From Aerococcus viridans (lineage in GTDB: Bacteria; Bacillota; Bacilli; Lactobacillales; Aerococcaceae): DNA of 64,000 bases. Of this stretch, positions 1 through 64,000 are shown piece after piece. A model generated the notes under the pieces. That model made no database searches. It was not told where the DNA came from and saw only the letters and a list, made by a program, of their open reading frames with translations. Each line of letters starts with the position of its first letter. Position 1 is the first letter of the stretch. The stretch covers positions 1,922,001 to 1,986,000 of the forward strand of contig NZ_NBTM02000001.1 of the NCBI RefSeq assembly GCF_002083135.2, written 5' to 3'. Made by a program: the position numbers and the translations under genes.

Positions 1-1285
1 GCTTTAATTCATTTCTTAATTCTGGAGTAGAAAATGGATATTTTTGATTACTTGTTAAAGAATCTAGCCAATTTAAGATATCTGCTTCATAAATTAAATT
101 ACCCTTATCATCAGTAGCAAAAAATTCATTCAGATCAAAAGCATAATCCACATTCGTCTCTTCATCTAAATCTGCGCCTTGTTTAATTTGTTCAACAATC
201 ATGTTCGACATTTGATATGTATACATATTTAAAGTAGGTAATTCTTCATATGGATTATGTTCATCAGTTTCGCTTTCATCCCAGTTCGCTTTAGCTTCTT
301 GTTCATCCATATAAGACCAGTTAAATATTTGATTGGGTTCAAATTTGTCACTAGCAATTTGTTTAAATGGTGTTCCTGAAAGATGCAATATGTAGTCCGT
401 TTGAATTCTATCTAAAGCAAACTCAGTTTTATTTGTATCTACAGCCTCATGAGCTTCATCAATGACTACTAAATCCCAAGGTAACTGTTTAACCCAACGC
501 AACTTCGGAATATTTCCTCCAAAAAATTCAGAACCTTTCAAATCTTGTAAACTTACAAAGGCAATTTGAGCTGGATTATCAGAGTCTATCACTTTGTCCA
601 AATAATCTTCGCGACTTAATATATCCCTATTTGAAATCGCAGGACTATCACTTACAAAATAGTAAGTATGTTCTTTATCATACTTAATAAATTTCTCGTA
701 ATCATCCACCCATGAATTTCCGACTGCTGGTCTATTTGTTAATATTAAAACATTTGAAAATTCCATTTCTTTAATCAAATCGTAAGTAGTTAAAGTTTTT
801 CCAAATCTTGGTTTAGCATTCCACAAAAACTCCCCTGACTCACGACTTTTGAAATATCCAGCAGTCATTTCAACAGCTTCTCTTTGTTCTTGTCTTAAAA
901 CGTAACTCTCAGATTGTATAGAATCTTCTAACTCATGAATGTCTTCTTTTAACATAAATGCAGAAAACATTCTCTTTGATTTACTTACATCATTCTCAAA
1001 ATCAAACCACTCAGTACCGCTCTCTCTAGGAATACCTTTACGAACCAAGTAAGCATGGAAATCATGATCATTGAAATAATAACCATCATTAAACCGTGCG
1101 ACATAGTCCCACAATTTTTCAGGAGTTATACCTGCCGTATGGGTTTGTTCACGAATACGTCTATCCACGTCTCTCTCTGTGTAACCAATTTTAAACCAGC
1201 CCTGTTTCTCCAGGTTGCTTGGTGTTCGATAGGCATATATTTTTGGAATAATACGTGTCTTGGTATTAATATTCGGTGTTTGCAT
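1..1285 (-). CDS. GIY-YIG/DEAD-like helicase restriction protein (C-terminus off window)
   Basis: Probably the restriction or translocation subunit of a restriction-modification system. I translated it directly from the complement: it starts at ATG 1285, one base after the methylase stop, with a GGAGATGG ribosome site. Residues about 15-48 form a GIY-YIG/T5orf172-like module (IYAYRTP ... GWFKIGYTER ... RRIREQ). A superfamily 2 helicase core follows, with a P-loop (NAKPRFGKT) and a DEAH box (VVIDEAHEA). About 428 residues are visible and the frame is still open at base 1. Pairing of such helicases with Eco57I-type methylases is known; DNA cleavage by the GIY-YIG part is inference. Confidence 0.8.
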   Translation of the reverse strand, partial: MQTPNINTKTRIIPKIYAYRTPSNLEKQGWFKIGYTERDVDRRIREQTHTAGITPEKLWDYVARFNDGYYFNDHDFHAYLVRKGIPRESGTEWFDFENDVSKSKRMFSAFMLKEDIHELEDSIQSESYVLRQEQREAVEMTAGYFKSRESGEFLWNAKPRFGKTLTTYDLIKEMEFSNVLILTNRPAVGNSWVDDYEKFIKYDKEHTYYFVSDSPAISNRDILSREDYLDKVIDSDNPAQIAFVSLQDLKGSEFFGGNIPKLRWVKQLPWDLVVIDEAHEAVDTNKTEFALDRIQTDYILHLSGTPFKQIASDKFEPNQIFNWSYMDEQEAKANWDESETDEHNPYEELPTLNMYTYQMSNMIVEQIKQGADLDEETNVDYAFDLNEFFATDDKGNLIYEADILNWLDSLTSNQKYPFSTPELRNELK

Positions 1286-1286
1286 A

Positions 1287-3203
1287 TTATTCCATCTCCT
1301 TAACAATGGTCTCAATGTAATTAATATCATCATTATCAAGATTATACTTTTTGTACAACTGACTATCTATATCAGAAATAGATCCCATCCAATCAATATC
1401 TGAATCTGATTGAAAGTTTTGAAGTGGTACATAGCTCCAAACATCTTTACGAGCATTATCAGGGGTAGCTTTTTTAACGCTTAACATTACTCTAGCAAAT
1501 TTACTTTTAATATATTTATTTAATGCTATAGCTTCATTTTCTGTGTCAAAATTCCCGAGAGTAATAAAGGTTTGAGTAGGTATCATATGTGGTTCGGCCA
1601 CAAAGGGTTCACTTAATGCCTCTCCGATAGCTCCTGTACCATTTGATTTAGCAACAAAGACTTTCCATTTTCCAATTGTTGGATGATCTTGAATATATTT
1701 TCTACGTATCCATTTAACTTTTCTTTTATGGTTTTGGCGACCAAGTATTCCAATAAAGTCCTTTAAATTCTTTGGATGTTCATCCAGAAATATATCAGAA
1801 AGTTTATCAAAAATATTTGATGTAATTGATAAGCGTTCAGATTTTTTAACCTTATTTTTCATCTCCGGGAAATCTTTATAAACCATATCTGACAGTCTAT
1901 AGCTACTACGATTATGATGAATTAAGTTGATAGATTTCTCCATTATTGATGATACTTTGCTAGTAATTTTCTCCAATTCTTTGCTGCGAATAAATACTTC
2001 AATGTGGCCAAATTCTTTCTCATTATCATAATATGTTATTGCCACTCCACCCTTTATATCAGTGTTTTTGAAAATATTCCCACTGTATTGATCAAAATAT
2101 AAAACTTTTAAATGTGGATTATTCAGCATTTCTTGATTCCAACTGCTTTTAGTTTGTCCGGCATCGGATAAAAATCTTGCTGGAGTAATTAAGAGAGCTT
2201 TATTTGAAATTTTATATGCTTCGTCCATAAAGTAAGGATAAATTGGAACATCTCTATTATTTCCTTCAGTTGTCATTTGGTAAGGAGGATTCCCTATTAC
2301 AACATCAAACTTCATTTCTGTGTCATTCCTTTCCGAGAGCAATTTGAATTCGATTGTCTTGTCTACTCCCCACAACTTAATATTAGCTAGTTTAGGTGTG
2401 ATATATTCTTCAGTTTCTATCTCTTCAAATAGATTAAGTTGAGTCCCACTTTCTTCAAGGCCCCCAACCGAATATGGTACTTCATATGTTAAGCCGTCCA
2501 TTTGAAATACATTCAGACTTATTATTTTAGTAATTTCTAATAGTATTTTCTCTTTTGGGAAAGCTCCGAACATATAAAAATAATTATCGATAAATGTTAA
2601 GATTAAATTTTCTCTAGCTAGTAGAAGTGAGTCTCCTTGATATTCATAACCATAACTGGCTTTATAGATTTCAACAGCTAGCTTCAGCCATTCTTCTTCT
2701 AATTCTATTTTTTTATTCAATTTTTTAAATTTTATATCTATGAATCCTGATCGGTCTTTTAAAGGTATTACTTCGCCTGTTTCCATATCATAGCGGTTTA
2801 CCATATATGGAGCTTCTCCACATGTAATTTCTAGCCATTTAGTTTGAATAAAATCAGCTAAAGGTAATTTTTCCATATCCTTAAGTGCAGCATTTACTTG
2901 TAATTTAATTACCCATGAGGGTGTGAACACTTCTGCTTTATTACGTTGACGTTCAAGTTGGAGATCTATATCTTTATCTACTCTTGGTCGAATGAAACCT
3001 TCGTACCAACCAGTAATTAGATTGATTTTAATCTCTTGATCATCTCGGAATGAATATCCATGATTAATATAGCTATCTGTTCCCCACTTTATATTCTTAC
3101 CAGTGGTATGATCCTTAAGCAGTAAACTTAATAGTGATTCATTTTCTCTTATATTAGTTGAATCACTTAAATCTGATAGCGACAAGCTATTATCTTCTCT
3201 CAA
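1287..3203 (-). CDS. Eco57I-type adenine DNA methyltransferase
   Basis: A 638-residue N6-adenine methyltransferase, the modification partner of the downstream helicase. The catalytic motif NPPY is at residues 305-308 (FDVVIGNPPY). A SAM-binding region of the variant form WLEITCGEAPY lies at about 123-133. The C-terminal 200 residues (around IGKWKVFVAKSNGTGA and the following 100) look like a TaqI/Eco57I-type target-recognition domain, so a separate specificity subunit may not be needed. The start overlaps the end of the upstream small gene by 4 bases, and the stop is one base from the helicase ATG, so the three genes form one operon. Family assignment is firm; the sequence recognised is unknown. 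Confidence 0.85.
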   Translation of the reverse strand: MREDNSLSLSDLSDSTNIRENESLLSLLLKDHTTGKNIKWGTDSYINHGYSFRDDQEIKINLITGWYEGFIRPRVDKDIDLQLERQRNKAEVFTPSWVIKLQVNAALKDMEKLPLADFIQTKWLEITCGEAPYMVNRYDMETGEVIPLKDRSGFIDIKFKKLNKKIELEEEWLKLAVEIYKASYGYEYQGDSLLLARENLILTFIDNYFYMFGAFPKEKILLEITKIISLNVFQMDGLTYEVPYSVGGLEESGTQLNLFEEIETEEYITPKLANIKLWGVDKTIEFKLLSERNDTEMKFDVVIGNPPYQMTTEGNNRDVPIYPYFMDEAYKISNKALLITPARFLSDAGQTKSSWNQEMLNNPHLKVLYFDQYSGNIFKNTDIKGGVAITYYDNEKEFGHIEVFIRSKELEKITSKVSSIMEKSINLIHHNRSSYRLSDMVYKDFPEMKNKVKKSERLSITSNIFDKLSDIFLDEHPKNLKDFIGILGRQNHKRKVKWIRRKYIQDHPTIGKWKVFVAKSNGTGAIGEALSEPFVAEPHMIPTQTFITLGNFDTENEAIALNKYIKSKFARVMLSVKKATPDNARKDVWSYVPLQNFQSDSDIDWMGSISDIDSQLYKKYNLDNDDINYIETIVKEME

Positions 3204-3457
3204 GAAGCCACCTCCTTAGCTTTTTGGTTAGTTATTATATTTTCTACTACTGTTAAACGATTTTTACCGCATTGTTGCTTAAGTATCGTAGTAAAATCAT
3301 CGTTTTTTATTATTTTACGTTGGTTATTTTTATAAATTATGATTATATTTTCTTCTAACTCTTCATCTGTTAGATTATCTACCCAATATTCATCAACTAT
3401 TTCATTAATAATAGCTGCAACTTCCCGTTGGGTACGGTAAAATTTCTTTATTTTCAC
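3200..3457 (-). CDS. Small protein of R-M operon (TIGR04540-like)
   Basis: An 85-residue charged protein that opens the R-M operon. The start is GTG at 3457 behind an AGAGGTG ribosome site; the stop overlaps the methylase start by 4 bases, implying translational coupling. The pattern of an N-terminal YRTQREVA, an acidic middle and a C-terminal FTTILKQQCGKNRL resembles the TIGR04540 family of about 80-residue Firmicutes proteins as I remember it; this needs a profile search. Its role is unknown. Position suggests a regulator or accessory factor of the R-M system. No signal peptide or membrane segment is visible. Confidence 0.7.
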   Translation of the reverse strand: MKIKKFYRTQREVAAIINEIVDEYWVDNLTDEELEENIIIIYKNNQRKIIKNDDFTTILKQQCGKNRLTVVENIITNQKAKEVAS

Positions 3458-3491
3458 AGAATCACCTCTGTCATATTTAATTCTTACTTTT

Positions 3492-3520
3492 ACTATACTT
3501 TAGATACGTTTAGTAATCCC
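3492..3520 (-). promoter_or_regulatory. Candidate R-M operon promoter, split by IS insertion
   Basis: On the minus strand TATAGT (3497-3492) is a plausible -10 box, 35 bases before the GTG start of the small protein. A -35 box with 17-bp spacing would fall at 3515-3520, exactly across the junction with the IS element that starts at 3519. The present hexamer is a poor match, so transcription may now start inside the IS. This is inference from spacing only. Confidence 0.35.
3512..3518. repeat. Left 7-bp direct repeat of the composite transposon
   Basis: AGTAATC directly abuts the outer end of IS copy 1. The identical 7 bases directly abut the outer end of IS copy 2 at 11017-11023. This is the pattern of a target-site duplication made when the entire 7.5-kb block inserted as one unit. 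Other repeat lengths do not match at these junctions. Confidence 0.75.
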
Positions 3521-5127
3521 TGAATAATTCATACCTCTAATTTCAGAGGCCAGTTTATTATGTTTCTGTTATATTTTGCAGTTTTTCTATTATATACATT
3601 GAGATATTTCAATTTTTTGATTCTATTCGTTGATTACTCGAGAAATTCCAGGATAACTTGAATTTTGGGCGCACTTCTCCCTGGGCATTGTTCATTTTTT
3701 TAAAAATGAATATTTATTAAATATACTGTCGAATCCCTTGGATTCGCCTGAATGTATTATAAAACTCGGCCTGATAAACGTGCGAACTTGAGAGCTTCAA
3801 ATACATTTGTCTAGCTGTACGGACGATTTTTCCTGCTACTTTGAATAACCGAAGTCGGATGGTATTCACTTGGAGCCCTTTCCAATTAGAATCAAAACAG
3901 CTTGTACGTAAGAAATTCACCAAATTATAAGCCAGTAGACTAATCATCATACGGGATTCGTTTGCTAGAAATCCTGGACTATCAGTTTTATCGAAAAAGA
4001 AACCGTTCTTGGCTTCTTTAATGTAATTTTCCATGGTGCCGCGTTTATTGTAAGTTTCAAACACGCTTTTCGCTGAAATGTTTTCAGAAAGATTGGTCAC
4101 AATAAAGGCATGGCTAAAAAGTAATTCACCGACTTCTCGTGTCGAACGAATGCAAACACGACGAGGCTTTGTCCATGAAGAAGCTTGATAGGAAACTGAG
4201 TGATAGTAAACTTCTTTTTCATCCCAAGGATGATTATTATCATAGAACACAAATTCTTCTGCCAAGCGGTATAAGTTTCGATTGGCTTTGAGTCGAATGA
4301 CGTAGTAATTGTCATGTATATCGCATAGATCGTAGACAGCCGGCGTTGCAAATCCACTATCTCCACGTACTAGGATATCAGTCGTTGGAACCGTTTGGTT
4401 ATAGTGTTCTAACAGTGGTTTAAGAAATGCTTTAACCCCATTGGAAGTATATTGATTACCTGAACGGAGTTTAGCTTTTAAGAAGTCACCGGTCAGCCCA
4501 TCAAATGCGACTAATGGATGATAGCCATTCGTTCCATAATGAGCGTTGTAAGCTGTTTGTTCTTGGTTACCGAAGGTATCCGAATGCGTAGAATCCAAGT
4601 CGATAATCATGTTTGTATCATTACGCACTAGACGGGCTTTGTCGATTAATGTTTGATTGAGCTCCTGAAGTGTGAGGATTGTATCTTGTCCCACTCGATT
4701 AAAAAATCGTGAGATAGACGACTGAGAAGCTAATGGCTCGTCACTTGAAAGAGTCTGTAAAACTGGGTCATGTTGCAGAATATTTGTCGCAGAATCTGTA
4801 TCATAACCTGCTATAATCTGCAGAATTAATTGCTTCAACAGTTTATGATTTGTATGTGTCCAATATTTTCGATCGTCTTGAAAGGTAACTATTTTTTCAG
4901 CGAGTTGAGTAAATTGGAAAACATCCATCATTTCATCTATAAGAACTAAGCCAGAATCACTGGATAAACGACCACCTGTATGAGAGACATGTAAATCATT
5001 ATTGAATTTTGCAGCAGTTTCTTGTAAAGTAACCATTGAGAGAACTCCTTTCTATTGGTTGTTTGTCGTGAATTAACCATATCAGAAAGGGGTTCTTTTT
5101 TCATCACCTAATGGGTGATGGACAAGA
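3519..5127 (-). mobile_element. IS1380-family element, copy 1, right end deleted
   Basis: This copy matches copy 2 (9344-10952) over 1609 bases with two substitutions that I found. The outer end begins CCTGAATAATTCATA, the terminal inverted repeat. The opposite end, 64 bases in copy 2 including its inverted repeat, is missing: homology stops after GATGGACAAGA at 5127, where a cytochrome-b5 gene fragment begins. The element should therefore be unable to move alone, but its left end can pair with the right end of copy 2 to move the whole block. The IS1380 family includes ISEcp1, known for mobilising resistance genes. Confidence 0.9.
3717..5036 (-). CDS. IS1380-family DDE transposase (copy 1)
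   Basis: A 439-residue transposase that cuts and joins the IS ends. DDE signature regions are visible: IDLDST (first Asp), VRGDSGF (second Asp), and the YNKRGTMENYIKEAK block (Glu). It differs from copy 2 by two residues, Ser rather than Phe in RLSSDSGL and Asp rather than Asn in AVYDLCD. The frame is intact, with an AGGAG-like site before ATG 5036 (GAAAGGAGTTCTCTC). Although its own element lacks an inverted repeat, the protein could act in trans on copy 2 and on the composite. Confidence 0.93.
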   Translation of the reverse strand: MVTLQETAAKFNNDLHVSHTGGRLSSDSGLVLIDEMMDVFQFTQLAEKIVTFQDDRKYWTHTNHKLLKQLILQIIAGYDTDSATNILQHDPVLQTLSSDEPLASQSSISRFFNRVGQDTILTLQELNQTLIDKARLVRNDTNMIIDLDSTHSDTFGNQEQTAYNAHYGTNGYHPLVAFDGLTGDFLKAKLRSGNQYTSNGVKAFLKPLLEHYNQTVPTTDILVRGDSGFATPAVYDLCDIHDNYYVIRLKANRNLYRLAEEFVFYDNNHPWDEKEVYYHSVSYQASSWTKPRRVCIRSTREVGELLFSHAFIVTNLSENISAKSVFETYNKRGTMENYIKEAKNGFFFDKTDSPGFLANESRMMISLLAYNLVNFLRTSCFDSNWKGLQVNTIRLRLFKVAGKIVRTARQMYLKLSSSHVYQAEFYNTFRRIQGIRQYI

Positions 5128-5323
5128 TGGAAGTCAAGCTTACGTAGCAGTAGGCGACGTTGTTTACGATGTTACAGATGCAGAAGGATGGGAAGACGGT
5201 GTCCACGAAGGTGGAATCGAAGCTGGAAATGTTTATGCTGAAGAAGACTTCGAAGAATCTCCACATGGTACAGAAGTATTAGATAACGTACCTATTGTAG
5301 GTACAGTGGATCGTGGAGAATAA
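5111..5323 (+). pseudogene. Cytochrome b5-like heme-binding domain fragment fused to IS end
   Basis: The reading frame from 5118 onward (DGQDGSQAYVAVGDVVYDVT ... SPHGTEVLDNVPIVGT) matches the middle and C-terminal part of the bacterial cytochrome-b5-like heme/steroid-binding domain (COG4892 type). The N-terminal half, including the usual LEEL...F segment, is gone. The first codons come from the IS end, so the 70-residue open frame is a chimera created by the deletion junction. The frame stays open to a TAA, suggesting recent damage. A functional product is unlikely. Confidence 0.7.
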
Positions 5324-5375
5324 CAAATAAAATATTGTTAGAACTGGGACAAAAATTTTCAGTTTCTGAATAAAC

Positions 5376-5418
5376 AAAGAGGCGTTCAAAATCTAAATGA
5401 TTTTGTGACGCCTCTTTT
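5376..5418. terminator. Bidirectional terminator between mph and b5 fragment
   Basis: Stem AAAGAGGCGT pairs with ACGCCTCTTT, extended by CAAAAT/ATTTTG, with A and T tracts on either side. It can end the mph transcript (minus) and the b5 remnant (plus). The stretch 5419-5541 holds no recognisable gene. Confidence 0.8.
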
Positions 5419-5541
5419 ATTTTATCGATTCATTGGAACCTCGTAAGAACAAACTAAAGTAGCTGTTGTCTCAGCCACTTTTTCAGTTTCTTGTCTAATC
5501 GTTATACTCGGTGATTTGTCTACTTTTCTATTTCAAAATCT

Positions 5542-6438
5542 TTATTGCTCATGACTAAACATTTGTTTAGCTATTTGATCGTACTCTTCTAAACCAGATG
5601 TCATCGCAAATTCTGCAATTGTAATCCCTTGTGTAGAAAGAAGCTCCATAATATGCTGTCTCATCTTCGGCCATGTATAACCGCCCGCTTTATTATAAGC
5701 CTCAATTAACTCTTCCAGTTGATTTTCACTGAATAACATGTAAAATGCTGTGAAATCATTGGATACATCGGCAACTTTTGCTTCAGTCCAGTCAATTATT
5801 CCATTAATTTTAAACTGTTCATCAACCAGTGTATGTCCAGGGAACAGGTCCCCATGAATAAAGCCTGTTTCTTTTGGCCACATTTCTTCATCATCAATCC
5901 ACTTCTGCCATCTTTCCCACAAAGACTTATTCACTTTATATCGATTATTTACTGTATCCATCCGTTCTTTCATGGATGTTTGAAGTTCTGCTGCAGACTG
6001 AACAGGAAGTCCTGCTGCTTTGGCTTTTTCTTTAGAAGCGCCATGTAAAGTAGCAAGCGCCTTTCCTAAGCTTTGAATATAATTCTCTGGAACCTTTTTA
6101 ATATCGAAGACCCAATCCTGTTCTTGTGTTTCTATATCCGTAGTGACTGCTGGTTTTCCCTCTAATTTCTTGTAGGCAATCAATTCTTCTGTAAAAATTT
6201 CCCAATTTGGAACTTGAAAATCACTATCCAACTCATTTACAAGATCAAGAATACTTTTTTCAATTTGTACTTTTTCAAATACATCTTTTCTTCTAGGAAT
6301 ACGAAGTACCCATTCTGTACCATTTTCATCTGTTCCAAATACAACTTGGAAGTCTAATCCCATATTAATAAATTCTAGTGACGTTTCATCGATTTGTAAA
6401 TGATGATGTCTAGCTAATTTCAAAACATTATTTTCCAT
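5542..6438 (-). CDS. mph: Macrolide 2'-phosphotransferase (Mph family)
   Basis: A cytoplasmic kinase that phosphorylates the desosamine 2'-hydroxyl of 14- and 15-membered macrolides using nucleoside triphosphate. Protein-kinase-like (APH) fold. Visible features, numbered from the longer open frame: GLDFQVVFGTDENGTEWVLR near residue 30, catalytic HGD at 197-199, and the metal-binding Asp in IIDWTEAK at 219. The layout is close to Mph(C)/Mph(B) from memory; the exact class cannot be set here. The frame opens at 6444, but AGGAG lies only 3 bases before that ATG and 9 before the ATG at 6438, so 6438 is preferred. It lies 79 bases after the msr gene and is probably co-transcribed. Resistance is inferred, not shown. 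Confidence 0.88.
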   Translation of the reverse strand: MENNVLKLARHHHLQIDETSLEFINMGLDFQVVFGTDENGTEWVLRIPRRKDVFEKVQIEKSILDLVNELDSDFQVPNWEIFTEELIAYKKLEGKPAVTTDIETQEQDWVFDIKKVPENYIQSLGKALATLHGASKEKAKAAGLPVQSAAELQTSMKERMDTVNNRYKVNKSLWERWQKWIDDEEMWPKETGFIHGDLFPGHTLVDEQFKINGIIDWTEAKVADVSNDFTAFYMLFSENQLEELIEAYNKAGGYTWPKMRQHIMELLSTQGITIAEFAMTSGLEEYDQIAKQMFSHEQ

Positions 6439-6487
6439 ATCCATTCACTCCTATTCAGATTTTTTCCTTTTAACACCAGACGCTTAA

Positions 6488-6515
6488 AAATAGCCCCTCA
6501 TTCAAAATAAGGGCA
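6488..6515 (-). terminator. Weak hairpin between msr and mph
   Basis: On the minus strand GCCC-13 nt-GGGGC is followed by TATTTTT. It may partly stop transcripts leaving the msr gene and so lower mph expression. The stem is short, so the call is tentative. Confidence 0.35.
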
Positions 6516-6523
6516 TCATGAGC

Positions 6524-7996
6524 TTAGTACTCAACCAAGTTTAATCGTTGATCTCTTATCTCCCATATCTGTTCGGCCACTCGTTCCATAAAATATTTAT
6601 CGTGTGAGGTAAACAGAATCGTACCTTTGTAACTTTTCATCAATAACTCCAAGGCTTCAATTGTTTGTACGTCAATAAAATTCGTCGGTTCATCTAAGAT
6701 AAGGACATTACTTGGATCTGTAAATAACTTCGCAATGACTAACCGAGTAACTTCTCCACCACTCAAATCGACCACTGATTTCTTTACAACTTCTGTTTGA
6801 TCAAAACCTAAGTTATTTAAAATGCTTCGAATAACCGGTTCCTCCAAATGTGAATCTTGTTTTAAATACTCTATCATTGTTTTGTCTTGTGATAGTTGGT
6901 AAGCCTTTTGTTTGTAAACGGAAAAGACGATTTTATTCGATAAGGTAATACCTTCCCCATCATTTACAATATACTCTAACAACGTTGATTTCCCAGACCC
7001 ATTTGGACCAGTTATACCAATTCGTTTTCCTAATGGCAGTTGAAAACTCGCTTCGTCAAATAATACCTTAGAGCCCCTTTGAATCGTAACTTTGTGTCCC
7101 ATAATCGGGAAGTCATTATGCATCTCTAAATTTTTAGGTTGTGGAAAGTTGATGACTTTTTCTTCCGCAACATTTTGAACCTCATCCAGTTGTTCTGCTC
7201 TTTTTTGTATGGCTTTCGCAGCTTTATGGGCTGCTTTTTGAACCGTATCTTTTTGTTTGGAAGAAGCCAGTCGATCAGGTTTTACAGCTTTGTTTTTCTG
7301 TTTAGTACTTACGCTGGCCATTTTTTCAGCCTGCGCTTGTTTCTCTTTCGCCGCCTGTTCTAAATGTTGTTTTTCTTTTGTGAATTTTTCAAACGCATTT
7401 TGTTGTTCAATTAATTCTTGTTTTTTTAATGCTTGATAAGCAGAATAGTTACCTGGATAAACGGTCACTTTCCCGTTATTCACTTCCCAAATTGTGTCCA
7501 CGACTTGATCTAAAAAGTAACGATCATGGCTAACTACAATCAGCGTACCATAATAGTATTTTAACTGATCCACTAGAAATTGAATGCCATCGGTATCTAA
7601 ATGTGTAGTAGGCTCATCCATTAATAAGCCAAATTGGTACGTCGAAAAGTACTCTGCGAGGCGCAGCCGTGTTTGTTGCCCGCCACTGTAATTTTCAACT
7701 TCATGTTCTGGGAGATCTAAGCGCGATAAATACTCGGGGTCAATCTTCTCATAATCCGGCTTCATTCCTTCTTGAATTTGTTCATAATATTCAAAATAAA
7801 TCGTACGATGAACTGTACCAATATCAGGTTTTAACTTTCCACAAATAAGATTAAGCAAAGCACTCTTACCTTCTCCATTTCCACCAACGATTCCTATTTT
7901 TTCATTTTCGTAGACCTTCAATTCATCAATCGCTAAAATATCTCGACTCATAAAACTTTTTTCAACATTCTTTAATTCTAATACTAATTTATTCAT
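6524..7996 (-). CDS. msr: Msr-type ABC-F ribosomal protection protein
   Basis: A 490-residue soluble ABC-F ATPase that displaces macrolides (often streptogramin B as well) from the ribosome exit tunnel. Two nucleotide-binding domains: Walker A GGNGEGKS (38-45), signature YSGGQ (103-107) and Walker B LLMDEPT (about 124-130); then GPNGSGKS (330-337), LSGGE (411-415) and VLILDEPT (431-438). The long linker, about 190-290, is rich in K, Q and A with SSKQKDTVQKAAHK, very like Msr(A). There are no membrane segments, as usual for ABC-F. The ribosome site is AGGAGTGA before ATG 7996. The upstream leader peptide supports macrolide induction. The neighbouring mph mirrors the msr(A)-mph(C) pairing of staphylococci. 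Confidence 0.9.
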   Translation of the reverse strand: MNKLVLELKNVEKSFMSRDILAIDELKVYENEKIGIVGGNGEGKSALLNLICGKLKPDIGTVHRTIYFEYYEQIQEGMKPDYEKIDPEYLSRLDLPEHEVENYSGGQQTRLRLAEYFSTYQFGLLMDEPTTHLDTDGIQFLVDQLKYYYGTLIVVSHDRYFLDQVVDTIWEVNNGKVTVYPGNYSAYQALKKQELIEQQNAFEKFTKEKQHLEQAAKEKQAQAEKMASVSTKQKNKAVKPDRLASSKQKDTVQKAAHKAAKAIQKRAEQLDEVQNVAEEKVINFPQPKNLEMHNDFPIMGHKVTIQRGSKVLFDEASFQLPLGKRIGITGPNGSGKSTLLEYIVNDGEGITLSNKIVFSVYKQKAYQLSQDKTMIEYLKQDSHLEEPVIRSILNNLGFDQTEVVKKSVVDLSGGEVTRLVIAKLFTDPSNVLILDEPTNFIDVQTIEALELLMKSYKGTILFTSHDKYFMERVAEQIWEIRDQRLNLVEY

Positions 7997-8113
7997 GCTT
8001 TCTCACTCCTGTATATTTTATACCTGTTATAGCAACTTCATTTAGGCAATAAAAAATACAGGTCAAAGTCTTATCGGCTTTAATCTGCATAAATGATCTT
8101 ATTATGAGCGTAT

Positions 8114-8150
8114 GAAAAGACAGTTACCCCTCTATGGGTCAAACAACTGT
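8114..8150 (-). terminator. Terminator hairpin 2 in msr leader
   Basis: Minus-strand stem ACAGTT...AACTGT with inner ACCC/GGGT, followed by CTTTTC. It lies between the leader peptide and the msr start, where ABC-F attenuators place a conditional terminator. Confidence 0.6.
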
Positions 8151-8191
8151 ACGTTTAATGAAAAGCCCAATACAGAAAACTTAAGCATGAC

Positions 8192-8219
8192 AAAAAGGCC
8201 AATCTAATCGATAAGATTG
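8192..8219 (-). terminator. Terminator hairpin 1 in msr leader
   Basis: Minus-strand CAATCT...AGATTG with inner A-T pairs, then GCCTTTTTG, 20-25 bases after the leader peptide stop. This spacing fits an attenuator whose folding depends on a ribosome stalled on the leader. Confidence 0.6.
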
Positions 8220-8240
8220 ATCTGCTTCTTATTGCCATCC

Positions 8241-8267
8241 TTAACGTAATCTCATTGAGTTAATCAT
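8241..8267 (-). CDS. Macrolide-responsive leader peptide MINSMRLR
   Basis: An 8-codon open frame (ATG 8267 to TAA 8241) with an AGAGGAG ribosome site 8-9 bases upstream, in the transcribed leader of the msr gene. The end SMRLR matches the staphylococcal msr(A) leader MTASMRLK/R and carries the R-L-R (+x+) motif known to stall ribosomes when a macrolide is bound. Stalling would be expected to disfavour the terminators just downstream. The peptide was read directly; the regulatory role is inferred from the known msr(A)/erm systems. Confidence 0.8.
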   Translation of the reverse strand: MINSMRLR

Positions 8268-8300
8268 TTTTTCAACGCTCCTCTGTTGTAATGTATTCAT

Positions 8301-8329
8301 AATATATCACAACTGTTTTCGTTTCTCAA
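8301..8329 (-). promoter_or_regulatory. Promoter of the msr-mph unit
   Basis: Minus-strand TTGAGA (8329-8324), a 17-base spacer and TATATT (8306-8301). It lies 34 bases ahead of the leader peptide ATG, with about 300 bases of leader before the msr start. Confidence 0.7.
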
Positions 8330-8390
8330 GAAATTCTTAAGAAAAAGTCTATTTCTACACCATTAAATATTATTCTTCGTCTTTATTTTT

Positions 8391-8621
8391 TTATTGTTTT
8401 TCTTTCTTTTCTACTTCTTTTTTATTGGCCCCTTCAAATGCAGCGCCTATGGTAATTCCAATCGCCACAAATGCCATATTATCTAATGCAATACCTAGAG
8501 CGACGCCCAAGGTTATACCGATTGCCATTCCAGCACCTGTATATTTATAGCCTTTCTTTTTGTCTTTATCTTTTTTGTCATCATAAAGCTCTTTAGAAAG
8601 TCTGTTATGTTTGTATCCAGT
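8391..8621 (-). pseudogene. Glycine-rich membrane protein fragment lacking a start
   Basis: An open minus-strand frame ending TAA at 8391. It reads KKKGYKYTGAG then a glycine/alanine-rich membrane-like stretch (AIGITLGVALGIAL, VAIGITIGAAFEGA) and a charged tail NKKEVEKKEKQ. No ATG, GTG or TTG precedes the lysine-rich part: the frame runs back into the end of the HAD gene and meets a TAG at 8622-8624. I read it as the 3' part of a small glycine-zipper-like membrane protein fused to foreign DNA. A shortened product from the internal ATG in GAGMAIG cannot be excluded. Confidence 0.45.
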
Positions 8622-9228
8622 CTATAATATCTATTGGTTGTTTGAAAATATAATCTGCTGAGTCAAATTTTTCTGTTGTTTTTGCACCCCATAATGCAAG
8701 TCCGAATTTGATTCCTGCTGCTTTCGCACTTTGCATATCGTAGATTGAATCACCTATATATATTGTTTTGCTTGGTGGAGCATTTAGCCGCTCCATGCAT
8801 GACAGCAACGGTTCAGGGTGTGGTTTGTGTTTCGTTGTATCATCCGCAGTAATCATCTCTTCAAAATACGAACTAAGCCCTAACGGATCAAAGGTATCAA
8901 CCATTCCCTGTTTAGTTTTAGATGTAACAATGCCTAATTTGATTTTTCTTTTTCCTAAATGGTCAATGACAGTTTCTAAATCTGGAAATAATGTTGCATC
9001 CTTTGAATACTCTGTTTCCAATTGAGCCCATTTTGAATGAACGCGATCAACCTCTGGGATATTCAAGCGATTCAAAGTCTCTTTGCCCGGAATACCTAAA
9101 GCAAAGCGTAAATTCCCTAGTTTATACTGCCGTCCTTCTTCTTTTAGAGTTTGTTGCAGAGAATTTAAGACTGCTTTTTCCGTGTCTAAAATAGTTCCAT
9201 CCACATCGAAAATGATATAGTTTTACAT
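8605..9228 (-). pseudogene. HAD-family phosphatase with stop at codon 2
   Basis: The natural start appears to be ATG 9228, after an AAGGGG-like site, but the next codon is TAA (9225-9223). After that the frame reads NYIIFDVDGTILDTE, a perfect HAD motif I, and continues about 200 residues with a motif II candidate (IVTSKT) and motif IV (YIGDSIYDM). The first downstream start, GTG 9204, sits inside motif I and would remove the nucleophilic Asp of DVDGT. The gene is therefore probably inactive, or the TAA is a sequencing error. Family: phosphoglycolate-phosphatase-like hydrolases. IS copy 2 lies about 115 bases upstream. Confidence 0.75.
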
Positions 9229-9343
9229 CTCAAGCCCCTTGTCTATTCTTTATTTTTAACAGTAAACATCTTTTTGGAGTCGCTGCATCGTATGCCATGT
9301 AGACATTTTGTTTATAGTATTTCGGTTAAGTTTAATAGTCCGA

Positions 9344-11016
9344 CCTGAATAATTCATACCTCTAATTTCAGAGGCCAGTTTATTATGTTTCTGTTATATT
9401 TTGCAGTTTTTCTATTATATACATTGAGATATTTCAATTTTTTGATTCTATTCGTTGATTACTCGAGAAATTCCAGGATAACTTGAATTTTGGGCGCACT
9501 TCTCCCTGGGCATTGTTCATTTTTTTAAAAATGAATATTTATTAAATATACTGTCGAATCCCTTGGATTCGCCTGAATGTATTATAAAACTCGGCCTGAT
9601 AAACGTGCGAACTTGAGAGCTTCAAATACATTTGTCTAGCTGTACGGACGATTTTTCCTGCTACTTTGAATAACCGAAGTCGGATGGTATTCACTTGGAG
9701 CCCTTTCCAATTAGAATCAAAACAGCTTGTACGTAAGAAATTCACCAAATTATAAGCCAGTAGACTAATCATCATACGGGATTCGTTTGCTAGAAATCCT
9801 GGACTATCAGTTTTATCGAAAAAGAAACCGTTCTTGGCTTCTTTAATGTAATTTTCCATGGTGCCGCGTTTATTGTAAGTTTCAAACACGCTTTTCGCTG
9901 AAATGTTTTCAGAAAGATTGGTCACAATAAAGGCATGGCTAAAAAGTAATTCACCGACTTCTCGTGTCGAACGAATGCAAACACGACGAGGCTTTGTCCA
10001 TGAAGAAGCTTGATAGGAAACTGAGTGATAGTAAACTTCTTTTTCATCCCAAGGATGATTATTATCATAGAACACAAATTCTTCTGCCAAGCGGTATAAG
10101 TTTCGATTGGCTTTGAGTCGAATGACGTAGTAATTGTCATGTATATCGCATAGATTGTAGACAGCCGGCGTTGCAAATCCACTATCTCCACGTACTAGGA
10201 TATCAGTCGTTGGAACCGTTTGGTTATAGTGTTCTAACAGTGGTTTAAGAAATGCTTTAACCCCATTGGAAGTATATTGATTACCTGAACGGAGTTTAGC
10301 TTTTAAGAAGTCACCGGTCAGCCCATCAAATGCGACTAATGGATGATAGCCATTCGTTCCATAATGAGCGTTGTAAGCTGTTTGTTCTTGGTTACCGAAG
10401 GTATCCGAATGCGTAGAATCCAAGTCGATAATCATGTTTGTATCATTACGCACTAGACGGGCTTTGTCGATTAATGTTTGATTGAGCTCCTGAAGTGTGA
10501 GGATTGTATCTTGTCCCACTCGATTAAAAAATCGTGAGATAGACGACTGAGAAGCTAATGGCTCGTCACTTGAAAGAGTCTGTAAAACTGGGTCATGTTG
10601 CAGAATATTTGTCGCAGAATCTGTATCATAACCTGCTATAATCTGCAGAATTAATTGCTTCAACAGTTTATGATTTGTATGTGTCCAATATTTTCGATCG
10701 TCTTGAAAGGTAACTATTTTTTCAGCGAGTTGAGTAAATTGGAAAACATCCATCATTTCATCTATAAGAACTAAGCCAAAATCACTGGATAAACGACCAC
10801 CTGTATGAGAGACATGTAAATCATTATTGAATTTTGCAGCAGTTTCTTGTAAAGTAACCATTGAGAGAACTCCTTTCTATTGGTTGTTTGTCGTGAATTA
10901 ACCATATCAGAAAGGGGTTCTTTTTTCATCACCTAATGGGTGATGGACAAGACGGAGTTAAAGTTTGTTAAATCAACATTAGTTAGCGTTAAAAGAAAAA
11001 CTATGAATTATTCAGG
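9344..11016 (-). mobile_element. IS1380-family element, copy 2, complete
   Basis: 1673 bp bounded by 15-bp inverted repeats: CCTGAATAATTCATA at 9344 and its complement ending at 11016. It holds one transposase gene with 60-200 bases of flank. Length, the CCT termini and the transposase all fit the IS1380 family. The inner flank (CCGA before 9344) does not match the outer flank (AGTA after 11016), so this copy has no short duplication of its own; the outer 7 bases instead match those outside copy 1. It is likely competent for transposition. Confidence 0.92.
9542..10861 (-). CDS. IS1380-family DDE transposase (copy 2)
   Basis: A 439-residue transposase, identical to copy 1 except Phe for Ser in RLSSDFGL and Asn for Asp in AVYNLCD. 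Neither change touches the DDE blocks IDLDST, VRGDSGF or TMENYIKEAK. Because this element keeps both inverted repeats, it is the better candidate for the active enzyme of the composite. Near identity of the two copies points to recent duplication or gene conversion. Confidence 0.93.
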   Translation of the reverse strand: MVTLQETAAKFNNDLHVSHTGGRLSSDFGLVLIDEMMDVFQFTQLAEKIVTFQDDRKYWTHTNHKLLKQLILQIIAGYDTDSATNILQHDPVLQTLSSDEPLASQSSISRFFNRVGQDTILTLQELNQTLIDKARLVRNDTNMIIDLDSTHSDTFGNQEQTAYNAHYGTNGYHPLVAFDGLTGDFLKAKLRSGNQYTSNGVKAFLKPLLEHYNQTVPTTDILVRGDSGFATPAVYNLCDIHDNYYVIRLKANRNLYRLAEEFVFYDNNHPWDEKEVYYHSVSYQASSWTKPRRVCIRSTREVGELLFSHAFIVTNLSENISAKSVFETYNKRGTMENYIKEAKNGFFFDKTDSPGFLANESRMMISLLAYNLVNFLRTSCFDSNWKGLQVNTIRLRLFKVAGKIVRTARQMYLKLSSSHVYQAEFYNTFRRIQGIRQYI

Positions 11017-11023
11017 AGTAATC
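11017..11023. repeat. Right 7-bp direct repeat of the composite transposon
   Basis: AGTAATC directly after the terminal inverted repeat of IS copy 2, identical to 3512-3518 outside copy 1. Together they mark 3519-11016 as one inserted unit. Confidence 0.75.
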
Positions 11024-11042
11024 TATTAATTTTTAAGAATGT

Positions 11043-11086
11043 AAAAAAAGCTTTAAAGAAGACAGTGTCTTTCTTCAAAGCTTTTT
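11043..11086. terminator. Strong bidirectional terminator after the avs-like gene
   Basis: A long stem AAAAAGCTTTAAAGAAGAC with GTCTTTCTTCAAAGCTTTTT, A tract on one side and T tract on the other. It ends the minus-strand transcript of the STAND gene and insulates it from the transposon. The bases 11087-11295 hold no gene that I can see. Confidence 0.85.
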
Positions 11087-11295
11087 AGCTTTACATCTTG
11101 ATGTGACAGTCATTTAGAGCAGAGTTTAAAGCGATAGACATATCAATGTCCGTTAAAACATCTGTAAATCGTTGTCTAATACACCAGTCATTATGAGTGA
11201 TAAATCACCATAAAATTAACAAAACTTATTGTGGGTTTTGGATATAAGTTATGTTATTGTGATAACTACTATGAAATGATTTGTAGTATTCGTTT

Positions 11296-14200
11296 TTAGA
11301 CTTTGTTATTAAATCTATTTGACTCACCAGGAGTTTCTAATCTCATTTTACTAGCAATATCAAATTTCTCATTAAGATACGCATAACCACTCCACTGACT
11401 CCATATTTGCATTCTATCTGATGTTCTAAAGCTTTTTTCTCCAATTAAGGTCCAAAACACTCTGTATTTCTGCTCTTCTAAGAATTTATGAAGATAAGTT
11501 TCTTTTATAATCAATCCATAATCTTCATCTATTAATTTTGTATCAAATGCCACTAGCTCATCTTCTACATAGAAAAATCCATCAATCGTTTTTTGCTCTA
11601 ACTTTAAAATATTTATAATTTCTGAATTCGGTATTTTAAAAGAAATTGAACTCTCCTCAAGTGTACCATCGTATTGAGACTCATATAAAAAATCATTACT
11701 AGCTGGCAAGACATAATAACCAATTTCCTTTACCGGACGTTTTACTTTTTTATATTTTACTTCTTCATTATTCTCGATACCTAAAATAAAATCTTCCAAA
11801 TTTGATGAACTATAATCCCGTACTTCTTCTTCATAGTACTCTCCTGTCTCAATCTCTATAGCAGACCATTCATTTTTTAATACATTATTTTTTAATGCAG
11901 AACTCCAATAATATTCTCTATTAAAAAATTCATATGAACGGCTACCCTCAGGATAGTTTCTTCCATAGAAGTTCCTAGTCTCTATATCTTCCAAACACCT
12001 TTCATAATCTTCTTCTTTAACAAAATATGCCTGGATAATGTTATAAATTTCTTGTCGCTTTCCATCGTATTTTCGTAATATATTTTCATTTTTTTCAATT
12101 TCTTTTATGTGGTTTAAAATTATCCAATTATTTCCTCGAGAATCTTTTATTTTAATTTCATTTTCAATATCATCAAATAGTGTGGAAGTCTTATTTACCC
12201 AGTCTATTATATCTGTTTCTTCTCGATCAAAATCGTCTAAAAATTCTTTCGAATATAACTCGTCTTTAGGGTTGAATTCGATTAGACTTTTATCAGGTTT
12301 AAATCTATTATTGAGTGTTGGATCAAAATCTCTAACATATGGACTCCATGGACCGCTGTAATCTTCTGAAATATCGTAATCGTTTTCTACTAAATAATTG
12401 TCGGCTACCTTAGCTAAAAGATTATATAAAGCAATCCATTGATATTTTTTACCAATGCGTTCAACTTTCCGTGTATCATGTCTTTCAGTATAATAATTAT
12501 TAATGTCGTGTGGAAATAGCCTGCCATCAAAACCTATAACATTAAAAATGTAATCCATAGCATAATAATAGCCATTTTCATTATCGAAGTTTTTAAATTG
12601 ATTTAGTGCTGAATCAAACACGTATCTTCCAAAATCTCCATAAATTCCTGGGCCACTATTCTCAGTATTCATAGAAGAGATAATTGCATCTATAGAAGAA
12701 TCATTTTTTCCGAAAGAATCATACTCCACTCTTTCCATTTCAGGAATATCAGAAGAATTATAAGGCGGTCTGATTTTTTCTCTTGAAAAGTCCAACTCTT
12801 CGGGATATTCATATAAATATAGCTCTATAATCAATCGTGCATAATCCCTTAATAAGATATCTGGGTACACTTCATCTGCCTGAAAGATTGTTTTATATAC
12901 GTAATTTACTAACTCTTTATAAGTTTCAGGAGTTCTGTCCTTCGTACGCACTAATACTCCAAAAACTACACCATATAATCTATGAACTACATATGGGTCG
13001 TTAGTATTTTCAAACTTTTTTAGTAGGTCTAAACATAATTGATAATTATCCTTAAGAATTACAATCATAGCCTTTGAGCAACGATCTCTTAACTTTCTAT
13101 TACTAGATGTCAAAGTCCAGCTAAACAATATAAGCATTAGTCTAATTTGCTCATTTTTTAGAGAGTGTGTATTAACTTTCGCAGACTCAAAAGAAGAAAT
13201 AATCTGACCTAGACTAGAATCACTACTTATGCCATTTATAAAATTTGTCCATAGTGAGTCTCGAGTAACCATAGACATTTGAGAAAGATGGCTATCTAAA
13301 AAATATGCATTTGTTGAATTTTTTAGCTTAATACTGTTATCTATAAGCATATTATAGAAAGTATCGATTGAAACTTCGTAGTTATTAAGTATCTTCCTTA
13401 ATATTTCAACACTCGTATTTATATTTTTTCTGATAGTAAAAGATTCTATGAAACGATCTGCTAAATTGTTAGCCAAATGTATATCTTCTTCGTAAATAAA
13501 ATCTAATACAGGTATAATTATCTCTCTTCCGTAACTTTCATATCCCATTTCTGAAGTAAACAATAAGGGATCTACCATGGAATAGTTAAGATTATCATCA
13601 TCAATTAATACATCTAAAATATTATATTCAAGTTCATCTAAGTTAGTGCTCTTTTTGAATATTTCACTTCCAAGTAAATAATCTCGTATTAAGTTATAAG
13701 AGAATGTGTAGTATATTTCGTCGGAATTTTCAAATTTATTTATTAATCCATTTCTTACTAGTGAGCCAATATAATCATGCTTTTTAAATACTAATCCGTT
13801 GTTTTCCCAAAATGGTATCGAAAAAGTTTCTTCTTTAGAAACAGTCCATCCATTTCCTGCTAGCATTTTAGATACAAATTGAGTAAGAAATTCTTTTAAT
13901 AAATTAAAGTCTTCATCAAATTCAATCTCTTCTCTAGATGATTGATCAATTTTTTCTAGCGTTTTATTAAATATCTCTTGAATGTCCATATCATATCCTG
14001 CAAAGTTTTCACAAAATAATGTTAAAAATAAAGGATTCGACATCTGTTCATTAAAATACAATGTTGGCGAGAAGGTTATATTGTAATAGTCTAGAAAAAT
14101 ATTTATCTGTTCATAATCAAATCTATCAAGTCCTTCATGGTTGAGTACAGATATTTTTTCTTTTGATATTAATTCTTCTGCATAATCTGATATTAATTTC

Positions 14201-15498
14201 TCTTCGAATCCATGTCTAAATGAAAAAGCAAATTTTACATAATTATAATTATCTAAAATTTGAGAGATTTCTTCAATAGTATTCTTCCAAATAATGTTGT
14301 CATTAGTTTCATTTATTCCATCAATAAAAACAACAATCGGCTTATTTATTAATTTTCCAAGAGCATCTAAACTATCTAATAAGTTATTTATATCTATATT
14401 AGGTATATTAAGTAGGTCGATTAATTGATTCTTAACAGGGTTATTTTTTATGAATGAATACCCTGGTAGTAAAATTGTTGGCCTGTTTTCATAAATTAAA
14501 TTATTAGCGGAGATGGCGAAAGTATGTGATTTGCCAACTCCTGCTTTCCCTTTTAACAATAGAATTTTATTATCTATTAGTTTCTCTTCAAAATTTGAAA
14601 GCAATAAATTATCTAGTAAGCTCTTTATTTTTTCTAAGTCCTGCCTCTTAGAAAGCAATTTATCCCTTTCATCGTTTTCAAGTTCTGCAGAATATATTTT
14701 ATCATTTAGTTCATTTAAAGAATTTCCAAGTCGTAAAAAAGCATCTGCATATTTATTTTTAATATATTCATTTAGTTTGTAATAATCATTTGTATTTTCT
14801 ATCTCACCTGACTTAAGAATGTCTTCGGCAATGTTATCTAATAATTCTCGCCCCCTTTGTTTATAATAGGATTTAATTTCCTTCAGATAATTTGAAACAC
14901 GAGTAGGCAATAATTCGTCGGATAATTCACTTTGACAAAATAAGCCAATAGATTTTTCTATATCAGTAGTTGCATTAAATTTCTTATTATAGCGATACGA
15001 TAGCGAATTCAAATTCAATTGTACTTGTTGTTGAAACCATTCAATATCGAACTTATGTTGATTAAAAAATAATGCACTAGCATGTTTTGATGTCGCTGCT
15101 TGCTCTAGCAATTCTGTGTTGGTTATTGCAATACACTCTATAGATGCTTCTTCTAAAATCTTAACGCACTCTAAATAACTTGAATTATTAGTACTTACAT
15201 CTTCATTACTAAAAAGATATACTCTATCCAGTTTACCTTCGTAATTAGCTCTAATGATTTGAAAACTTTTTTTAATTTGAGAATAGTCTATTCCTTTTGA
15301 AAAATATTTAGCCTGAAAACTTATTATTAATCCATCTTTTCCAGTAACTGGGTCAACTTCAATTCCTTTATGGTTTGGATTAGATCGCAAAATAGTACCT
15401 TCTACACAATAGTTTTCTTTGAACAACAGTCTGCTTAAACTCTCAAAAGAGCTTGTTTTATGGTTATTATTCACGTTAAAATGATCCCAAGTAATCAT
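11296..15498 (-). CDS. Avs-like STAND NTPase with N-terminal Mrr-like nuclease
   Basis: A 1400-residue probable antiphage sensor. Residues 1-150 look like a PD-(D/E)XK (Mrr-like) nuclease: FESLSRLLF helix, GIEVDP (E47, D49) and the FQAKY block (Q62, K64). A coiled linker (about 200-310) leads to a STAND/NACHT ATPase with Walker A GKAGVGKS (317-324), Walker B VVFIDGINE (389-397) and sensor FSFRHGFE (about 425). The C-terminal 750 residues are helical and repeat-like, with GDFGRYVF and ERIGKKYQW (1013-1021), which I associate with large Avs-type proteins. In known Avs proteins this part binds a phage protein and triggers the nuclease. The gene stands alone with its own terminator and AT-rich codon use. 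Subtype and target are unknown. Confidence 0.75.
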   Translation of the reverse strand: MITWDHFNVNNNHKTSSFESLSRLLFKENYCVEGTILRSNPNHKGIEVDPVTGKDGLIISFQAKYFSKGIDYSQIKKSFQIIRANYEGKLDRVYLFSNEDVSTNNSSYLECVKILEEASIECIAITNTELLEQAATSKHASALFFNQHKFDIEWFQQQVQLNLNSLSYRYNKKFNATTDIEKSIGLFCQSELSDELLPTRVSNYLKEIKSYYKQRGRELLDNIAEDILKSGEIENTNDYYKLNEYIKNKYADAFLRLGNSLNELNDKIYSAELENDERDKLLSKRQDLEKIKSLLDNLLLSNFEEKLIDNKILLLKGKAGVGKSHTFAISANNLIYENRPTILLPGYSFIKNNPVKNQLIDLLNIPNIDINNLLDSLDALGKLINKPIVVFIDGINETNDNIIWKNTIEEISQILDNYNYVKFAFSFRHGFEEKLISDYAEELISKEKISVLNHEGLDRFDYEQINIFLDYYNITFSPTLYFNEQMSNPLFLTLFCENFAGYDMDIQEIFNKTLEKIDQSSREEIEFDEDFNLLKEFLTQFVSKMLAGNGWTVSKEETFSIPFWENNGLVFKKHDYIGSLVRNGLINKFENSDEIYYTFSYNLIRDYLLGSEIFKKSTNLDELEYNILDVLIDDDNLNYSMVDPLLFTSEMGYESYGREIIIPVLDFIYEEDIHLANNLADRFIESFTIRKNINTSVEILRKILNNYEVSIDTFYNMLIDNSIKLKNSTNAYFLDSHLSQMSMVTRDSLWTNFINGISSDSSLGQIISSFESAKVNTHSLKNEQIRLMLILFSWTLTSSNRKLRDRCSKAMIVILKDNYQLCLDLLKKFENTNDPYVVHRLYGVVFGVLVRTKDRTPETYKELVNYVYKTIFQADEVYPDILLRDYARLIIELYLYEYPEELDFSREKIRPPYNSSDIPEMERVEYDSFGKNDSSIDAIISSMNTENSGPGIYGDFGRYVFDSALNQFKNFDNENGYYYAMDYIFNVIGFDGRLFPHDINNYYTERHDTRKVERIGKKYQWIALYNLLAKVADNYLVENDYDISEDYSGPWSPYVRDFDPTLNNRFKPDKSLIEFNPKDELYSKEFLDDFDREETDIIDWVNKTSTLFDDIENEIKIKDSRGNNWIILNHIKEIEKNENILRKYDGKRQEIYNIIQAYFVKEEDYERCLEDIETRNFYGRNYPEGSRSYEFFNREYYWSSALKNNVLKNEWSAIEIETGEYYEEEVRDYSSSNLEDFILGIENNEEVKYKKVKRPVKEIGYYVLPASNDFLYESQYDGTLEESSISFKIPNSEIINILKLEQKTIDGFFYVEDELVAFDTKLIDEDYGLIIKETYLHKFLEEQKYRVFWTLIGEKSFRTSDRMQIWSQWSGYAYLNEKFDIASKMRLETPGESNRFNNKV

Positions 15499-15507
15499 TT
15501 ATTTTCT

Positions 15508-15540
15508 CCCTTCTTTAGAAATACAATTAAATTAATTATA
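15508..15540 (-). promoter_or_regulatory. -10 box and ribosome site of the avs-like gene
   Basis: Minus-strand TATAAT (15540-15535) with no good -35 box, then AGAAGGGAG about 10 bases before ATG 15498. A strong -10 with a weak -35 suggests low or activated expression. Confidence 0.5.
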
Positions 15541-15566
15541 GCATTCTTAAGCATTAACGTATAAAA

Positions 15567-15597
15567 GAGAAAACCCCAATAGCTTTCGCTATTGAGG
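15567..15597 (-). terminator. Terminator upstream of the avs-like gene
   Basis: Minus-strand CCTCAATAGC-GAAA-GCTATTGGGG followed by TTTTCTC. It stops transcripts arriving from the ssrA side, so the STAND gene needs its own promoter. Confidence 0.8.
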
Positions 15598-15797
15598 CTC
15601 TTGTGAAAATCTATTTCACTGAGTCATGTTATAAAGCAAAACAGATACATATATAACAATAAAATCTACTTCCGTAGCAATTGTTATAGATTATTTTATA
15701 AAGGGTTTTGAACTAAAAATTATCTACCCATAAATTTATTGCCTAAATTACTACTGTTAAAGATACAGAATCAAAAACCATTACCATTTTCCGAGTG

Positions 15798-15827
15798 GTA
15801 ATGGTTAGTAATGGTTAGTAATGGTTT
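15798..15827. repeat. Three tandem 10-bp repeats near ssrA
   Basis: Three head-to-tail units of GTAATGGTTA, the last ending in T instead of A, between the STAND gene and ssrA. Possible recombinase arm sites or slippage; no function is shown. The remaining bases from 15599 to 15856 hold no gene that I can see. Confidence 0.6.
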
Positions 15828-15856
15828 ATAGCAGTTGTAAGCAAAGTTCAGATATT

Positions 15857-15900
15857 AAAAAAGGCTCCCTACCAGCCTTTACAACTGTTAGGAAGCCTTT
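15857..15900 (-). terminator. ssrA terminator
   Basis: Minus-strand AGGCTTCCTA ... TAGGGAGCCT followed by six T, 12 bases past the tmRNA CCA end. Confidence 0.8.
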
Positions 15901-15911
15901 GTTGAATAATA

Positions 15912-16273
15912 TGGAGGTGAGGGGATTTGAACCCCTGTCCAAACACTCCGATTATACAACTTTTACCACTATAGTTCATTCTCGGATTCGCGCACTAATG
16001 GTGAATAAACAAACCAATTAGATTGCTAGTCTGATTAATCTCTTTTCCTTACTCCAGACGGAAGCTTAGAACGTAACCTACTATAATAGGACTCGGAACT
16101 AGCGCATAGGTGACGCTAGGCGAATCTTAGCTCACTGTTTTTACGCAGCGAAAGCTAAAGTGTTTGTTTCTTGTTTGTCAGTTAATTTTAAACTGGTAAC
16201 GTTGTTGCGAAGCCGTAACCTCCGAGCAGTAGTTGTACACCGGGCCATGCCTGTCGAATCCAATAACACCCCC
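15912..16273 (-). ncRNA. ssrA: tmRNA
   Basis: A 362-base transfer-messenger RNA that rescues stalled ribosomes with SmpB, whose gene is also in this window. The 5' end is GGGGGTGTTATTGGATTCGA and the 3' end is the T-arm GGTTCAAATCCCC and acceptor CACCTCCA, which pairs with GGGGGTG. The tag frame ends NTLAFAA then TAA (16143-16141); going upstream in frame gives LTDKQET. I could not fix the resume codon. The 3' end of ssrA is a classic attachment site for integrative elements, and the accessory genes lie directly beyond it. Confidence 0.95.
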
Positions 16274-16288
16274 GTGAATGTATCCTTT

Positions 16289-16318
16289 ATTATATCATAT
16301 ATTTCAGTCTTTGGTCAA
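16289..16318 (-). promoter_or_regulatory. ssrA promoter
   Basis: Minus-strand TTGACC (16318-16313), 18-base spacer, TATAAT (16294-16289), 15 bases before the tmRNA 5' end. Near-consensus, as expected for a stable RNA. Confidence 0.8.
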
Positions 16319-16382
16319 CATTGGTGCATGACCTAGCTTAGCCTACATTCTCATGCTTTCAATGGTTTATAAGTGTTTAAAT

Positions 16383-16410
16383 TTGTACTCAATATCATAT
16401 ATGGTAAAAT
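16383..16410 (+). promoter_or_regulatory. csbD promoter candidate
   Basis: TTGTAC, 16-base spacer, TAAAAT, about 40 bases before the csbD start. No sigma-B-like box was recognised. Confidence 0.45.
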
Positions 16411-16451
16411 ATATATATACTTTAAATAATTAAATGAAAGAGGTTGATCTT

Positions 16452-16673
16452 ATGTCAAACGAAAACAATGGAACTTTCGATAAAATTAAAGGTGCAGTAA
16501 ATGAAACAGTTGGTAAAGTAACTGGTGATAAAGAGCAAGAAGGCAAAGGTAAAGGCCAACAAGCTCGTGGCGAAGTTGAAGAAAAAGTCAACGAAGCTAA
16601 AGATAGATTTAGCGATGCAAAAGATGATGCTCAAGGTCGTCTAGATGGCTTTACTAAAAAAGACGAAGAATAA
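16452..16673 (+). CDS. csbD: CsbD-family stress protein
   Basis: A small, very hydrophilic protein (73 residues from ATG 16452) of the CsbD family, often induced by general stress; its molecular role is not settled. The hallmark FDKIKGAVNETVGKVTGD is at the N-terminus, followed by a Lys/Glu/Gly-rich helical stretch. The frame also opens at 16434, but AAAGAGG lies just before 16452, which favours the shorter form (MSNENNG). It is a single-gene unit with its own terminator, on the opposite strand to its neighbours. Confidence 0.88.
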   Translation: MSNENNGTFDKIKGAVNETVGKVTGDKEQEGKGKGQQARGEVEEKVNEAKDRFSDAKDDAQGRLDGFTKKDEE

Positions 16674-16691
16674 TTCCTAAAAAGAATAAAG

Positions 16692-16720
16692 AAAAACCGC
16701 TTGTCATAAGCGGTTTTTTT
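16692..16720. terminator. Terminator shared by csbD and ykvI-like gene
   Basis: AAACCGC-TTGTCATAA-GCGGTTT with A tract before and T tract after; it serves convergent csbD (plus) and the transporter gene (minus). Confidence 0.85.
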
Positions 16721-16734
16721 ATTTGAAACTTTTT

Positions 16735-17841
16735 CTATTTTTCTTTAGTAGCTCTACCCCATTGAATGTGACGGACTAGCATTAGAATCATAAAGGCAAT
16801 CCCGAAATAACCAGCAACGTTATAAACAATGTTTAATAAAGAACCAAATGAAATCATTGAACCGATAATCAAACCAATAAGGCCGATAATTAATGTAAGA
16901 ACCTTATGCTTTTTAGTACCATCATCTGAGAAATTAGATACTGAATTCCAAAGTAAGGTCACAGCAGTAGTGAAGATCCCAATCATGATAATAATAACAA
17001 AGAAATATGCCAGATAAGGATGAACTTCATTAGCTAAGGATAAGGTAGGTACAGCTGATGTACCAACTAAATTGAAGGATGCCATGAAACCAAAGTAGGA
17101 AACAAGGATTGCGACACTAAAGAAGGCCCCACCAATTAGACCCGAATATGCGGCGTCTTTGCGGCTGTTAGCTTCTCCCCCAGTTTGGCTAAGAAAACCT
17201 GCGAATAAGATAAGGTTATACCCTACATAATTAAGACCTGACACAAACCAATTTCCTGAAGATGTTTGAATTTCTCCATTCGCCAAGGCGCTTTCGATAG
17301 AATTGGCTACATTTGGTAATTCATTAAAGTGAGCGATTAAACCATATATACCTAACAACATGGCAACGATAGCAATCATAGGCCCTAAATTCCCTAAGAT
17401 ATTGGTTAAGGCTTCTAATCCAAGCATTACAACACCTGCAACCACTACAAACATCAGTATTGAGCCAACAATGATAGGTGTATCAAATTGCTGGTTTAGT
17501 GTCGCACCGGCTCCCGCGATCATTACCGTATAAGTTAAGAAAATAACTACTATAGAAAGATATTCATAGAATTTACCAATCATTTTATTTGAATATAATT
17601 CAAAAATATCATTGGTATTTTCTAATTTATCTTGGTGCCGATATCCAGTTGTAAATAAGGTATACCCCATAAAAGCAAAGCCTAAAAACATAACAAAAAT
17701 TGAAAGAAGCCCCATCCAACCTTTTGAAACAAAGTATTGGATAAGCTCCTGTCCTGTTGCAAAACCAGATCCAATGAGTGATGCCATCATTGCACCACCC
17801 ACAACCATGATCGTTTGCCACCTACTACTATTTTTATCCAC
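16735..17841 (-). CDS. YkvI-family membrane transporter
   Basis: A 368-residue integral membrane protein with about ten hydrophobic segments, of the YkvI family (COG3949), distantly related to LeuT-fold amino-acid transporters. The family signature GSGFATGQELIQYF is in the first membrane segment (about residues 23-37), where LeuT-fold proteins break a helix at Gly to bind substrate. The substrate is unknown. The start is ATG 17841 with an AAAGGAAT-like site. The upstream gap now carries an ISL3 element. No operon partner is evident. Confidence 0.8.
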   Translation of the reverse strand: MDKNSSRWQTIMVVGGAMMASLIGSGFATGQELIQYFVSKGWMGLLSIFVMFLGFAFMGYTLFTTGYRHQDKLENTNDIFELYSNKMIGKFYEYLSIVVIFLTYTVMIAGAGATLNQQFDTPIIVGSILMFVVVAGVVMLGLEALTNILGNLGPMIAIVAMLLGIYGLIAHFNELPNVANSIESALANGEIQTSSGNWFVSGLNYVGYNLILFAGFLSQTGGEANSRKDAAYSGLIGGAFFSVAILVSYFGFMASFNLVGTSAVPTLSLANEVHPYLAYFFVIIIMIGIFTTAVTLLWNSVSNFSDDGTKKHKVLTLIIGLIGLIIGSMISFGSLLNIVYNVAGYFGIAFMILMLVRHIQWGRATKEK

Positions 17842-18013
17842 TTGTAAGTATTCCTTTCTTTTTGTTAAGTTTTTTTAAAAAAATACACAATATAGTATAT
17901 CATAATTTATAATTTTGCAGGTAAAATAAAGCTTGTTGTATCCCATTCTCTTCGGCTTTTATCTATAATATAGAATTTATCGATAATAAAAAATGGCGAG
18001 CGCAGACAAGGTA

Positions 18014-18021
18014 AATTTCCT
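18014..18021. repeat. Left 8-bp target duplication of the ISL3 element
   Basis: AATTTCCT, repeated exactly at 19688-19695. Eight bases is the usual duplication length for the ISL3 family. Confidence 0.92.
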
Positions 18022-19687
18022 GGTTCTATAATAAATAGTGTTGGTGAGATTCAATTGAGTCTCATCGGCACTATTTTTGTGTACGCAAAAAGAAGGACAT
18101 GATATCCTTATTTCAAGTAAACCTCGACGAATACTGAAAGAAGGAAAATCCATGTCCCATATAACTATTATAAAACAACTTTGCGGAATTCTCGACAATA
18201 ATATTCAAATTGGTGTACCAGAGGGAATGACTATGCTTCCAACTGAAAAGTATCAAGATGTGAATTATATAGTCGTTGAAGGCATCTTAACCTTCAAGCC
18301 TAAGGCTTGTATCCAATGTGGTGTAAAGAATACAGGAAGCCATGATCTGATTAAACATGGGTTTAAGCCTACAATTATAAGATTACCTAATTCAGTTTCA
18401 AATCCGATATTGCTAAAACTAAAGAAGCAACGATTTTATTGTAAACATTGCGCGCAAACCTTTATTGCTGAAACACCTTTAGTACAGAAATACTGCTGTA
18501 TCTCAAACTCAATAAAAAGTCAGATAAGTTCAGAATTAGTTGAAACACAATCCATGCGATTAATCGCTAAACGATATCACGTGTCGTCTCCAACAGTCGC
18601 TAGGATTCTACTGAAAGCTGGTAAAGGACTATCACCAAAAGGAAACTATCTGCCTAGTAACCTTGGTATAGATGAGTTTAAATCTACTAATCGAGTAGCC
18701 AATGCGATGAGTGCTGTCCTTGTGGACACCCATAATAGAAGGTTGATTGATATTATTGTTGATCGGAAACAAGCTTCTCTAATCGATTACTTTGCTTCCT
18801 TTACTTGGGCTGCTAGAAGTAGTGTGAAAACTGTTTCTATCGATTTGTATACACCCTATCTTGAAGTAATACGTACTAGTTTTCCTAATGCTAAGATTGT
18901 AATTGATCGATTCCATATCGTGAAGTTACTAAATGAGACAATTAATTCTGTTCGTATTAAAGCTATGAATATCGTGAAAAATAGCCGACCATCTGACTAC
19001 AGAAAACTTAAAAAACAATGGAAGTTGTTGCTAAAAAATGCTGAAGACTTAAATTTCACTGATACATATTATGTTCGCCAATTTGGTGAAGAAATTTCGG
19101 AACAGCGCATTGTTGATTTCCTATTGAATATTTCGCCGGATTTATTAGTAACATATACTCTAATGAATGAGCTTAAGTACGCAATTTCTACGCATAACAT
19201 TGAGCTATTTGATGAAATATTGAAGAGCACAAGGAAAATAACCTTGCCTCGACGTGCGAGAAGAACTATCAGAACTTTACAGAAGTTTTTACCATATATC
19301 CATAATTCATTAACTTATACCGTCTCAAACGGACCTACCGAAGGTATTAATAATAAGATTAAATTAATTAAGCGTACTGGTTTCGGATATGCTAATTTCT
19401 TTAATTTACGCGCTAGAATACTAGTCCAATTCAAACTAAAATACAAACCTTCAAACCCAGCACCATCCACTTATGAAGCAATGGCAAGCTAAGGCCTGCC
19501 AAACTATTACTATTTTCGTAGACCTTGTTGCTACAACATAATAATCTTCTTGCCTAAGGGCAAAAAAAAGCCATACACATAATCGTGTATAGCTTTTCTC
19601 TTTGAAGCTCATTTACATATTAATAAATACTAAATAACGTATTCGCGATATTTGAAATTATTTACCAACACTATTTGTAAAAGAACC
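18022..19687 (+). mobile_element. Complete ISL3-family insertion sequence
   Basis: 1666 bp. Terminal inverted repeats of 24 bases begin GGTTCT and share the inner block AAATAGTGTTGGT, with three mismatches between ends. Exact 8-bp target duplications lie on both sides. It contains one intact transposase and an internal hairpin at about 19563-19600 that can act as a terminator. It sits between the histidine phosphatase gene and the YkvI-type gene without breaking either. Confidence 0.95.
18152..19492 (+). CDS. ISL3-family transposase
   Basis: A 446-residue DDE transposase from ATG 18152, preceded by AGAAGGAAA; the frame is open from 18077 but that part lacks a ribosome site. An N-terminal zinc ribbon uses CIQC and CKHC (about residues 40-85), followed by a helix-turn-helix-like stretch (RLIAKRYHVSSPTVARIL). 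Catalytic acidic blocks are GIDEFKS, VSIDLYTPY and GPTEGINNKIK. The gene is intact, so the element may be active. Confidence 0.93.
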   Translation: MSHITIIKQLCGILDNNIQIGVPEGMTMLPTEKYQDVNYIVVEGILTFKPKACIQCGVKNTGSHDLIKHGFKPTIIRLPNSVSNPILLKLKKQRFYCKHCAQTFIAETPLVQKYCCISNSIKSQISSELVETQSMRLIAKRYHVSSPTVARILLKAGKGLSPKGNYLPSNLGIDEFKSTNRVANAMSAVLVDTHNRRLIDIIVDRKQASLIDYFASFTWAARSSVKTVSIDLYTPYLEVIRTSFPNAKIVIDRFHIVKLLNETINSVRIKAMNIVKNSRPSDYRKLKKQWKLLLKNAEDLNFTDTYYVRQFGEEISEQRIVDFLLNISPDLLVTYTLMNELKYAISTHNIELFDEILKSTRKITLPRRARRTIRTLQKFLPYIHNSLTYTVSNGPTEGINNKIKLIKRTGFGYANFFNLRARILVQFKLKYKPSNPAPSTYEAMAS

Positions 19688-19695
19688 AATTTCCT
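19688..19695. repeat. Right 8-bp target duplication of the ISL3 element
   Basis: AATTTCCT directly after the right inverted repeat, matching 18014-18021. Confidence 0.92.
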
Positions 19696-19723
19696 TGTGT
19701 ACTCACCATTTGACTTTATATGA

Positions 19724-20452
19724 TTAAGAGATATCCTCATGATCAAGATCAGTTTCTTGGTCATTAATTTCTTTACGGGCAAAGTGGTCTGTTTGGTTAA
19801 AAGCTTCTAGGTGGTATAAACCATCTTGATATCTAACCACGGACACACTAGCATTATCTAGCATTGAATCAATTTTAAATTGTGGGATTAATTCGTGGAT
19901 CATATTACGGATAGTCATCCCGTGACTCACAATTAGAATCGTTTGATCAGTTTCTCTGTGTTTAGTGATCACGTCGATCAAACCTAATTCCACGCGCATC
20001 CAAAATTCCATAAAGTTTTCCGCATCATGGTATGGATCCATTTCTTTGAAGGCATTCAATTCTAAGCGCACACTTTCATCTGAAGTTGCGCCAGTATAGG
20101 AACCATCTTTACCAGTAACAATCTCTGTTACTTTGTCCCATAAACCTCTTGCATCTAATCCTTCAAAAGAACCAAAGAAGACTTCTCTAAACTCTGGACG
20201 TTTCTCAATTTCAATATCTTTAGCAGTTGCCTTATTTTCGTCTAGAATAAGTTCTGCTGTTTTTACCGTACGTTGTAAATCACTGGTATATACTGCTGAA
20301 AATTCTACATCGGCCAATCCACGACCACTGCTACGTACATCTTCTTCTCCGCGTGGCGTTAGTGGCGCATCAGCCCACCCTTGCATACGTCCATAATAGT
20401 TTAGATACGTTTCTCCATGACGCATGAAGTAAATCGTCACACCTTTTGACAT
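19724..20452 (-). CDS. Histidine phosphatase (phosphoglycerate mutase-like)
   Basis: A 242-residue member of the histidine phosphatase superfamily, which transfers phosphate through a catalytic His. RHGET (catalytic His) is near residue 12, TSDLQRT near 58 and SHGMTIRNM near 180, a complete active site. The exact substrate is not clear; a phosphatase is likelier than a glycolytic mutase because gpmI is present in the window. The start is ATG 20452 (MSKGVTIYF) behind GAGGAGG, although the frame opens earlier with TTG. It follows fbp by 20 bases and is probably co-transcribed. Confidence 0.85.
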   Translation of the reverse strand: MSKGVTIYFMRHGETYLNYYGRMQGWADAPLTPRGEEDVRSSGRGLADVEFSAVYTSDLQRTVKTAELILDENKATAKDIEIEKRPEFREVFFGSFEGLDARGLWDKVTEIVTGKDGSYTGATSDESVRLELNAFKEMDPYHDAENFMEFWMRVELGLIDVITKHRETDQTILIVSHGMTIRNMIHELIPQFKIDSMLDNASVSVVRYQDGLYHLEAFNQTDHFARKEINDQETDLDHEDIS

Positions 20453-20471
20453 GAATAAATTCCTCCTCAAA

Positions 20472-22457
20472 TTACACTACTCTTGGTCTTATTGTACCAT
20501 TTCTATAGGCATGAAGTAATTTTTTTAACTGGGCGACTTGGTCTTCCAGTTTAACCCCTACATCGGTTTGGCGCACTTGTAATCGTTCTAGCTCTTTATC
20601 GATAATTCGACGTGTAGATACGATATCTGTTTCATGTTCCACTGCATCCTCAATACTAGAGAATGGCTGGTGGCTCACTAATAACATACCAAACGAATTA
20701 TATAGTAAGGTATAACCTGCTAGGCCTGTGGTTGGTTGATAAGCTTTTGAAAAACCGCCGTCAATCACTAAGAGTTTACCGTCCGCTTTAACTGGGTCTT
20801 CACCCTTACGCTCTTTTACCGGTGTATGACCGTTTACAATGTGCCCTCGATCTGGATGAATACCAAACTCGCTTAAAATCAATTCAGCACACTCTTTGTC
20901 ATCACGTAAACTATAGTAAATATTTTTTGGCTCATGATGTGTTTCAGCATCCTCAATATAGTAACGCTCAAACGTCGTCATCTTGGTCTTTCCAAATAGC
21001 GACGACCCTTCCCCTTGCCAGATATACCACATGTAATCCAAATCAGGGTTTTCGTCTTCATTTGGTCCTTGAGCCGCAAAAGCTTGACGCATAGACTTCT
21101 CAAATTGATCCAACAATTCCCGTCCTGCATATGAACGGCCGTGAATTTCAACCGCCTTAAATGACATATCTTCATTCATCGGAATACAACCGTGATATAA
21201 CAGGTTTTCATTGTAGACTTTATACAATGACCCCTTACTATATAGGTAGGCAATATGCTTTTGCAGACGGTCAGAGTTTAAGAAACCAGCTTGCAATTTA
21301 GCCATCACAAACTCTTCATCCTCGGTTAGTTTGAACGGATCTGCCGGGTCTACCGTAGGGAACGTCGTATTCTTCAAGTCATATTCCTTCCCACCAACGA
21401 GTACAGTCCCTTTTTCCAAGTCTAATTTATCAAGGAATAGGCGGTTGTCGGTTTGGAATTCAGGGTGGCGTTTAATGACTTGCGCTTCTAATTTAAATTG
21501 AATAATCGTGATTGCCTGCTGCATCTTGGCAATTTGTTTTACTTCTTCTGGAAAATGGTCTACCGTTTCGTCAATCTTAGGCATGAATTCTGCGATAGAG
21601 TCATCCGGGTATGTAGCCTCCGCGAATGCCACCAAGGGTCTCAGTGAAATACCATAGCCATCCTCGATGATTTCTAAGTTGTCATAACGGGCACAAATCC
21701 GTAATACGTTGGCGATCAAGACGCGTGACCCTGAAGCAGCCCCCATCCAAATGGCGTCATGGTTCCCCCATTGGATATCGATGGATTTCTGAGTAGCCAA
21801 CAAGTCGATAATTTTATCAGGTGACGGCCCACGGTCATAGATGTCCCCTAAAACGTGTAAATGATCGACAACAAGTTCTTGCATCAATTCAGACAAGGCT
21901 TCAATTAAACGGTTTGCTGCCCCTAATTCGATTACATTTTGAATGATGTTCCAATAATAAGACCCCTTGTTGGTCAAGACAGAATCCTTAAATAGCAACT
22001 CCTCAAGAATGTAAGACATGTCTTTTGGCATAGCTTTACGAACCTTTGAACGAGTGTATTTAGACACAACAAATTGTCCTAACTCCACCATTCTAGAAAT
22101 TGTTAACGTATAGAATTCATGCTCTTCCTCTACATCTGTAATATCCGCTAACACACGGTCTAGCTTCTCTTCAGGATAGTAGACAAGGGTTGCCAACTGG
22201 TTCATTTCATTCGTAGATAACCTGTTTTGGAATACTTCACGGATCTTTTCTTTAATATTCCCCGACCCATTCCGTAACACGTGTGCAACAGCATCGTACT
22301 CGCCATGGAGGTCACTAATAAAATGTTCTGTGGCTTTTGGTAATTCCATAATCGCTTCTAGATTAATGATTTCAGTTGTTACTGAGGCAATATCGGGAAA
22401 TTGCTCAGATAATAATAACAAATAACGTTCATTGTAGTCCATCACTACTTCACTCAC
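20472..22457 (-). CDS. fbp: Fructose-1,6-bisphosphatase class III
   Basis: A 661-residue enzyme that hydrolyses fructose-1,6-bisphosphate to fructose-6-phosphate in gluconeogenesis. Of the Firmicutes-specific class III, a calcineurin-like metallophosphatase of about 640-670 residues. Metal-binding blocks are visible: SDLHGEYDA (about 48), GDIYDRGP (about 200), GNHDAIWMGA (about 232) and NGHTPVKERKGEDP (about 545). The frame starts with GTG 22457 behind a weak GAAAGAAA; ATG 22442 is the alternative. It is first in a unit with the histidine phosphatase. Confidence 0.95.
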   Translation of the reverse strand: MSEVVMDYNERYLLLLSEQFPDIASVTTEIINLEAIMELPKATEHFISDLHGEYDAVAHVLRNGSGNIKEKIREVFQNRLSTNEMNQLATLVYYPEEKLDRVLADITDVEEEHEFYTLTISRMVELGQFVVSKYTRSKVRKAMPKDMSYILEELLFKDSVLTNKGSYYWNIIQNVIELGAANRLIEALSELMQELVVDHLHVLGDIYDRGPSPDKIIDLLATQKSIDIQWGNHDAIWMGAASGSRVLIANVLRICARYDNLEIIEDGYGISLRPLVAFAEATYPDDSIAEFMPKIDETVDHFPEEVKQIAKMQQAITIIQFKLEAQVIKRHPEFQTDNRLFLDKLDLEKGTVLVGGKEYDLKNTTFPTVDPADPFKLTEDEEFVMAKLQAGFLNSDRLQKHIAYLYSKGSLYKVYNENLLYHGCIPMNEDMSFKAVEIHGRSYAGRELLDQFEKSMRQAFAAQGPNEDENPDLDYMWYIWQGEGSSLFGKTKMTTFERYYIEDAETHHEPKNIYYSLRDDKECAELILSEFGIHPDRGHIVNGHTPVKERKGEDPVKADGKLLVIDGGFSKAYQPTTGLAGYTLLYNSFGMLLVSHQPFSSIEDAVEHETDIVSTRRIIDKELERLQVRQTDVGVKLEDQVAQLKKLLHAYRNGTIRPRVV

Positions 22458-22632
22458 TTTCTTTCAACCATCATACCATGTTTCGTAGAATATAAAAATT
22501 GCAATATTTCTATTTCTAACAAAGTCATGAGTATTTTTCAAAAATTGACTATTTAAGTACTTCTCACTTCCGTTTTTATAATTATATTAAATCATCTATA
22601 AACTTGCTATCGTTAAATAGTAACAAAATAGC

Positions 22633-22680
22633 AAAAAAGCATACCCATAAACTTTGCAGTTTTTAACATAGGTATGCTTC
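22633..22680 (-). terminator. smpB operon terminator
   Basis: Minus-strand GCATACC ... GGTATGC then TTTTTTGC, directly after the smpB stop. The bases 22458-22632 show no gene. Confidence 0.8.
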
Positions 22681-22684
22681 CTGA

Positions 22685-23158
22685 TTAAATTTTCAATGCT
22701 CGTTGCGCTTCTCGTTTCATATCTTTCTCTTTCAAAGCACGACGTTTGTCATATTTTTTCTTACCTTCGGCTACACCTAATAGGACTTTTGCGTAACCGC
22801 GTTTAATATAGACTTTTAGTGGCACTAGGGTATGACCTTCCCTTTGTGTCTCTTTTTGTAACTTACTAATTTCAGCCTTCTTCAATAAAAGTTTACGTGG
22901 ACGTAGTGGGTCATGGTTAAACATGTTCCCCTGCTCAAACTCGGAAATATGGACATTGTACATCCAGACTTCTCCGCGGTCGATTCTTGCGAACCCATCT
23001 TTTAAATTCAAGCGTGATTGGCGGACAGATTTAATTTCAGTCCCCGTTAGGACTACGCCACACTCGATTGTATCTAAAATCGTAAAATCATGATTGGCTT
23101 TTCGATTACGTGCAACGACGTTATCGTCATTTTTCTGCACTTTCTTGCCTTTTGCCAT
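22685..23158 (-). CDS. smpB: SsrA-binding protein SmpB
   Basis: A 157-residue RNA-binding partner of tmRNA that delivers it to stalled ribosomes. Typical features: [20 protein letters not shown] near the N-terminus, the [18 protein letters not shown]-fold segment, HEPDR-type region replaced here by [13 protein letters not shown], and a basic C-terminal tail ([18 protein letters not shown]) that enters the mRNA channel. It ends the secG-est-rnr-smpB cluster, 28 bases after rnr. Together with ssrA this gives complete trans-translation within the window. Confidence 0.97.
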
Positions 23159-23186
23159 TTAATCACCTTCTAACTGTTCAAATCTT

Positions 23187-25700
23187 TTATTTGCGTTTAC
23201 TTTGACGAATGACAAAGCTTCGTTTTTGATTTGATTTTTTGCTCTTACTATTGGTATTTTGCTTATTATTTTGCCCTTGACCGCTAGCTTTTCCGTTCTG
23301 TGGCTTGCTAGCGGACTTTTTACTCTTTTGAACTGGTTTACCTGTGTGCTTGTTCTTATTCCCATTATGGGACTTGCTAGCACCAGATTGGTCAATTCGG
23401 CGGTTGCCACCATTTGACTCTTTATCTTGTTGACGTCTACGGCTTCTATTGTTGCCTTTACGGCCCTTATTGCCACGGCCACCTTTACGGTTCTCTTGAC
23501 GCTGTAAACTAGTTGATTCACTGTTATCTTCACGCTCCACAATGACAAAATCGATGTCACGTGTATCTGTGTTAACATCCATCACTTTAACAGTCACTCT
23601 GTCCCCAATACGGTAAGTTTTACCAGTATGCTCCCCAATCATTACTAAGTGGCTAGCTACAAAGTTGTAGTAATCGTCTTTTAGCATAGAAATATGGACT
23701 AAACCTTCAACTGTATTTGATAATTCAACGAATAAACCAAAACCAGTAACCGACGAAATGATTCCTTCAAATTCCATCCCGATTTTATCCAGCATAAATT
23801 CTGTTTTCTTCAAGCTATCCGTTTCACGTTCAGCATCCACACTACGACGTTCCATCTTGGAAGAATGTTCTGCGATATCAGATAATTTCATCTTCATCTT
23901 CTCTTGTTTGTCTGCATTTGGACGTGCATGACTTTCATAGAAGTGAATTAAACGGTGAACAATCAAGTCTGGGTAACGACGGATTGGGGATGTGAAGTGG
24001 GTGTAATCTTCAGCTGCCAAACCATAATGGCCGATTGGTTCAATATCGTATTTTGCTTGTTTCATCGAACGCAGTAACATCATGGATACAACCGGTTGGA
24101 AAGTCTCGCCTTCAACCTCGCGCAAGACATTTTGAATATCTTTTGGACGGATAGAAGATTTTGTCCCTTGTGGCACAATACCAAAGGCCGTCACAAATTC
24201 TAGGAAACGTTGCATCCTATCTTCATCCGGTTGCTCATGGACACGGTAGATGAATGGCAATACTTTCCTTGTGAAATGGCCAGCAACTGTCTCGTTGGCT
24301 GATAACATGAACGATTCAATCATCCGCTCCCCAACGCCACGATCAAGCATTTCAATCGCTGTGGGATGACCTTCACCGTCAACTATAATTTTCGCTTCAC
24401 GAGAATCAAAGTCAATGGCACCACGGCTAACACGTTTATTGTATAAAATCTCATGTAAGGCAGCCATATTTTCCAACATATCAGTGATTTCACTGTATTT
24501 TTCCCGTAATGCTGGATCATTATCTGTGATAATGGCATTCACATCTGAATAAGTCATTCGGTAATCTGAGTGGATAATTGACGGATGAATATCATAATCA
24601 ACAATACCGCCGTTATGGTCAATTTCCATGATAGCTGTCATTGTTAAACGGTCCACATCTGGATGTAATGAACATATACCATTAGATAAACGTTGCGGTA
24701 ACATTGGGACTACCCGGTCTGTTAGATAAACTGACGTCCCGCGTTCATAGGCTTCTTTATCCATAGCTGAATCTTCTGTCACATAATAAGACACGTCAGC
24801 AATATGAACGCCTAATTGAAAGTTCCCGTTTGACAATTTACTTAATGAGATGGCATCATCCAAGTCTTTTGCATCTGCTCCATCAATTGTAATAGTTAAC
24901 AGGTCACGATGGTCCTTACGTCCTTTTAAGTCATCATTTGAGATGGTTTCAGGCACTTCATTGGCATGATCTAAAACTTCATTAGGGAATTCATGCGGAA
25001 TTTCAAACATGTTTAAAATGGCGAGGATATCTACACCTGGCTCGTTTTTATGACCGATTTGTTGGATGACGTTACCCACTACTGCAAATGGGTGTTGGTC
25101 ATCTGGATAATCCACTAATTCGACAACAACGATTTCACCTTCTACTGGATGTAATCCGTCTGGTCTTACCAAGGCGGTTAAGTTGTCTAAACCATGGTTT
25201 TGGGGTTTCACGCTACCGATAAAACCTGTTGACGCTTTATCATTATCGTTAAAGGGCGTAAACTCACCTGTAAGACGTGTCGTATGGCGCACTAATACTT
25301 CAGCGATTTCACCTTCAGCTGACTTATCATTGGCAGGATGAGCTTCTCTGGTGATTTTTACCCGCACTTCGTCATTTTGCAAAGCACCATTGGTTTTGCC
25401 TTTACCGATGAAAATGTCTTTTTCAAGTTCATCAGTTTTGACGAAACCAAATCCACGTGCATTCTGGGTAAATACCCCTGTATAAGTGGTTTTGTCTTGT
25501 TTGATACTTAAAGTGCCGTTACTTGTAATGGCAATGTCACCAGCTTGCTCTAATTTAGCGAGGGTTTTCACCAAATCGGCAAAATCGTCTGCTTGGTCAT
25601 AAGACAAGGCTTGGCTTAAAGTTTGTGCTGTGTAATTTTCTTCTGAACTCGCCAACTCGGCAAGGATTTCTTTTTTCATATAATTAATTTTTCTACTCAC
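23187..25700 (-). CDS. rnr: Ribonuclease R
   Basis: An 837-residue 3'-to-5' exoribonuclease of the RNB family that degrades structured RNA and works with SmpB/tmRNA in quality control. Order: N-terminal winged-helix-like part, two cold-shock domains (about 70-220), RNB catalytic domain with TIDGADAKDLDDAIS (acidic metal ligands, about 268-282), S1 domain near 640-720, and a long Lys/Arg/Asn/Gly-rich tail of about 110 residues. The tail is low-complexity and probably RNA-binding. It starts 4 bases after the esterase gene, so the two are coupled. Confidence 0.96.
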   Translation of the reverse strand: MSRKINYMKKEILAELASSEENYTAQTLSQALSYDQADDFADLVKTLAKLEQAGDIAITSNGTLSIKQDKTTYTGVFTQNARGFGFVKTDELEKDIFIGKGKTNGALQNDEVRVKITREAHPANDKSAEGEIAEVLVRHTTRLTGEFTPFNDNDKASTGFIGSVKPQNHGLDNLTALVRPDGLHPVEGEIVVVELVDYPDDQHPFAVVGNVIQQIGHKNEPGVDILAILNMFEIPHEFPNEVLDHANEVPETISNDDLKGRKDHRDLLTITIDGADAKDLDDAISLSKLSNGNFQLGVHIADVSYYVTEDSAMDKEAYERGTSVYLTDRVVPMLPQRLSNGICSLHPDVDRLTMTAIMEIDHNGGIVDYDIHPSIIHSDYRMTYSDVNAIITDNDPALREKYSEITDMLENMAALHEILYNKRVSRGAIDFDSREAKIIVDGEGHPTAIEMLDRGVGERMIESFMLSANETVAGHFTRKVLPFIYRVHEQPDEDRMQRFLEFVTAFGIVPQGTKSSIRPKDIQNVLREVEGETFQPVVSMMLLRSMKQAKYDIEPIGHYGLAAEDYTHFTSPIRRYPDLIVHRLIHFYESHARPNADKQEKMKMKLSDIAEHSSKMERRSVDAERETDSLKKTEFMLDKIGMEFEGIISSVTGFGLFVELSNTVEGLVHISMLKDDYYNFVASHLVMIGEHTGKTYRIGDRVTVKVMDVNTDTRDIDFVIVEREDNSESTSLQRQENRKGGRGNKGRKGNNRSRRRQQDKESNGGNRRIDQSGASKSHNGNKNKHTGKPVQKSKKSASKPQNGKASGQGQNNKQNTNSKSKKSNQKRSFVIRQSKRK

Positions 25701-25704
25701 TATT

Positions 25705-26463
25705 TCACTCCCAATTTAGGTTGGTTAAATATTCTAATACTGTGTCTTCAAATTCGTGGTGGTATTTACCGACCGTGATCACATGCCTTGCTGAAATAAA
25801 GGTATTTAGATGAACGGGTGCAGTGGTAATGGCATCTGCAAACTGCTCACCAGCGGTTGGGTCAACTAGTTCATCTTGACCAGAGGCTGCGATGTAGAAT
25901 GGCACTTTCAGTTCATCTAGTCGTGCGCTCAAATCACGGTTCATGGCATGTACACCAGTAAGGGTTGTATGTAATTGCTGGGCTAATTTGTCGTCCGACT
26001 GGTTAATTTCTGCTTCGCTCTTACCAGCATATTCTTGGACTTTTCGGGCATAGGTCATAAAGGATGTTGGTACATTGGAATCAGTAATAGCTTGATTTGT
26101 GACAACAGGTGTATTAAATACGCCCCCACCAATTGCCGGATTATTTAAAATCACTGAGGTAGCCACTGTCCCACCTAATGACAAGCCAAAAACTGCAATC
26201 TGCTTATAGCCTTTTTCAACCATAAAATCGTAGGCATCTTGACCGTCTTGTAGCCATGCAGCTGGATTGCCTTCCTTAATTAAATCGAATACGTTCATAG
26301 TGCCATGTCCTGTTAAATGAGGTGCATAAACAGTGTAACCTTCACGATTTAACCGACGTCCTAACATCCGCACGTCGTTCGAAGTACCTGTAAAGGCGTG
26401 GAAAAGAATTACTGCCCTTTCATCACCTTCAAAAAAAAATGGTTCTGGTAATTTTGCTTGCAT
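25705..26463 (-). CDS. est: Carboxylesterase / monoacylglycerol lipase-like hydrolase
   Basis: A 252-residue alpha/beta-hydrolase. The nucleophile elbow is GLSLGG (about residues 93-98), the oxyanion region HAFTGTS (about 22-28), and Asp/His of the triad are probably in QDELVDP (about 197) and GKYHHEFED (about 230). It resembles Est30-type carboxylesterases that sit between secG and rnr in many Firmicutes. The natural substrate is unknown. Translation is probably coupled to rnr. Confidence 0.88.
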   Translation of the reverse strand: MQAKLPEPFFFEGDERAVILFHAFTGTSNDVRMLGRRLNREGYTVYAPHLTGHGTMNVFDLIKEGNPAAWLQDGQDAYDFMVEKGYKQIAVFGLSLGGTVATSVILNNPAIGGGVFNTPVVTNQAITDSNVPTSFMTYARKVQEYAGKSEAEINQSDDKLAQQLHTTLTGVHAMNRDLSARLDELKVPFYIAASGQDELVDPTAGEQFADAITTAPVHLNTFISARHVITVGKYHHEFEDTVLEYLTNLNWE

Positions 26464-26585
26464 GCATATCCACTCTCAATCTTAATATATTATCATCCTT
26501 TATACATAATGACTTCGCTATTCCATTGTAAGTTTTATTCGCTTTTAAATCAATTAATTGCATTGTCATCAGCAAACGAAAGGCA

Positions 26586-26614
26586 TAAAAATAGCGGTCC
26601 CCTAGCAGAACCGC
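26586..26614 (-). terminator. Partial terminator between secG and est
   Basis: Minus-strand GCGGTTC-TGCTAGG-GGACCGC then TATTTTTATG. It would reduce read-through from secG into est-rnr-smpB. Confidence 0.55.
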
Positions 26615-26621
26615 CCAAATG

Positions 26622-26855
26622 TTATGAAGATAAGTTTGCTAATAGTAAGGCAATCACCATAAAGGCTACACCTAAGATGATTGTAAATCGATTTAAAACA
26701 GCTTCAAATCCGCGTGCTTTTTTCTTTTTACCAAACATTGCATCGCCACCACCAGTTAAGTTACTTGCACTGTTTCCTTTAGAAGGTTGTGCAACAACTA
26801 CTAGAATTAGTAAAAAGGCGATAATAATTAGAATGGTTAATAATATATTATACAA
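26622..26855 (-). CDS. secG: Preprotein translocase subunit SecG
   Basis: A 77-residue subunit of the SecYEG channel. Two membrane helices: LLTILIIIAFLLILVVVA (about residues 4-22) and FTIILGVAFMVIALLLA (about 56-72), separated by a loop with the family pattern PSKGNSASNLTGGGDAMFGKKK. Length and pattern are typical for Gram-positive SecG. It is first gene of the cluster leading to est, rnr and smpB, as in many Lactobacillales. Confidence 0.95.
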   Translation of the reverse strand: MYNILLTILIIIAFLLILVVVAQPSKGNSASNLTGGGDAMFGKKKKARGFEAVLNRFTIILGVAFMVIALLLANLSS

Positions 26856-26885
26856 AAGATACCCCTCCGTTTTATTGTCCTAGTT

Positions 26886-26914
26886 ATTCTACCATAAGTA
26901 TGGTTGACATACAA
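26886..26914 (-). promoter_or_regulatory. secG promoter
   Basis: Minus-strand TTGTAT (26914-26909), 17-base spacer, TAGAAT (26891-26886), 30 bases before the secG start. Confidence 0.6.
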
Positions 26915-26925
26915 TTGTGGACAAA

Positions 26926-26952
26926 GAAAAAAGGCGACCGAAGTCACCTTTT
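26926..26952 (-). terminator. opp operon terminator
   Basis: Minus-strand AAAGGTGAC-TTCG-GTCGCCTTT then TTTC, with a stable TTCG loop, 9 bases past oppF. Confidence 0.85.
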
Positions 26953-26960
26953 CTATTTGA

Positions 26961-27911
26961 TTATTCGCCTTGGTTTGCACGCATTTCTTTATATAATTCA
27001 ACTTCATTTGGTGAACAGTATACAAAGTGGTTTGGTGCGATTTCAACCATTGATTCGTCACCTTTGAAAGGTTCATGGTTGTAAGTAATACGTTGGCGGT
27101 TGCGTTCGTAGATTGGATCTGGCAAAGGAATTGCAGATAAAAGACTCTTCGTATAAGGGTGTAGACCGTGGTAATACAATTCGTCAGCATCAGCAAGTTC
27201 CACTATTTTACCCATATACATTACGGCAATACGGTCAGAAATGTATTTCACCATTGAAAGGTCATGGGCGATGAATAGGAATGTTAAGCCAAAGTCCTTT
27301 TGTAATTCTTCAAGCAAGTTAACTACTTGGGCTTGAATCGATACGTCAAGGGCTGAAATTGGCTCATCCGCTACAATCATTTTTGGTGCCACTGCAAGTG
27401 CACGTGCAATCCCGATACGTTGACGTTGTCCACCAGAGAACTCATGTGGGTAACGGGTAGCATGCTGTGGGTTTAACCCAACTTGCTCTAGTAAATCAGC
27501 GACTTTCGCTTTACGTTCAGTTTTTGTCTTCACTAAACCGTGAATTTCTAGACCTTCAGCAATAATGTCTTCAACCTTCATACGAGGGTTTAAAGATGCG
27601 TACGGATCTTGGAAAATCATTTGGATGTCTTTACGGAAGTCTAACATATCACGACGGTTTTTTAATGAAGCAATATCTTTGTCTTCAAAGATGATTTCAC
27701 CTGAAGTTGGTTGGTATAAACGCATAACAGCACGTCCGGTAGTTGTTTTACCAGAACCAGACTCACCAACTAAACCAAATGTTTCACCTTTGAAAATGTC
27801 AAAAGAGATATCGTCAATGGCGCGTACTTCACCTTTTGAGCCTTCATTGAAGTATTGTTTTAAATTTCTAACTTTTAAAATTGGTTCTTGCTCATTAGCC
27901 AATTGCGTCAT
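26961..27911 (-). CDS. oppF: Oligopeptide ABC transporter ATPase OppF
   Basis: A 316-residue cytoplasmic ATPase that, with OppD, powers peptide import. Walker A GESGSGKTT (about 53-61), Q-loop FQDPYASLNP, signature FSGGQRQR, Walker B MIVADEPISALD and switch HDLSMV are all present. The C-terminal oligopeptide-transport extension (about 250-316, with HPYTKSLLSAIP) is typical. The start overlaps the end of oppD by 17 bases, indicating coupled translation. Last gene of oppBCDF. Confidence 0.95.
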   Translation of the reverse strand: MTQLANEQEPILKVRNLKQYFNEGSKGEVRAIDDISFDIFKGETFGLVGESGSGKTTTGRAVMRLYQPTSGEIIFEDKDIASLKNRRDMLDFRKDIQMIFQDPYASLNPRMKVEDIIAEGLEIHGLVKTKTERKAKVADLLEQVGLNPQHATRYPHEFSGGQRQRIGIARALAVAPKMIVADEPISALDVSIQAQVVNLLEELQKDFGLTFLFIAHDLSMVKYISDRIAVMYMGKIVELADADELYYHGLHPYTKSLLSAIPLPDPIYERNRQRITYNHEPFKGDESMVEIAPNHFVYCSPNEVELYKEMRANQGE

Positions 27912-29076
27912 CTCCTTCCATATCTACTCCACCTGTAGCAACCACACCTTCAATATCAGCTGATGTAACCACTTCAGTATGCTCATCTAAATCTACGCGA
28001 GGTGCACCATCGTTGTAGCCTTCTGGCACGATACCTTTTGATAGGCTTTCGTAGATTTTGTGACGACGTTGAATTTCAGCTGGCGCTTCTACTGCTGGTG
28101 CATCTGGGTGTAATAGCCAAGTTGCAGCGGCATGTGTTGGCGATACTTGGAACAACGGTGGTTCTTCCTCGTAATCAATTTCCATCGCGTATTCAGAACG
28201 TAAGGCAAAGGCGTCACCTTTTGGCGGGTCCAATAAGTCTGGTGGTGTACCTGGGATTGAAACCAATTTACCTGCAGTATCTAATGTTGGCATTGAACCG
28301 ATTAGCCCCCATGTATAAGGATGTTGTGGGTTAAAGAAGATTTCGTCAACATCACCGTATTCAACGATTTTACCAGCGTACATAACGGCAACACGGTCAG
28401 CAACGTTTGCAACAACACCCAAGTCATGAGTGATGAAAATGATTGATGTATCAATTTTATCTTGTAATTCTTTCATTAATTCAAGAATCTGTGCTTGGAT
28501 GGTTACATCTAAGGCCGTTGTTGGCTCATCCGCAATTAAGACACGTGGGTTACATGCCAAGGCAATCGCAATAACGATACGTTGACGTTGTCCACCTGAG
28601 AATTGGTGTGGATAATGGTCCATACGTTCGTGTGCTTTTGGAATACCTACTAATTCTAGTAATTCTTCCGCTCTTGCATAGGCTTCTTTTTTAGATTTAT
28701 TTTGGTGTAAGATAATTGGTTCAGCAATTTGCTTACCAATTTTCATTGTAGGGTTTAATGAAGTCATCGGATCTTGGAAGATCATAGCGATATCTTTACC
28801 ACGAATACCCTGCATCTCTTTTTCAGATTTCTTCAATAAGTCTTCGCCGTTAAAAAGGATTTGGCCACCTTTAACATCAGCGTTATTGGCTAATAAACGC
28901 ATTACGGTACGAACAGTTACAGATTTACCTGAACCAGACTCACCTACGATTGCTAACGTTTCCCCATGTTTCAAGTCAAAGTTCACTTTACGAATGGCTT
29001 GAACATCACCAGAATACGTTTTGAAATTAATTTCTAAGTCTTTTACTTCTAAAATGTTTTCTGTTTTATTACTCAA
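27895..29076 (-). CDS. oppD: Oligopeptide ABC transporter ATPase OppD
   Basis: A 393-residue ATPase partner of OppF. Walker [11 protein letters not shown] (about 44-53), [11 protein letters not shown], signature FSGGQRQR, Walker [13 protein letters not shown] and HDLGVV are intact. It is longer than usual by a C-terminal acidic tail of about 40 residues ([19 protein letters not shown] and on) after the usual oligopeptide domain, whose role is unknown. It overlaps oppF and lies 14 bases after oppC. Confidence 0.95.
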
Positions 29077-29090
29077 TTCTGCTCAACTCC

Positions 29091-30131
29091 TTAATCATTC
29101 GTTTTTGGATCTAGAGCATCACGCAAACCATTTGCTAACATGTTGAATGCAATCATGACGATACAGATTACACCCGCTGGGTACCACATTAAATGAGGCA
29201 AGAATCTAAATGTCTTGTATCCATCATTGATTAATGTACCTAGAGAAGCATTTGGTGCTGGAATACCTAAACCGATGAAACTCAAGAACGCTTCGAAGAA
29301 AATCGCAGACGGAATTGAGAATACTGTTTGGATAATAATAATACCTGACAGGTTAGGTAAGATGTGACGGAAAGAAATTTTCCATGCAGATTCACCTAAA
29401 GAGCGGGCAGCCAAGATGTACTCTTGGTTTTTAATTTTCATTGTTTGCGCACGAATTACACGAGCCATTGAAATCCACTCTGTAATTGCTAATGCAATGA
29501 TGATTGACATGATACCTGGTTGTAATACTAATAACATTAGGATTACGATAACCAAGTTCGGTACACCTGATAGGATTTCTAAGAAACGCATCATAATGTT
29601 GTCAATACGACCACCATTCCAACCTGAAATAATACCGTAAGGTACACCGATTACTAAGTTGAATAAGGCAGCCATCATACCGATAAATAGCGATACACGT
29701 GTACCGTATAAGACACGTGATAATAAGTCACGTCCTAAAGCGTCAGTACCTAAGTAGTAGTAAACGCCCTCTGGTACATTATTGGTAGCGTATTGGTCAA
29801 TAGCTGTTCCGGCTACTTCTGATTTACCATCAAACCAAGCAAAGTTTTCCAATCCAGGAATCTTTGGTGGTAGGTTAGCAAAGGCTACGTTTTGCGCATT
29901 TGGATCTGCAGGTGCAATCACTGGCGCCAAAATAGCAAGAATGACGATAATGATCAATACCACTAGGGACACAATCGCTACTTTATTTTTCTTTAAACGA
30001 CGCCAAGAATCTTGAAGGAAGTTCAATGACTCTCCAGCAATTTGCTCACGTTCAGCGACGTGGTCATGTTGCGTAGCTGGGCGGAATTTGTCAGCTGCAA
30101 TTGATTTATATGATTGATTGTTTTCAGCCAT
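29091..30131 (-). CDS. oppC: Oligopeptide ABC transporter permease OppC
   Basis: A 346-residue inner-membrane permease with about six membrane segments; it forms the channel with OppB. An N-terminal helix (VAIVSLVVLIIIVILAILAPV) is followed by a large outside loop (about 70-150) and the permease core ending with the EAA loop AARSLGESAWKISFRHILPN. The start ATG 30131 (MAENNQSY) has GAAGGAGGGG just before it; the frame is open from 30149. It starts one base after the oppB stop. Confidence 0.94.
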   Translation of the reverse strand: MAENNQSYKSIAADKFRPATQHDHVAEREQIAGESLNFLQDSWRRLKKNKVAIVSLVVLIIIVILAILAPVIAPADPNAQNVAFANLPPKIPGLENFAWFDGKSEVAGTAIDQYATNNVPEGVYYYLGTDALGRDLLSRVLYGTRVSLFIGMMAALFNLVIGVPYGIISGWNGGRIDNIMMRFLEILSGVPNLVIVILMLLVLQPGIMSIIIALAITEWISMARVIRAQTMKIKNQEYILAARSLGESAWKISFRHILPNLSGIIIIQTVFSIPSAIFFEAFLSFIGLGIPAPNASLGTLINDGYKTFRFLPHLMWYPAGVICIVMIAFNMLANGLRDALDPKTND

Positions 30132-30132
30132 C

Positions 30133-31077
30133 TTATTCCCCTCCTTCATTACTTACACGAATACGTGGGTCTACGATACCGTATAACACATCTACAATTA
30201 ATAACATTGACACTAACATGAATGAGTATAGAATTGTGATACCCATGATTGTTGGATAGTCATTTGTTTGGATTGATTTAACGAATTGCTCACCAATACC
30301 AGGAATTGCGTAAATGTTTTCTACTACCATTGAACCTGTCATCAAGGAAACAGTTAATGGCCCTAACAATGTTAATAGAGGAATTAAGGCATTACGTACA
30401 CCATGTTTGAAAGCTACGGCTGTTTTGCTCAAACCTTTCGCACGCGCTAATTCAATATAGTCTGAATTCAAAACGTCGACCATTTCGGTACGGATGAAAC
30501 GACTTGAATCGGCTAATGGCGAAATGGCCAATGCTAATGTCGGTAAGACTGTTGCTACAAATGAACCGTTCCATAAAGCGATTGGGAACCACCCTAGTTG
30601 TACGGCAAATACTAGTTGTAGTAATACCGCGAAAACGAAGTTAGGAATTGAACGCCCCAAGATAGCTACGAATGTAGCAGTAGAGTCAATCCAAGTATTC
30701 TTGTACATAGCTGAAATAACACCTAGTATGATACCAAATGATGTACCGAACAAGATTGCTTGACCACCCAATTGTAATGACGGTCCAATACGGCTACTTA
30801 ATAATTCAGTAACTGGTGTATTTGAGAATTGGAAAGATACACCTAAATCACCTGTAAAAATACCTAACATGTAACGTGCGTATTGAACGATCACTGGATC
30901 ATTCAAACCATAACGTTCGTTCATAATAATGATTTGTTCCGCAGATAACCGGTCCTCATTTTGGAAAGGTGTACCTGGAAGCAGTTTCATTAAGAAAAAT
31001 GTAATTGTTGCAATTAGAAATATTGTTAAGAACATATAAAATACTCTTCGAAGTAGATATTTGTAATACGATTTCAA
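30133..31077 (-). CDS. oppB: Oligopeptide ABC transporter permease OppB
   Basis: A 314-residue inner-membrane permease, partner of OppC. Six membrane segments; EAA loop ARAKGLSKTAVAFKHGVRNALIP near residue 210. The start is TTG 31077, supported by an excellent AGGAGGTGA 6 bases upstream; the next ATG is at residue 15 inside the first helix. It is first of oppBCDF. No oppA directly precedes it: a divergent DUF3899-type gene lies between it and the two oppA genes. Confidence 0.93.
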   Translation of the reverse strand: MKSYYKYLLRRVFYMFLTIFLIATITFFLMKLLPGTPFQNEDRLSAEQIIIMNERYGLNDPVIVQYARYMLGIFTGDLGVSFQFSNTPVTELLSSRIGPSLQLGGQAILFGTSFGIILGVISAMYKNTWIDSTATFVAILGRSIPNFVFAVLLQLVFAVQLGWFPIALWNGSFVATVLPTLALAISPLADSSRFIRTEMVDVLNSDYIELARAKGLSKTAVAFKHGVRNALIPLLTLLGPLTVSLMTGSMVVENIYAIPGIGEQFVKSIQTNDYPTIMGITILYSFMLVSMLLIVDVLYGIVDPRIRVSNEGGE

Positions 31078-31138
31078 ATTGCTTCACCTCCTATATTGTG
31101 TTAAATTATTGACATATCTGAAAGGATTTGATCTATCA

Positions 31139-31513
31139 ATGATTTATAAACGTTGGAAAAGCATCCTTTTGCTTTTTGCCACGATACCGTTCATTATATC
31201 AATTTTTTTGCAAGAGGGTATCACTTTATTTTACTTGAGCAATAGCTACTTTTACTTGTCAGCGCCTTTTTTAATCCTTGGTTTATTCGGATTAATCTTT
31301 AAAGACGGGACTTTTGACCTGTTTCAGTACAGCTGGCGTAAGTGGAAATCAAGTGTTTTCTCACAAAATAATTCAAAAAATGATGATGACTCAGAAAGAA
31401 ATGTACAAACTTTGTCCCAATCAATTGGCAACTGGTACATCGGCTTTCTAAAAATTGGTGGCAGCTTATTAGCAATAAGTTTAATCTTCCTAATCGCCTA
31501 TTACATTATATAG
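31139..31513 (+). CDS. DUF3899-like small membrane protein
   Basis: A 124-residue protein from ATG 31139 (MIYKRWKS), with AAAGGA 11 bases upstream; the frame is open from 31079 without a good site. Three membrane segments: ILLLFATIPFIISIFL, FYLSAPFLILGLFGLIF and LKIGGSLLAISLIFLIAYYII, with a hydrophilic middle (about 65-95). The pattern fits DUF3899 (YtpI/YyzI-like small proteins of Firmicutes) but the match is from memory. It is divergent from oppB and its function is unknown. Confidence 0.65.
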   Translation: MIYKRWKSILLLFATIPFIISIFLQEGITLFYLSNSYFYLSAPFLILGLFGLIFKDGTFDLFQYSWRKWKSSVFSQNNSKNDDDSERNVQTLSQSIGNWYIGFLKIGGSLLAISLIFLIAYYII

Positions 31514-31522
31514 AATTACCCG

Positions 31523-31551
31523 GGGTGGACCAAATTATCCGCCCTTTTTTT
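31523..31551 (+). terminator. Terminator of the DUF3899-like gene
   Basis: GGGTGGA-8 nt-TCCGCCC then seven T. From 31552 to 31869 I see no gene, RNA or clear repeat. Confidence 0.75.
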
Positions 31552-31869
31552 GACATGTTATTCTAGTTATCATTGCGATGAAACATAACTTCCCTAATCA
31601 TGTTAATTTTCTTACCTAACTTCTAGTAAGCAAAACTCTATCAACCCACCTTCAATTTGGTTTTAATCTGCGATTAAGGCCCTTTTTATTACCCATTTAG
31701 TACTATCAGGTCTTACAAGCTTAACGCGCCTTAAAACGCAAATAAATCCATTTGGTGACATATCTAGAATTATTTATATTCTAGTCAATCTCTTAGAAAT
31801 ATTCACCAAAAGCAGTACAAATTCTAACACAATTATCATTTAGCGTCAACATTACTCACATATCATAAT

Positions 31870-31902
31870 AAAAACAACCCGCCAAGGCTTGGCAGGTTGT
31901 TT
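31870..31902 (-). terminator. oppA-1 terminator
   Basis: Near-perfect stem AAACAACCTGCCAAG / CTTGGCGGGTTGTTT followed by T residues on the minus strand, just after the oppA stop. It isolates this binding-protein gene. Confidence 0.88.
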
Positions 31903-31928
31903 CAATAAGTTTCAAATATCAGCTCAAA

Positions 31929-33602
31929 TTACTCTGCTGCTGTTTTTGAAGCCCATTTGAATGAAGTCGATGCACCAACTTGGTGGTGAACAACGCCTTC
32001 AACTGTTGGTTGCTCTAAGTAAGCACCGTAACGTTGGTACAATGGTGCGATACCAGCTTCTTCTAAGATTAAAGACTCAGCTGCGACTAAATCGCTCCAA
32101 CGTTTATCTAAGTCTTCAGTTTCATCTGAAGCTGATTGAATTAGCGCATCGTACTCTTCGTTTGAGTAACCAGAGTTGTTGTTGTTTCCATCGGTTACGA
32201 ATAATTCTAAGTAGTTAATTGGGTCAGAATAATCAGCACCCCAACCTGAGATTTGTAAATCGTAGTCTTGACTGTTATTAGCTGCTACACGGTTCTTGAA
32301 TGGAACTGATACAATTTGAACTTGTAAACCTGGTAGGTTTGTTTGTAATTGTCCTTGGATATATTCAGCTGAACGTTTCGCATTTTCTGTATCATCTACT
32401 AATAATTCAAGTGTAATTGAGTCAGTACCTAACTCCTCTAAACCAGCATTGAAAGCTTCTTGAGCAGCTTCTACATCATAGTCAACAAATCCTGTACCTT
32501 CAGTTGAATCTTCTCGGAAGTCAACATCTGTTGATGGGTTACTTGCTAATCCTTCTGGTACTAAATAGTCAGCAGGTAGTGAGCCATTTTGTAACACTTG
32601 GTCTGCAAATGATTGTTTATCAATCGCTTGTGAGATACCACGACGAATATTTGTATTTGCTAATGGTGTCTCTTCACCGTTACGTTCTTGGTTCATCTTA
32701 ATAAAGAATACTGATGATTCAGGTGAGTTATCCATGTTTGGATCACCCTCACGAGCAGCCACATATTCACCCGAAACTGTTGTATAGTCAATTTCCCCAG
32801 AATCGAATAGGTTTAGTGCTGTTGAAGTTTCTTTTAATACTTGGTATTTAATTGTATCTAACTGAACATTATCTGCATCCCAATAGCTATCATTTTTCAC
32901 TAATGACCAGTTCAAGTTTGTACCATCCCAATCAGATAAGGCAAATGGTCCATTATATAAAACTGTATCTGAGTTAGTTGCATAGCTATCACCTTGTTCT
33001 TCCACATATTTTTGGTTAAGTGGGTAGAATGGTGCCATTGATAGTAAACCTTCCAAATATGGCACGGGTTTCGCATATGTTACTTCTAATGTTTTTTCAT
33101 CAACTGCAACAGCACCTAATTCTGAAGGTTCCATTTCGCCAGCGATGATTTCAGTTGCATTTTGGATGATACCGTCCGCTAAGTATGAGTATGGCGCTGC
33201 TGTATCAGGATCAACTAAACGTTGCCATGCATATACAAAGTCATTAGCTGTTACAGGGTCCCCATTTGACCATGTAGCATCTTCTTTAATTTTGTATCTG
33301 TATACAGAACCGTCTTCAGAAATTTCCGGTTCGCCGTCTAATACACCAGCTTCATATTCACCTTCAGCGTTTTGACGGTATAAACCTTCATTAACGTTGT
33401 TCATCATATCAAATGAAACTGTATCTGTTACCATTGTTGTATCCATTGTTGGTAATTCAGAAGTTGTCGTCCAGTTCAATACTTGTTCGCTTTCGCCTGA
33501 ACCATTTGAACCTGAATTGTCACTACTATTACCACAGGCTGCTAGTACTAAACCTGATAAACCAATCACTGCAAGTGATTTAAATAAACTTTTTCTTTCC
33601 AT
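31929..33602 (-). CDS. oppA: Oligopeptide-binding lipoprotein OppA (copy 1)
   Basis: A 557-residue extracellular substrate-binding lipoprotein (SBP family 5) that captures peptides for OppBCDF. A lipoprotein signal peptide ends in LVLAAC (about residue 28 is the lipid-modified Cys), followed by a Ser/Gly/Asn-rich linker. SBP_bac_5 signatures include YRYKIKEDATWSNGDPVTANDFVYAWQR (about 105). The start ATG 33602 follows GGAGG; the open frame begins 5 codons earlier. It has its own promoter and terminator. The paralogue is 33799-35439; both may feed one transporter with different peptide preference. Confidence 0.94.
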   Translation of the reverse strand: MERKSLFKSLAVIGLSGLVLAACGNSSDNSGSNGSGESEQVLNWTTTSELPTMDTTMVTDTVSFDMMNNVNEGLYRQNAEGEYEAGVLDGEPEISEDGSVYRYKIKEDATWSNGDPVTANDFVYAWQRLVDPDTAAPYSYLADGIIQNATEIIAGEMEPSELGAVAVDEKTLEVTYAKPVPYLEGLLSMAPFYPLNQKYVEEQGDSYATNSDTVLYNGPFALSDWDGTNLNWSLVKNDSYWDADNVQLDTIKYQVLKETSTALNLFDSGEIDYTTVSGEYVAAREGDPNMDNSPESSVFFIKMNQERNGEETPLANTNIRRGISQAIDKQSFADQVLQNGSLPADYLVPEGLASNPSTDVDFREDSTEGTGFVDYDVEAAQEAFNAGLEELGTDSITLELLVDDTENAKRSAEYIQGQLQTNLPGLQVQIVSVPFKNRVAANNSQDYDLQISGWGADYSDPINYLELFVTDGNNNNSGYSNEEYDALIQSASDETEDLDKRWSDLVAAESLILEEAGIAPLYQRYGAYLEQPTVEGVVHHQVGASTSFKWASKTAAE

Positions 33603-33662
33603 AAGAACATCCTCCATATTTAAGCAAATTGCTTAATTAGATATTTATTACAACATGGAGAT

Positions 33663-33691
33663 AATTTACTAGATTTTGAATACGTTGTCAA
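33663..33691 (-). promoter_or_regulatory. oppA-1 promoter
   Basis: Minus-strand TTGACA (33691-33686), 17-base spacer, TAAATT (33668-33663), about 60 bases before the start. Confidence 0.7.
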
Positions 33692-33740
33692 TCTTTTCTT
33701 CTCATTATTTTCATAAAATATTCATAATCCACTCATAAAT

Positions 33741-33776
33741 AAAGACAACCGTTGATATCTTATCAACGGTTGTCTT
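33741..33776 (-). terminator. oppA-2 terminator
   Basis: Perfect 16-bp stem, AAGACAACCGTTGATA and its complement with a 3-base loop, T-rich on the minus-strand 3' side. Confidence 0.88.
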
Positions 33777-33798
33777 GTCACTTGTTCAATTATTGTAT

Positions 33799-35439
33799 TT
33801 ATTCTGCATTGTTTAAAGTGGCTGTACGTAAATCAAATTCGTTACCAACAGATCGGAAAGTAATGCCTTCTAAGTTAGGATTTCTTAATTGTGTTTCTAC
33901 TTCTTGGTATAAAGGAATCCAAGCTGCATCTTCAGTTAATACTTCTTGAGCGGCAACAAAATTTTCCCAACGTGCTACAGGATCATTGGCATTTTCACCT
34001 TTAGCGGCTGTAATTTCTGCATCATAAGCTTCATTTGAGTAGTCACCACGATTGTATGGCCCATCAGTTTCAAATAATTCAAAGAAGTTAATACCATCCG
34101 CAAAGTCAGCAGCCCAACCTGTAATAACTAGGTCGTAATCACGTGCTTCTTCCTGGCTTAAACGGTTTTTCTTAGGTACATTTTGTAATGTTAGAGTGAC
34201 GCCTGGTAAGTTATTTGCAATTTGTCCTTGAATATATTCAGCAGTTGTTTTACTTTTCTCGTCATCATCACCTAGTAAATTCAGTGTTAACGTTTCAACA
34301 CCTAATTCATCTTGTGCTAATGTCCATAATCTTGTTGCTTCTTCTGGATCGTATTTATCTTCACTTGCAACTTCCGTAACAAAGTCTTCTTCTGTTTCTG
34401 GGTTAAAGATAAAGTTTTCTGGTACAAATGTAGATACGGGGTTTGAACCATCACCGATAACATTAGTTGCTAATTCTTCATTGTTGATTGCATAGTCGAT
34501 AGCTTCACGAAGGTTTTTGTTTTGGAATACTTCGTTATTATAGTTAAAGGATACCCAGTAGTTTCTAGCTTTAGCTTGTTGTACAGCATCTTCATGGTTT
34601 AGATATTGCTTAGCTAACTCACCTGTTAATAGTGAGTTGTCAACATCGCCAGCTTCAAATAGGTTGACGTTAGTTGAAACTTCTTTGACAACTTGAACAT
34701 CTACTTCATCAATGGCAATATCATCAGCATTGTAATAGTCGTCATTCTTCACTAATGACCAAGTTAAACCTGTACCATCCCAATCAATCATTGTAAATGG
34801 ACCTGAGAAAACAAGATTTTCTGAATCAGTACCGTATGCATCCCCTGCTTCTTCAACGAAGGCTTGATTTTGAGGGTATAATGGTGTGAAGGCTAATAGG
34901 TTTTCAATATATGGAATTGGTGTTTCTAAACGAATTTCAATTGTGTAATCGTCTAATGCTTCTACCCCTAATTCTTCAACTGCTTGCTCACCGCTTAAAA
35001 CACCTTCTGCATTCTCAAATCCTGCTAATAAGTATGAGTATGGTGCTGCCGTATCTGGATTAGCTAATCGTTGAATAGCATATACGAAATCGTGTGCTGT
35101 AATTGGATCGCCATTTGACCAAGTCGCATCTTCACGCATTTTAATCGTGTAAGTTAACCCATCATCAGAAACCTCAGGCAATGATTCAGCTAAGGCTGGC
35201 TGGATTTCATTTACATCACTTTCCCAGTATAAGCCGTCTTGAACATGTCCAATATAGTTGGCACTGTTCATGTCTGTTACTAATACTGAGTCCATCGTAG
35301 CAATTTCAGTTGGTGCTACGTAATTAACTACTGCACTCGCTTGCCCATCTGCTGCTTCGGTATTCCCCCCATTACTGCCACAAGCAGCTAATAAAGTCGC
35401 AGTTGCTAGCGTAACCAAAAAACTTTTTTTTATTTTCAT
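33799..35439 (-). CDS. oppA: Oligopeptide-binding lipoprotein OppA (copy 2)
   Basis: A 546-residue family-5 substrate-binding lipoprotein. Signal peptide MKIKKSFLVTLATATLLAAC with Cys 20 as lipid anchor. The SBP_bac_5 signature YTIKMREDATWSNGDPITAHDFVYAIQR lies at about residues 90-118. It shares the domain plan and many blocks with copy 1 but is clearly diverged, so it is an older paralogue with probable different ligand range. It has its own promoter and terminator, so expression can differ from copy 1. Confidence 0.94.
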   Translation of the reverse strand: MKIKKSFLVTLATATLLAACGSNGGNTEAADGQASAVVNYVAPTEIATMDSVLVTDMNSANYIGHVQDGLYWESDVNEIQPALAESLPEVSDDGLTYTIKMREDATWSNGDPITAHDFVYAIQRLANPDTAAPYSYLLAGFENAEGVLSGEQAVEELGVEALDDYTIEIRLETPIPYIENLLAFTPLYPQNQAFVEEAGDAYGTDSENLVFSGPFTMIDWDGTGLTWSLVKNDDYYNADDIAIDEVDVQVVKEVSTNVNLFEAGDVDNSLLTGELAKQYLNHEDAVQQAKARNYWVSFNYNNEVFQNKNLREAIDYAINNEELATNVIGDGSNPVSTFVPENFIFNPETEEDFVTEVASEDKYDPEEATRLWTLAQDELGVETLTLNLLGDDDEKSKTTAEYIQGQIANNLPGVTLTLQNVPKKNRLSQEEARDYDLVITGWAADFADGINFFELFETDGPYNRGDYSNEAYDAEITAAKGENANDPVARWENFVAAQEVLTEDAAWIPLYQEVETQLRNPNLEGITFRSVGNEFDLRTATLNNAE

Positions 35440-35479
35440 TGAAATCTCCCACTTCTAACATATTTTTAATATAAATATC

Positions 35480-35507
35480 ATTTTATCTCATTATTTTATT
35501 ATGTCAA
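35480..35507 (-). promoter_or_regulatory. oppA-2 promoter
   Basis: Minus-strand TTGACA (35507-35502), 16-base spacer, TAAAAT (35485-35480). Confidence 0.75.
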
Positions 35508-35614
35508 TGGTATCAAGCTATAATATTTATCAGAAAAAACAATCGTGCCCGAATTTCTAAAATTTTATGCAACATTACATGCGCAGTTTTCACTTAAGTT
35601 GAAGTTGATGGAGG

Positions 35615-35646
35615 CAAAAAAAGCACAGATACCGAAGTACCTGCGC
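35615..35646 (-). terminator. Terminator beyond the eno-like repeat A
   Basis: Minus-strand GCGCAGGTAC-TTCG-GTATCTGTGC then seven T. It may be the original terminator of the glycolytic operon before the intervening segment arrived. Confidence 0.85.
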
Positions 35647-35654
35647 TAGGATGT

Positions 35655-35737
35655 TAACTGTCTGAATATTCGAAAGTGTCATGGAGACTAAATCGGTGCA
35701 AGCAATTGCCCTAATTTAAGAGAAATTATTTGTTTTC
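35655..35737 (-). repeat. Copy A of the eno 3'-end repeat
   Basis: 83 bases that match 37141-37224 with one substitution and one single-base gap. Read on the minus strand it begins GAAAACAAATAA, the last three codons and stop of eno, although the preceding sequence is not enolase. Confidence 0.9.
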
Positions 35738-35747
35738 AAATCTGTTA

Positions 35748-36014
35748 CTATAGCCAAAAGAGGAATATACCCTCGAAAATAGCGATAGTTAATGAAACTA
35801 GCCAAATTATTATAATAAAAACAAAAAAGACTCCAAATATTAAAAGTAACCACATAAAGGTTTTCTTATAGAAATTAACAAAGCTATGGTATTTAACTTT
35901 TAAATTATCATCAAGACTTACTATTATCACAGGAATAAAACAAATTGCTAATAGCCAGAATAGAATAGCTCCAATTCCAGTGAGAATGTTAGAAATTAAA
36001 TCTACTATAAACAT
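35748..36014 (-). CDS. Small membrane protein of unknown function
   Basis: An 88-residue protein from ATG 36014 behind a strong GGGAGGAG site; the frame is open from 36053. Two strongly hydrophobic segments, about residues 3-30 (ILTGIGAILFWLLAICFIPVIIV) and 52-85 (FMWLLLIFGVFFVFIIIIWLV), are separated by a hydrophilic loop. I do not recognise the family. It lies between two copies of the eno tail in an otherwise decayed AT-rich segment, so it may be leftover cargo of a lost element. Confidence 0.55.
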   Translation of the reverse strand: MFIVDLISNILTGIGAILFWLLAICFIPVIIVSLDDNLKVKYHSFVNFYKKTFMWLLLIFGVFFVFIIIIWLVSLTIAIFEGIFLFWL

Positions 36015-36053
36015 AATTACTCCTCCCAAATATTCATCCTTTATTTTACACAA

Positions 36054-36506
36054 AAATTATGATTTTAATAATAGTTTGCCAATTCTGAATTTTTGAACTG
36101 CATTATGTATACCGAATAAAACAAAAAATGTGGACTAGACCCGTACATAATTACGGAAAAATTATTTATATGAAACTTTATTCGAACTAATGAATTTCTA
36201 CCATCAGAGAAACTTATCAATTTCTTGCTAGAAAAATCATAAACGCTATTAAAAAATACACCATGAATATCCTCACTATTAATTACGCTCCTAAAAATCC
36301 TTTTTAAATTTTAAAATCGATAACTTATGTAAATTGGTGTAATTAATATAAGTTTCTTGCTTGAAATCTCTGTTTGCTTTTATGATCATATAATTCTTAT
36401 TTTTAATCATAAAATTAGTAGCTAAATTCGATTGAATCAACTACTCTATTCCTTTTTCAAAGTAAGAAATTAATTTGCCATAAATTTTATACAATATTTC
36501 ACAAAC
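36054..36506. other. AT-rich gap with no gene seen
   Basis: No open frame with a ribosome site, no strong hairpin and no repeat is evident. Very AT-rich and probably decayed. Confidence 0.6.
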
Positions 36507-37026
36507 TTAAGCATTAAAAGCAAGCTTATCGTATTTTGTACTGTTCAGTCCTATCACTGTATCTAACACATCTAAGTACATTACTAATTGATTCCAGATA
36601 CTTTTATTCGTAACCTCAAAATTATCACCATTGAAATGATAATAATTCCTTTTATTCATATTAGTTTGTTCTTTAAGTCAGCTTCATTTGCAGTCATTTG
36701 ATTTCTCTGTGTCTCCTCATATCTTCTTAACACTCTCTTTTGAAATTCCTTCTAAACCCTTATTAATTTTATCTTTAGTGTCTTCAATCTTCTGTAGAAA
36801 GTTCTTGTAATCGGTATTGATTCAATTTATTTGATACTTCCAGTTGTACCTTAGTTAAAATATTTTTTTCAAATTCACCTGATATTGTTACTATAGTATT
36901 ATTCCTTTTTTGAATTTTGCTATTTTTTAGTTTTGAATTGTATCCTATTTCAAAATTGTTTTGATGTAAACCTGCACTGTAATACTTTTTCTGCATTGAA
37001 ACTATCATACACTTAACATGTAGCAT
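36507..37026 (-). pseudogene. Decayed gene remnants between the eno-tail repeats
   Basis: Several short coding-like pieces in different frames on one strand. 37026-36784 reads MIVSMQKKYYSAGLHQNNFE and on to LQELSTED; in another frame the text continues EDTKDKINKGLEGISKESVKKI; then RRYEETQRNQMTANEADLKN; finally a clean 50-codon frame 36659-36507 (MNKRNYYHFNGDNFEV...). The last two overlap as ATGA. This looks like two small genes broken by frameshifts. I do not recognise the family; small secretion-substrate or phage proteins are possible. Confidence 0.45.
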
Positions 37027-37100
37027 CTATAAATCTTCTAATTTGGTTATTTTTGAACGTTCAATAAATGTGTCTGTTTCCATAAAAAAATTGTTTCCAT

Positions 37101-37132
37101 AAAAAAATACCCCTTATTAGTAAATAAGGGGT
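37101..37132 (-). terminator. eno terminator
   Basis: Minus-strand ACCCCTTATT-TACT-AATAAGGGGT then seven T; ends the glycolytic operon today. Confidence 0.88.
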
Positions 37133-37140
37133 AAAAGTAC

Positions 37141-38526
<1,386 letters not shown>

Positions 38527-38606
38527 TTAAATTCAAAATAATTTTTAAATTTGTTACATTCATATTATACCATACCCACCAATTGGTAGGTACGGATATT
38601 CATTGT

Positions 38607-40139
38607 TTAGTGCTTAATTAAAGTTTCACCAGTCATTTCAGCTGGTTGGTCAACGTTCAATAAATCTAACATTGTTGGCGCAACATCGGCTAAACGACCA
38701 TCAGTGCGTAATTCAATACCTTTTTCAGTGACAATTAATGGCACTGGTACTGTCGTATGCGCTGTATTTGGTGAACCATCTTCATTTAATTCTGTATCCG
38801 CGTTTCCGTGGTCAGCAAAGATGATGGCTTTACCGTCTTTAGCTAATAAGGCATCCACAACACGACCTAAACATTCATCAACAGCTTCAATCGCTTTGAT
38901 AGTAGGCTCTAACATACCAGAGTGACCTACCATGTCTGGGTTAGCAAAGTTTAAGATAATCGCATCTTGGCGGTCATTTTCAATCTCATCAACTAATGCG
39001 TCTGTTACTTCGTAAGCAGACATTTCAGGTTTCAAGTCGTAAGTCGCTACTTTAGGTGAATTAATCAAAATACGTTTTTCGCCTTCAAACTCGTCATTTG
39101 CCCCACCATTCATGAAGAATGTAACGTGAGGGTATTTTTCAGTTTCAGCGATACGTAATTGATTTAAGCCGTTATCTGATAACACTTGGCCAAGAACATT
39201 TTTCAAGGCGATTGGTTTAAAAGCAATATCAGCTGGAATTGTATCTTTGTATTTAGTCATTGATACAAATTTAACGTTTGTTGGTACATTCCCACGATCG
39301 AAGTTATCCCATTCAGTTGCTGTTACAGCGTCTGAAAGTTGAATAGCACGGTCAGGACGGAAGTTAGCAAAAATGATAGCATCATTATCGGCAACTTGGC
39401 CTACTGGGTTGCCGTTAGCATCAACAATTACTGTTGGCTCAACGAATTCATCAGTAACGTCTTTACCGTAGTTAGCATTTACAACTTCAATTGCATTTTC
39501 GCCAGTTTCGCCTTTACCGTTAAAGATAACATCATATGCTTTTTGTACACGATCCCAACGGTTATCACGGTCCATTGCATAGTAACGTCCAGAAATTGAA
39601 GCGATTTGACCTAAGTTTTCTTCGGCCATTACTTTTTCAAGTGATTCAATATAACCTGGCGCTGCATGTGGATCCACGTCACGTCCATCTAAGAAAGCGT
39701 GTAGGTATAATTTTTCAACACCTTTAGCTTTAGCATCTTTAATCAATGCTTCGATATGACGTAAGTGGCTGTGTACCCCACCATCAGATAATAATCCGAA
39801 GATGTGTAAAGCCGAATGGTTGTCAGCTACATGAGTGTAAGCACCGTTTAATGCTTCGTTCTCAGCAAATTCACCATCTTCAATAGCTTTATCGATTCGA
39901 GTTAGGCTTTGGTATACAATACGGCCAGCACCAATATTTGTATGGCCAACTTCAGAGTTACCCATTTGTCCATCAGGTAGCCCAACGTCTAACCCAGAAG
40001 CTTTCATTGTAGCATGTGGAAATTCATTCCAGTAACGGTCAAAGTTTGGCTTGTTTGCTTGTGCTACAGCATTACCATATGATTCTTCTCTCCAACCGAA
40101 TCCATCTAAGATAATAATAGCTACGGGTGATTTAGACAT
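38607..40139 (-). CDS. gpmI: 2,3-bisphosphoglycerate-independent phosphoglycerate mutase
   Basis: A 510-residue manganese-dependent mutase interconverting 3- and 2-phosphoglycerate. Alkaline-phosphatase fold: [10 protein letters not shown] with the metal Asp (about 11), [15 protein letters not shown] with the catalytic Ser (about 60-74), [11 protein letters not shown] (about 148), [14 protein letters not shown] (about 185), and [10 protein letters not shown] (about 440). Starts 3 bases before the tpiA end, with close packing typical of this operon. Confidence 0.97.
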
Positions 40140-40142
40140 GTG

Positions 40143-40895
40143 TTATTTACCTCCATTTAATAATGCGATGTAAGAAGTAACATCAAGACTAGCTCCTCCT
40201 ACGAGCGCACCGTCAACGTCCTCTTTTTCAAGCAATTCAGCAATGTTAGCTGGTTTTACAGAACCACCGTATAAAATACGTGTTTGGTCTGCTGCTTCTT
40301 TACCAGCGATTTCAAATAATAAATCGCGGATGTGTGCTGACATGTCTTGTGCATCATCAGCAGAAGCTGTTTTACCAGTACCGATTGCCCAGATTGGCTC
40401 ATAAGCGATTACGGCTTGTGCAATTTGATCAGCAGTTAAACCTTCAAGAGCAGCACGGATTTGTCCACTAACCCACTCTTTTTCTTGGCCAGCTTCACGA
40501 GTTTCTAAGGTCTCACCACAACAAATGATTGGTGTCATGTTGTGACTAAAGATACTTGCTGCTTTTTTACGTACATCTTCATCAGTTTCACCAAATAATT
40601 CACGACGTTCTGAGTGACCGATGATAACATAAGGTACGCCTAATGCTTCTAAAGCTAGCGGAGAAATTTCGCCTGTGAAGGCACCGTCATCTTCAAAGTG
40701 TACATTTTGTGCACCAATTTGGATGTCAGTCCCTGCTACTTCTTCGATTAATTTTTCAATGTAGATTGCTGGTGGTGCGATTAACGATTCAGCATCCGTT
40801 TGTGGGAAACCTTCTTTAAGTGCAGCAACGAATTCGTGGGCTTCAGTAGCTGTTTTATTCATTTTCCAGTTACCAGCGATTAATGTCTTACGCAT
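40143..40895 (-). CDS. tpiA: Triosephosphate isomerase
   Basis: A 250-residue TIM barrel enzyme interconverting dihydroxyacetone phosphate and glyceraldehyde-3-phosphate. NWKMNKT (Asn, Lys near residue 10-13), [13 protein letters not shown] (catalytic His about 95), [15 protein letters not shown] (catalytic Glu about 167) and [10 protein letters not shown] (about 208) are all intact. It lies between pgk and gpmI in the operon, as in B. subtilis. Confidence 0.98.
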
Positions 40896-40944
40896 ATATT
40901 AAAAACTCCTTTACGAAAAGTTTTACTCAATTTATTTACGAAAA

Positions 40945-42138
40945 TTATTTGTTCGCGATTGCAGCGATACCAGGTAATTCTTTACCTTCTAAGAATTCTA
41001 ATGATGCCCCACCACCGGTAGAAATGTGTGAGAATTTGTCAGCTAAACCTAATTGGTAAGCAGCTGCAGCTGAGTCCCCACCACCGATGATAGTTGTAGC
41101 ATCAGTTAAGTTAGCGATAGCTTCACCAACACCGTTAGTACCTTTTGCGAAACTTGGCATTTCAAATACACCCATTGGGCCATTCCAAACAACAGTTTTC
41201 GCGTCTGCAACTTGTGCTGCGTAGTACTCAACAGTCTTAGGACCTACGTCAAGTGATTGCCAGTCAGATGGAATGCCATCAACATCAACAACATCAGTGT
41301 TAGCGTCGTTGTCAAAGGCGTCAGCTACAACAAAGTCAACTGGTAATACTAAACGGTCGCCTGCGCGTTCAATTAAGTCTTTAGCCAATGGAATTTTGTC
41401 TTCTTCAAGTAAAGAGCCACCAACTTCGTAGCCTTGAGCTTTCATGAATGTATAAGCCATACCACCACCGATTAAGACTTTGTCAGCCTTGTTTAGTAAC
41501 GATTCGATTACTGAAATCTTGTCAGATACTTTCGCACCACCTAAGATTGCAACGAATGGACGTTTTGGTTCGTTAACAGCGTCGCCTAAGAATTGGATTT
41601 CTTTTTCCATTAAGAAACCGGCAACTGCTTCGATGTTGTTTGAGATACCGACGTTAGAAGCATGTTCACGGTGAGCAGTGCCGAATGCGTCATTAACAAA
41701 TACGTCGCCTAATGAAGCCCAGTATTTACCTAATTCAGGATCGTTCTTGCTTTCTTTCTTACCATCTACATCTTCGAAACGAGTGTTTTCAAACATTAAT
41801 ACTTCGCCATCTTTAAGGTTAGCGATAGCATCTTCTAATTCTTGACCACGAGTTTGCGCTACGAAAGTAACTTCTTTACCTAATTTTTCAGATAAACGTT
41901 CTGCAACTGGGCGTAAAGATTTAGAAGCTTTGTCTTCTTCAGTTTTCACTTTACCAAGGTGAGAGAATAACACTAAACGGCCACCTTGCTCAAGAATATA
42001 CTCAATAGTTGGTAATGCTTGAACGATACGGTTGTCATCAGTAATGTTAAGGTCTTTGTCCATTGGAACGTTAAAGTCAGCACGTTCTAAAACAACTTTA
42101 CCTTTTAAATCGATGTCTTTTACAGTTTTCTTAGCCAT
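40945..42138 (-). CDS. pgk: Phosphoglycerate kinase
   Basis: A 397-residue kinase that makes ATP from 1,3-bisphosphoglycerate. RADFNVPMD (about 19), LFSHLGK (about 58), [13 protein letters not shown] (about 160), the nucleotide region [10 protein letters not shown] (about 200) and GGGDSAAA near 370 are present. ATG 42138 follows AAGGAG. Transcription from gapA must pass a terminator just upstream, so pgk and later genes may be made at lower level than gapA. Confidence 0.98.
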
Positions 42139-42174
42139 TAAAATAGCACTCCTTATCTTAAGTTGTTAACCAAT

Positions 42175-42207
42175 AAAAAAGGGCAGGAAGCGCGAAGCTT
42201 CCCGCCC
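42175..42207 (-). terminator. Intercistronic terminator between gapA and pgk
   Basis: Minus-strand GGGCGGGAAGC-TTCGC-GCTTCCTGCCC then TTTTTT: a very stable GC-rich stem inside the operon. It should terminate part of the gapA transcripts or protect the 3' end of a gapA message, raising gapA over pgk. Confidence 0.85.
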
Positions 42208-42239
42208 AAATTCAACTGATTTTACTTTTAAACAATGAA

Positions 42240-43253
42240 TTATTGTTTAGCAGCAAAGAATTCGATTAAACGTACGAATTGAGAAACGAAACCAGCTTCG
42301 TTGTCGTACCAAGCAACAGTTTTAACTAATTGGCCATCTTCAGATTCGATAACCTTAGTTTGAGTTGCGTCGAAGATTGAACCAGCTGGAACACCAACGA
42401 TGTCAGAAGATACGATTTCATCAGTGTTGTATAAGAATGATGGGTTAGCGTATTTTTCCATAGCAGCGTTAACTTCTTCAACTGTAACTTTAGTGTTTAA
42501 TGTTGAGTAGAACTCAGTCATTGAACCAGTAACGATAGGAATACGGATAGCAGTACCGTCAACTTTACCGTTAACTGAAGGAATAACGCGACCTACAGCT
42601 TTAGCTGCACCAGTAGATGCTGGAATAGCGTTTTCTGCAGCTGCACGACCGTTACGGAAGTTACCTTTTTTACCGTTAGGTGCATCTTGTAATGATTGTG
42701 TAGAAGTGTAAGCATGAATTGTTGACATTAAACCATGTTTGATACCAAATTCTTTTTCTAACACGTTAACTACAGGAGCTAAACAGTTAGTAGTACATGA
42801 AGCACCAGAGATAATTGTATCTTCAGCTTCGATTACGTCTTCGTTTACACCGTAAACAATTGTTTTAGTTTCAGCGTCAGCAGGAGCTGAGATGATAACT
42901 TTTTTAGCACCAGCGTTGATGTGTGCTTGAGATTTTTCTTTTGTAGCGTAGAAACCAGTACATTCTAGAACGATATCAACACCTAAGTCACCCCAAGGTA
43001 AATCGTTTGCGTCACGTTCAGAGTATACAGTGATTTCTTTACCATCGATTGAAATACCATTTTCAGTAGTTTCGATATCGTGGTTGAAAGTACCGTGAGC
43101 TGTATCATATTTTAATAGGTAAGCTAAGAATTCGTTGTCTGTTAAATCGTTGATTGCCACGATTTCTACATTTGATTCATTTTCTTCCCAGATACGACGT
43201 AAAGTTAAACGACCGATACGACCAAAACCGTTAATTGCTAATTTAATTGCCAT
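42240..43253 (-). CDS. gapA: Glyceraldehyde-3-phosphate dehydrogenase
   Basis: A 337-residue NAD-dependent dehydrogenase of glycolysis. Start ATG 43253 (MAIKLAINGFGRIGR) with AAGGAGGAATT; the frame opens earlier but the extra residues are not homologous. The Rossmann GFGRIGR is at about 8-14 and the catalytic Cys in ISGASCTTNCLAP near residue 152. It follows cggR, its repressor, by 37 bases. GapA is preceded by the strongest ribosome site in the operon. Confidence 0.98.
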   Translation of the reverse strand: MAIKLAINGFGRIGRLTLRRIWEENESNVEIVAINDLTDNEFLAYLLKYDTAHGTFNHDIETTENGISIDGKEITVYSERDANDLPWGDLGVDIVLECTGFYATKEKSQAHINAGAKKVIISAPADAETKTIVYGVNEDVIEAEDTIISGASCTTNCLAPVVNVLEKEFGIKHGLMSTIHAYTSTQSLQDAPNGKKGNFRNGRAAAENAIPASTGAAKAVGRVIPSVNGKVDGTAIRIPIVTGSMTEFYSTLNTKVTVEEVNAAMEKYANPSFLYNTDEIVSSDIVGVPAGSIFDATQTKVIESEDGQLVKTVAWYDNEAGFVSQFVRLIEFFAAKQ

Positions 43254-43290
43254 ACTACAAAATTCCTCCTTAATGGAATACAAAATTATT

Positions 43291-44337
43291 TTAATGGGAT
43301 TCCCCATTTAAAACCATATTTGAGGCACCTTGATCAGTTATAATGACTAACTGTTTAGGTGCGAGTTTCGCAAAAGCCTGTATTGCTTCTGCTTTTACAC
43401 TGCCTCCAGCAATCAGAATTGGCAAATCAATATCTGCCAAGTCTTCAAGTTGAAGACCGATTCTAGGGATTCGATGTACAATGTTTCCTTCTTTATCAAA
43501 GAAACACCCGAACACTTCCCCTACAGCGTGGTTACTCTTAATCTTAGATGAACTTTCTAAATCTAGTCCCCTACGCCTTGCCATAATTTTAGCATTACCA
43601 ACACTAAAAAGCAAAACGTTAGCCTCTTTTAACCGCTTTAAAGTTGATTGAATCACGGGATCATTCATTAAAGCCATATTTGCCACTTCAGATAAATTCT
43701 CAGGAGCATATAAGGAAATATTATGACCGTTTAACTTTTGCGCTAGAATATCGCTAATTGTGTTGGCTTGGGTTGCCGAAGCATCTCCGATCCCACCCCT
43801 GGCTGCGACCACAGTAAAGTGTCTGTCAGCAGACGGTGATAATTGAACATGTTCACTCACCTCTAGCATAGTTGAACCACCAGTAACAGCAATCGTATGA
43901 TTCCCCATTGGTAAATTCTTGTCTAAGTATTTTGAAACTTGTAGACCCATTTCAAACAAAATATGTTGATCTTGGTCGATATCTCCTGAAACAATTCGAG
44001 CATCTGCTATGTTGAGCACATCAGCCAAATGTTTTTCTTGAAGGTGAATTTTATTTGTATCACGCCACAAGTCTTGACCTGTAGCAATTGCTCGTTCCCC
44101 TTTTGGCGTAATAGTCATACCCGTCGGGGAAGAATCAATGAGACCTTGTTGTTTCAAAACATCTGTAATTGTACGTAGCGGTCGTTCGGTAATTCCTAAC
44201 TTTTCAGCTAGTCCCTTCCGACCAATCGGACCATCTTTGAAAATCCGCTGTAATACGCTAATTCTCTCAAAATAGATCTTCTGAACTTCAGGCACTACTT
44301 CAGTAATACTTTTAAATAATTCGTCCATAGTCCCCAC
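43291..44337 (-). CDS. cggR: Central glycolytic genes regulator CggR
   Basis: A 348-residue SorC/DeoR-type repressor of the glycolytic operon. N-terminal winged helix (about 20-85, with GPIGRKGLAEKLGITERPLRTI). The C-terminal sugar-phosphate-binding domain (about 95-345) carries the effector-like motifs AVTGGSTMLEVSEH and VVAARGGIGD. In B. subtilis, fructose-1,6-bisphosphate releases CggR from DNA. It is the first gene of the operon and represses itself; a candidate operator lies upstream. Stop-to-gapA gap is 37 bases. Confidence 0.95.
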   Translation of the reverse strand: MGTMDELFKSITEVVPEVQKIYFERISVLQRIFKDGPIGRKGLAEKLGITERPLRTITDVLKQQGLIDSSPTGMTITPKGERAIATGQDLWRDTNKIHLQEKHLADVLNIADARIVSGDIDQDQHILFEMGLQVSKYLDKNLPMGNHTIAVTGGSTMLEVSEHVQLSPSADRHFTVVAARGGIGDASATQANTISDILAQKLNGHNISLYAPENLSEVANMALMNDPVIQSTLKRLKEANVLLFSVGNAKIMARRRGLDLESSSKIKSNHAVGEVFGCFFDKEGNIVHRIPRIGLQLEDLADIDLPILIAGGSVKAEAIQAFAKLAPKQLVIITDQGASNMVLNGESH

Positions 44338-44373
44338 TTTCCTAGTACAAAAACGTCGAGTTTAAAAACAGTT

Positions 44374-44407
44374 GGACTTTTATTGTCCAGCGTGTCTTTT
44401 TTTGACC
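44374..44407. promoter_or_regulatory. Candidate CggR operator
   Basis: GGAC-N7-GTCC-N4-TGTC-N7-GACC, 36-70 bases before cggR. The spacing and half-sites are close to the B. subtilis operator (GGGAC-N6-TGTC, N4, repeated), with N7 in place of N6. I could not place a convincing -10/-35 pair beside it. Confidence 0.6.
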
Positions 44408-44416
44408 ACCCTCCGG

Positions 44417-44442
44417 TAAAAAAATTTGATTCCTTCGAATCA
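44417..44442 (-). terminator. Small hairpin upstream of the CggR operator
   Basis: Minus-strand TGATTC-GAAG-GAATCA, then AATTTTTTT. A six-pair stem with a tetraloop and U tract; either a backup terminator for clpP or an attenuator in the cggR leader. Nothing else is seen in 44443-44594. Confidence 0.5.
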
Positions 44443-44594
44443 TATCTCTTTACAAAAGTAATCATACCAATAAATTTATCCGCTTGCAAGCTTTTAAGCC
44501 CACTTTTCTCCTACACCGCCGCGACAGGCTTCAAGCCTATAAAAAAACATATATTTTGATACATAGTTTAGCAGGTTTTGGCTACAACAATTAT

Positions 44595-44623
44595 TAAAAA
44601 AGAAGCAGGTTTTACCCCACTTC
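44595..44623 (-). terminator. clpP terminator
   Basis: Minus-strand GAAGTGGGG-TAAA-ACCTGCTTC then TTTTTTAA, shortly after the clpP stop. Confidence 0.8.
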
Positions 44624-44644
44624 TACAGATTTAAAATGCATTCA

Positions 44645-45241
44645 TTATTTTTCTAATTCATCATTTTTAGTCATGATTTGATCTAACAAACCATATTCTA
44701 ACGCTTCTTCTGCTGTTAACCAGTTATCACGGTCTGTATCGCGTTCAATCACTTCTACAGGTTGACCAGTCATTTCAGAGTATAGACGGTTCATTTTTTC
44801 TTTTGTTTTCAAGATGTGGCGCGCAGCGATTTCAATTTCAGTAGCTTGTCCTTGGGCGCCACCTAATGGTTGGTGAATTAAGATCTCAGCATTTGGTAAG
44901 GCAAAACGTTTACCTTTAGTACCTGCAGCTGCAATAAATGAGCCCATTGATGCTGCCATACCCATTACGATTGTTTGTACATCTGCATGTACGAATTGCA
45001 TTGTATCGTAGATGGCCATACCAGAAGTGATAGAGCCACCTGGTGAATTGATGTATAGGTAGATATCCTTGTCTGGGTCTTGAGCGTCTAAGAATAATAA
45101 TTGAGCGATAATTGAGTTAGCTAAATCATCATTAAATTCCCCGCTCAACATAATAATACGGTCTTTTAATAAACGAGAGTAAATATCGTAAGCACGTTCA
45201 CCGCGAGAAGATTGTTCAATAACTGTTGGTACTAAGTTCAT
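44645..45241 (-). CDS. clpP: ATP-dependent Clp protease proteolytic subunit
   Basis: A 198-residue serine protease forming the ClpP barrel that works with ClpX, ClpC or ClpE. Catalytic triad: Ser in [14 protein letters not shown] (about 97), His in LIHQPLGG (about 122), Asp in [10 protein letters not shown] (about 171). [24 protein letters not shown] is the typical N-terminus. Monocistronic with its own promoter and terminator, under a CtsR-type operator. Confidence 0.98.
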
Positions 45242-45274
45242 TTAAATGTCCTCCTTTTAGACTTGTATATGGCT

Positions 45275-45304
45275 ATTATACCTTTATGGTCAAAATTGGT
45301 CAAC
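45275..45304 (-). promoter_or_regulatory. clpP promoter with CtsR operator
   Basis: Plus-strand GGTCAAA-ATT-GGTCAAC (45288-45304) is the CtsR heptad repeat with the standard 3-base gap. On the minus strand TTGACC (45303-45298), 17 bases and TATAAT (45280-45275) form the promoter, so the operator covers the -35 box and spacer. Heat-shock derepression is expected. Confidence 0.88.
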
Positions 45305-45467
45305 AAATATAACCCTTTTGATTTGCTCTATCATTTTAGCATACAAGGTTCATTCTGCCCAATATCTGGCCTTCATTGGTTTTAAAATGAGACATTTTCC
45401 TTTGTTAATACTTAAGACGTTATTACTTGTTAATAACAATTGACACTACCAGATTCCTATAAACGCT

Positions 45468-45496
45468 TGAATTTGACTAAAAACTAGGCTATAATA
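45468..45496 (+). promoter_or_regulatory. tRNA-Arg promoter
   Basis: TTGAAT, 17-base spacer, TATAAT, 40 bases before the tRNA. Confidence 0.7.
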
Positions 45497-45536
45497 ATTC
45501 TGTTATTGTTTTTTAGGCAAAATATACAAAACTTTG

Positions 45537-45607
45537 CGCCCGTAGTGTAATGGATATCACATAAGATTCCGGTTCTTATGATGGGGGTTCGATTCCCTCC
45601 GGGCGTA
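45537..45607 (+). tRNA. tRNA-Arg (anticodon CCG)
   Basis: A 71-base cloverleaf. Acceptor GCGCCCG pairs with CGGGCGT; D arm GTG...CAC; anticodon stem TAAGA/TCTTA around loop TTCCGGT, anticodon CCG (reads CGG); T arm GGGGG-TTCGATT-CCCTC; discriminator A. CCA is not encoded. Its 3' end is followed by accessory DNA and part of the flank recurs at 48068, as at integration sites. Confidence 0.93.
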
Positions 45608-45668
45608 TTCAAGCATTTTAAAGGTCTATAAAAGGTGTTATAAACGTTAGTATGATAAGGTTTTTAAA
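45601..45668. repeat. Left diverged repeat at tRNA-Arg 3' end
   Basis: 68 bases from GGGCG of the tRNA acceptor arm onward; about 72% identical, without gaps, to 48068-48135 (49 of 68 by hand count, many differences being transitions). Confidence 0.65.
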
Positions 45669-45964
45669 GAAGTTTGAATTCTATTGAGTTGTAATGTTCC
45701 GTACTAAATGGCGTAACATATAGCGTAACTTTTTTTAAAAATATACGTGTTCCCGTTCTAAAGGAAATGGAATATAATTGTTGGCTTTTACTTCTATGAG
45801 TAAGGCTTTTTTTATTGCAGCGAAAAAAGGAGAATGGTCATTCTTCTTTGCCCCTTTTGTGTGCTAAGTGAAATCAATTAGTTTTTTTAATTTATTTAAT
45901 ATCCCTACCAACTTAAATAACATGATAAAATATATAAAACTATTTTTTTATCTTAGGAGTAATT
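45669..45964. other. Gap between tRNA-Arg and abi
   Basis: No gene seen. A short GAATG/CATTC inverted repeat near 45833 and a TAGGAG ribosome site for the abi gene at about 45954-45959 are the only signals. Confidence 0.5.
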
Positions 45965-46873
45965 ATGTCAGAAAATGAAAAACATAAACTTTCTTTTGAA
46001 AATCTTTATTACAAATTAGCAGAAAAAGGGATAACTTTTAATAATATAAGCAAAGACAGAGTTATAGAGATTCTACAAGATCGAAACTATTACTATAGAA
46101 TCGCTTCTTATCGCAAGAATTTTAGAAAGGATAGCAATAATGAATATATAAATCTCGATTTTTCAACCCTCGAAGATTTGGCATCTATTGATGTTTATTT
46201 AAGAGAATATTTATTATCATTGTGTATTGATATCGAACACATAACTAAAACATTACTCATGAGAGATATCACATATAATAGTGAAGAAGATGGTTACAAG
46301 ATTGTAGAACGTTTTTCGAATATATATTTTGAGAGGTATCAAAAGATAAACTCTAACTTTAGTAAAAGCTTATATCTCAAAGATATGTATAACAAAAGGC
46401 GAGATAAACCTATATGGGTCTTTTTAGAAATAATGTCTTTAGGCGATTTAAGTCTTTTGCTGGAGCTTTATGTAGATATCTACAACATTAGTTACAAACC
46501 ATTAAAGCAGCTATCAGATAATTTAAGATACGTAAGGAATATCAGAAATACGTGTGCGCATAACAATGTATTTTTGATTAATTTATATAGTAGAAAAGAT
46601 AATAAAATCAACACCCCTTCTCAATATGCTAATTCCATTCGAGGGCTTTATAATATCGATATAATAAATATACTTTATGTAAAACCTCATGATTTACTAG
46701 TTTTATTTAACTTGCATAAAAGCCTATGTTCTCAAGAGCTAAATAATAGAAGAAAAAGAGAAGGTCAAAAAGTGCTTGATAGGGTTCATAAAAATTATCA
46801 TAAGTATAAAGGTCAATCTGAAGATCTTGATAATTTTTTTGAATATTTGAACAATCTAATTGACATTTTATAG
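45965..46873 (+). CDS. Abi_2-family abortive infection protein (AbiD/AbiF-like)
   Basis: A 302-residue protein of the Abi_2 family (AbiD, AbiF of lactococci), single-gene systems that stop phage growth, probably by RNA cleavage. The N-terminal pattern ILQDRNYYYRIASYRKNF and the middle SIDVYLREYLLSLCIDIEHITKT fit the family. The C-terminal part carries RNIRNTCAHNN (about residues 195-205), the R-x4-H signature of HEPN ribonucleases. TAGGAG precedes ATG 45965. A terminator follows. It stands on the plus strand, opposite its neighbours, in an AT-rich segment next to a tRNA: typical mobile defence cargo. Confidence 0.85.
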   Translation: MSENEKHKLSFENLYYKLAEKGITFNNISKDRVIEILQDRNYYYRIASYRKNFRKDSNNEYINLDFSTLEDLASIDVYLREYLLSLCIDIEHITKTLLMRDITYNSEEDGYKIVERFSNIYFERYQKINSNFSKSLYLKDMYNKRRDKPIWVFLEIMSLGDLSLLLELYVDIYNISYKPLKQLSDNLRYVRNIRNTCAHNNVFLINLYSRKDNKINTPSQYANSIRGLYNIDIINILYVKPHDLLVLFNLHKSLCSQELNNRRKREGQKVLDRVHKNYHKYKGQSEDLDNFFEYLNNLIDIL

Positions 46874-46959
46874 CATTTAGTGATACATTATTTATGAGGA
46901 AACAGTGCCGAGAATTCGGTAACGGCTCACTTTTCTTAATAGTAGTGGGTGTAATATGA

Positions 46960-46989
46960 GGGCTAACAATTTTGTTAGTCCTTTTTTTT
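46960..46989 (+). terminator. abi terminator
   Basis: GGCTAAC-6 nt-GTTAGTC(C) followed by a run of T on the plus strand. Confidence 0.8.
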
Positions 46990-47248
46990 ATGCAAATAAA
47001 TCATTTAAAACATCGTCCACCTTCCGCCCTCCAGTTTCATAAATATAAAGGTCTGCATCCAGTACAAATATAATAAACGTTTCCTGTCTAAGTCCTTTGG
47101 ATATGAACAAAGTGTATATATCGGTTGGATGTTCAGCATATCGAATATAATCAAAATTTAGTGAATAACCTTTTGACCTTAACCAACTATCAATACTAAA
47201 CCCTTGCTCTACATTCATTTTAGATACTAATTCCATATTGCCACCCAC
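46988..47248 (-). CDS. Hypothetical protein in the tRNA-Arg segment
   Basis: An 86-residue protein from 47248, or 82 from ATG 47236 (MELVSKMN), which has GGGTGGGTGG just upstream. It is mixed in charge, with FIIFVLDADLYIYETGGRKVDDVLNDLF at the C-terminus, and has no membrane segment. I do not recognise the family; phage- or plasmid-type proteins of this size are common. It is followed by the abi terminator on the other strand. Confidence 0.5.
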   Translation of the reverse strand: MGGNMELVSKMNVEQGFSIDSWLRSKGYSLNFDYIRYAEHPTDIYTLFISKGLRQETFIIFVLDADLYIYETGGRKVDDVLNDLFA

Positions 47249-47326
47249 CCTATATGCTCATCTTTTTGCCCTAATCTAAATCTTTCTACTATTAAATACT
47301 ACATTTATATAGCCAAGCCTTAGCCT

Positions 47327-47893
47327 TTACTCCAGCATAGCCATTAGCTCATCTTCAACGGCATTCAATACACTGATTTTTGTTTCTTTGGTGCTTTCCC
47401 AATCATCACTAGTCAATATAGCGTTAATATCCTTTTCGGTTAAATCTAGGCTAGTCACTTCATTATCCGCTTGCTGCTGCTTTTCTGCCCTTTTATGCTG
47501 GTCAATATAGTAGTCGATTTCTTGTATTTCATTATAAACCATAACCTCATAATCGCTTAAATACTCGTGTTTTAAAAGGTTTTTAAGTGTTGGGTAGTCA
47601 AAAGTGTAGGCAACATCTCTTGAAATAGCTTATAACGCAATCTAAGGGCATTTATTTTGCCTGTCTAATGATTCTTGATTTAATACCAAACGAATGACAA
47701 ACCGCTCAATATTCATAGCGTGAGTATAATCATCAATTGAAAACCCATACTGTGAGGTGCCAGTAAATGATTGCATACTATACGCATATAATTGCGATTT
47801 AAGGCGTTTTGTTTCTGGTCGCATAATCTTATACGGCAAAGCCATATGCTATCTAATATGATACTTAATCTCTTTGTCAGTTGCACTCTCCAT
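47327..47893 (-). pseudogene. Hypothetical gene broken by a stop and two frameshifts
   Basis: An AAGGAGGG site precedes ATG 47893, giving MESATDKEIKYHIR and then TAG. In frame after it comes HMALPYKIMRPETKRLKSQL ... NQESLDRQN, which stops at 47642. A +1 shift gives ALRLRYKLFQEML; a second shift gives YTFDYPTLKNLLKHEYLSDY, which joins EVMVYNEIQEIDYYIDQ and runs to LMAMLE at 47327. All pieces look coding and adjoin, so one gene of about 185 codons has decayed. The family is not recognised; a phage or mobilome protein is likely. Confidence 0.65.
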
Positions 47894-47923
47894 GACTAAC
47901 CCTCCTTATTATCTGCTCGTATA

Positions 47924-48094
47924 TTATTCTTTGGTTTCTTCAAAATAATGTTCATACATCAGTAAGCAAACTTGTGTCATTAGTCTATTAAATTCTTTTC
48001 TAGTGATTCCCACCATTTCGCAATAATCATCGTATTTCATGAGTTTATTCGTGTATGCACTCCATACGGGCGCGTTTAAGTATTTTAAGTGCTT
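47924..48094 (-). pseudogene. 5'-truncated small gene crossing the right repeat
   Basis: The frame from 48094 to the TAA at 47924 reads HLKYLNAPVWSAYTNKLMKY then DDYCEMVGITRKEF and on to HYFEETKE. Text upstream of the first ATG (48040) still looks coding (LNAPVWSAYT), and no ribosome site precedes that ATG. The open frame begins inside the 68-bp repeat, so its 5' end was probably lost at the integration junction. It lies 31 bases before the decayed gene at 47893. Confidence 0.5.
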
Positions 48095-48135
48095 TCAAAG
48101 CATGCTATAAACGCTGGTATAACAAAGTTTTTAAA
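48068..48135. repeat. Right diverged repeat of the tRNA-Arg flank
   Basis: 68 bases starting GGGCG, about 72% identical to 45601-45668. The matched GGGCG is the last stem part of the tRNA gene. Confidence 0.65.
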
Positions 48136-48378
48136 TTTTTACTTTCATCTTAAGGCAAAAAATGGTGCACAAATTGGGAAACTTGTGGGGCAACTTTTTG
48201 GACATTCACGATACATGAGCAAGGGAAAATATCGCTCACCCTGCATTCAAGAAATGAAATCAATTTTAACTTTTTACAATCATAATATGAGCAGCTGCTA
48301 CTTTAACAGGTAGTGGCTTTTTTGTTGTTTATACCTCCTCACACACTTCCTTTCATTATATTCTATAAATTTAGAGAC
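48136..48378. other. Gap with possible integrase remnant
   Basis: A short plus-strand frame (KMVHKLGNLWGNFLDIHD) could be the tail of a phage-type protein but is too short to identify. Nothing else is seen. Confidence 0.3.
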
Positions 48379-48405
48379 AAAAAAATCGGGATTTAGTCCC
48401 GATTT
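48379..48405 (-). terminator. LysM gene terminator
   Basis: Minus-strand AAATCGGGA-CTAAA-TCCCGATTT then TTTTG. Confidence 0.85.
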
Positions 48406-48429
48406 CTTTGTTTATTATTTATCTTTAGA

Positions 48430-49275
48430 TTAGAAGAATACGTTTGTCACGCCATCACCTGAGGCACGGAATGATTCAGCTGATGTAGTTGCACCGTTAG
48501 TTAATACATCGTTAACAGCTTGGTAAGTTTCTTCTGATACAGTAGCGCTAGCTGCCATACCATTTGAAACAACTTCAAATTGACCAGATGCGTTAACTAC
48601 TGCTGATAATGAAGTGCCACCCCAGTTACCTGAGTTTGCACGGTTAAGGATTACAGAGAATACTGCTGCTTTTTCAGAGTAGCTTGGACCAGCTTCAGTT
48701 TCTACTACTTGTAATACTTGGTAAGGGATTTCTTCTGCTGCTGAGTATGAAGAAGTTGAAGATGTTTCTTCAGTTGTCGTTTCTTCTTCTGCTTCATATG
48801 AAGTCGCTTCTACTGTTGCTGTTTCTTCTTCTGCTTCATATGCTACTGGTTCAACAGTTGTTTCTTCTGCTACTTCTTCAGTTTCAGTTTTTTCAACTGT
48901 TTCTTCTTCTACTTTATAAGTCTCTTTTTTCTCGTTAGCATCTTCTACTACAACTTCATCTACTTCACCTTCATCATTTTTAGTGAACGAAATAGAGTTA
49001 GATGGGAAGATTAAATCAGCATTTTCAATTTCGTTGATTTGAACTAAAGTGTTCACATTTACACCTGCAGCGTTAGCAATCACTGATAAAGTGTCACCGT
49101 ATACGACAGTGTATTCAGATGTTGATTCATCAACTGCTTCCATATCAGCTGAAACTTCTTCAACGCTACGCGCTGTCCATTCCGCTGCTTTCGCTTCTTC
49201 AGTGTTAAATCCTGCTGTCGCAAATAGTGCTGACAATGCAAAAGTTGTTCCTAAAATCGTTTTGTTAAATTTCAT
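48430..49275 (-). CDS. Secreted LysM protein with SleB-like hydrolase domain
   Basis: A 281-residue exported wall protein. A signal peptide with AKA-A cleavage is at residues 1-31. One LysM domain (about 54-98: YTVVYGDTLSVIANAAGVNV) binds peptidoglycan. An acidic Glu/Thr/Val-rich linker (about 105-180) contains imperfect repeats of YEAEEET. The C-terminal domain (about 185-281: ETEAGPSYSEKAAVFSVILNR ... GQFEVV) resembles the SleB/CwlJ cell-wall hydrolase domain, with the first Glu of ETEAG as likely catalytic residue. A role in wall turnover or resuscitation is inferred. Confidence 0.82.
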   Translation of the reverse strand: MKFNKTILGTTFALSALFATAGFNTEEAKAAEWTARSVEEVSADMEAVDESTSEYTVVYGDTLSVIANAAGVNVNTLVQINEIENADLIFPSNSISFTKNDEGEVDEVVVEDANEKKETYKVEEETVEKTETEEVAEETTVEPVAYEAEEETATVEATSYEAEEETTTEETSSTSSYSAAEEIPYQVLQVVETEAGPSYSEKAAVFSVILNRANSGNWGGTSLSAVVNASGQFEVVSNGMAASATVSEETYQAVNDVLTNGATTSAESFRASGDGVTNVFF

Positions 49276-49318
49276 GTTAAGTAAAACTCCTTATTTGTTT
49301 AGCTATTGCTAAGTTGTT

Positions 49319-49347
49319 TATTTAGCCACTGTTTCGACTACATGCAA
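49319..49347 (-). promoter_or_regulatory. LysM gene promoter candidate
   Basis: Minus-strand TTGCAT (49347-49342), 17-base spacer, TAAATA (49324-49319), 44 bases before the start. From 49348 to 49660 I see no gene; the stretch is AT-rich. Confidence 0.5.
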
Positions 49348-49660
49348 TATACTACACGGTGTGGATTCAAAAAGAAACCCTATAAACCCATTCGTTAAGG
49401 GGCTTTAAATGGACTGAAATGTTTTGTAATTTTTAATATTTACGTCTCAATTATTACAAATCACCACATTCCCAGTCTAACAACATTTATAACACTTACA
49501 TTATTTCTTGCATATTTTAATAAGTTATATTTATGACATTGTATGTAATAATCATTTTTTGAAAAATAGGTATATTTCACCACGCTAAAAGTCTATATAT
49601 CAGCATTTTCACCCCCATATTTCGAAGATTCAATATAAAAATCAACCCCACTGACAATAA

Positions 49661-49710
49661 AAAAAGGCCCCAGAATTACAGCATACTTGCTGTACTCCCT
49701 GAGGCCTTTC
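49661..49710 (-). terminator. rimP-rbfA operon terminator
   Basis: A long minus-strand stem AAAGGCCTCAGGGAGTACAG ... CTGTAATTCTGGGGCCTTT with seven T after it, just past rbfA. Confidence 0.88.
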
Positions 49711-49725
49711 TTCAAATTAATCGAC

Positions 49726-50112
49726 TTATTTATCTGACTCAGCGTCAGACATGCTATCAAAATCATCTTTTTTGTTTAATTGTGCTAGCAATTGATCGAT
49801 ATGGTTACCATATTCAATTGAACGGTCCCGTTCAAAGAATATTTCTGGTGTTTTATAGATATTTAGGCGTTTACCAATCTCAGAACGAACTAAACCACTA
49901 GATTTTTCCAAACCTTTTTGCGCTTTTTCACGTTCACTGGCTAATTCACTCAATGTAGTGTAGAAAATAGTTGCTTGTTGTAAGTCACCAGTAACTGCTA
50001 CATCAGTAATTGTAACACCTTCAACGCGAGGGTCTTTGACAGTCTTTCTCAAGATGTCATTGACGTCGCGAAGGATCTCTTGACTTACACGTTCAGCTCT
50101 AAATTTTGCCAT
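49726..50112 (-). CDS. rbfA: Ribosome-binding factor A
   Basis: A 128-residue 30S maturation factor with a KH-like fold. RAERVSQEILRDVNDIL at the N-terminus and DPRVEGVTITDVAVTGDLQQATIFYT (about 28-54) are family hallmarks. It is last in the operon, 12 bases after infB; truB and ribF, which often follow, are absent here because a terminator comes next. Confidence 0.97.
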   Translation of the reverse strand: MAKFRAERVSQEILRDVNDILRKTVKDPRVEGVTITDVAVTGDLQQATIFYTTLSELASEREKAQKGLEKSSGLVRSEIGKRLNIYKTPEIFFERDRSIEYGNHIDQLLAQLNKKDDFDSMSDAESDK

Positions 50113-50124
50113 TGTGCATCACCT

Positions 50125-52386
50125 CTATTTTTTCTTCACTTCAACCATACGGTATGCTTCAATTTCGTCATCTACTTTAATATCGTTGTAGTTTTCAATT
50201 GTTAGACCTAGTTCGAATCCACGAGATACTTCTTTCACATCATCTTTAAAGCGACGTAACGATCCTAATTGTCCATCATAGATGACAATTGAATCACGGA
50301 TGATACGAACTTGTGAGTTACGGTAGATTGTTCCATCTAATACGTAACCACCAACAATTGTACCTACTTTAGATACATTGTAAGTTTCACGAACTTGTAC
50401 AGTACCAGTTACTTCTTCAACGAATTCTGGGTCTAACATACCTGTCATCGCTGATTCTACGTCATTAATTGCATCGTATATGATGTTGTATAGACGTACT
50501 TCTACTTCATCAGCATCTGCTTGTAATTTAGCTTGTGGTGTAGGACGCACGTTGAAACCAATGATTAAGGCTTGTGATGCTTGACCTAAAGTAATATCAC
50601 TCTCGTTGATTGCACCTACAGCTTGGTGGACGATGTTTACTTTAACACCTTCAACTTCGATTTTCTTCAAGCTTCCAGCTAAGGCTTCAACAGAACCTTG
50701 AACATCCCCTTTGATAATGACATTAACTGATTTCAATTCGCCTTCTTGTAGCGTTTCAAATAAGTTGTCTAAGGTTACAGCATGGTTTGCTTGACGACGT
50801 TCTTGTAAGGCACGGCTCGCACGCTCTTCACCGACAGCACGGGCTGTTCTTTCGTCATCAAAGGCTACAAAGCGGTCACCAGCTTGTGGTGATTCTTGTA
50901 GACCAGTGATTTCAACTGGCGTTGATGGGCCAGCTTGCTTGATACGACGACCAGTATCGTTAGTCATTACACGGACACGTCCATGTGTATCACCAACAAC
51001 GATTGGGTCCCCAACACGTAATGTACCTTCTTGGACTAATAATGTCGCAATAGCACCTTTAGATGGGTCAAGACGCGCTTCGATTACAGAACCTAAAGCT
51101 AAACGGTTTGGTACAGCTTTATATTCTTCTACGTCTGCAACTAATAAGATCATTTCTAGTAAGTCACTTACATTTTGACCAAATTTAGCTGAGATATTTA
51201 CGAAGATTGTGTCCCCGCCCCACTCTTCAGAAATTAGGCCATATTCAGTTAACTCTTGCATTACTCGATCAGGATTAGCTGTTGGTTTATCGATTTTGTT
51301 TACTGCAACGATAATTGGTACACCCGCTGCTTTGGCATGGTTAATCGCCTCAACAGTTTGTGGCATTACTCCATCATCTGCTGCTACTACAAGGATAACG
51401 ATATCCGTTACATCAGCACCACGCGCACGCATTGTCGTGAAGGCCGCATGTCCTGGTGTATCTAGGAAAGTAATTAAACGGTCATTTTCACGTACTTGGT
51501 AGGCACCGATATGTTGTGTGATACCACCCGCTTCGCCGTCTACAACTTGAGCGTTACGTAAGTAGTCAAGTAAAGTTGTTTTACCATGGTCAACGTGCCC
51601 CATGATGGTTACAACTGCTGGACGAGTTTCTAAATCTTCCTCGTCTGCACTCTTAGCTTCTTCAAAGTAATGTTCAAAGTCTGCTTGGTCAACAATAACT
51701 TTCTCTTCAGCTTTTACACCATATTCTTCAAGAATTAACTCGATAGCATCTTTATCTAACGCTTGGTTTTGTGTAGCTGGTACACCCATCAAGAATAGTT
51801 TTTTGATAATCTCAGCTGGCTCACGGTGAATTTTTTTAGCAATATCCGCAACAGTCATACCTTCAGTATATTCCACTTTTTCTGGCAGTGGCTTATTCTT
51901 TCTTGGTGGTACTGGGTTGCCTTGAGGGCGGTTTTGGTCATTGTTAAAACGACCTTTTCTCCCTTTTTTGCCTTTACCTTTAAATCCGCCATTTTTGTTA
52001 TTACTATTATTTTTAAAATTGTTATTTTGATTATTCATATTTTTATTCTCTTTTGCTGGGTTATTGCGATTTTGCGACTTGTTTTGGTGCTGGTTTTGCT
52101 TAGCGTTTACTTTAGCAGGTTCTGATTTAGCTGAATCTTTTTCCGTAGGTTTATTTTCAGCGTTCTTAGCTGGTTGACTTTCAGCTGCTTTCGCTGGCTG
52201 TTTATTGTTGTCTTTCTTACCTACTGATTTATTTGCAAAGCTACTTTTTAGCTTGTTTACTTCGTCATCAGTCATTGATGCCATATGGCTTGAATATTCA
52301 AAACCTGCTTTTTCTGCAATACTCAATAACTCTTTACTTGATACGCCAATTTCCTTAGCAACTTCGTAGACACGTTTTTTTGACAT
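50125..52386 (-). CDS. infB: Translation initiation factor IF-2
   Basis: A 753-residue GTPase that brings initiator tRNA to the 30S subunit. An N-terminal IF2 helix (about 1-50), then a long low-complexity K/N/Q-rich region (about 55-165), a second IF2-N segment (about 175-225), and the G domain with GHVDHGKT (G1), DTPGHAAF (G3) and [11 protein letters not shown] (G4). Domains II-IV with the C-terminal fMet-tRNA-binding part complete it. It lies 80 bases after ylxQ. Confidence 0.98.
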
Positions 52387-52466
52387 GTCATCACCTTCCT
52401 TATTCTACTAATCTCTCATACTTTTTACTCTCCTATTTGATGTAAAAATATACGTAAAAATCTAAA

Positions 52467-52754
52467 TTATTTTTTAAAGCTTTTCACAAACCCGCGGTCT
52501 AAGAAAGCGACTATCGATCTCTTTTTACCTAAGGCAATTGAAATTTCTTCAGTTGTAAACATCTGAACATATTCCACTTCATAAAAAGCACATTTATTCT
52601 CTATGTTCTTTTTGGTTTGTTCGCTGACATCAGTAGCCATGACCACTAAAACAGCCGTCTCTTGCTGGATAGTTTTCATGACGGTTTCAGTACCTGAAAC
52701 GATTTTACCCGCTGCTTGCGCCAAACCTAACAAATTCAACTTGTTATTGTTCAT
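52467..52754 (-). CDS. ylxQ: L7Ae-like RNA-binding protein YlxQ
   Basis: A 95-residue protein of the L7Ae/L30e family, which bind kink-turn RNA; it sits between ylxR and infB in most Firmicutes. NLLGLAQAAGKIVSGTE and VLVVMATDVSEQTKKNIENKC are characteristic. The ATG at 52754 (MNNNKLN) overlaps the end of ylxR by 11 bases; a TTG two codons earlier is possible. Its exact role is unknown. Confidence 0.92.
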   Translation of the reverse strand: MNNNKLNLLGLAQAAGKIVSGTETVMKTIQQETAVLVVMATDVSEQTKKNIENKCAFYEVEYVQMFTTEEISIALGKKRSIVAFLDRGFVKSFKK

Positions 52755-53043
52755 TTTCAAAAAGCTCTTTTCTGGCTTTTTGATGGGCTACATAAGCTTT
52801 CAATTCACTATAAAAATCATCCGGAATGGATACATTTAAGTGTCTATCTAGCATGTGTTTGTCCCAAGCCTTTTGTACAACTTCAGGATCCAGGGATACA
52901 TATGCACCGCGCCCATTTTTCTTACCTGTCGGGTCAATTTCAACGACACCTTCAGGATTACGAACAATTCTAATTAATTCTTTTTTAGGAAACATTTCAT
53001 TTGTCACAACACATTTTCGCATAGGAATTTTTCGTTGTTTCAT
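52744..53043 (-). CDS. ylxR: YlxR-family nucleic-acid-binding protein
   Basis: A 99-residue protein of the YlxR family (DUF448). The signature KIPMRKCVVTNEMFPKKELIRIVR begins at residue 5, followed by GRGAYVSLDPEVVQKA. Start ATG 53043 with AGGTGGGG; a GTG at 53055 is also open. Located between nusA (18 bases upstream) and ylxQ (overlap). Reported roles in RNA binding or transcription control come from relatives. Confidence 0.93.
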   Translation of the reverse strand: MKQRKIPMRKCVVTNEMFPKKELIRIVRNPEGVVEIDPTGKKNGRGAYVSLDPEVVQKAWDKHMLDRHLNVSIPDDFYSELKAYVAHQKARKELFENEQ

Positions 53044-53061
53044 GTTTAACCCCACCTAATC

Positions 53062-54405
53062 TTAGCCTTCTTGGTTTAAACGCTCTTGTTGGTCTAAATC
53101 TTCTTCACCAATTAATTCTTCATCATCAATAATATCGTTGTCTTCGCCTTCAACATCATCAATTTGATCTTCAATTGCTTCTGGACCAACATTACCTTCT
53201 TCAAGGTCATCCATGGCTAATAAATCTTCTTCATCAATTGAAGTTGATCCTTCTGTAACTGCTTCATATTCTTCAGCAGATTCAATATCTCCAGCTAGAA
53301 TTGGATCAACGTCTTCGTCGACTAATACTTTTTCAGCAAAACGTTCTGCATACTCTTCTGTTTGTATATACGCTTCAAAGTCAGCTTCAGATTTGATATC
53401 AATCTTGTGGTTTGTTAATTTAGCTGCTAAACGCGCATTTTGGCCACGTTTACCAATAGCTAATGACAAGTGGTTTTCTGGTACGACAACCACACATGAC
53501 GTTTCACCTGGTACAAAGTGTACAGATAATACATCGGCTGGGTTTAAGGCATTTGAAATAAAGGTTGCCATGTCGTCTGACCATTGAACGATATCCATGT
53601 TTTCGCCTTTTAATTCGTCTACAATACGTTGTACACGTGAACCGCGAGGTCCAACACAAGTACCTACTGCATCGATGTTCGCGTCGTTAGAAACAACCGC
53701 TACTTTAGAACGGTCACCAGCTTCACGGGCGATGGCTTTAATTTCAACAGTACCGTCGAAAATCTCAGGTACTTCTTGTTCAAATAGACGTTTCAATAGA
53801 CTTGGGTGGCTACGAGAAACATAGACTTGTGGCCCTTTAGTCGTATTCTCAACACGTTCTACGTAAACTTGTACACGCTCGTGTGGTTGGAAGGTTTCAT
53901 TTGGAATTTGACCTTCAGGTGGGATAACAGCTTCGATTTTACCTAAGCTAACATATACATAACGACGGTCTTGACGCTCAACAATACCTGTCAAAATGTC
54001 ATCTTCGTAGTCAATGTACTCGTTATAGGTAATTGAACGTTCTGCTTCACGCACACGTTGCATGATTACTTGTTTTGCTGTTTGAGCAGCAATACGACCA
54101 AAGTCTTTTGGTGTTACTTCAAATTTGATTTTGTCACCAATTTCGTAAGCGTTGTTTAAATCATGGGCATCTTGAAGAGATACTTCAAGTTGTGAATCCA
54201 TAACCAAGTCAACTACTTCTTTTACCGCAAAGACTTTGATAACACCTTTTTTAGCATCGAAGTTTACTTCAACGTTTTGCGCTTGTTGGTAGTTACGTTT
54301 GTAAGCTGATACTAAAGCAGCTTCTAAAGCTTCCAAAATGACTTCTTTTGAAATGCCCTTTTCATCTTCAAGCGCTTCGAAGGCTCTTAACATTTCTTTA
54401 CTCAT
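53062..54405 (-). CDS. nusA: Transcription elongation/termination factor NusA
   Basis: A 447-residue RNA-polymerase-binding factor. NusA N-terminal domain (1-125), S1 domain (about 130-200), two KH domains (about 230-345, with GPRGSRVQRI and AIGKRGQNARLAAKLT) and a very acidic C-terminal tail (about 370-447, with DDLEEGNVGPEAIEDQIDD) that replaces the acidic repeats of other NusA proteins. The tail is longer than in B. subtilis NusA. It lies 30 bases after rimP. Confidence 0.97.
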   Translation of the reverse strand: MSKEMLRAFEALEDEKGISKEVILEALEAALVSAYKRNYQQAQNVEVNFDAKKGVIKVFAVKEVVDLVMDSQLEVSLQDAHDLNNAYEIGDKIKFEVTPKDFGRIAAQTAKQVIMQRVREAERSITYNEYIDYEDDILTGIVERQDRRYVYVSLGKIEAVIPPEGQIPNETFQPHERVQVYVERVENTTKGPQVYVSRSHPSLLKRLFEQEVPEIFDGTVEIKAIAREAGDRSKVAVVSNDANIDAVGTCVGPRGSRVQRIVDELKGENMDIVQWSDDMATFISNALNPADVLSVHFVPGETSCVVVVPENHLSLAIGKRGQNARLAAKLTNHKIDIKSEADFEAYIQTEEYAERFAEKVLVDEDVDPILAGDIESAEEYEAVTEGSTSIDEEDLLAMDDLEEGNVGPEAIEDQIDDVEGEDNDIIDDEELIGEEDLDQQERLNQEG

Positions 54406-54435
54406 CTAAATTCCCTCTTTCAAAAATGATAAATT

Positions 54436-54912
54436 TTAAAATTCAATGGCTAATCTGATTAACGATACATTTGATTTTTCTACAGTGACTGCCACTTTAC
54501 GTGTTTTGTCTTTTGTTTCAACTTCATATGCATCATCTGATACAGAAAGTAGACGGCCTTGAATATTTTTTTGACCATCAATGGCTTGATAGAATGACAA
54601 GAATACCCATTCACCGATTGCAGCTTGCACATCGTCATCATTTTTCAATGGACGTTCTGCACCTGGAGAAGATACTTCAAGGTAATAAGCTTGTGGGATT
54701 GGGTCTGTTTCTAATTGATCAACAGCTTCAGAAATATGTTCACTAACTGTGACACAATCCTCTATTGCGATGCCACCACCTGGTTTATCCACGTAAATTC
54801 TTAGGAACCAAGATTTCCCTTCTTTAACAAATTCGATATCAAACAATATAAAGCCTAAGTCTTCGATTATTGGTTGAACGATTTCTTGCATTTGGTCTGT
54901 TACTTTAGCCAT
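54436..54912 (-). CDS. rimP: Ribosome maturation factor RimP
   Basis: A 158-residue 30S assembly factor. Start ATG 54912 (MAKVTDQMQ) behind GAGGGG; the longer open frame to 54975 crosses a terminator and is not real. Typical YLEVSSPGAERPL (about 80-92) and an N-terminal domain with FVKEGKSWFLRIYVDKPGG. It opens the nusA-infB operon. Confidence 0.96.
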   Translation of the reverse strand: MAKVTDQMQEIVQPIIEDLGFILFDIEFVKEGKSWFLRIYVDKPGGGIAIEDCVTVSEHISEAVDQLETDPIPQAYYLEVSSPGAERPLKNDDDVQAAIGEWVFLSFYQAIDGQKNIQGRLLSVSDDAYEVETKDKTRKVAVTVEKSNVSLIRLAIEF

Positions 54913-54951
54913 ATTTCCCCTCGCTTTTCTTATTTTTACCTTATTACCATG

Positions 54952-54976
54952 AAAAAAGTGAGCGTCACCGCTCACT
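54952..54976 (-). terminator. Terminator between PII-like gene and rimP
   Basis: Minus-strand AGTGAGCG-GTGA-CGCTCACT then TTTTTC. It separates the DUF1538 unit from the rimP operon; a rimP promoter must lie in 54913-54951 or be reached by read-through. Confidence 0.85.
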
Positions 54977-55055
54977 CCACCACTGTCTTCTTTCTACTTA
55001 GACAGTATAACATATGCGAGCTTGATTCGCAATAATTGTTGCTATCAAGCGATTT

Positions 55056-55712
55056 TTACAAGTTCTGAACCAAACCTGTAACTTGGTTAACTGGAATTGA
55101 AAAGACAACACCGCTACCAGGTTGATCTAAGTCCATGGCGGTACGAATGCTTTCAGATACTGGATTGACTTTTTCAGATTCGACTACTAACAGAACGATT
55201 TCTTTTTCTGGTTGAATTTCAATATTGAATAGTTTAGAGATTTCAGTGGTCCCTGTTCCACGACCGTGAAGAATGGTTGCACCTTTAGCGCCTTCTTTAC
55301 GGGCAGCTGCAACAACATCATCCCCTGAATCGCGGTCGACAATTGATACTAACAGTTGATACTCACTCATATTTTCACCTTTTTCTTCAAATGTCCGATT
55401 AAATAAACGACTACCACAAACGCTTGATGTATCTGCTGAGAACAGGATACCCAAGCCTTTCTTGTCTAATTTCATTTTCTCAGTGATTTTTTCGTGAATG
55501 TCACTTTCAAATTCCTTAGGAGCTAATGTAATCATCAATTCTTTCTTAGATTCATCAAGACCCATTAAGTTAAGAAATTTATTAGAAATGGTGCCATCAC
55601 AAAGGACTAAGGTGCCACCACCGGTTCCATGCTCTTTGGCAGTTTTAAGTACTTTTTGCCCAATACCATGGTTTACAATAGCGAAAAACGCCACTGATTC
55701 TACAGTCATCAA
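55056..55712 (-). CDS. Double PII-like signalling protein
   Basis: A 218-residue cytoplasmic protein made of two PII-like (GlnB-fold) halves, about 1-105 and 118-218. Each half has a GTGGGTLVLC or EGAKGATILHGRGTG segment like the PII strand-turn and a C-terminal VV-rich strand. It has no obvious uridylylation Tyr. It starts 9 bases after the DUF1538 gene, an arrangement I know from other Firmicutes, and probably gates or senses for that membrane protein. The ligand is unknown. Confidence 0.75.
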   Translation of the reverse strand: MMTVESVAFFAIVNHGIGQKVLKTAKEHGTGGGTLVLCDGTISNKFLNLMGLDESKKELMITLAPKEFESDIHEKITEKMKLDKKGLGILFSADTSSVCGSRLFNRTFEEKGENMSEYQLLVSIVDRDSGDDVVAAARKEGAKGATILHGRGTGTTEISKLFNIEIQPEKEIVLLVVESEKVNPVSESIRTAMDLDQPGSGVVFSIPVNQVTGLVQNL

Positions 55713-55721
55713 TTAACCCCC

Positions 55722-57197
55722 TTATTCACCAATTGCTTTATTGTTTTTAACGCGTAATTTATAGATTAAACCTAGGATTTGAACCATCAACACTGGGGTC
55801 ATTGCCACCATTGCGATGATACCGAAACCATCTACTAATACATCTGCTTGCGGTAACGTATCGGCTACACCTTGAGCAAAGGCCAAGATAAATGTCGCTG
55901 TCATCGGACCAGATGCTACCCCACCAGCATCGAAGGCGATACCTGTAAACAGGTTGGGTACGTAAAAGCTTAATAAGATTGATAAACCAAATCCTGGCAA
56001 TAGGAAGTGCCACAATTCAACGCCTGGTACCATAATACGAAGCATTGACATCATTACAGCTAAACCTACACCAATCGACAAGGAGAATAATAACAACTTA
56101 TTAGGGATATGTCCACCAGTTACGTCTTCAACTTGGTCTCCAAGTATGTGTACAGCTGGTTCAGCTAATACAACTACTAGTCCCATTACAAGACCAATCC
56201 ATAGAACTAACGGTTCATGGTTAGTGGCTAATTCAGTCGCTAAGTAACGACCCATATCCATAAACCCTTGGTTAACCCCAATAAGGAAGAAAGTTAAACC
56301 AATCAAGACATAGACAACCCCAACAGCAATACGGCGTAATTCACCTTTATTGATTCTTCTATAAAAATAAATCACAATTGCGAATAGGATTAAAATTGGA
56401 ATAAGTGAAACTACTGATTCTTGAACAGTATGACCAATATTTGCGATGAACGGATGGATAATCCCTTCAGTATATTGGTAAGCTTCATCTGAACTTTCGA
56501 AGGTAGATGATTGAATCAGTGACATGATCAATACGGCTAAAATGGGCCCAGTTGACATAGCACCTACTAAACCAAAGGAATCGTCCTCTGCCCCTTTACC
56601 ACCTTTTTTAGCAGAAACACTGGTGCCTAAGGCCAATACAAATGGTGTAGTTAAGGCACCGGTCGTTGCACCTGAGGCATCAAATGACATCGCTAGGAAG
56701 GTAGAATCTGCGAAAATTGATAATAAGATAATGACCGCATAAACGGCTAGGAAGAACCACTTCAATGCGACATCTTTCATTACCCGGTAAACACCAAGGG
56801 CGATCATAACCCCCACACCTATTGATACAACGAAAACAATGGTTTGTGACCCTAACACGCCACCTGTTGCATCAGAAATTTGTTGGCCCAAAATTAATAG
56901 GTCTGGTTCGGCTACGGTAATCGAAAACCCTATAAAGAATGTTAATAATAGTACGATTAAATGGGAACTTGATCGAATAATCGAATCACCTAAATAATTC
57001 CCAATTGGCGTCATACCAATATCTACCCCGAATAGGAAGATGGTCAGTCCTATTGTTAATAGGATTGAACCAATTGCGAATCTCGCCATCATATCTCCTG
57101 GCACATCAACCAGGGTAAATGCTAGGGCGAATACAAGGATGACGATAGGTAAGACAGAAGATATCACTTCTTTAAACTTATCTAGCAATAACTGCAT
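55722..57197 (-). CDS. DUF1538 membrane protein
   Basis: A 491-residue integral membrane protein with about twelve hydrophobic segments in two related halves (about 1-235 and 245-485), each a DUF1538 unit. Repeated motifs support this: GSILLTIGLTIFLFGVDIGM and YVLIGLTFFLIGVNQGFMDMG; also SFDASGATTGALTTPF and AFDAGGVASGPMTATF, polar breaks that could form the transport path. A transporter is likely; the substrate is unknown. It forms a two-gene unit with the PII-like protein and is preceded by an attenuator-like hairpin. Confidence 0.82.
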   Translation of the reverse strand: MQLLLDKFKEVISSVLPIVILVFALAFTLVDVPGDMMARFAIGSILLTIGLTIFLFGVDIGMTPIGNYLGDSIIRSSSHLIVLLLTFFIGFSITVAEPDLLILGQQISDATGGVLGSQTIVFVVSIGVGVMIALGVYRVMKDVALKWFFLAVYAVIILLSIFADSTFLAMSFDASGATTGALTTPFVLALGTSVSAKKGGKGAEDDSFGLVGAMSTGPILAVLIMSLIQSSTFESSDEAYQYTEGIIHPFIANIGHTVQESVVSLIPILILFAIVIYFYRRINKGELRRIAVGVVYVLIGLTFFLIGVNQGFMDMGRYLATELATNHEPLVLWIGLVMGLVVVLAEPAVHILGDQVEDVTGGHIPNKLLLFSLSIGVGLAVMMSMLRIMVPGVELWHFLLPGFGLSILLSFYVPNLFTGIAFDAGGVASGPMTATFILAFAQGVADTLPQADVLVDGFGIIAMVAMTPVLMVQILGLIYKLRVKNNKAIGE

Positions 57198-57231
57198 AGA
57201 ATTCCTCCTTTTTAATAAATAGTTTACATAG

Positions 57232-57274
57232 AAAAAGCAACAAATAAATTAAATATCAGCGTATGATTTGTTGC
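57232..57274 (-). promoter_or_regulatory. Attenuator-like hairpin in the DUF1538 leader
   Basis: Minus-strand GCAACAAAT-20 nt-ATTTGTTGC followed by TTTTTC, about 35 bases before the start. A second hairpin (TTTTAAG...CTTAAAA) lies just upstream. This may be a regulated terminator; the sensed signal is unknown. Confidence 0.55.
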
Positions 57275-57356
57275 GAGTATTGCTTTTAAGCGAACGGATT
57301 CACTTAAAAGATACAATATTATGTTAACATACCTAATAGTCACATCAAAAATAACA

Positions 57357-57404
57357 CTCAAAAAAAACAGGACTACCTTCCAAAATGATAGGTAATCCTG
57401 TTTT
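57357..57404 (-). terminator. polC terminator
   Basis: Minus-strand ACAGGATTACCT ... AGGTAGTCCTGT then eight T, just past the polC stop. Confidence 0.88.
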
Positions 57405-57410
57405 GCGCTT

Positions 57411-60400
57411 TTAAAAATCAAATAGTGATAATTGGTTTTGGTCTGGTAAACCATCTAATACATGGTTTTCGGTCATGTATTCAATCAATGATTTAGACAC
57501 TTTACCACGAGTTTGTAAGTCTTCTTTTGATAGAAATGGTGATTCCTCACGTGCTGCAACAATGGATTTGGCCACGTTTGTACCCAAACCGTCAATGGCT
57601 CTAAAAGGTGCAATCAACGTATTGTCCTCTTCAATAATAAATTCAGTTGCATGAGATTTATTGATATCAACCATTTTTAAGGTAAAGCCACGTTCCCACA
57701 TCTCGTTTACAATCTCAAGGACTGTTAGCAATTGTTTTTCTTTAGTAGAAGCTTCCATTCCTTTGGCATTGATTTCGTTAATTTTGGCCTTAGTCGATTC
57801 TTTCCCGTTCGACATGGATACTAGGTCAAAGTCACTCGCCCGTACTGATAAGTAGGCACAATAGTACCAAATTGGGTGTTTTACTTTAAACCAAGCTACC
57901 CGCATGGCGTTCAATACATAGGCAGCGGCATGGGCTTTAGGAAACATGTATTTAATCTTTTCACATGAATCCATATACCATTCCGGCACGTCGTATTCCC
58001 GCATGATGGCCTTGTGCTCGTCAGAAAGCCCCTTACCTTTACGAACTTTTTCCATAATTTGGAAGGCATCTGATTCCGGCAAGCCACGGTGGATTAAGTA
58101 AACCATGATATCATCACGACAACCGATAACCTCACTTAGCGGTAGCCCTTTTTCCCGTACAAGTACTTCGGCATTGCCTAACCAAACGTCCGTACCATGC
58201 GATAGTCCAGAGATTTGTAGGAGTTCGGCGAAGGTAGAAGGTTTGGTTGCTTCAAGCATTTGTCTAGTGAAGCGGGTCCCAAATTCGGGAATCCCTAATG
58301 TACCAGTGTTTGAATAGATTTGTTCCTTTGTGACACCTAAAACCTCTGTCCCGTTGAATAACTCATAAACTTCTGGGTCATCGATTGGGATTTCGGTTGG
58401 GTTGATACCCGATAAATCCTGCAACTTACGGATCATGGTCGGATCATCATGACCAAGGATATCTAGTTTCAACACGTTATCGTGGATGGAATGGAAATCG
58501 AAGTGGGTCGTCTTCCATTCAGATTCCACATCGTCAGCCGGGAATTGAATTGGGGTAAAGTCGTAAACATCCATGTTTTCAGGGATAACGATAATCCCCC
58601 CTGGATGCTGTCCGGTCGTCCGTTTCACTCCTGTTGCACCCTTGGCTAAGAATTCCTTCTCTGTCTTACGCAAGTTTAAATTCTTGTCTTGGTCGTAACC
58701 TAATACGTATCCGAAGGCTGTTTTATCTGCTACCGTACCAATTGTTCCGGCCCGGAAAACGTGGTCGTCACCGAAAAGGACTTTGGTATAGGCATGGGCA
58801 CGCGCTTGGTATTCACCGGAGAAGTTCAAATCGATATCGGGCACCTTGTCCCCTTTAAATCCTAGGAAGGTTTCAAATGGAATATCTTGCCCGTCTTTAT
58901 CTAGATTTGTCCCACATTCAGGACAGGGTTTATCCGGTAAGTCGAATCCTGAACCAACTGAGCCATCTGTAAAGAAATGACTGTAATGGCAATTCGGGCA
59001 CACATAATGCGGCGCCAACGGGTTTACTTCGGTAATCCCTGACATGGTCGCTACAAATGAGGAACCAACTGATCCACGGGAACCTACGATATAGCCGTCG
59101 TCATTTGATTTTTTCACCAGTTTTTGCGAAATCAGATAGATAACGGAGAACCCATTGGAAATAATGGATTTCAATTCTTTATCTAAGCGGGCTTCAACGA
59201 TTTCTGGTAGTTCTTTTCCGTAGATTTCATGGGCCTTTTCAAATGACATATCTGTCAGTTCTTGTTCGGCCCCTTCAATAGTTGGTGTATACAATTTGTC
59301 TTTCAAAGGTTCCACAAACTCAATGCTGTCTGCAATGGCATTGGAATTTTCAACGACAATTTGGTATGCCGTTTCCTCACCTAGGAAGGCAAATTCTTGC
59401 AACATTTCTTCAGTTGAGCGGAAATGGGCTTCTGGAAAGTTTTTGGTCCGGTTAGATTTGATCGAATTAATTAAAATTTCCCGGTACAATTTATCCTCTT
59501 CATTTAGGTAATGGACATCTCCTGTTGCAACAACAGGTTTGTTGACCGATTCCCCAATTTCAAGCATATCTTTCATGATTTTTTCAAGCGTCGCTTCGTC
59601 TTGAATCAATTCATCTAAGATCAAAGGTTTGTAAACTGCTTTTGGTTGGAGTTCCAAGTAGTCGTAGAAACCAGCTTTTTGCTCTGCTTCGACTTTCCCT
59701 TTTTGCATTAAAGCTTCAAATACTTCACCGCCTGCACAGGCTGAACCGACCAACAAATTTTCTCGGTGACTAGATAAGAGTGACCGAGGAATTCGAGGTA
59801 CTCGGTAGTAATAGTCGATATTTGACGCAGAAACCAATTTGAATAGGTCTTTTAACCCTGTTTGGTTTTTAGCTAGCAAAATAGCATGGAATGGTCGACC
59901 TTGCTTGTAGGCGTCCCCTTTACCAATGTCTTTATTCAACTCGTCATGGTAGAAAATCTCATGGTCAGCGGCTGCTTCTTTGATGAAAATCCAGGCTAAG
60001 GCCCCTGTGGTTTCCGCATCATATACGGCCCGGTGATGCTGCTCTAGGGCCACATTGTAGCGTTTGGCCAAGGTGTTCAAACGATGCGATTTTAGGTTTG
60101 GATGTAAGAAACGAGACATTTCTAAGGTATCAATCACGGCGTTATGGGACTTGTCAAAACCATGTCGGTTGTAGGCGGTATTAATAAAGCCCATGTCAAA
60201 ACTGGCATTATGGGCCACGAAAATAGCGTCCCCAACCCATTCTCTAAAGTCCGTAATCACTTCTTTTTCAGTCCGGGTATTGGCTAACATGGCGTCAGTG
60301 ATCCCTGTTAAATCAATAATCGTTGCTGAAAGTGGCCGTCCTGGATTAATAAACTCTTCAAAAGTGTCAATCACATTACCGTTCTGCATTTTAACGGCCG

Positions 60401-61730
60401 CTAATTCGATAATATTATCATAAATAGCTGATAATCCAGTAGTCTCCACATCGAACACGACATAGGTTGCTTCTTTTAATTCGATATGGTCCGGATTGTA
60501 GGCGATAGGGACTCCGTCATCGACGATATTCGCTTCAACACCGTAAATCATTTTCAAACCAGTGGATTTAGCCGCCCCTGATGCTTCTGGATAAGCTTGC
60601 AGGGTTGCATGGTCAGTGACCGCAATAGCAGTATGGCCCCAATCTTTAGCTTGATTGGTGAAATCGGAAATTGAATTGGTCGCATCCAACATAGACATAT
60701 TGGTGTGAACATGTAATTCAACCCGCTTCTTGTCAGCGTTATCTTGGCGTTTTGTCTTGGTAATTTGCTCCAAGTCGCGAACATTTAGGACTAAGTCACG
60801 GGCAAAACGGTCATCCATTTGCAAATCACCGCGGACCCGTAACCACATGCCTTTGCGTATCGCTTCAAAAATGGCGATATCTTCGTCAGTTCTAGAGAAC
60901 ATTTGAATCAAGAATGCTGAGCTATAATCTGAAATCTTAGCGTTTAAAATTCGGCGGCCAGTTTTTAAAATCTTGACCTCCACATCGAAAACGACACCTT
61001 CCATGGATACAAACCGTTGCTCTTCAACGTAAGTATTCATGGCTCTCAATTTATCATCTACCGGGATATGTTTCCCTAATTGAATTTTATCTACCTTAAT
61101 TGCTTGGGCATTATTACCAGCAGCAGCCATCTCTTTCTGTTTTTCAGCTGCTTTTTTTGCCATTTCTTGCTGTTGCTCAGCTAATTCATTAGCCCGTTCC
61201 ATAAAGACATCGCGCCGGTCTTTTGCCGTTTCATCGTCAATGATAATTTCAAATGGCACTTTTGGAAAGCCGACCATTTGGTAATTTTGCTTGATCACTT
61301 CAAGATAGTTTTCTTGGATAATTTGTTTTAAAGGATGATTGTCGACCCGAATGTAATACCGGTTGTTTTCAAATGTGGGTAATTGTCCTTGGAAAGTGGC
61401 TTTGGCAATCCCGTTTGAAATGCCTGACCGTTTGACAATGATTGGCCAGTAATCCAAGACATCTTGATTAGCTGGTTGACTTTGGTCAGCGACCTCAATT
61501 GAAAAATCTACTGCCCCAACATGGTCGAATCCCTTTTTCAGGTATTCTTCAAAGGTTAAGAAAGTGGCGGCATCTAATCGTGTTGGTAGGCCAATTTTAA
61601 ACTGCCATAACCGAGATTTTGTGTGGACCACAACGTTCTCTAACCAGCCGTTCTGGATAGCCGCGTTTTCTTCTGTCCAATTAATTTGTCCTAGTAGGGC
61701 CTGGAATAAGGCTTCTTTAGATTCTGACAT
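57411..61730 (-). CDS. polC: DNA polymerase III PolC
   Basis: A 1439-residue Gram-positive replicative polymerase. N-terminal domain and OB fold (about 1-330); PHP domain starting VELHVHTNMSMLDATN (about 335), interrupted by the 3'-5' exonuclease YVVFDVETTGL (about 430-590); second PHP half; palm/fingers with PDIDLNFSGEYQ (catalytic Asp pair, about 965); zinc finger CPNCHYSHF / CPECGTN (about 905-945). The start is probably ATG 61730 (MSESKEALF) with AGGAAA; another ATG lies two codons earlier. It has terminators on both sides and is read from its own promoter or from read-through of rseP. Confidence 0.98.
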   Translation of the reverse strand: MSESKEALFQALLGQINWTEENAAIQNGWLENVVVHTKSRLWQFKIGLPTRLDAATFLTFEEYLKKGFDHVGAVDFSIEVADQSQPANQDVLDYWPIIVKRSGISNGIAKATFQGQLPTFENNRYYIRVDNHPLKQIIQENYLEVIKQNYQMVGFPKVPFEIIIDDETAKDRRDVFMERANELAEQQQEMAKKAAEKQKEMAAAGNNAQAIKVDKIQLGKHIPVDDKLRAMNTYVEEQRFVSMEGVVFDVEVKILKTGRRILNAKISDYSSAFLIQMFSRTDEDIAIFEAIRKGMWLRVRGDLQMDDRFARDLVLNVRDLEQITKTKRQDNADKKRVELHVHTNMSMLDATNSISDFTNQAKDWGHTAIAVTDHATLQAYPEASGAAKSTGLKMIYGVEANIVDDGVPIAYNPDHIELKEATYVVFDVETTGLSAIYDNIIELAAVKMQNGNVIDTFEEFINPGRPLSATIIDLTGITDAMLANTRTEKEVITDFREWVGDAIFVAHNASFDMGFINTAYNRHGFDKSHNAVIDTLEMSRFLHPNLKSHRLNTLAKRYNVALEQHHRAVYDAETTGALAWIFIKEAAADHEIFYHDELNKDIGKGDAYKQGRPFHAILLAKNQTGLKDLFKLVSASNIDYYYRVPRIPRSLLSSHRENLLVGSACAGGEVFEALMQKGKVEAEQKAGFYDYLELQPKAVYKPLILDELIQDEATLEKIMKDMLEIGESVNKPVVATGDVHYLNEEDKLYREILINSIKSNRTKNFPEAHFRSTEEMLQEFAFLGEETAYQIVVENSNAIADSIEFVEPLKDKLYTPTIEGAEQELTDMSFEKAHEIYGKELPEIVEARLDKELKSIISNGFSVIYLISQKLVKKSNDDGYIVGSRGSVGSSFVATMSGITEVNPLAPHYVCPNCHYSHFFTDGSVGSGFDLPDKPCPECGTNLDKDGQDIPFETFLGFKGDKVPDIDLNFSGEYQARAHAYTKVLFGDDHVFRAGTIGTVADKTAFGYVLGYDQDKNLNLRKTEKEFLAKGATGVKRTTGQHPGGIIVIPENMDVYDFTPIQFPADDVESEWKTTHFDFHSIHDNVLKLDILGHDDPTMIRKLQDLSGINPTEIPIDDPEVYELFNGTEVLGVTKEQIYSNTGTLGIPEFGTRFTRQMLEATKPSTFAELLQISGLSHGTDVWLGNAEVLVREKGLPLSEVIGCRDDIMVYLIHRGLPESDAFQIMEKVRKGKGLSDEHKAIMREYDVPEWYMDSCEKIKYMFPKAHAAAYVLNAMRVAWFKVKHPIWYYCAYLSVRASDFDLVSMSNGKESTKAKINEINAKGMEASTKEKQLLTVLEIVNEMWERGFTLKMVDINKSHATEFIIEEDNTLIAPFRAIDGLGTNVAKSIVAAREESPFLSKEDLQTRGKVSKSLIEYMTENHVLDGLPDQNQLSLFDF

Positions 61731-61756
61731 ACACATTTCCTTTCCTAATTTAATAA

Positions 61757-61782
61757 CAAAAGGCCATCGCTATGGCCTTTTG
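61757..61782 (-). terminator. Terminator between rseP and polC
   Basis: Minus-strand AAAAGGCCAT-AGCG-ATGGCCTTTT. The position often held by proS contains only this hairpin. Confidence 0.8.
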
Positions 61783-61817
61783 ACGTGCATTTAAAAGTGG
61801 CGTGTTTGCTAAGTGTC

Positions 61818-63083
61818 CTAGCCAAACATACGCATAATATCGTTCCAAGTGACAGCAATCATTAGCACAATGACAAGCACTGCACCTACAATATTGATCA
61901 TACCTTCTGTTTTAGCTTGTAGTGGTTTACCTCGGACCAATTCGATCAGGTTCAAAACTATTTTACCACCATCTAAAGCTGGTACGGGTAGTAAATTGAC
62001 AATTCCTAGGTTAATACTTAAAGAAGCTAACCAAGAAATAACACCTGTCATCCCAAAGGAAACGACTTGCGAGGTAGTTTGGTACATGTAAACTGGTCCA
62101 CCAAAATTGTTGATGTCAAAGCCAGTTTTAAACATACTACCAATTATAGAGAAAATACCTGTAATCATGGTCCACGCGCTAGTAAAACCAAAAGTAATTT
62201 TAGCCATAAATGAATTATCTTGACTTCTTTGTGCGCCAATTAAACCAACTGTTTCACCCGATTCAGTTTCAGTTGCCTGTGGAGTTACTGAAATATCTTG
62301 CTCTAGCCCGTCTCGAGTGATGGTAAAAGTAAGTGATTGGTCTGGGTTTGATTGGACAATAGCTTGCATATCGTCGAATGATTCGACCGGTTGATCGTCG
62401 ATTGACAAGATTTGGTCACCCGCCTCTAGTCCTGCTGCTTGAGCTGCAGAATCTTCTTGAACAGCACCGATTTCAGCTTCGTTTGACCAAACACCGCCTT
62501 GCATGAAGGCTAGTAGTATGAAAGCTAGAACACCTAGGATAAAGTTGTTCATTGGTCCAGCGAGATTAACGATTAGTCGTTGCCAGATGTTGGCAGATTG
62601 GAATTGACGTTCTATTGGCGCGACTTTCACGATTGTTCCGTCAGATTCAACGATGTTTGCTGTTTTTGACACTTGGTAGCGTACTTTTTCCTCGCTACCG
62701 TAAGGAATCCCTTCGATGAACATGTCTTCTTCTAAATCTGCTGCCCAAACTTCTAGCGGTAAGCCGGCAAAATTTTGGCCCTCATTTTCCAAAGAGATTG
62801 TCTTTACAAGGCCGTCTTCACCTTGTTCAATGACGACTTGCATGCCTTTCGTTAGACTGTCAGACATTTCCTCCAACCCTGCCATACGTACGTAACCCCC
62901 GATTGGAAGGATGCGTAAAGTATAAGTCGTTTCTTCAGCTTCGTAATGGAAAATTTTCGGTCCCATACCGATTGAGAATTCACGGACTAGGATGCCAGCT
63001 TTCTTGGCAAAATAATAGTGCCCAAATTCATGGACAATAACGATGACTGAAAAAATAAATATAAATGCGATAATAGTCGTCAT
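61818..63083 (-). CDS. rseP: Site-2 protease RseP (regulated intramembrane proteolysis)
   Basis: A 421-residue zinc metalloprotease of the membrane that cuts membrane-embedded substrates such as anti-sigma factors and signal-peptide remnants. The active-site helix VIVHEFGHYYFAKKAG (about 14-29, HEFGH), four membrane segments, a PDZ domain (about 205-275, with AGLEAGDQILSIDDQPV) and the second metal motif NLLPVPALDGGKIV (about 355, Asp ligand). It follows cdsA by 49 bases. Confidence 0.96.
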   Translation of the reverse strand: MTTIIAFIFIFSVIVIVHEFGHYYFAKKAGILVREFSIGMGPKIFHYEAEETTYTLRILPIGGYVRMAGLEEMSDSLTKGMQVVIEQGEDGLVKTISLENEGQNFAGLPLEVWAADLEEDMFIEGIPYGSEEKVRYQVSKTANIVESDGTIVKVAPIERQFQSANIWQRLIVNLAGPMNNFILGVLAFILLAFMQGGVWSNEAEIGAVQEDSAAQAAGLEAGDQILSIDDQPVESFDDMQAIVQSNPDQSLTFTITRDGLEQDISVTPQATETESGETVGLIGAQRSQDNSFMAKITFGFTSAWTMITGIFSIIGSMFKTGFDINNFGGPVYMYQTTSQVVSFGMTGVISWLASLSINLGIVNLLPVPALDGGKIVLNLIELVRGKPLQAKTEGMINIVGAVLVIVLMIAVTWNDIMRMFG

Positions 63084-63132
63084 AATGTGCTCCTTACTAA
63101 ATTTATAGCTATATGATTAGCTAGGATACTTG

Positions 63133-63930
63133 CTAAGCTCCAAGGAATGGAATCAAGAAATAAAACATGGGTAATACCATTAATAGACTGTCAAAACGGT
63201 CAAGGAAACCGCCATGACCGGGCATAATATTACCTGAATCTTTGACTTCGTAAGTCCGTTTTAAGGATGATTCTACTAAGTCGCCCATCTGTCCTAAAAA
63301 GCCTAAAATCAGGGCTAAAATCAAATTATCCATGATTGATATGCCAAAGATGTTGTTAAAATAAAGGACAATACTTGAACAAATAAAGGCCCCAATGATG
63401 CCGCCTAATGATCCTTCAATGGTTTTATTAGGTGAGACTTTTGGTGCTAAGGGTGTTCGGCCAATTTGGCGACCGACTAAATAGGCAAAGGTATCGTTCC
63501 CCCAAATAATGATTAACACGTAAATAACTGGCAAGAGCCCCATTAATCTCGTCTCAATTAATAAGTGAAAACCACGGCCAACGTATAAAGCCGCTAAACT
63601 AATGACCCCTACTTGTTCAAAGTTAATATCCTCTGGTTTGAAGACCATTATAATCAATAACATGGCTAAACCAGCGAAGTAAAGCGTCATATAGTCGATT
63701 TCTTGTGGCAGTAGTGCTAGATAATAAGACGGCAGTAGTTGTAACATCATGGTGATTAAACCGATAATCCCCCGCCATGAGGGGAATGGAATTTTTGCCA
63801 TTTGTAAAATTTCATAGTAAGCAACCATTGCAATAAGCGCTACCATCAAGTCAAAAGGACGACCACCTACAAATAAAAGTGGTATAAAAATGGCAAGAGC
63901 AACAACAGCGCTGATAACCCTTTGTGTCAT
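63133..63930 (-). CDS. cdsA: Phosphatidate cytidylyltransferase
   Basis: A 265-residue membrane enzyme making CDP-diacylglycerol from phosphatidate and CTP for phospholipid synthesis. About eight membrane segments; the C-terminal signature SSLKRTYEVKDSGNIMPGHG ends with the catalytic HGGFLDRFDS block (about 235-250). It follows uppS by 14 bases, with GAGGGG before ATG 63930. Confidence 0.96.
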   Translation of the reverse strand: MTQRVISAVVALAIFIPLLFVGGRPFDLMVALIAMVAYYEILQMAKIPFPSWRGIIGLITMMLQLLPSYYLALLPQEIDYMTLYFAGLAMLLIIMVFKPEDINFEQVGVISLAALYVGRGFHLLIETRLMGLLPVIYVLIIIWGNDTFAYLVGRQIGRTPLAPKVSPNKTIEGSLGGIIGAFICSSIVLYFNNIFGISIMDNLILALILGFLGQMGDLVESSLKRTYEVKDSGNIMPGHGGFLDRFDSLLMVLPMFYFLIPFLGA

Positions 63931-63944
63931 GAGAACCCCTCTTT

Positions 63945-64000
63945 CTATTTGGTATCTATCGCTCCGAATCGACGGTTTCTACGTTGAAATTCGCCAACAC
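63945..64000 (-). CDS. uppS: Isoprenyl transferase UppS (C-terminal end only)
   Basis: The last 17 codons, VGEFQRRNRRFGAIDTK then TAG at 63945, match the conserved C-terminus of undecaprenyl diphosphate synthase (FQRRNRRFGG). The rest is beyond the window. Order uppS-cdsA-rseP is standard in Firmicutes. I read this directly because the piece is too short for an open-frame call. Confidence 0.85.
   Translation of the reverse strand, partial: VGEFQRRNRRFGAIDTK

Follow-up and report, generated by a model that had tools for sequence, protein, structure and literature searches.

Two described transposons come closest to the locus considered here. Tn8026 of Enterococcus carries poxtA between two directly oriented IS1380-family elements, is about 8 kb long and is bordered by 6-bp repeats, two different ones occurring within one isolate according to the available part of the report (PMC13417996). 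Tn7409, located on the Arcobacter plasmid pCNAC48, has optrA flanked by two copies of the IS1380-family element ISEnca1, one complete and the other truncated, and neither a target duplication nor an empty site appears in the available part of that report (PMC9535334). Short duplications are also found outside ISEcp1 units, where they are AT-rich and 5 bp long (PMC9325909, in part), and in the transposable modules (TMos) of Paracoccus an IS1380-family copy likewise mobilizes adjacent DNA, although this system has a single IS copy only and belongs to the Alphaproteobacteria (PMC3281130, in part).

In the window, a stretch of 64,000 nucleotides from Aerococcus viridans, a block of 7,498 bp (3519–11016) is probably a class I composite transposon that moved once as a unit and whose two ends are copies of the same IS1380-family element in direct orientation. 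The block and its borders comprise the following features:

3512–3518, unstranded: target-site duplication AGTAATC, left copy, also present as a single copy where G056 and G057 have the empty site
3519–3533: outer terminal repeat, left (IRR of the truncated copy), 15 bp, CCTGAATAATTCATA
3519–5131, minus strand: truncated IS1380-family copy, keeping IRR (3519–3533) and the transposase, with the last 60 bp including IRL gone
3717–5036, minus strand: transposase encoded in the truncated copy, IS1380 family, 439 aa (NF033539, 401.7 bits, cutoff 180; PF13701, 498 bits)
5117–5323, plus strand: C-terminal fragment of a gene that we take to be cytochrome-b5-like, joined to the truncated IS at the short shared stretch GATGGACAAGA
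5542–6444, minus strand: mph, macrolide 2'-phosphotransferase-like gene, 300 aa (best NCBIfam model Mph(B), 372.5 bits, cutoff 615)
6524–7996, minus strand: Msr-type ABC-F ribosome-protection-like gene, 490 aa (NF000168, 656.3 bits, just under the cutoff of 680)
7997–8262, minus strand: conserved stretch 5' of the Msr-type gene, with a mean column identity of 77% among five homologous loci
8605–9204, minus strand: HAD-family hydrolase ORF (PF13419, 148 bits), opening at an internal GTG
9344–11016, minus strand: complete IS1380-family element, 1673 bp (IRR 9344–9358, IRL 11002–11016)
9542–10861, minus strand: transposase encoded in the complete copy, 439 aa (NF033539, 399.7 bits, cutoff 180)
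11002–11016: outer terminal repeat, right (IRL of the complete copy), 15 bp, TATGAATTATTCAGG
11017–11023, unstranded: target-site duplication AGTAATC, right copy, occurring once at the empty site in both G056 and G057

The preliminary description had regarded IS1380 composites as a non-standard vehicle for msr and mph, a view that gives way to the precedents with ribosome-protection genes, Tn8026 and Tn7409; as far as the available parts of those reports go, the block therefore belongs to an already published kind. A literature search, conducted mostly outside full texts, found no report of msr and mph together on an IS1380-family transposon. Tn8026 resembles the block as an IS1380-family composite with an ABC-F gene, short direct repeats outside and published inverted repeats starting CCTGAATAATTCATA, but its ends are ISEfa26 and IS1678, its cargo is poxtA and its repeats are 6 bp, as opposed to one IS, msr plus mph and 7 bp in the window (PMC13417996, in part). 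The window block falls outside the definition of Tn8026, both of its ends being one IS, set apart from ISEfa26 and IS1678 by their description, and its cargo being msr and mph; moreover, unlike in Tn8026, one of the two copies has lost an end. In Tn7409, too, an ABC-F gene lies between copies of a single IS1380-family IS, one complete and one truncated, but its published inverted repeats are different, TATACCTAGATTCTACGT, and the gene is optrA (PMC9535334, in part).

That two near-identical IS1380-family copies lie in the same orientation, as had been noted before, is borne out by identity at 1610 of 1613 positions (99.8%), but the equivalence of the copies is not, because the left one has lost its IRL: it corresponds to positions 1–1613 of the 1673-bp IS, lacks the end adjoining the transposase start, and then runs into the b5-like fragment. 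As in a composite transposon, non-IS genes lie between two copies of the same IS, the left copy being truncated. The terminal inverted repeats of the complete right copy match at 15 of 15 bp, and one end only is present in the left copy. Both transposase frames are open, the two proteins differing at residues 28 and 236, and PF13701 covers residues 9–435 of 439 in the left-copy protein, the one tested. The outer terminal repeats have the right polarity for end pairing, and with IRL missing from the left copy, only the outermost ends therefore form a pair that brackets the block.

Directly outside the 15-bp outer repeats, both flanks read AGTAATC, whereas the right IS copy has a different inner flank, GTCCGA, just before 9344; the duplication lies at the outermost ends and is absent from the inner ends, as in a composite transposon. 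A chance 7-bp match at the two flank positions has a probability of about 1e-4, given the local base composition. The Avs2 gene of the right flank, searched for in 76 family genomes as the basis of an empty-site comparison, is present in three, namely the window's own genome, G056 and G057, and the 73 genomes without it lie outside the site comparison. Both non-self carriers, which belong to a different genus of the same family, have the empty site. In G056, window 2026–3518 aligns to L157 10099–8602 and window 11017–15673 to L157 8608–3938; in G057, window 2956–3518 aligns to L156 8723–8162 and window 11017–15673 to L156 8168–3511. In both genomes, the two alignment halves reach the boundary from either side and overlap by exactly 7 bp, AGTAATC, at an uninterrupted site that lacks the IS copies and likewise the msr and mph genes. 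Because two genomes show this site with a single AGTAATC, the repeat is, on comparative grounds, a real 7-bp target duplication, and the reading of it as a chance match is ruled out. The empty site also defines the boundaries of the element to a single base. The preliminary description had placed AGTAATC at exactly these outermost ends with differing inner flanks, had proposed that the 7.5-kb block inserted once as a unit or that a circular unit recombined into a resident IS, and had looked to an uninterrupted site in related genomes to exclude a chance match; the coordinates are exact, and the sites in G056 and G057 support a single insertion of the whole block.

Separate IS insertions on either side of resident msr and mph genes, with the outer 7-bp match due to chance, would accommodate the three positions at which the copies differ. 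This explanation is refuted by the empty sites and retains practically no probability, given that the alignments with G056 and G057 run straight through a single AGTAATC at a site with neither the genes nor the IS copies. The insertion point lies between a methyltransferase cluster and the Avs2 gene, in a phage-defence gene cluster. When the left flank was searched in 15 genus genomes, seven matched, including the window's own; the six others match at 63–87%, none past query position 2850 of 3518, and none reaches the insertion point. A search for an att-like duplication of the tmRNA end over 104 kb of the window's own genome returned one match, the gene itself, and the tmRNA was the only match in an Rfam search.

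The earlier suspicion that 7 bp is long for the IS1380 family proved sound, related single elements having 5 or 6 bp, Tn8026 6 bp and ISEcp1 units 5 bp in the published parts. Among 28 single elements of related ISs in the fetched loci, nine have a 5-bp and six a 6-bp duplication (15 of 28, versus 7 bp in the window), 13 have none detected and none has 7 bp, counts that leave out L125 and L128, with irregular or imperfect ends, and all single-repeat loci; repeat matches were fetched in part, many contig-end copies in G005, G021, G050 and G057 being left out. No other exact duplication counted among these related elements is as long as the 7 bp in the window, which weighs against the preferred reading; L107, scored here with 5 bp, extends to an 8-bp match if one mismatch is allowed. 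Non-cognate flank pairs of related elements match over at least 5 bp in 17 of 1122 cases. A 6-bp duplication together with one carried-over base that matched by accident would give an identical 7-bp appearance.

According to the preferred reading, the inner terminal repeat of the left copy was removed when the IS became joined to the presumed cytochrome-b5-like gene at the short shared sequence, leaving IRL of the right copy and IRR of the left copy as the sole pair enclosing the HAD gene, msr, mph and the b5 fragment. The transposase may then have bound these two outer ends, and everything between them would have moved in one event to the spot between the methyltransferase cluster and Avs2. 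The same end product would result from two steps, in which a complete IS inserted first at AGTAATC and was later joined, by homologous recombination over 1.6 kb of IS, by a circle that carried the passenger along with the truncated copy. The near identity and direct orientation of the copies suit such an exchange, as well as the reverse loop-out, and the window IS probably travels alone too, because G006, of the same genus, has two 86-bp IS ends identical to it and no match to the passenger in its 93% complete draft. The two-step route is nevertheless rather unlikely, as it requires two events and a hypothetical circle; furthermore, outer flanks match in L075, L136 and L120 even though their far ends are very short and therefore offer little substrate for IS–IS recombination. 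The three differences among 1613 positions are compatible with one-step and two-step models alike.

Single-event transposition of the composite also has to be weighed against capture by one element. Units of the ISEcp1 type consist of a single IS and another far end. In such a capture, the complete right IS alone would act, with an alternative right repeat as the far end and the left copy incidental; the geometry fits, the passenger lying beyond IRR of the complete IS, and ISEcp1 too belongs to the IS1380 family. However, the far end of the block is a true IRR, identical at 15 of 15 bases and with 1.6 kb of IS behind it, so that a weak alternative site is unnecessary and the explanation is very improbable. 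The block shares with ISEcp1 units the IS1380 family, the mobilization of DNA adjoining one end and short outer duplications (PMC9325909, in part), but differs in having a second IS copy that supplies the true terminal repeat at the far end.

Of 10 inverted-repeat pairs that span 2–9.5 kb and have no more than one mismatch in either repeat, 6 have matching outer flanks, compared with the 17 of 1122 among non-cognate pairs. Five further passenger-bearing units (L075, L136, L112, L116 and L120) have outer flanks matching over 5 or 6 bp, such units being recognized partly through these matches, and the match of L112 is an uninformative T run. At the far end, L075 and L136 retain no more than the terminal repeat itself, L120 a 194-bp remnant and L112 about 105 bp; the other IS copy of L136 is reduced to a 161-bp miniature element. 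An msr-bearing segment, 99.6% identical over 2,725 bp, occupies different sites in G034 (listed as 9% contaminated) and G183, which belong to two families, with the different duplications TAATA and ATATAG, respectively. For the G183 unit and two G034 units, searches for an empty site with one flank each gave diverged matches that stop short of the junction. It is tempting, if still somewhat doubtful, to suggest that composites in the IS1380 clade found in lactic-acid-type bacteria evolve by steps, from an inner end lost (window) to a remnant (L120, L112) or a bare repeat (L075), with even the other copy reduced to a miniature (L136) and the outer ends still working together. If true, this series would explain the origin of single-IS units of the ISEcp1 type, and the clade would have carried ABC-F ribosome-protection genes repeatedly. 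Together with Tn8026 (poxtA) and Tn7409 (optrA), as far as the available parts of their reports go, and the G034 and G183 units, the block suggests that ABC-F ribosome-protection genes have recurrently been carried by IS1380-family elements. Resistance surveys that require a complete IS on each side could overlook units with one shortened copy.

As to the cargo, the transposases and the Msr-type and Mph-type proteins called in the preliminary description hold in profile searches. The Mph-like protein reaches no curated score for a named Mph class, but is clearly related to macrolide phosphotransferases by its sequence, with MphB (5igu) as its best PDB match and 81% to a gene in G183; its best-ranked plasmid record has 54.8% amino acid identity, and all 4000 matching records are below 60%. 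The Msr-type protein, under the curated Msr score, exceeds that of the general ABC-F protection model (499.2 versus 380 bits); it shows about 76–77% to Atopostipes suicloacalis (L045) and G240, and 53.5% amino acid identity to the best-ranked plasmid record, all being below 60% among the at least 5000 matches listed. In plasmid records, the best matches covering at least 80% of the IS (32 records) have a nucleotide identity near 66%, shorter pieces being higher. The best long ones are annotated copies of ISSsu5, which is of the same IS1380 family but has a nucleotide identity of 66.4% across 81% of the element. By these identities, all three of IS, Msr and Mph diverge from the compared plasmid records, and the block shows one way in which such divergent msr and mph genes are carried on a mobile element. 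Judging from their families, Msr would protect the ribosome and Mph would phosphorylate macrolides. The b5-like fragment has 11 relatives (L145–L155) of 134–144 aa at 53–56% identity, and the N-terminal part that it lacks is present in the 10 relatives inspected for it; a Pfam search with the fragment gave no match.

The block had also been proposed for a search elsewhere, and the passenger, sought in its own genome, family genomes and plasmids, yielded no other copy. No second copy, and hence no donor, was seen in its own genome (best 3 of 42 first-look candidates scored), a point against the preferred reading, and megablast against plasmid records gave no match. Among the other 14 genus genomes, only G005, G010 and G014 match, partially and at 65–85%, and the other 75 family genomes have diverged relatives or short matches only (same search). 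In the loci examined for a donor, msr and mph relatives lie apart with other neighbours. The conserved stretch upstream of the Msr-type gene has no Rfam match at gathering scores; its alignment covers five loci, those of G034 and G183 being nearly identical, and its conservation suggests a possible regulatory leader.

The 7.5-kb macrolide-resistance block proposed in the preliminary description, flanked by an outer AGTAATC repeat (3512-3518 and 11017-11023), is real, and uninterrupted sites in relatives, where the description had suggested looking, establish its boundaries with single-base precision. The window covers positions 1922001-1986000 of a 2.0-Mb genome in a single contig, and the right-hand neighbour of the block is an Avs2-like defence gene (PADLOC Avs2, 651 bits; 554 bits against NF041813, below that model's cutoff of 1000). 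The Avs2-like protein is present in 3 of 76 family genomes, namely the window's own, G057 (96% identity) and G056 (91%), the latter two belonging to another genus. In both, the left and right flanks of the window align as one continuous stretch and have exactly 7 bases in common, a single AGTAATC (G056, ATACGTATAGTAATCTAATAATTT; G057, ATACGTATAGTAATCTATTAATTT), with no IS copy and no passenger gene at that place. Therefore, the block is an insertion, and the duplication has a length of 7 bp, or else of 6 bp extended by a carried base that matches by chance.

Block and IS copies (transposase genes on the minus strand)
3519-11016, 7,498 bp: inserted block
3519-5131: left copy, partial IS, IS positions 1-1613 only
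9344-11016, 1,673 bp: right copy, complete IS, perfect 15-bp terminal repeats at both ends

Against the IS1380 model, whose cutoff is 180 bits, the two transposases reach 401.7 and 399.7 bits, and because they are encoded on the minus strand, IRL, the repeat adjoining the transposase start, is the high-coordinate end. The copies show 3 differences over positions 1-1613 and part ways beyond, so the left copy retains IRR and an open transposase frame and has no IRL. The earlier interpretation mainly stands as to the insertion of the block and needs correction as to structure, one of its bracketing copies being truncated. At the break, where the IS reads GATGGACAAGACGGA and the fused sequence reads GATGGACAAGATGGA, the left copy joins the C-terminal part of a plus-strand cytochrome-b5-like gene, relatives of whose product have an extra N-terminal part; a search for an intact close b5 gene found none, the nearest relatives being 53-56% identical. 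Judging from the sequence at the junction, the break probably arose when short similar stretches recombined and the DNA between them was deleted. Between the copies, the minus strand holds an ORF for a HAD-type hydrolase, a gene for an Msr-type ABC-F protein, preceded by a conserved leader, and a gene of Mph type.

Taken with the duplication and the empty site, this anatomy is most economically explained by a half-disabled composite transposon. Because its IRL is lost, the left copy should be unable to leave alone; the IRL of the right copy and the IRR of the left copy enclose all the cargo, with its putative resistance functions, and the transposase would act on these outer ends. The same product would arise in two steps if a circle integrated by homologous recombination into a lone IS already at the AGTAATC site, a route that we regard as unlikely. 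A point in its favour comes from G006, where two 86-bp IS ends 100% identical to the window's IS, both copies being cut by contig ends, and the lack of a passenger match suggest that this IS exists in the genus without the window's cargo.

For the half-disabled composite transposon, the duplication is unusual in length, as had been suspected. Across 28 single IS or miniature elements from the fetched loci, each having both of its terminal repeats, duplications are 5 bp in 9, 6 bp in 6 and none in 13, and 7 bp is seen in 0 of 28; matches of at least 5 bp occur in 17 of 1122 non-cognate left-right flank pairs. Published values for the family include 6-bp repeats for Tn8026 (PMC13417996), 5-bp duplications for ISEcp1 units (PMC9325909) and 5 bp for IS1247. 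Thus, 7 bp is long but near the range.

The idea that IS1380 composites with ribosome-protection genes are unprecedented is not supported, as two are published. Tn8026 is an 8,185-bp poxtA transposon between two same-orientation IS1380-family elements; a single isolate shows two different 6-bp repeats for it, and the first 15 bases of its published ISEfa26 IRs are the same as in the window's IS (PMC13417996). Tn7409 carries optrA together with two copies of the IS1380-family element ISEnca1, one truncated and one complete, an arrangement like that of the window, but the ISEnca1 IR sequences differ (PMC9535334). These two and the window block are the same kind of element. Among the open-licence literature listings and the passages covered, which include ones from PMC7471000, PMC11117384, PMC9325909, PMC3281130, PMC13055272, PMC8859459, PMC11705805 and PMC9908598, none describes an IS1380-family transposon with msr and mph.

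The Msr-type protein passes the general ABC-F protection model and scores 656 bits versus the 680 required for the Msr family; it is 53.5% identical to the best-ranked plasmid record among the matches listed, and its best relatives among those compared are from G240 (76.8%) and Atopostipes suicloacalis (L045, 75.6%). The Mph-type protein is nearest to Mph(B), with a score far below the Mph(B) class cutoff, and shows 54.8% identity to the best-ranked plasmid record among the matches listed and 81% to a G183 gene. The msr relatives of G240 and Atopostipes have neighbourhoods different from the window's, and mph is absent from the ORFs listed around them; therefore, the msr-mph pair seems to have been put together rather than to be ancestral. 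Upstream of the Msr-type gene, the leader (7997-8262; 77% mean column identity over five loci, two of them nearly identical) has no Rfam match and is a candidate drug-responsive attenuator. Read by eye over 8605-9235, the HAD ORF has an internal GTG as its sole start; directly after an in-frame ATG upstream comes a stop codon, which suggests a possibly shortened gene.

More interesting as a lead than the window's element itself is a series of units of related ISs. Ten terminal-repeat pairs spanning 2-9.5 kb, with at most one mismatch per repeat, were considered, some units having been picked out because their flanks matched; outer flanks match over at least 5 bp in six, the window and the five below, and the other four are in L081 (two), L083 and L119.

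Other units with matching outer flanks
L075 (G034), 4,715 bp: IS, 289-aa gene, msr relative and bare repeat; TAATA
L136 (G183), 2,998 bp: 161-bp miniature element and the same segment as L075; ATATAG
L116 (G010), 2,813 bp; ATCTAT
L112 (G014), 3,849 bp; T run, uninformative
L120 (G034), 7,403 bp; at the far end, a 194-bp remnant of the IRL end with 99.5% identity to the IS; ATAAG

L075 and L136 have 2,725 bp in common at 99.6% identity, despite the listing of G034 (with 9% contamination) and G183 under different families. L112, L116 and L120 carry their cargo on the IRL side of the IS, unlike the window and L075. In five of the six matching units, L112 being the exception, no duplication flanks the inner IS or miniature element by itself. 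The sequences suggest that transposases of this IS group are able to use the outermost repeats, regardless of what is left between these and the inner ends. No empty site was found for the other units searched.

The window's own genome has a second IS1380-type unit (L117, G000:C1:759898-762336), which is 99.6-99.8% identical to L112 and L116 over ~2.65 kb, including a 297-aa gene that we take to be DegV-like. In L117, the transposase is truncated and continues in frame into another sequence, presumably type I restriction-like, to make a 957-aa ORF. The same genome also contains a 350-360-bp miniature element (L079, G000:C1:525890-526249), whose ends resemble the window's IS (positions 1-260 joined to 1568-1673, 68-77% identity); since it recurs with similar flanks in four genomes (also L078, L102 and L083), it was probably inherited within a larger element. 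L092 (G023, 837), L093 (G024, 818) and L094 (G055, 943) each have a solo terminal repeat of this IS group, identical in all three and similarly placed between the same flanks, where only 25 bp match the window's IS.

Within window positions 1-15673 lies a defence island with an Eco57I-like methyltransferase, a TIGR04540 protein and the Avs2-like gene, 84-97% identical in nucleotides to islands of the other genus (L156, L157). It lies ~0.2 to 4 kb from tmRNA in all three genomes; a search for an att-like repeat over 104 kb of the window's own genome found none.

tmRNA positions
window, 15909-16273
L180, 711-1074
L181, 576-938

Similar ORFs of 471 and 474 aa, presumably ISL3-type transposases, are present at 18077-19492 of the window and at 11409-12833 of L178.
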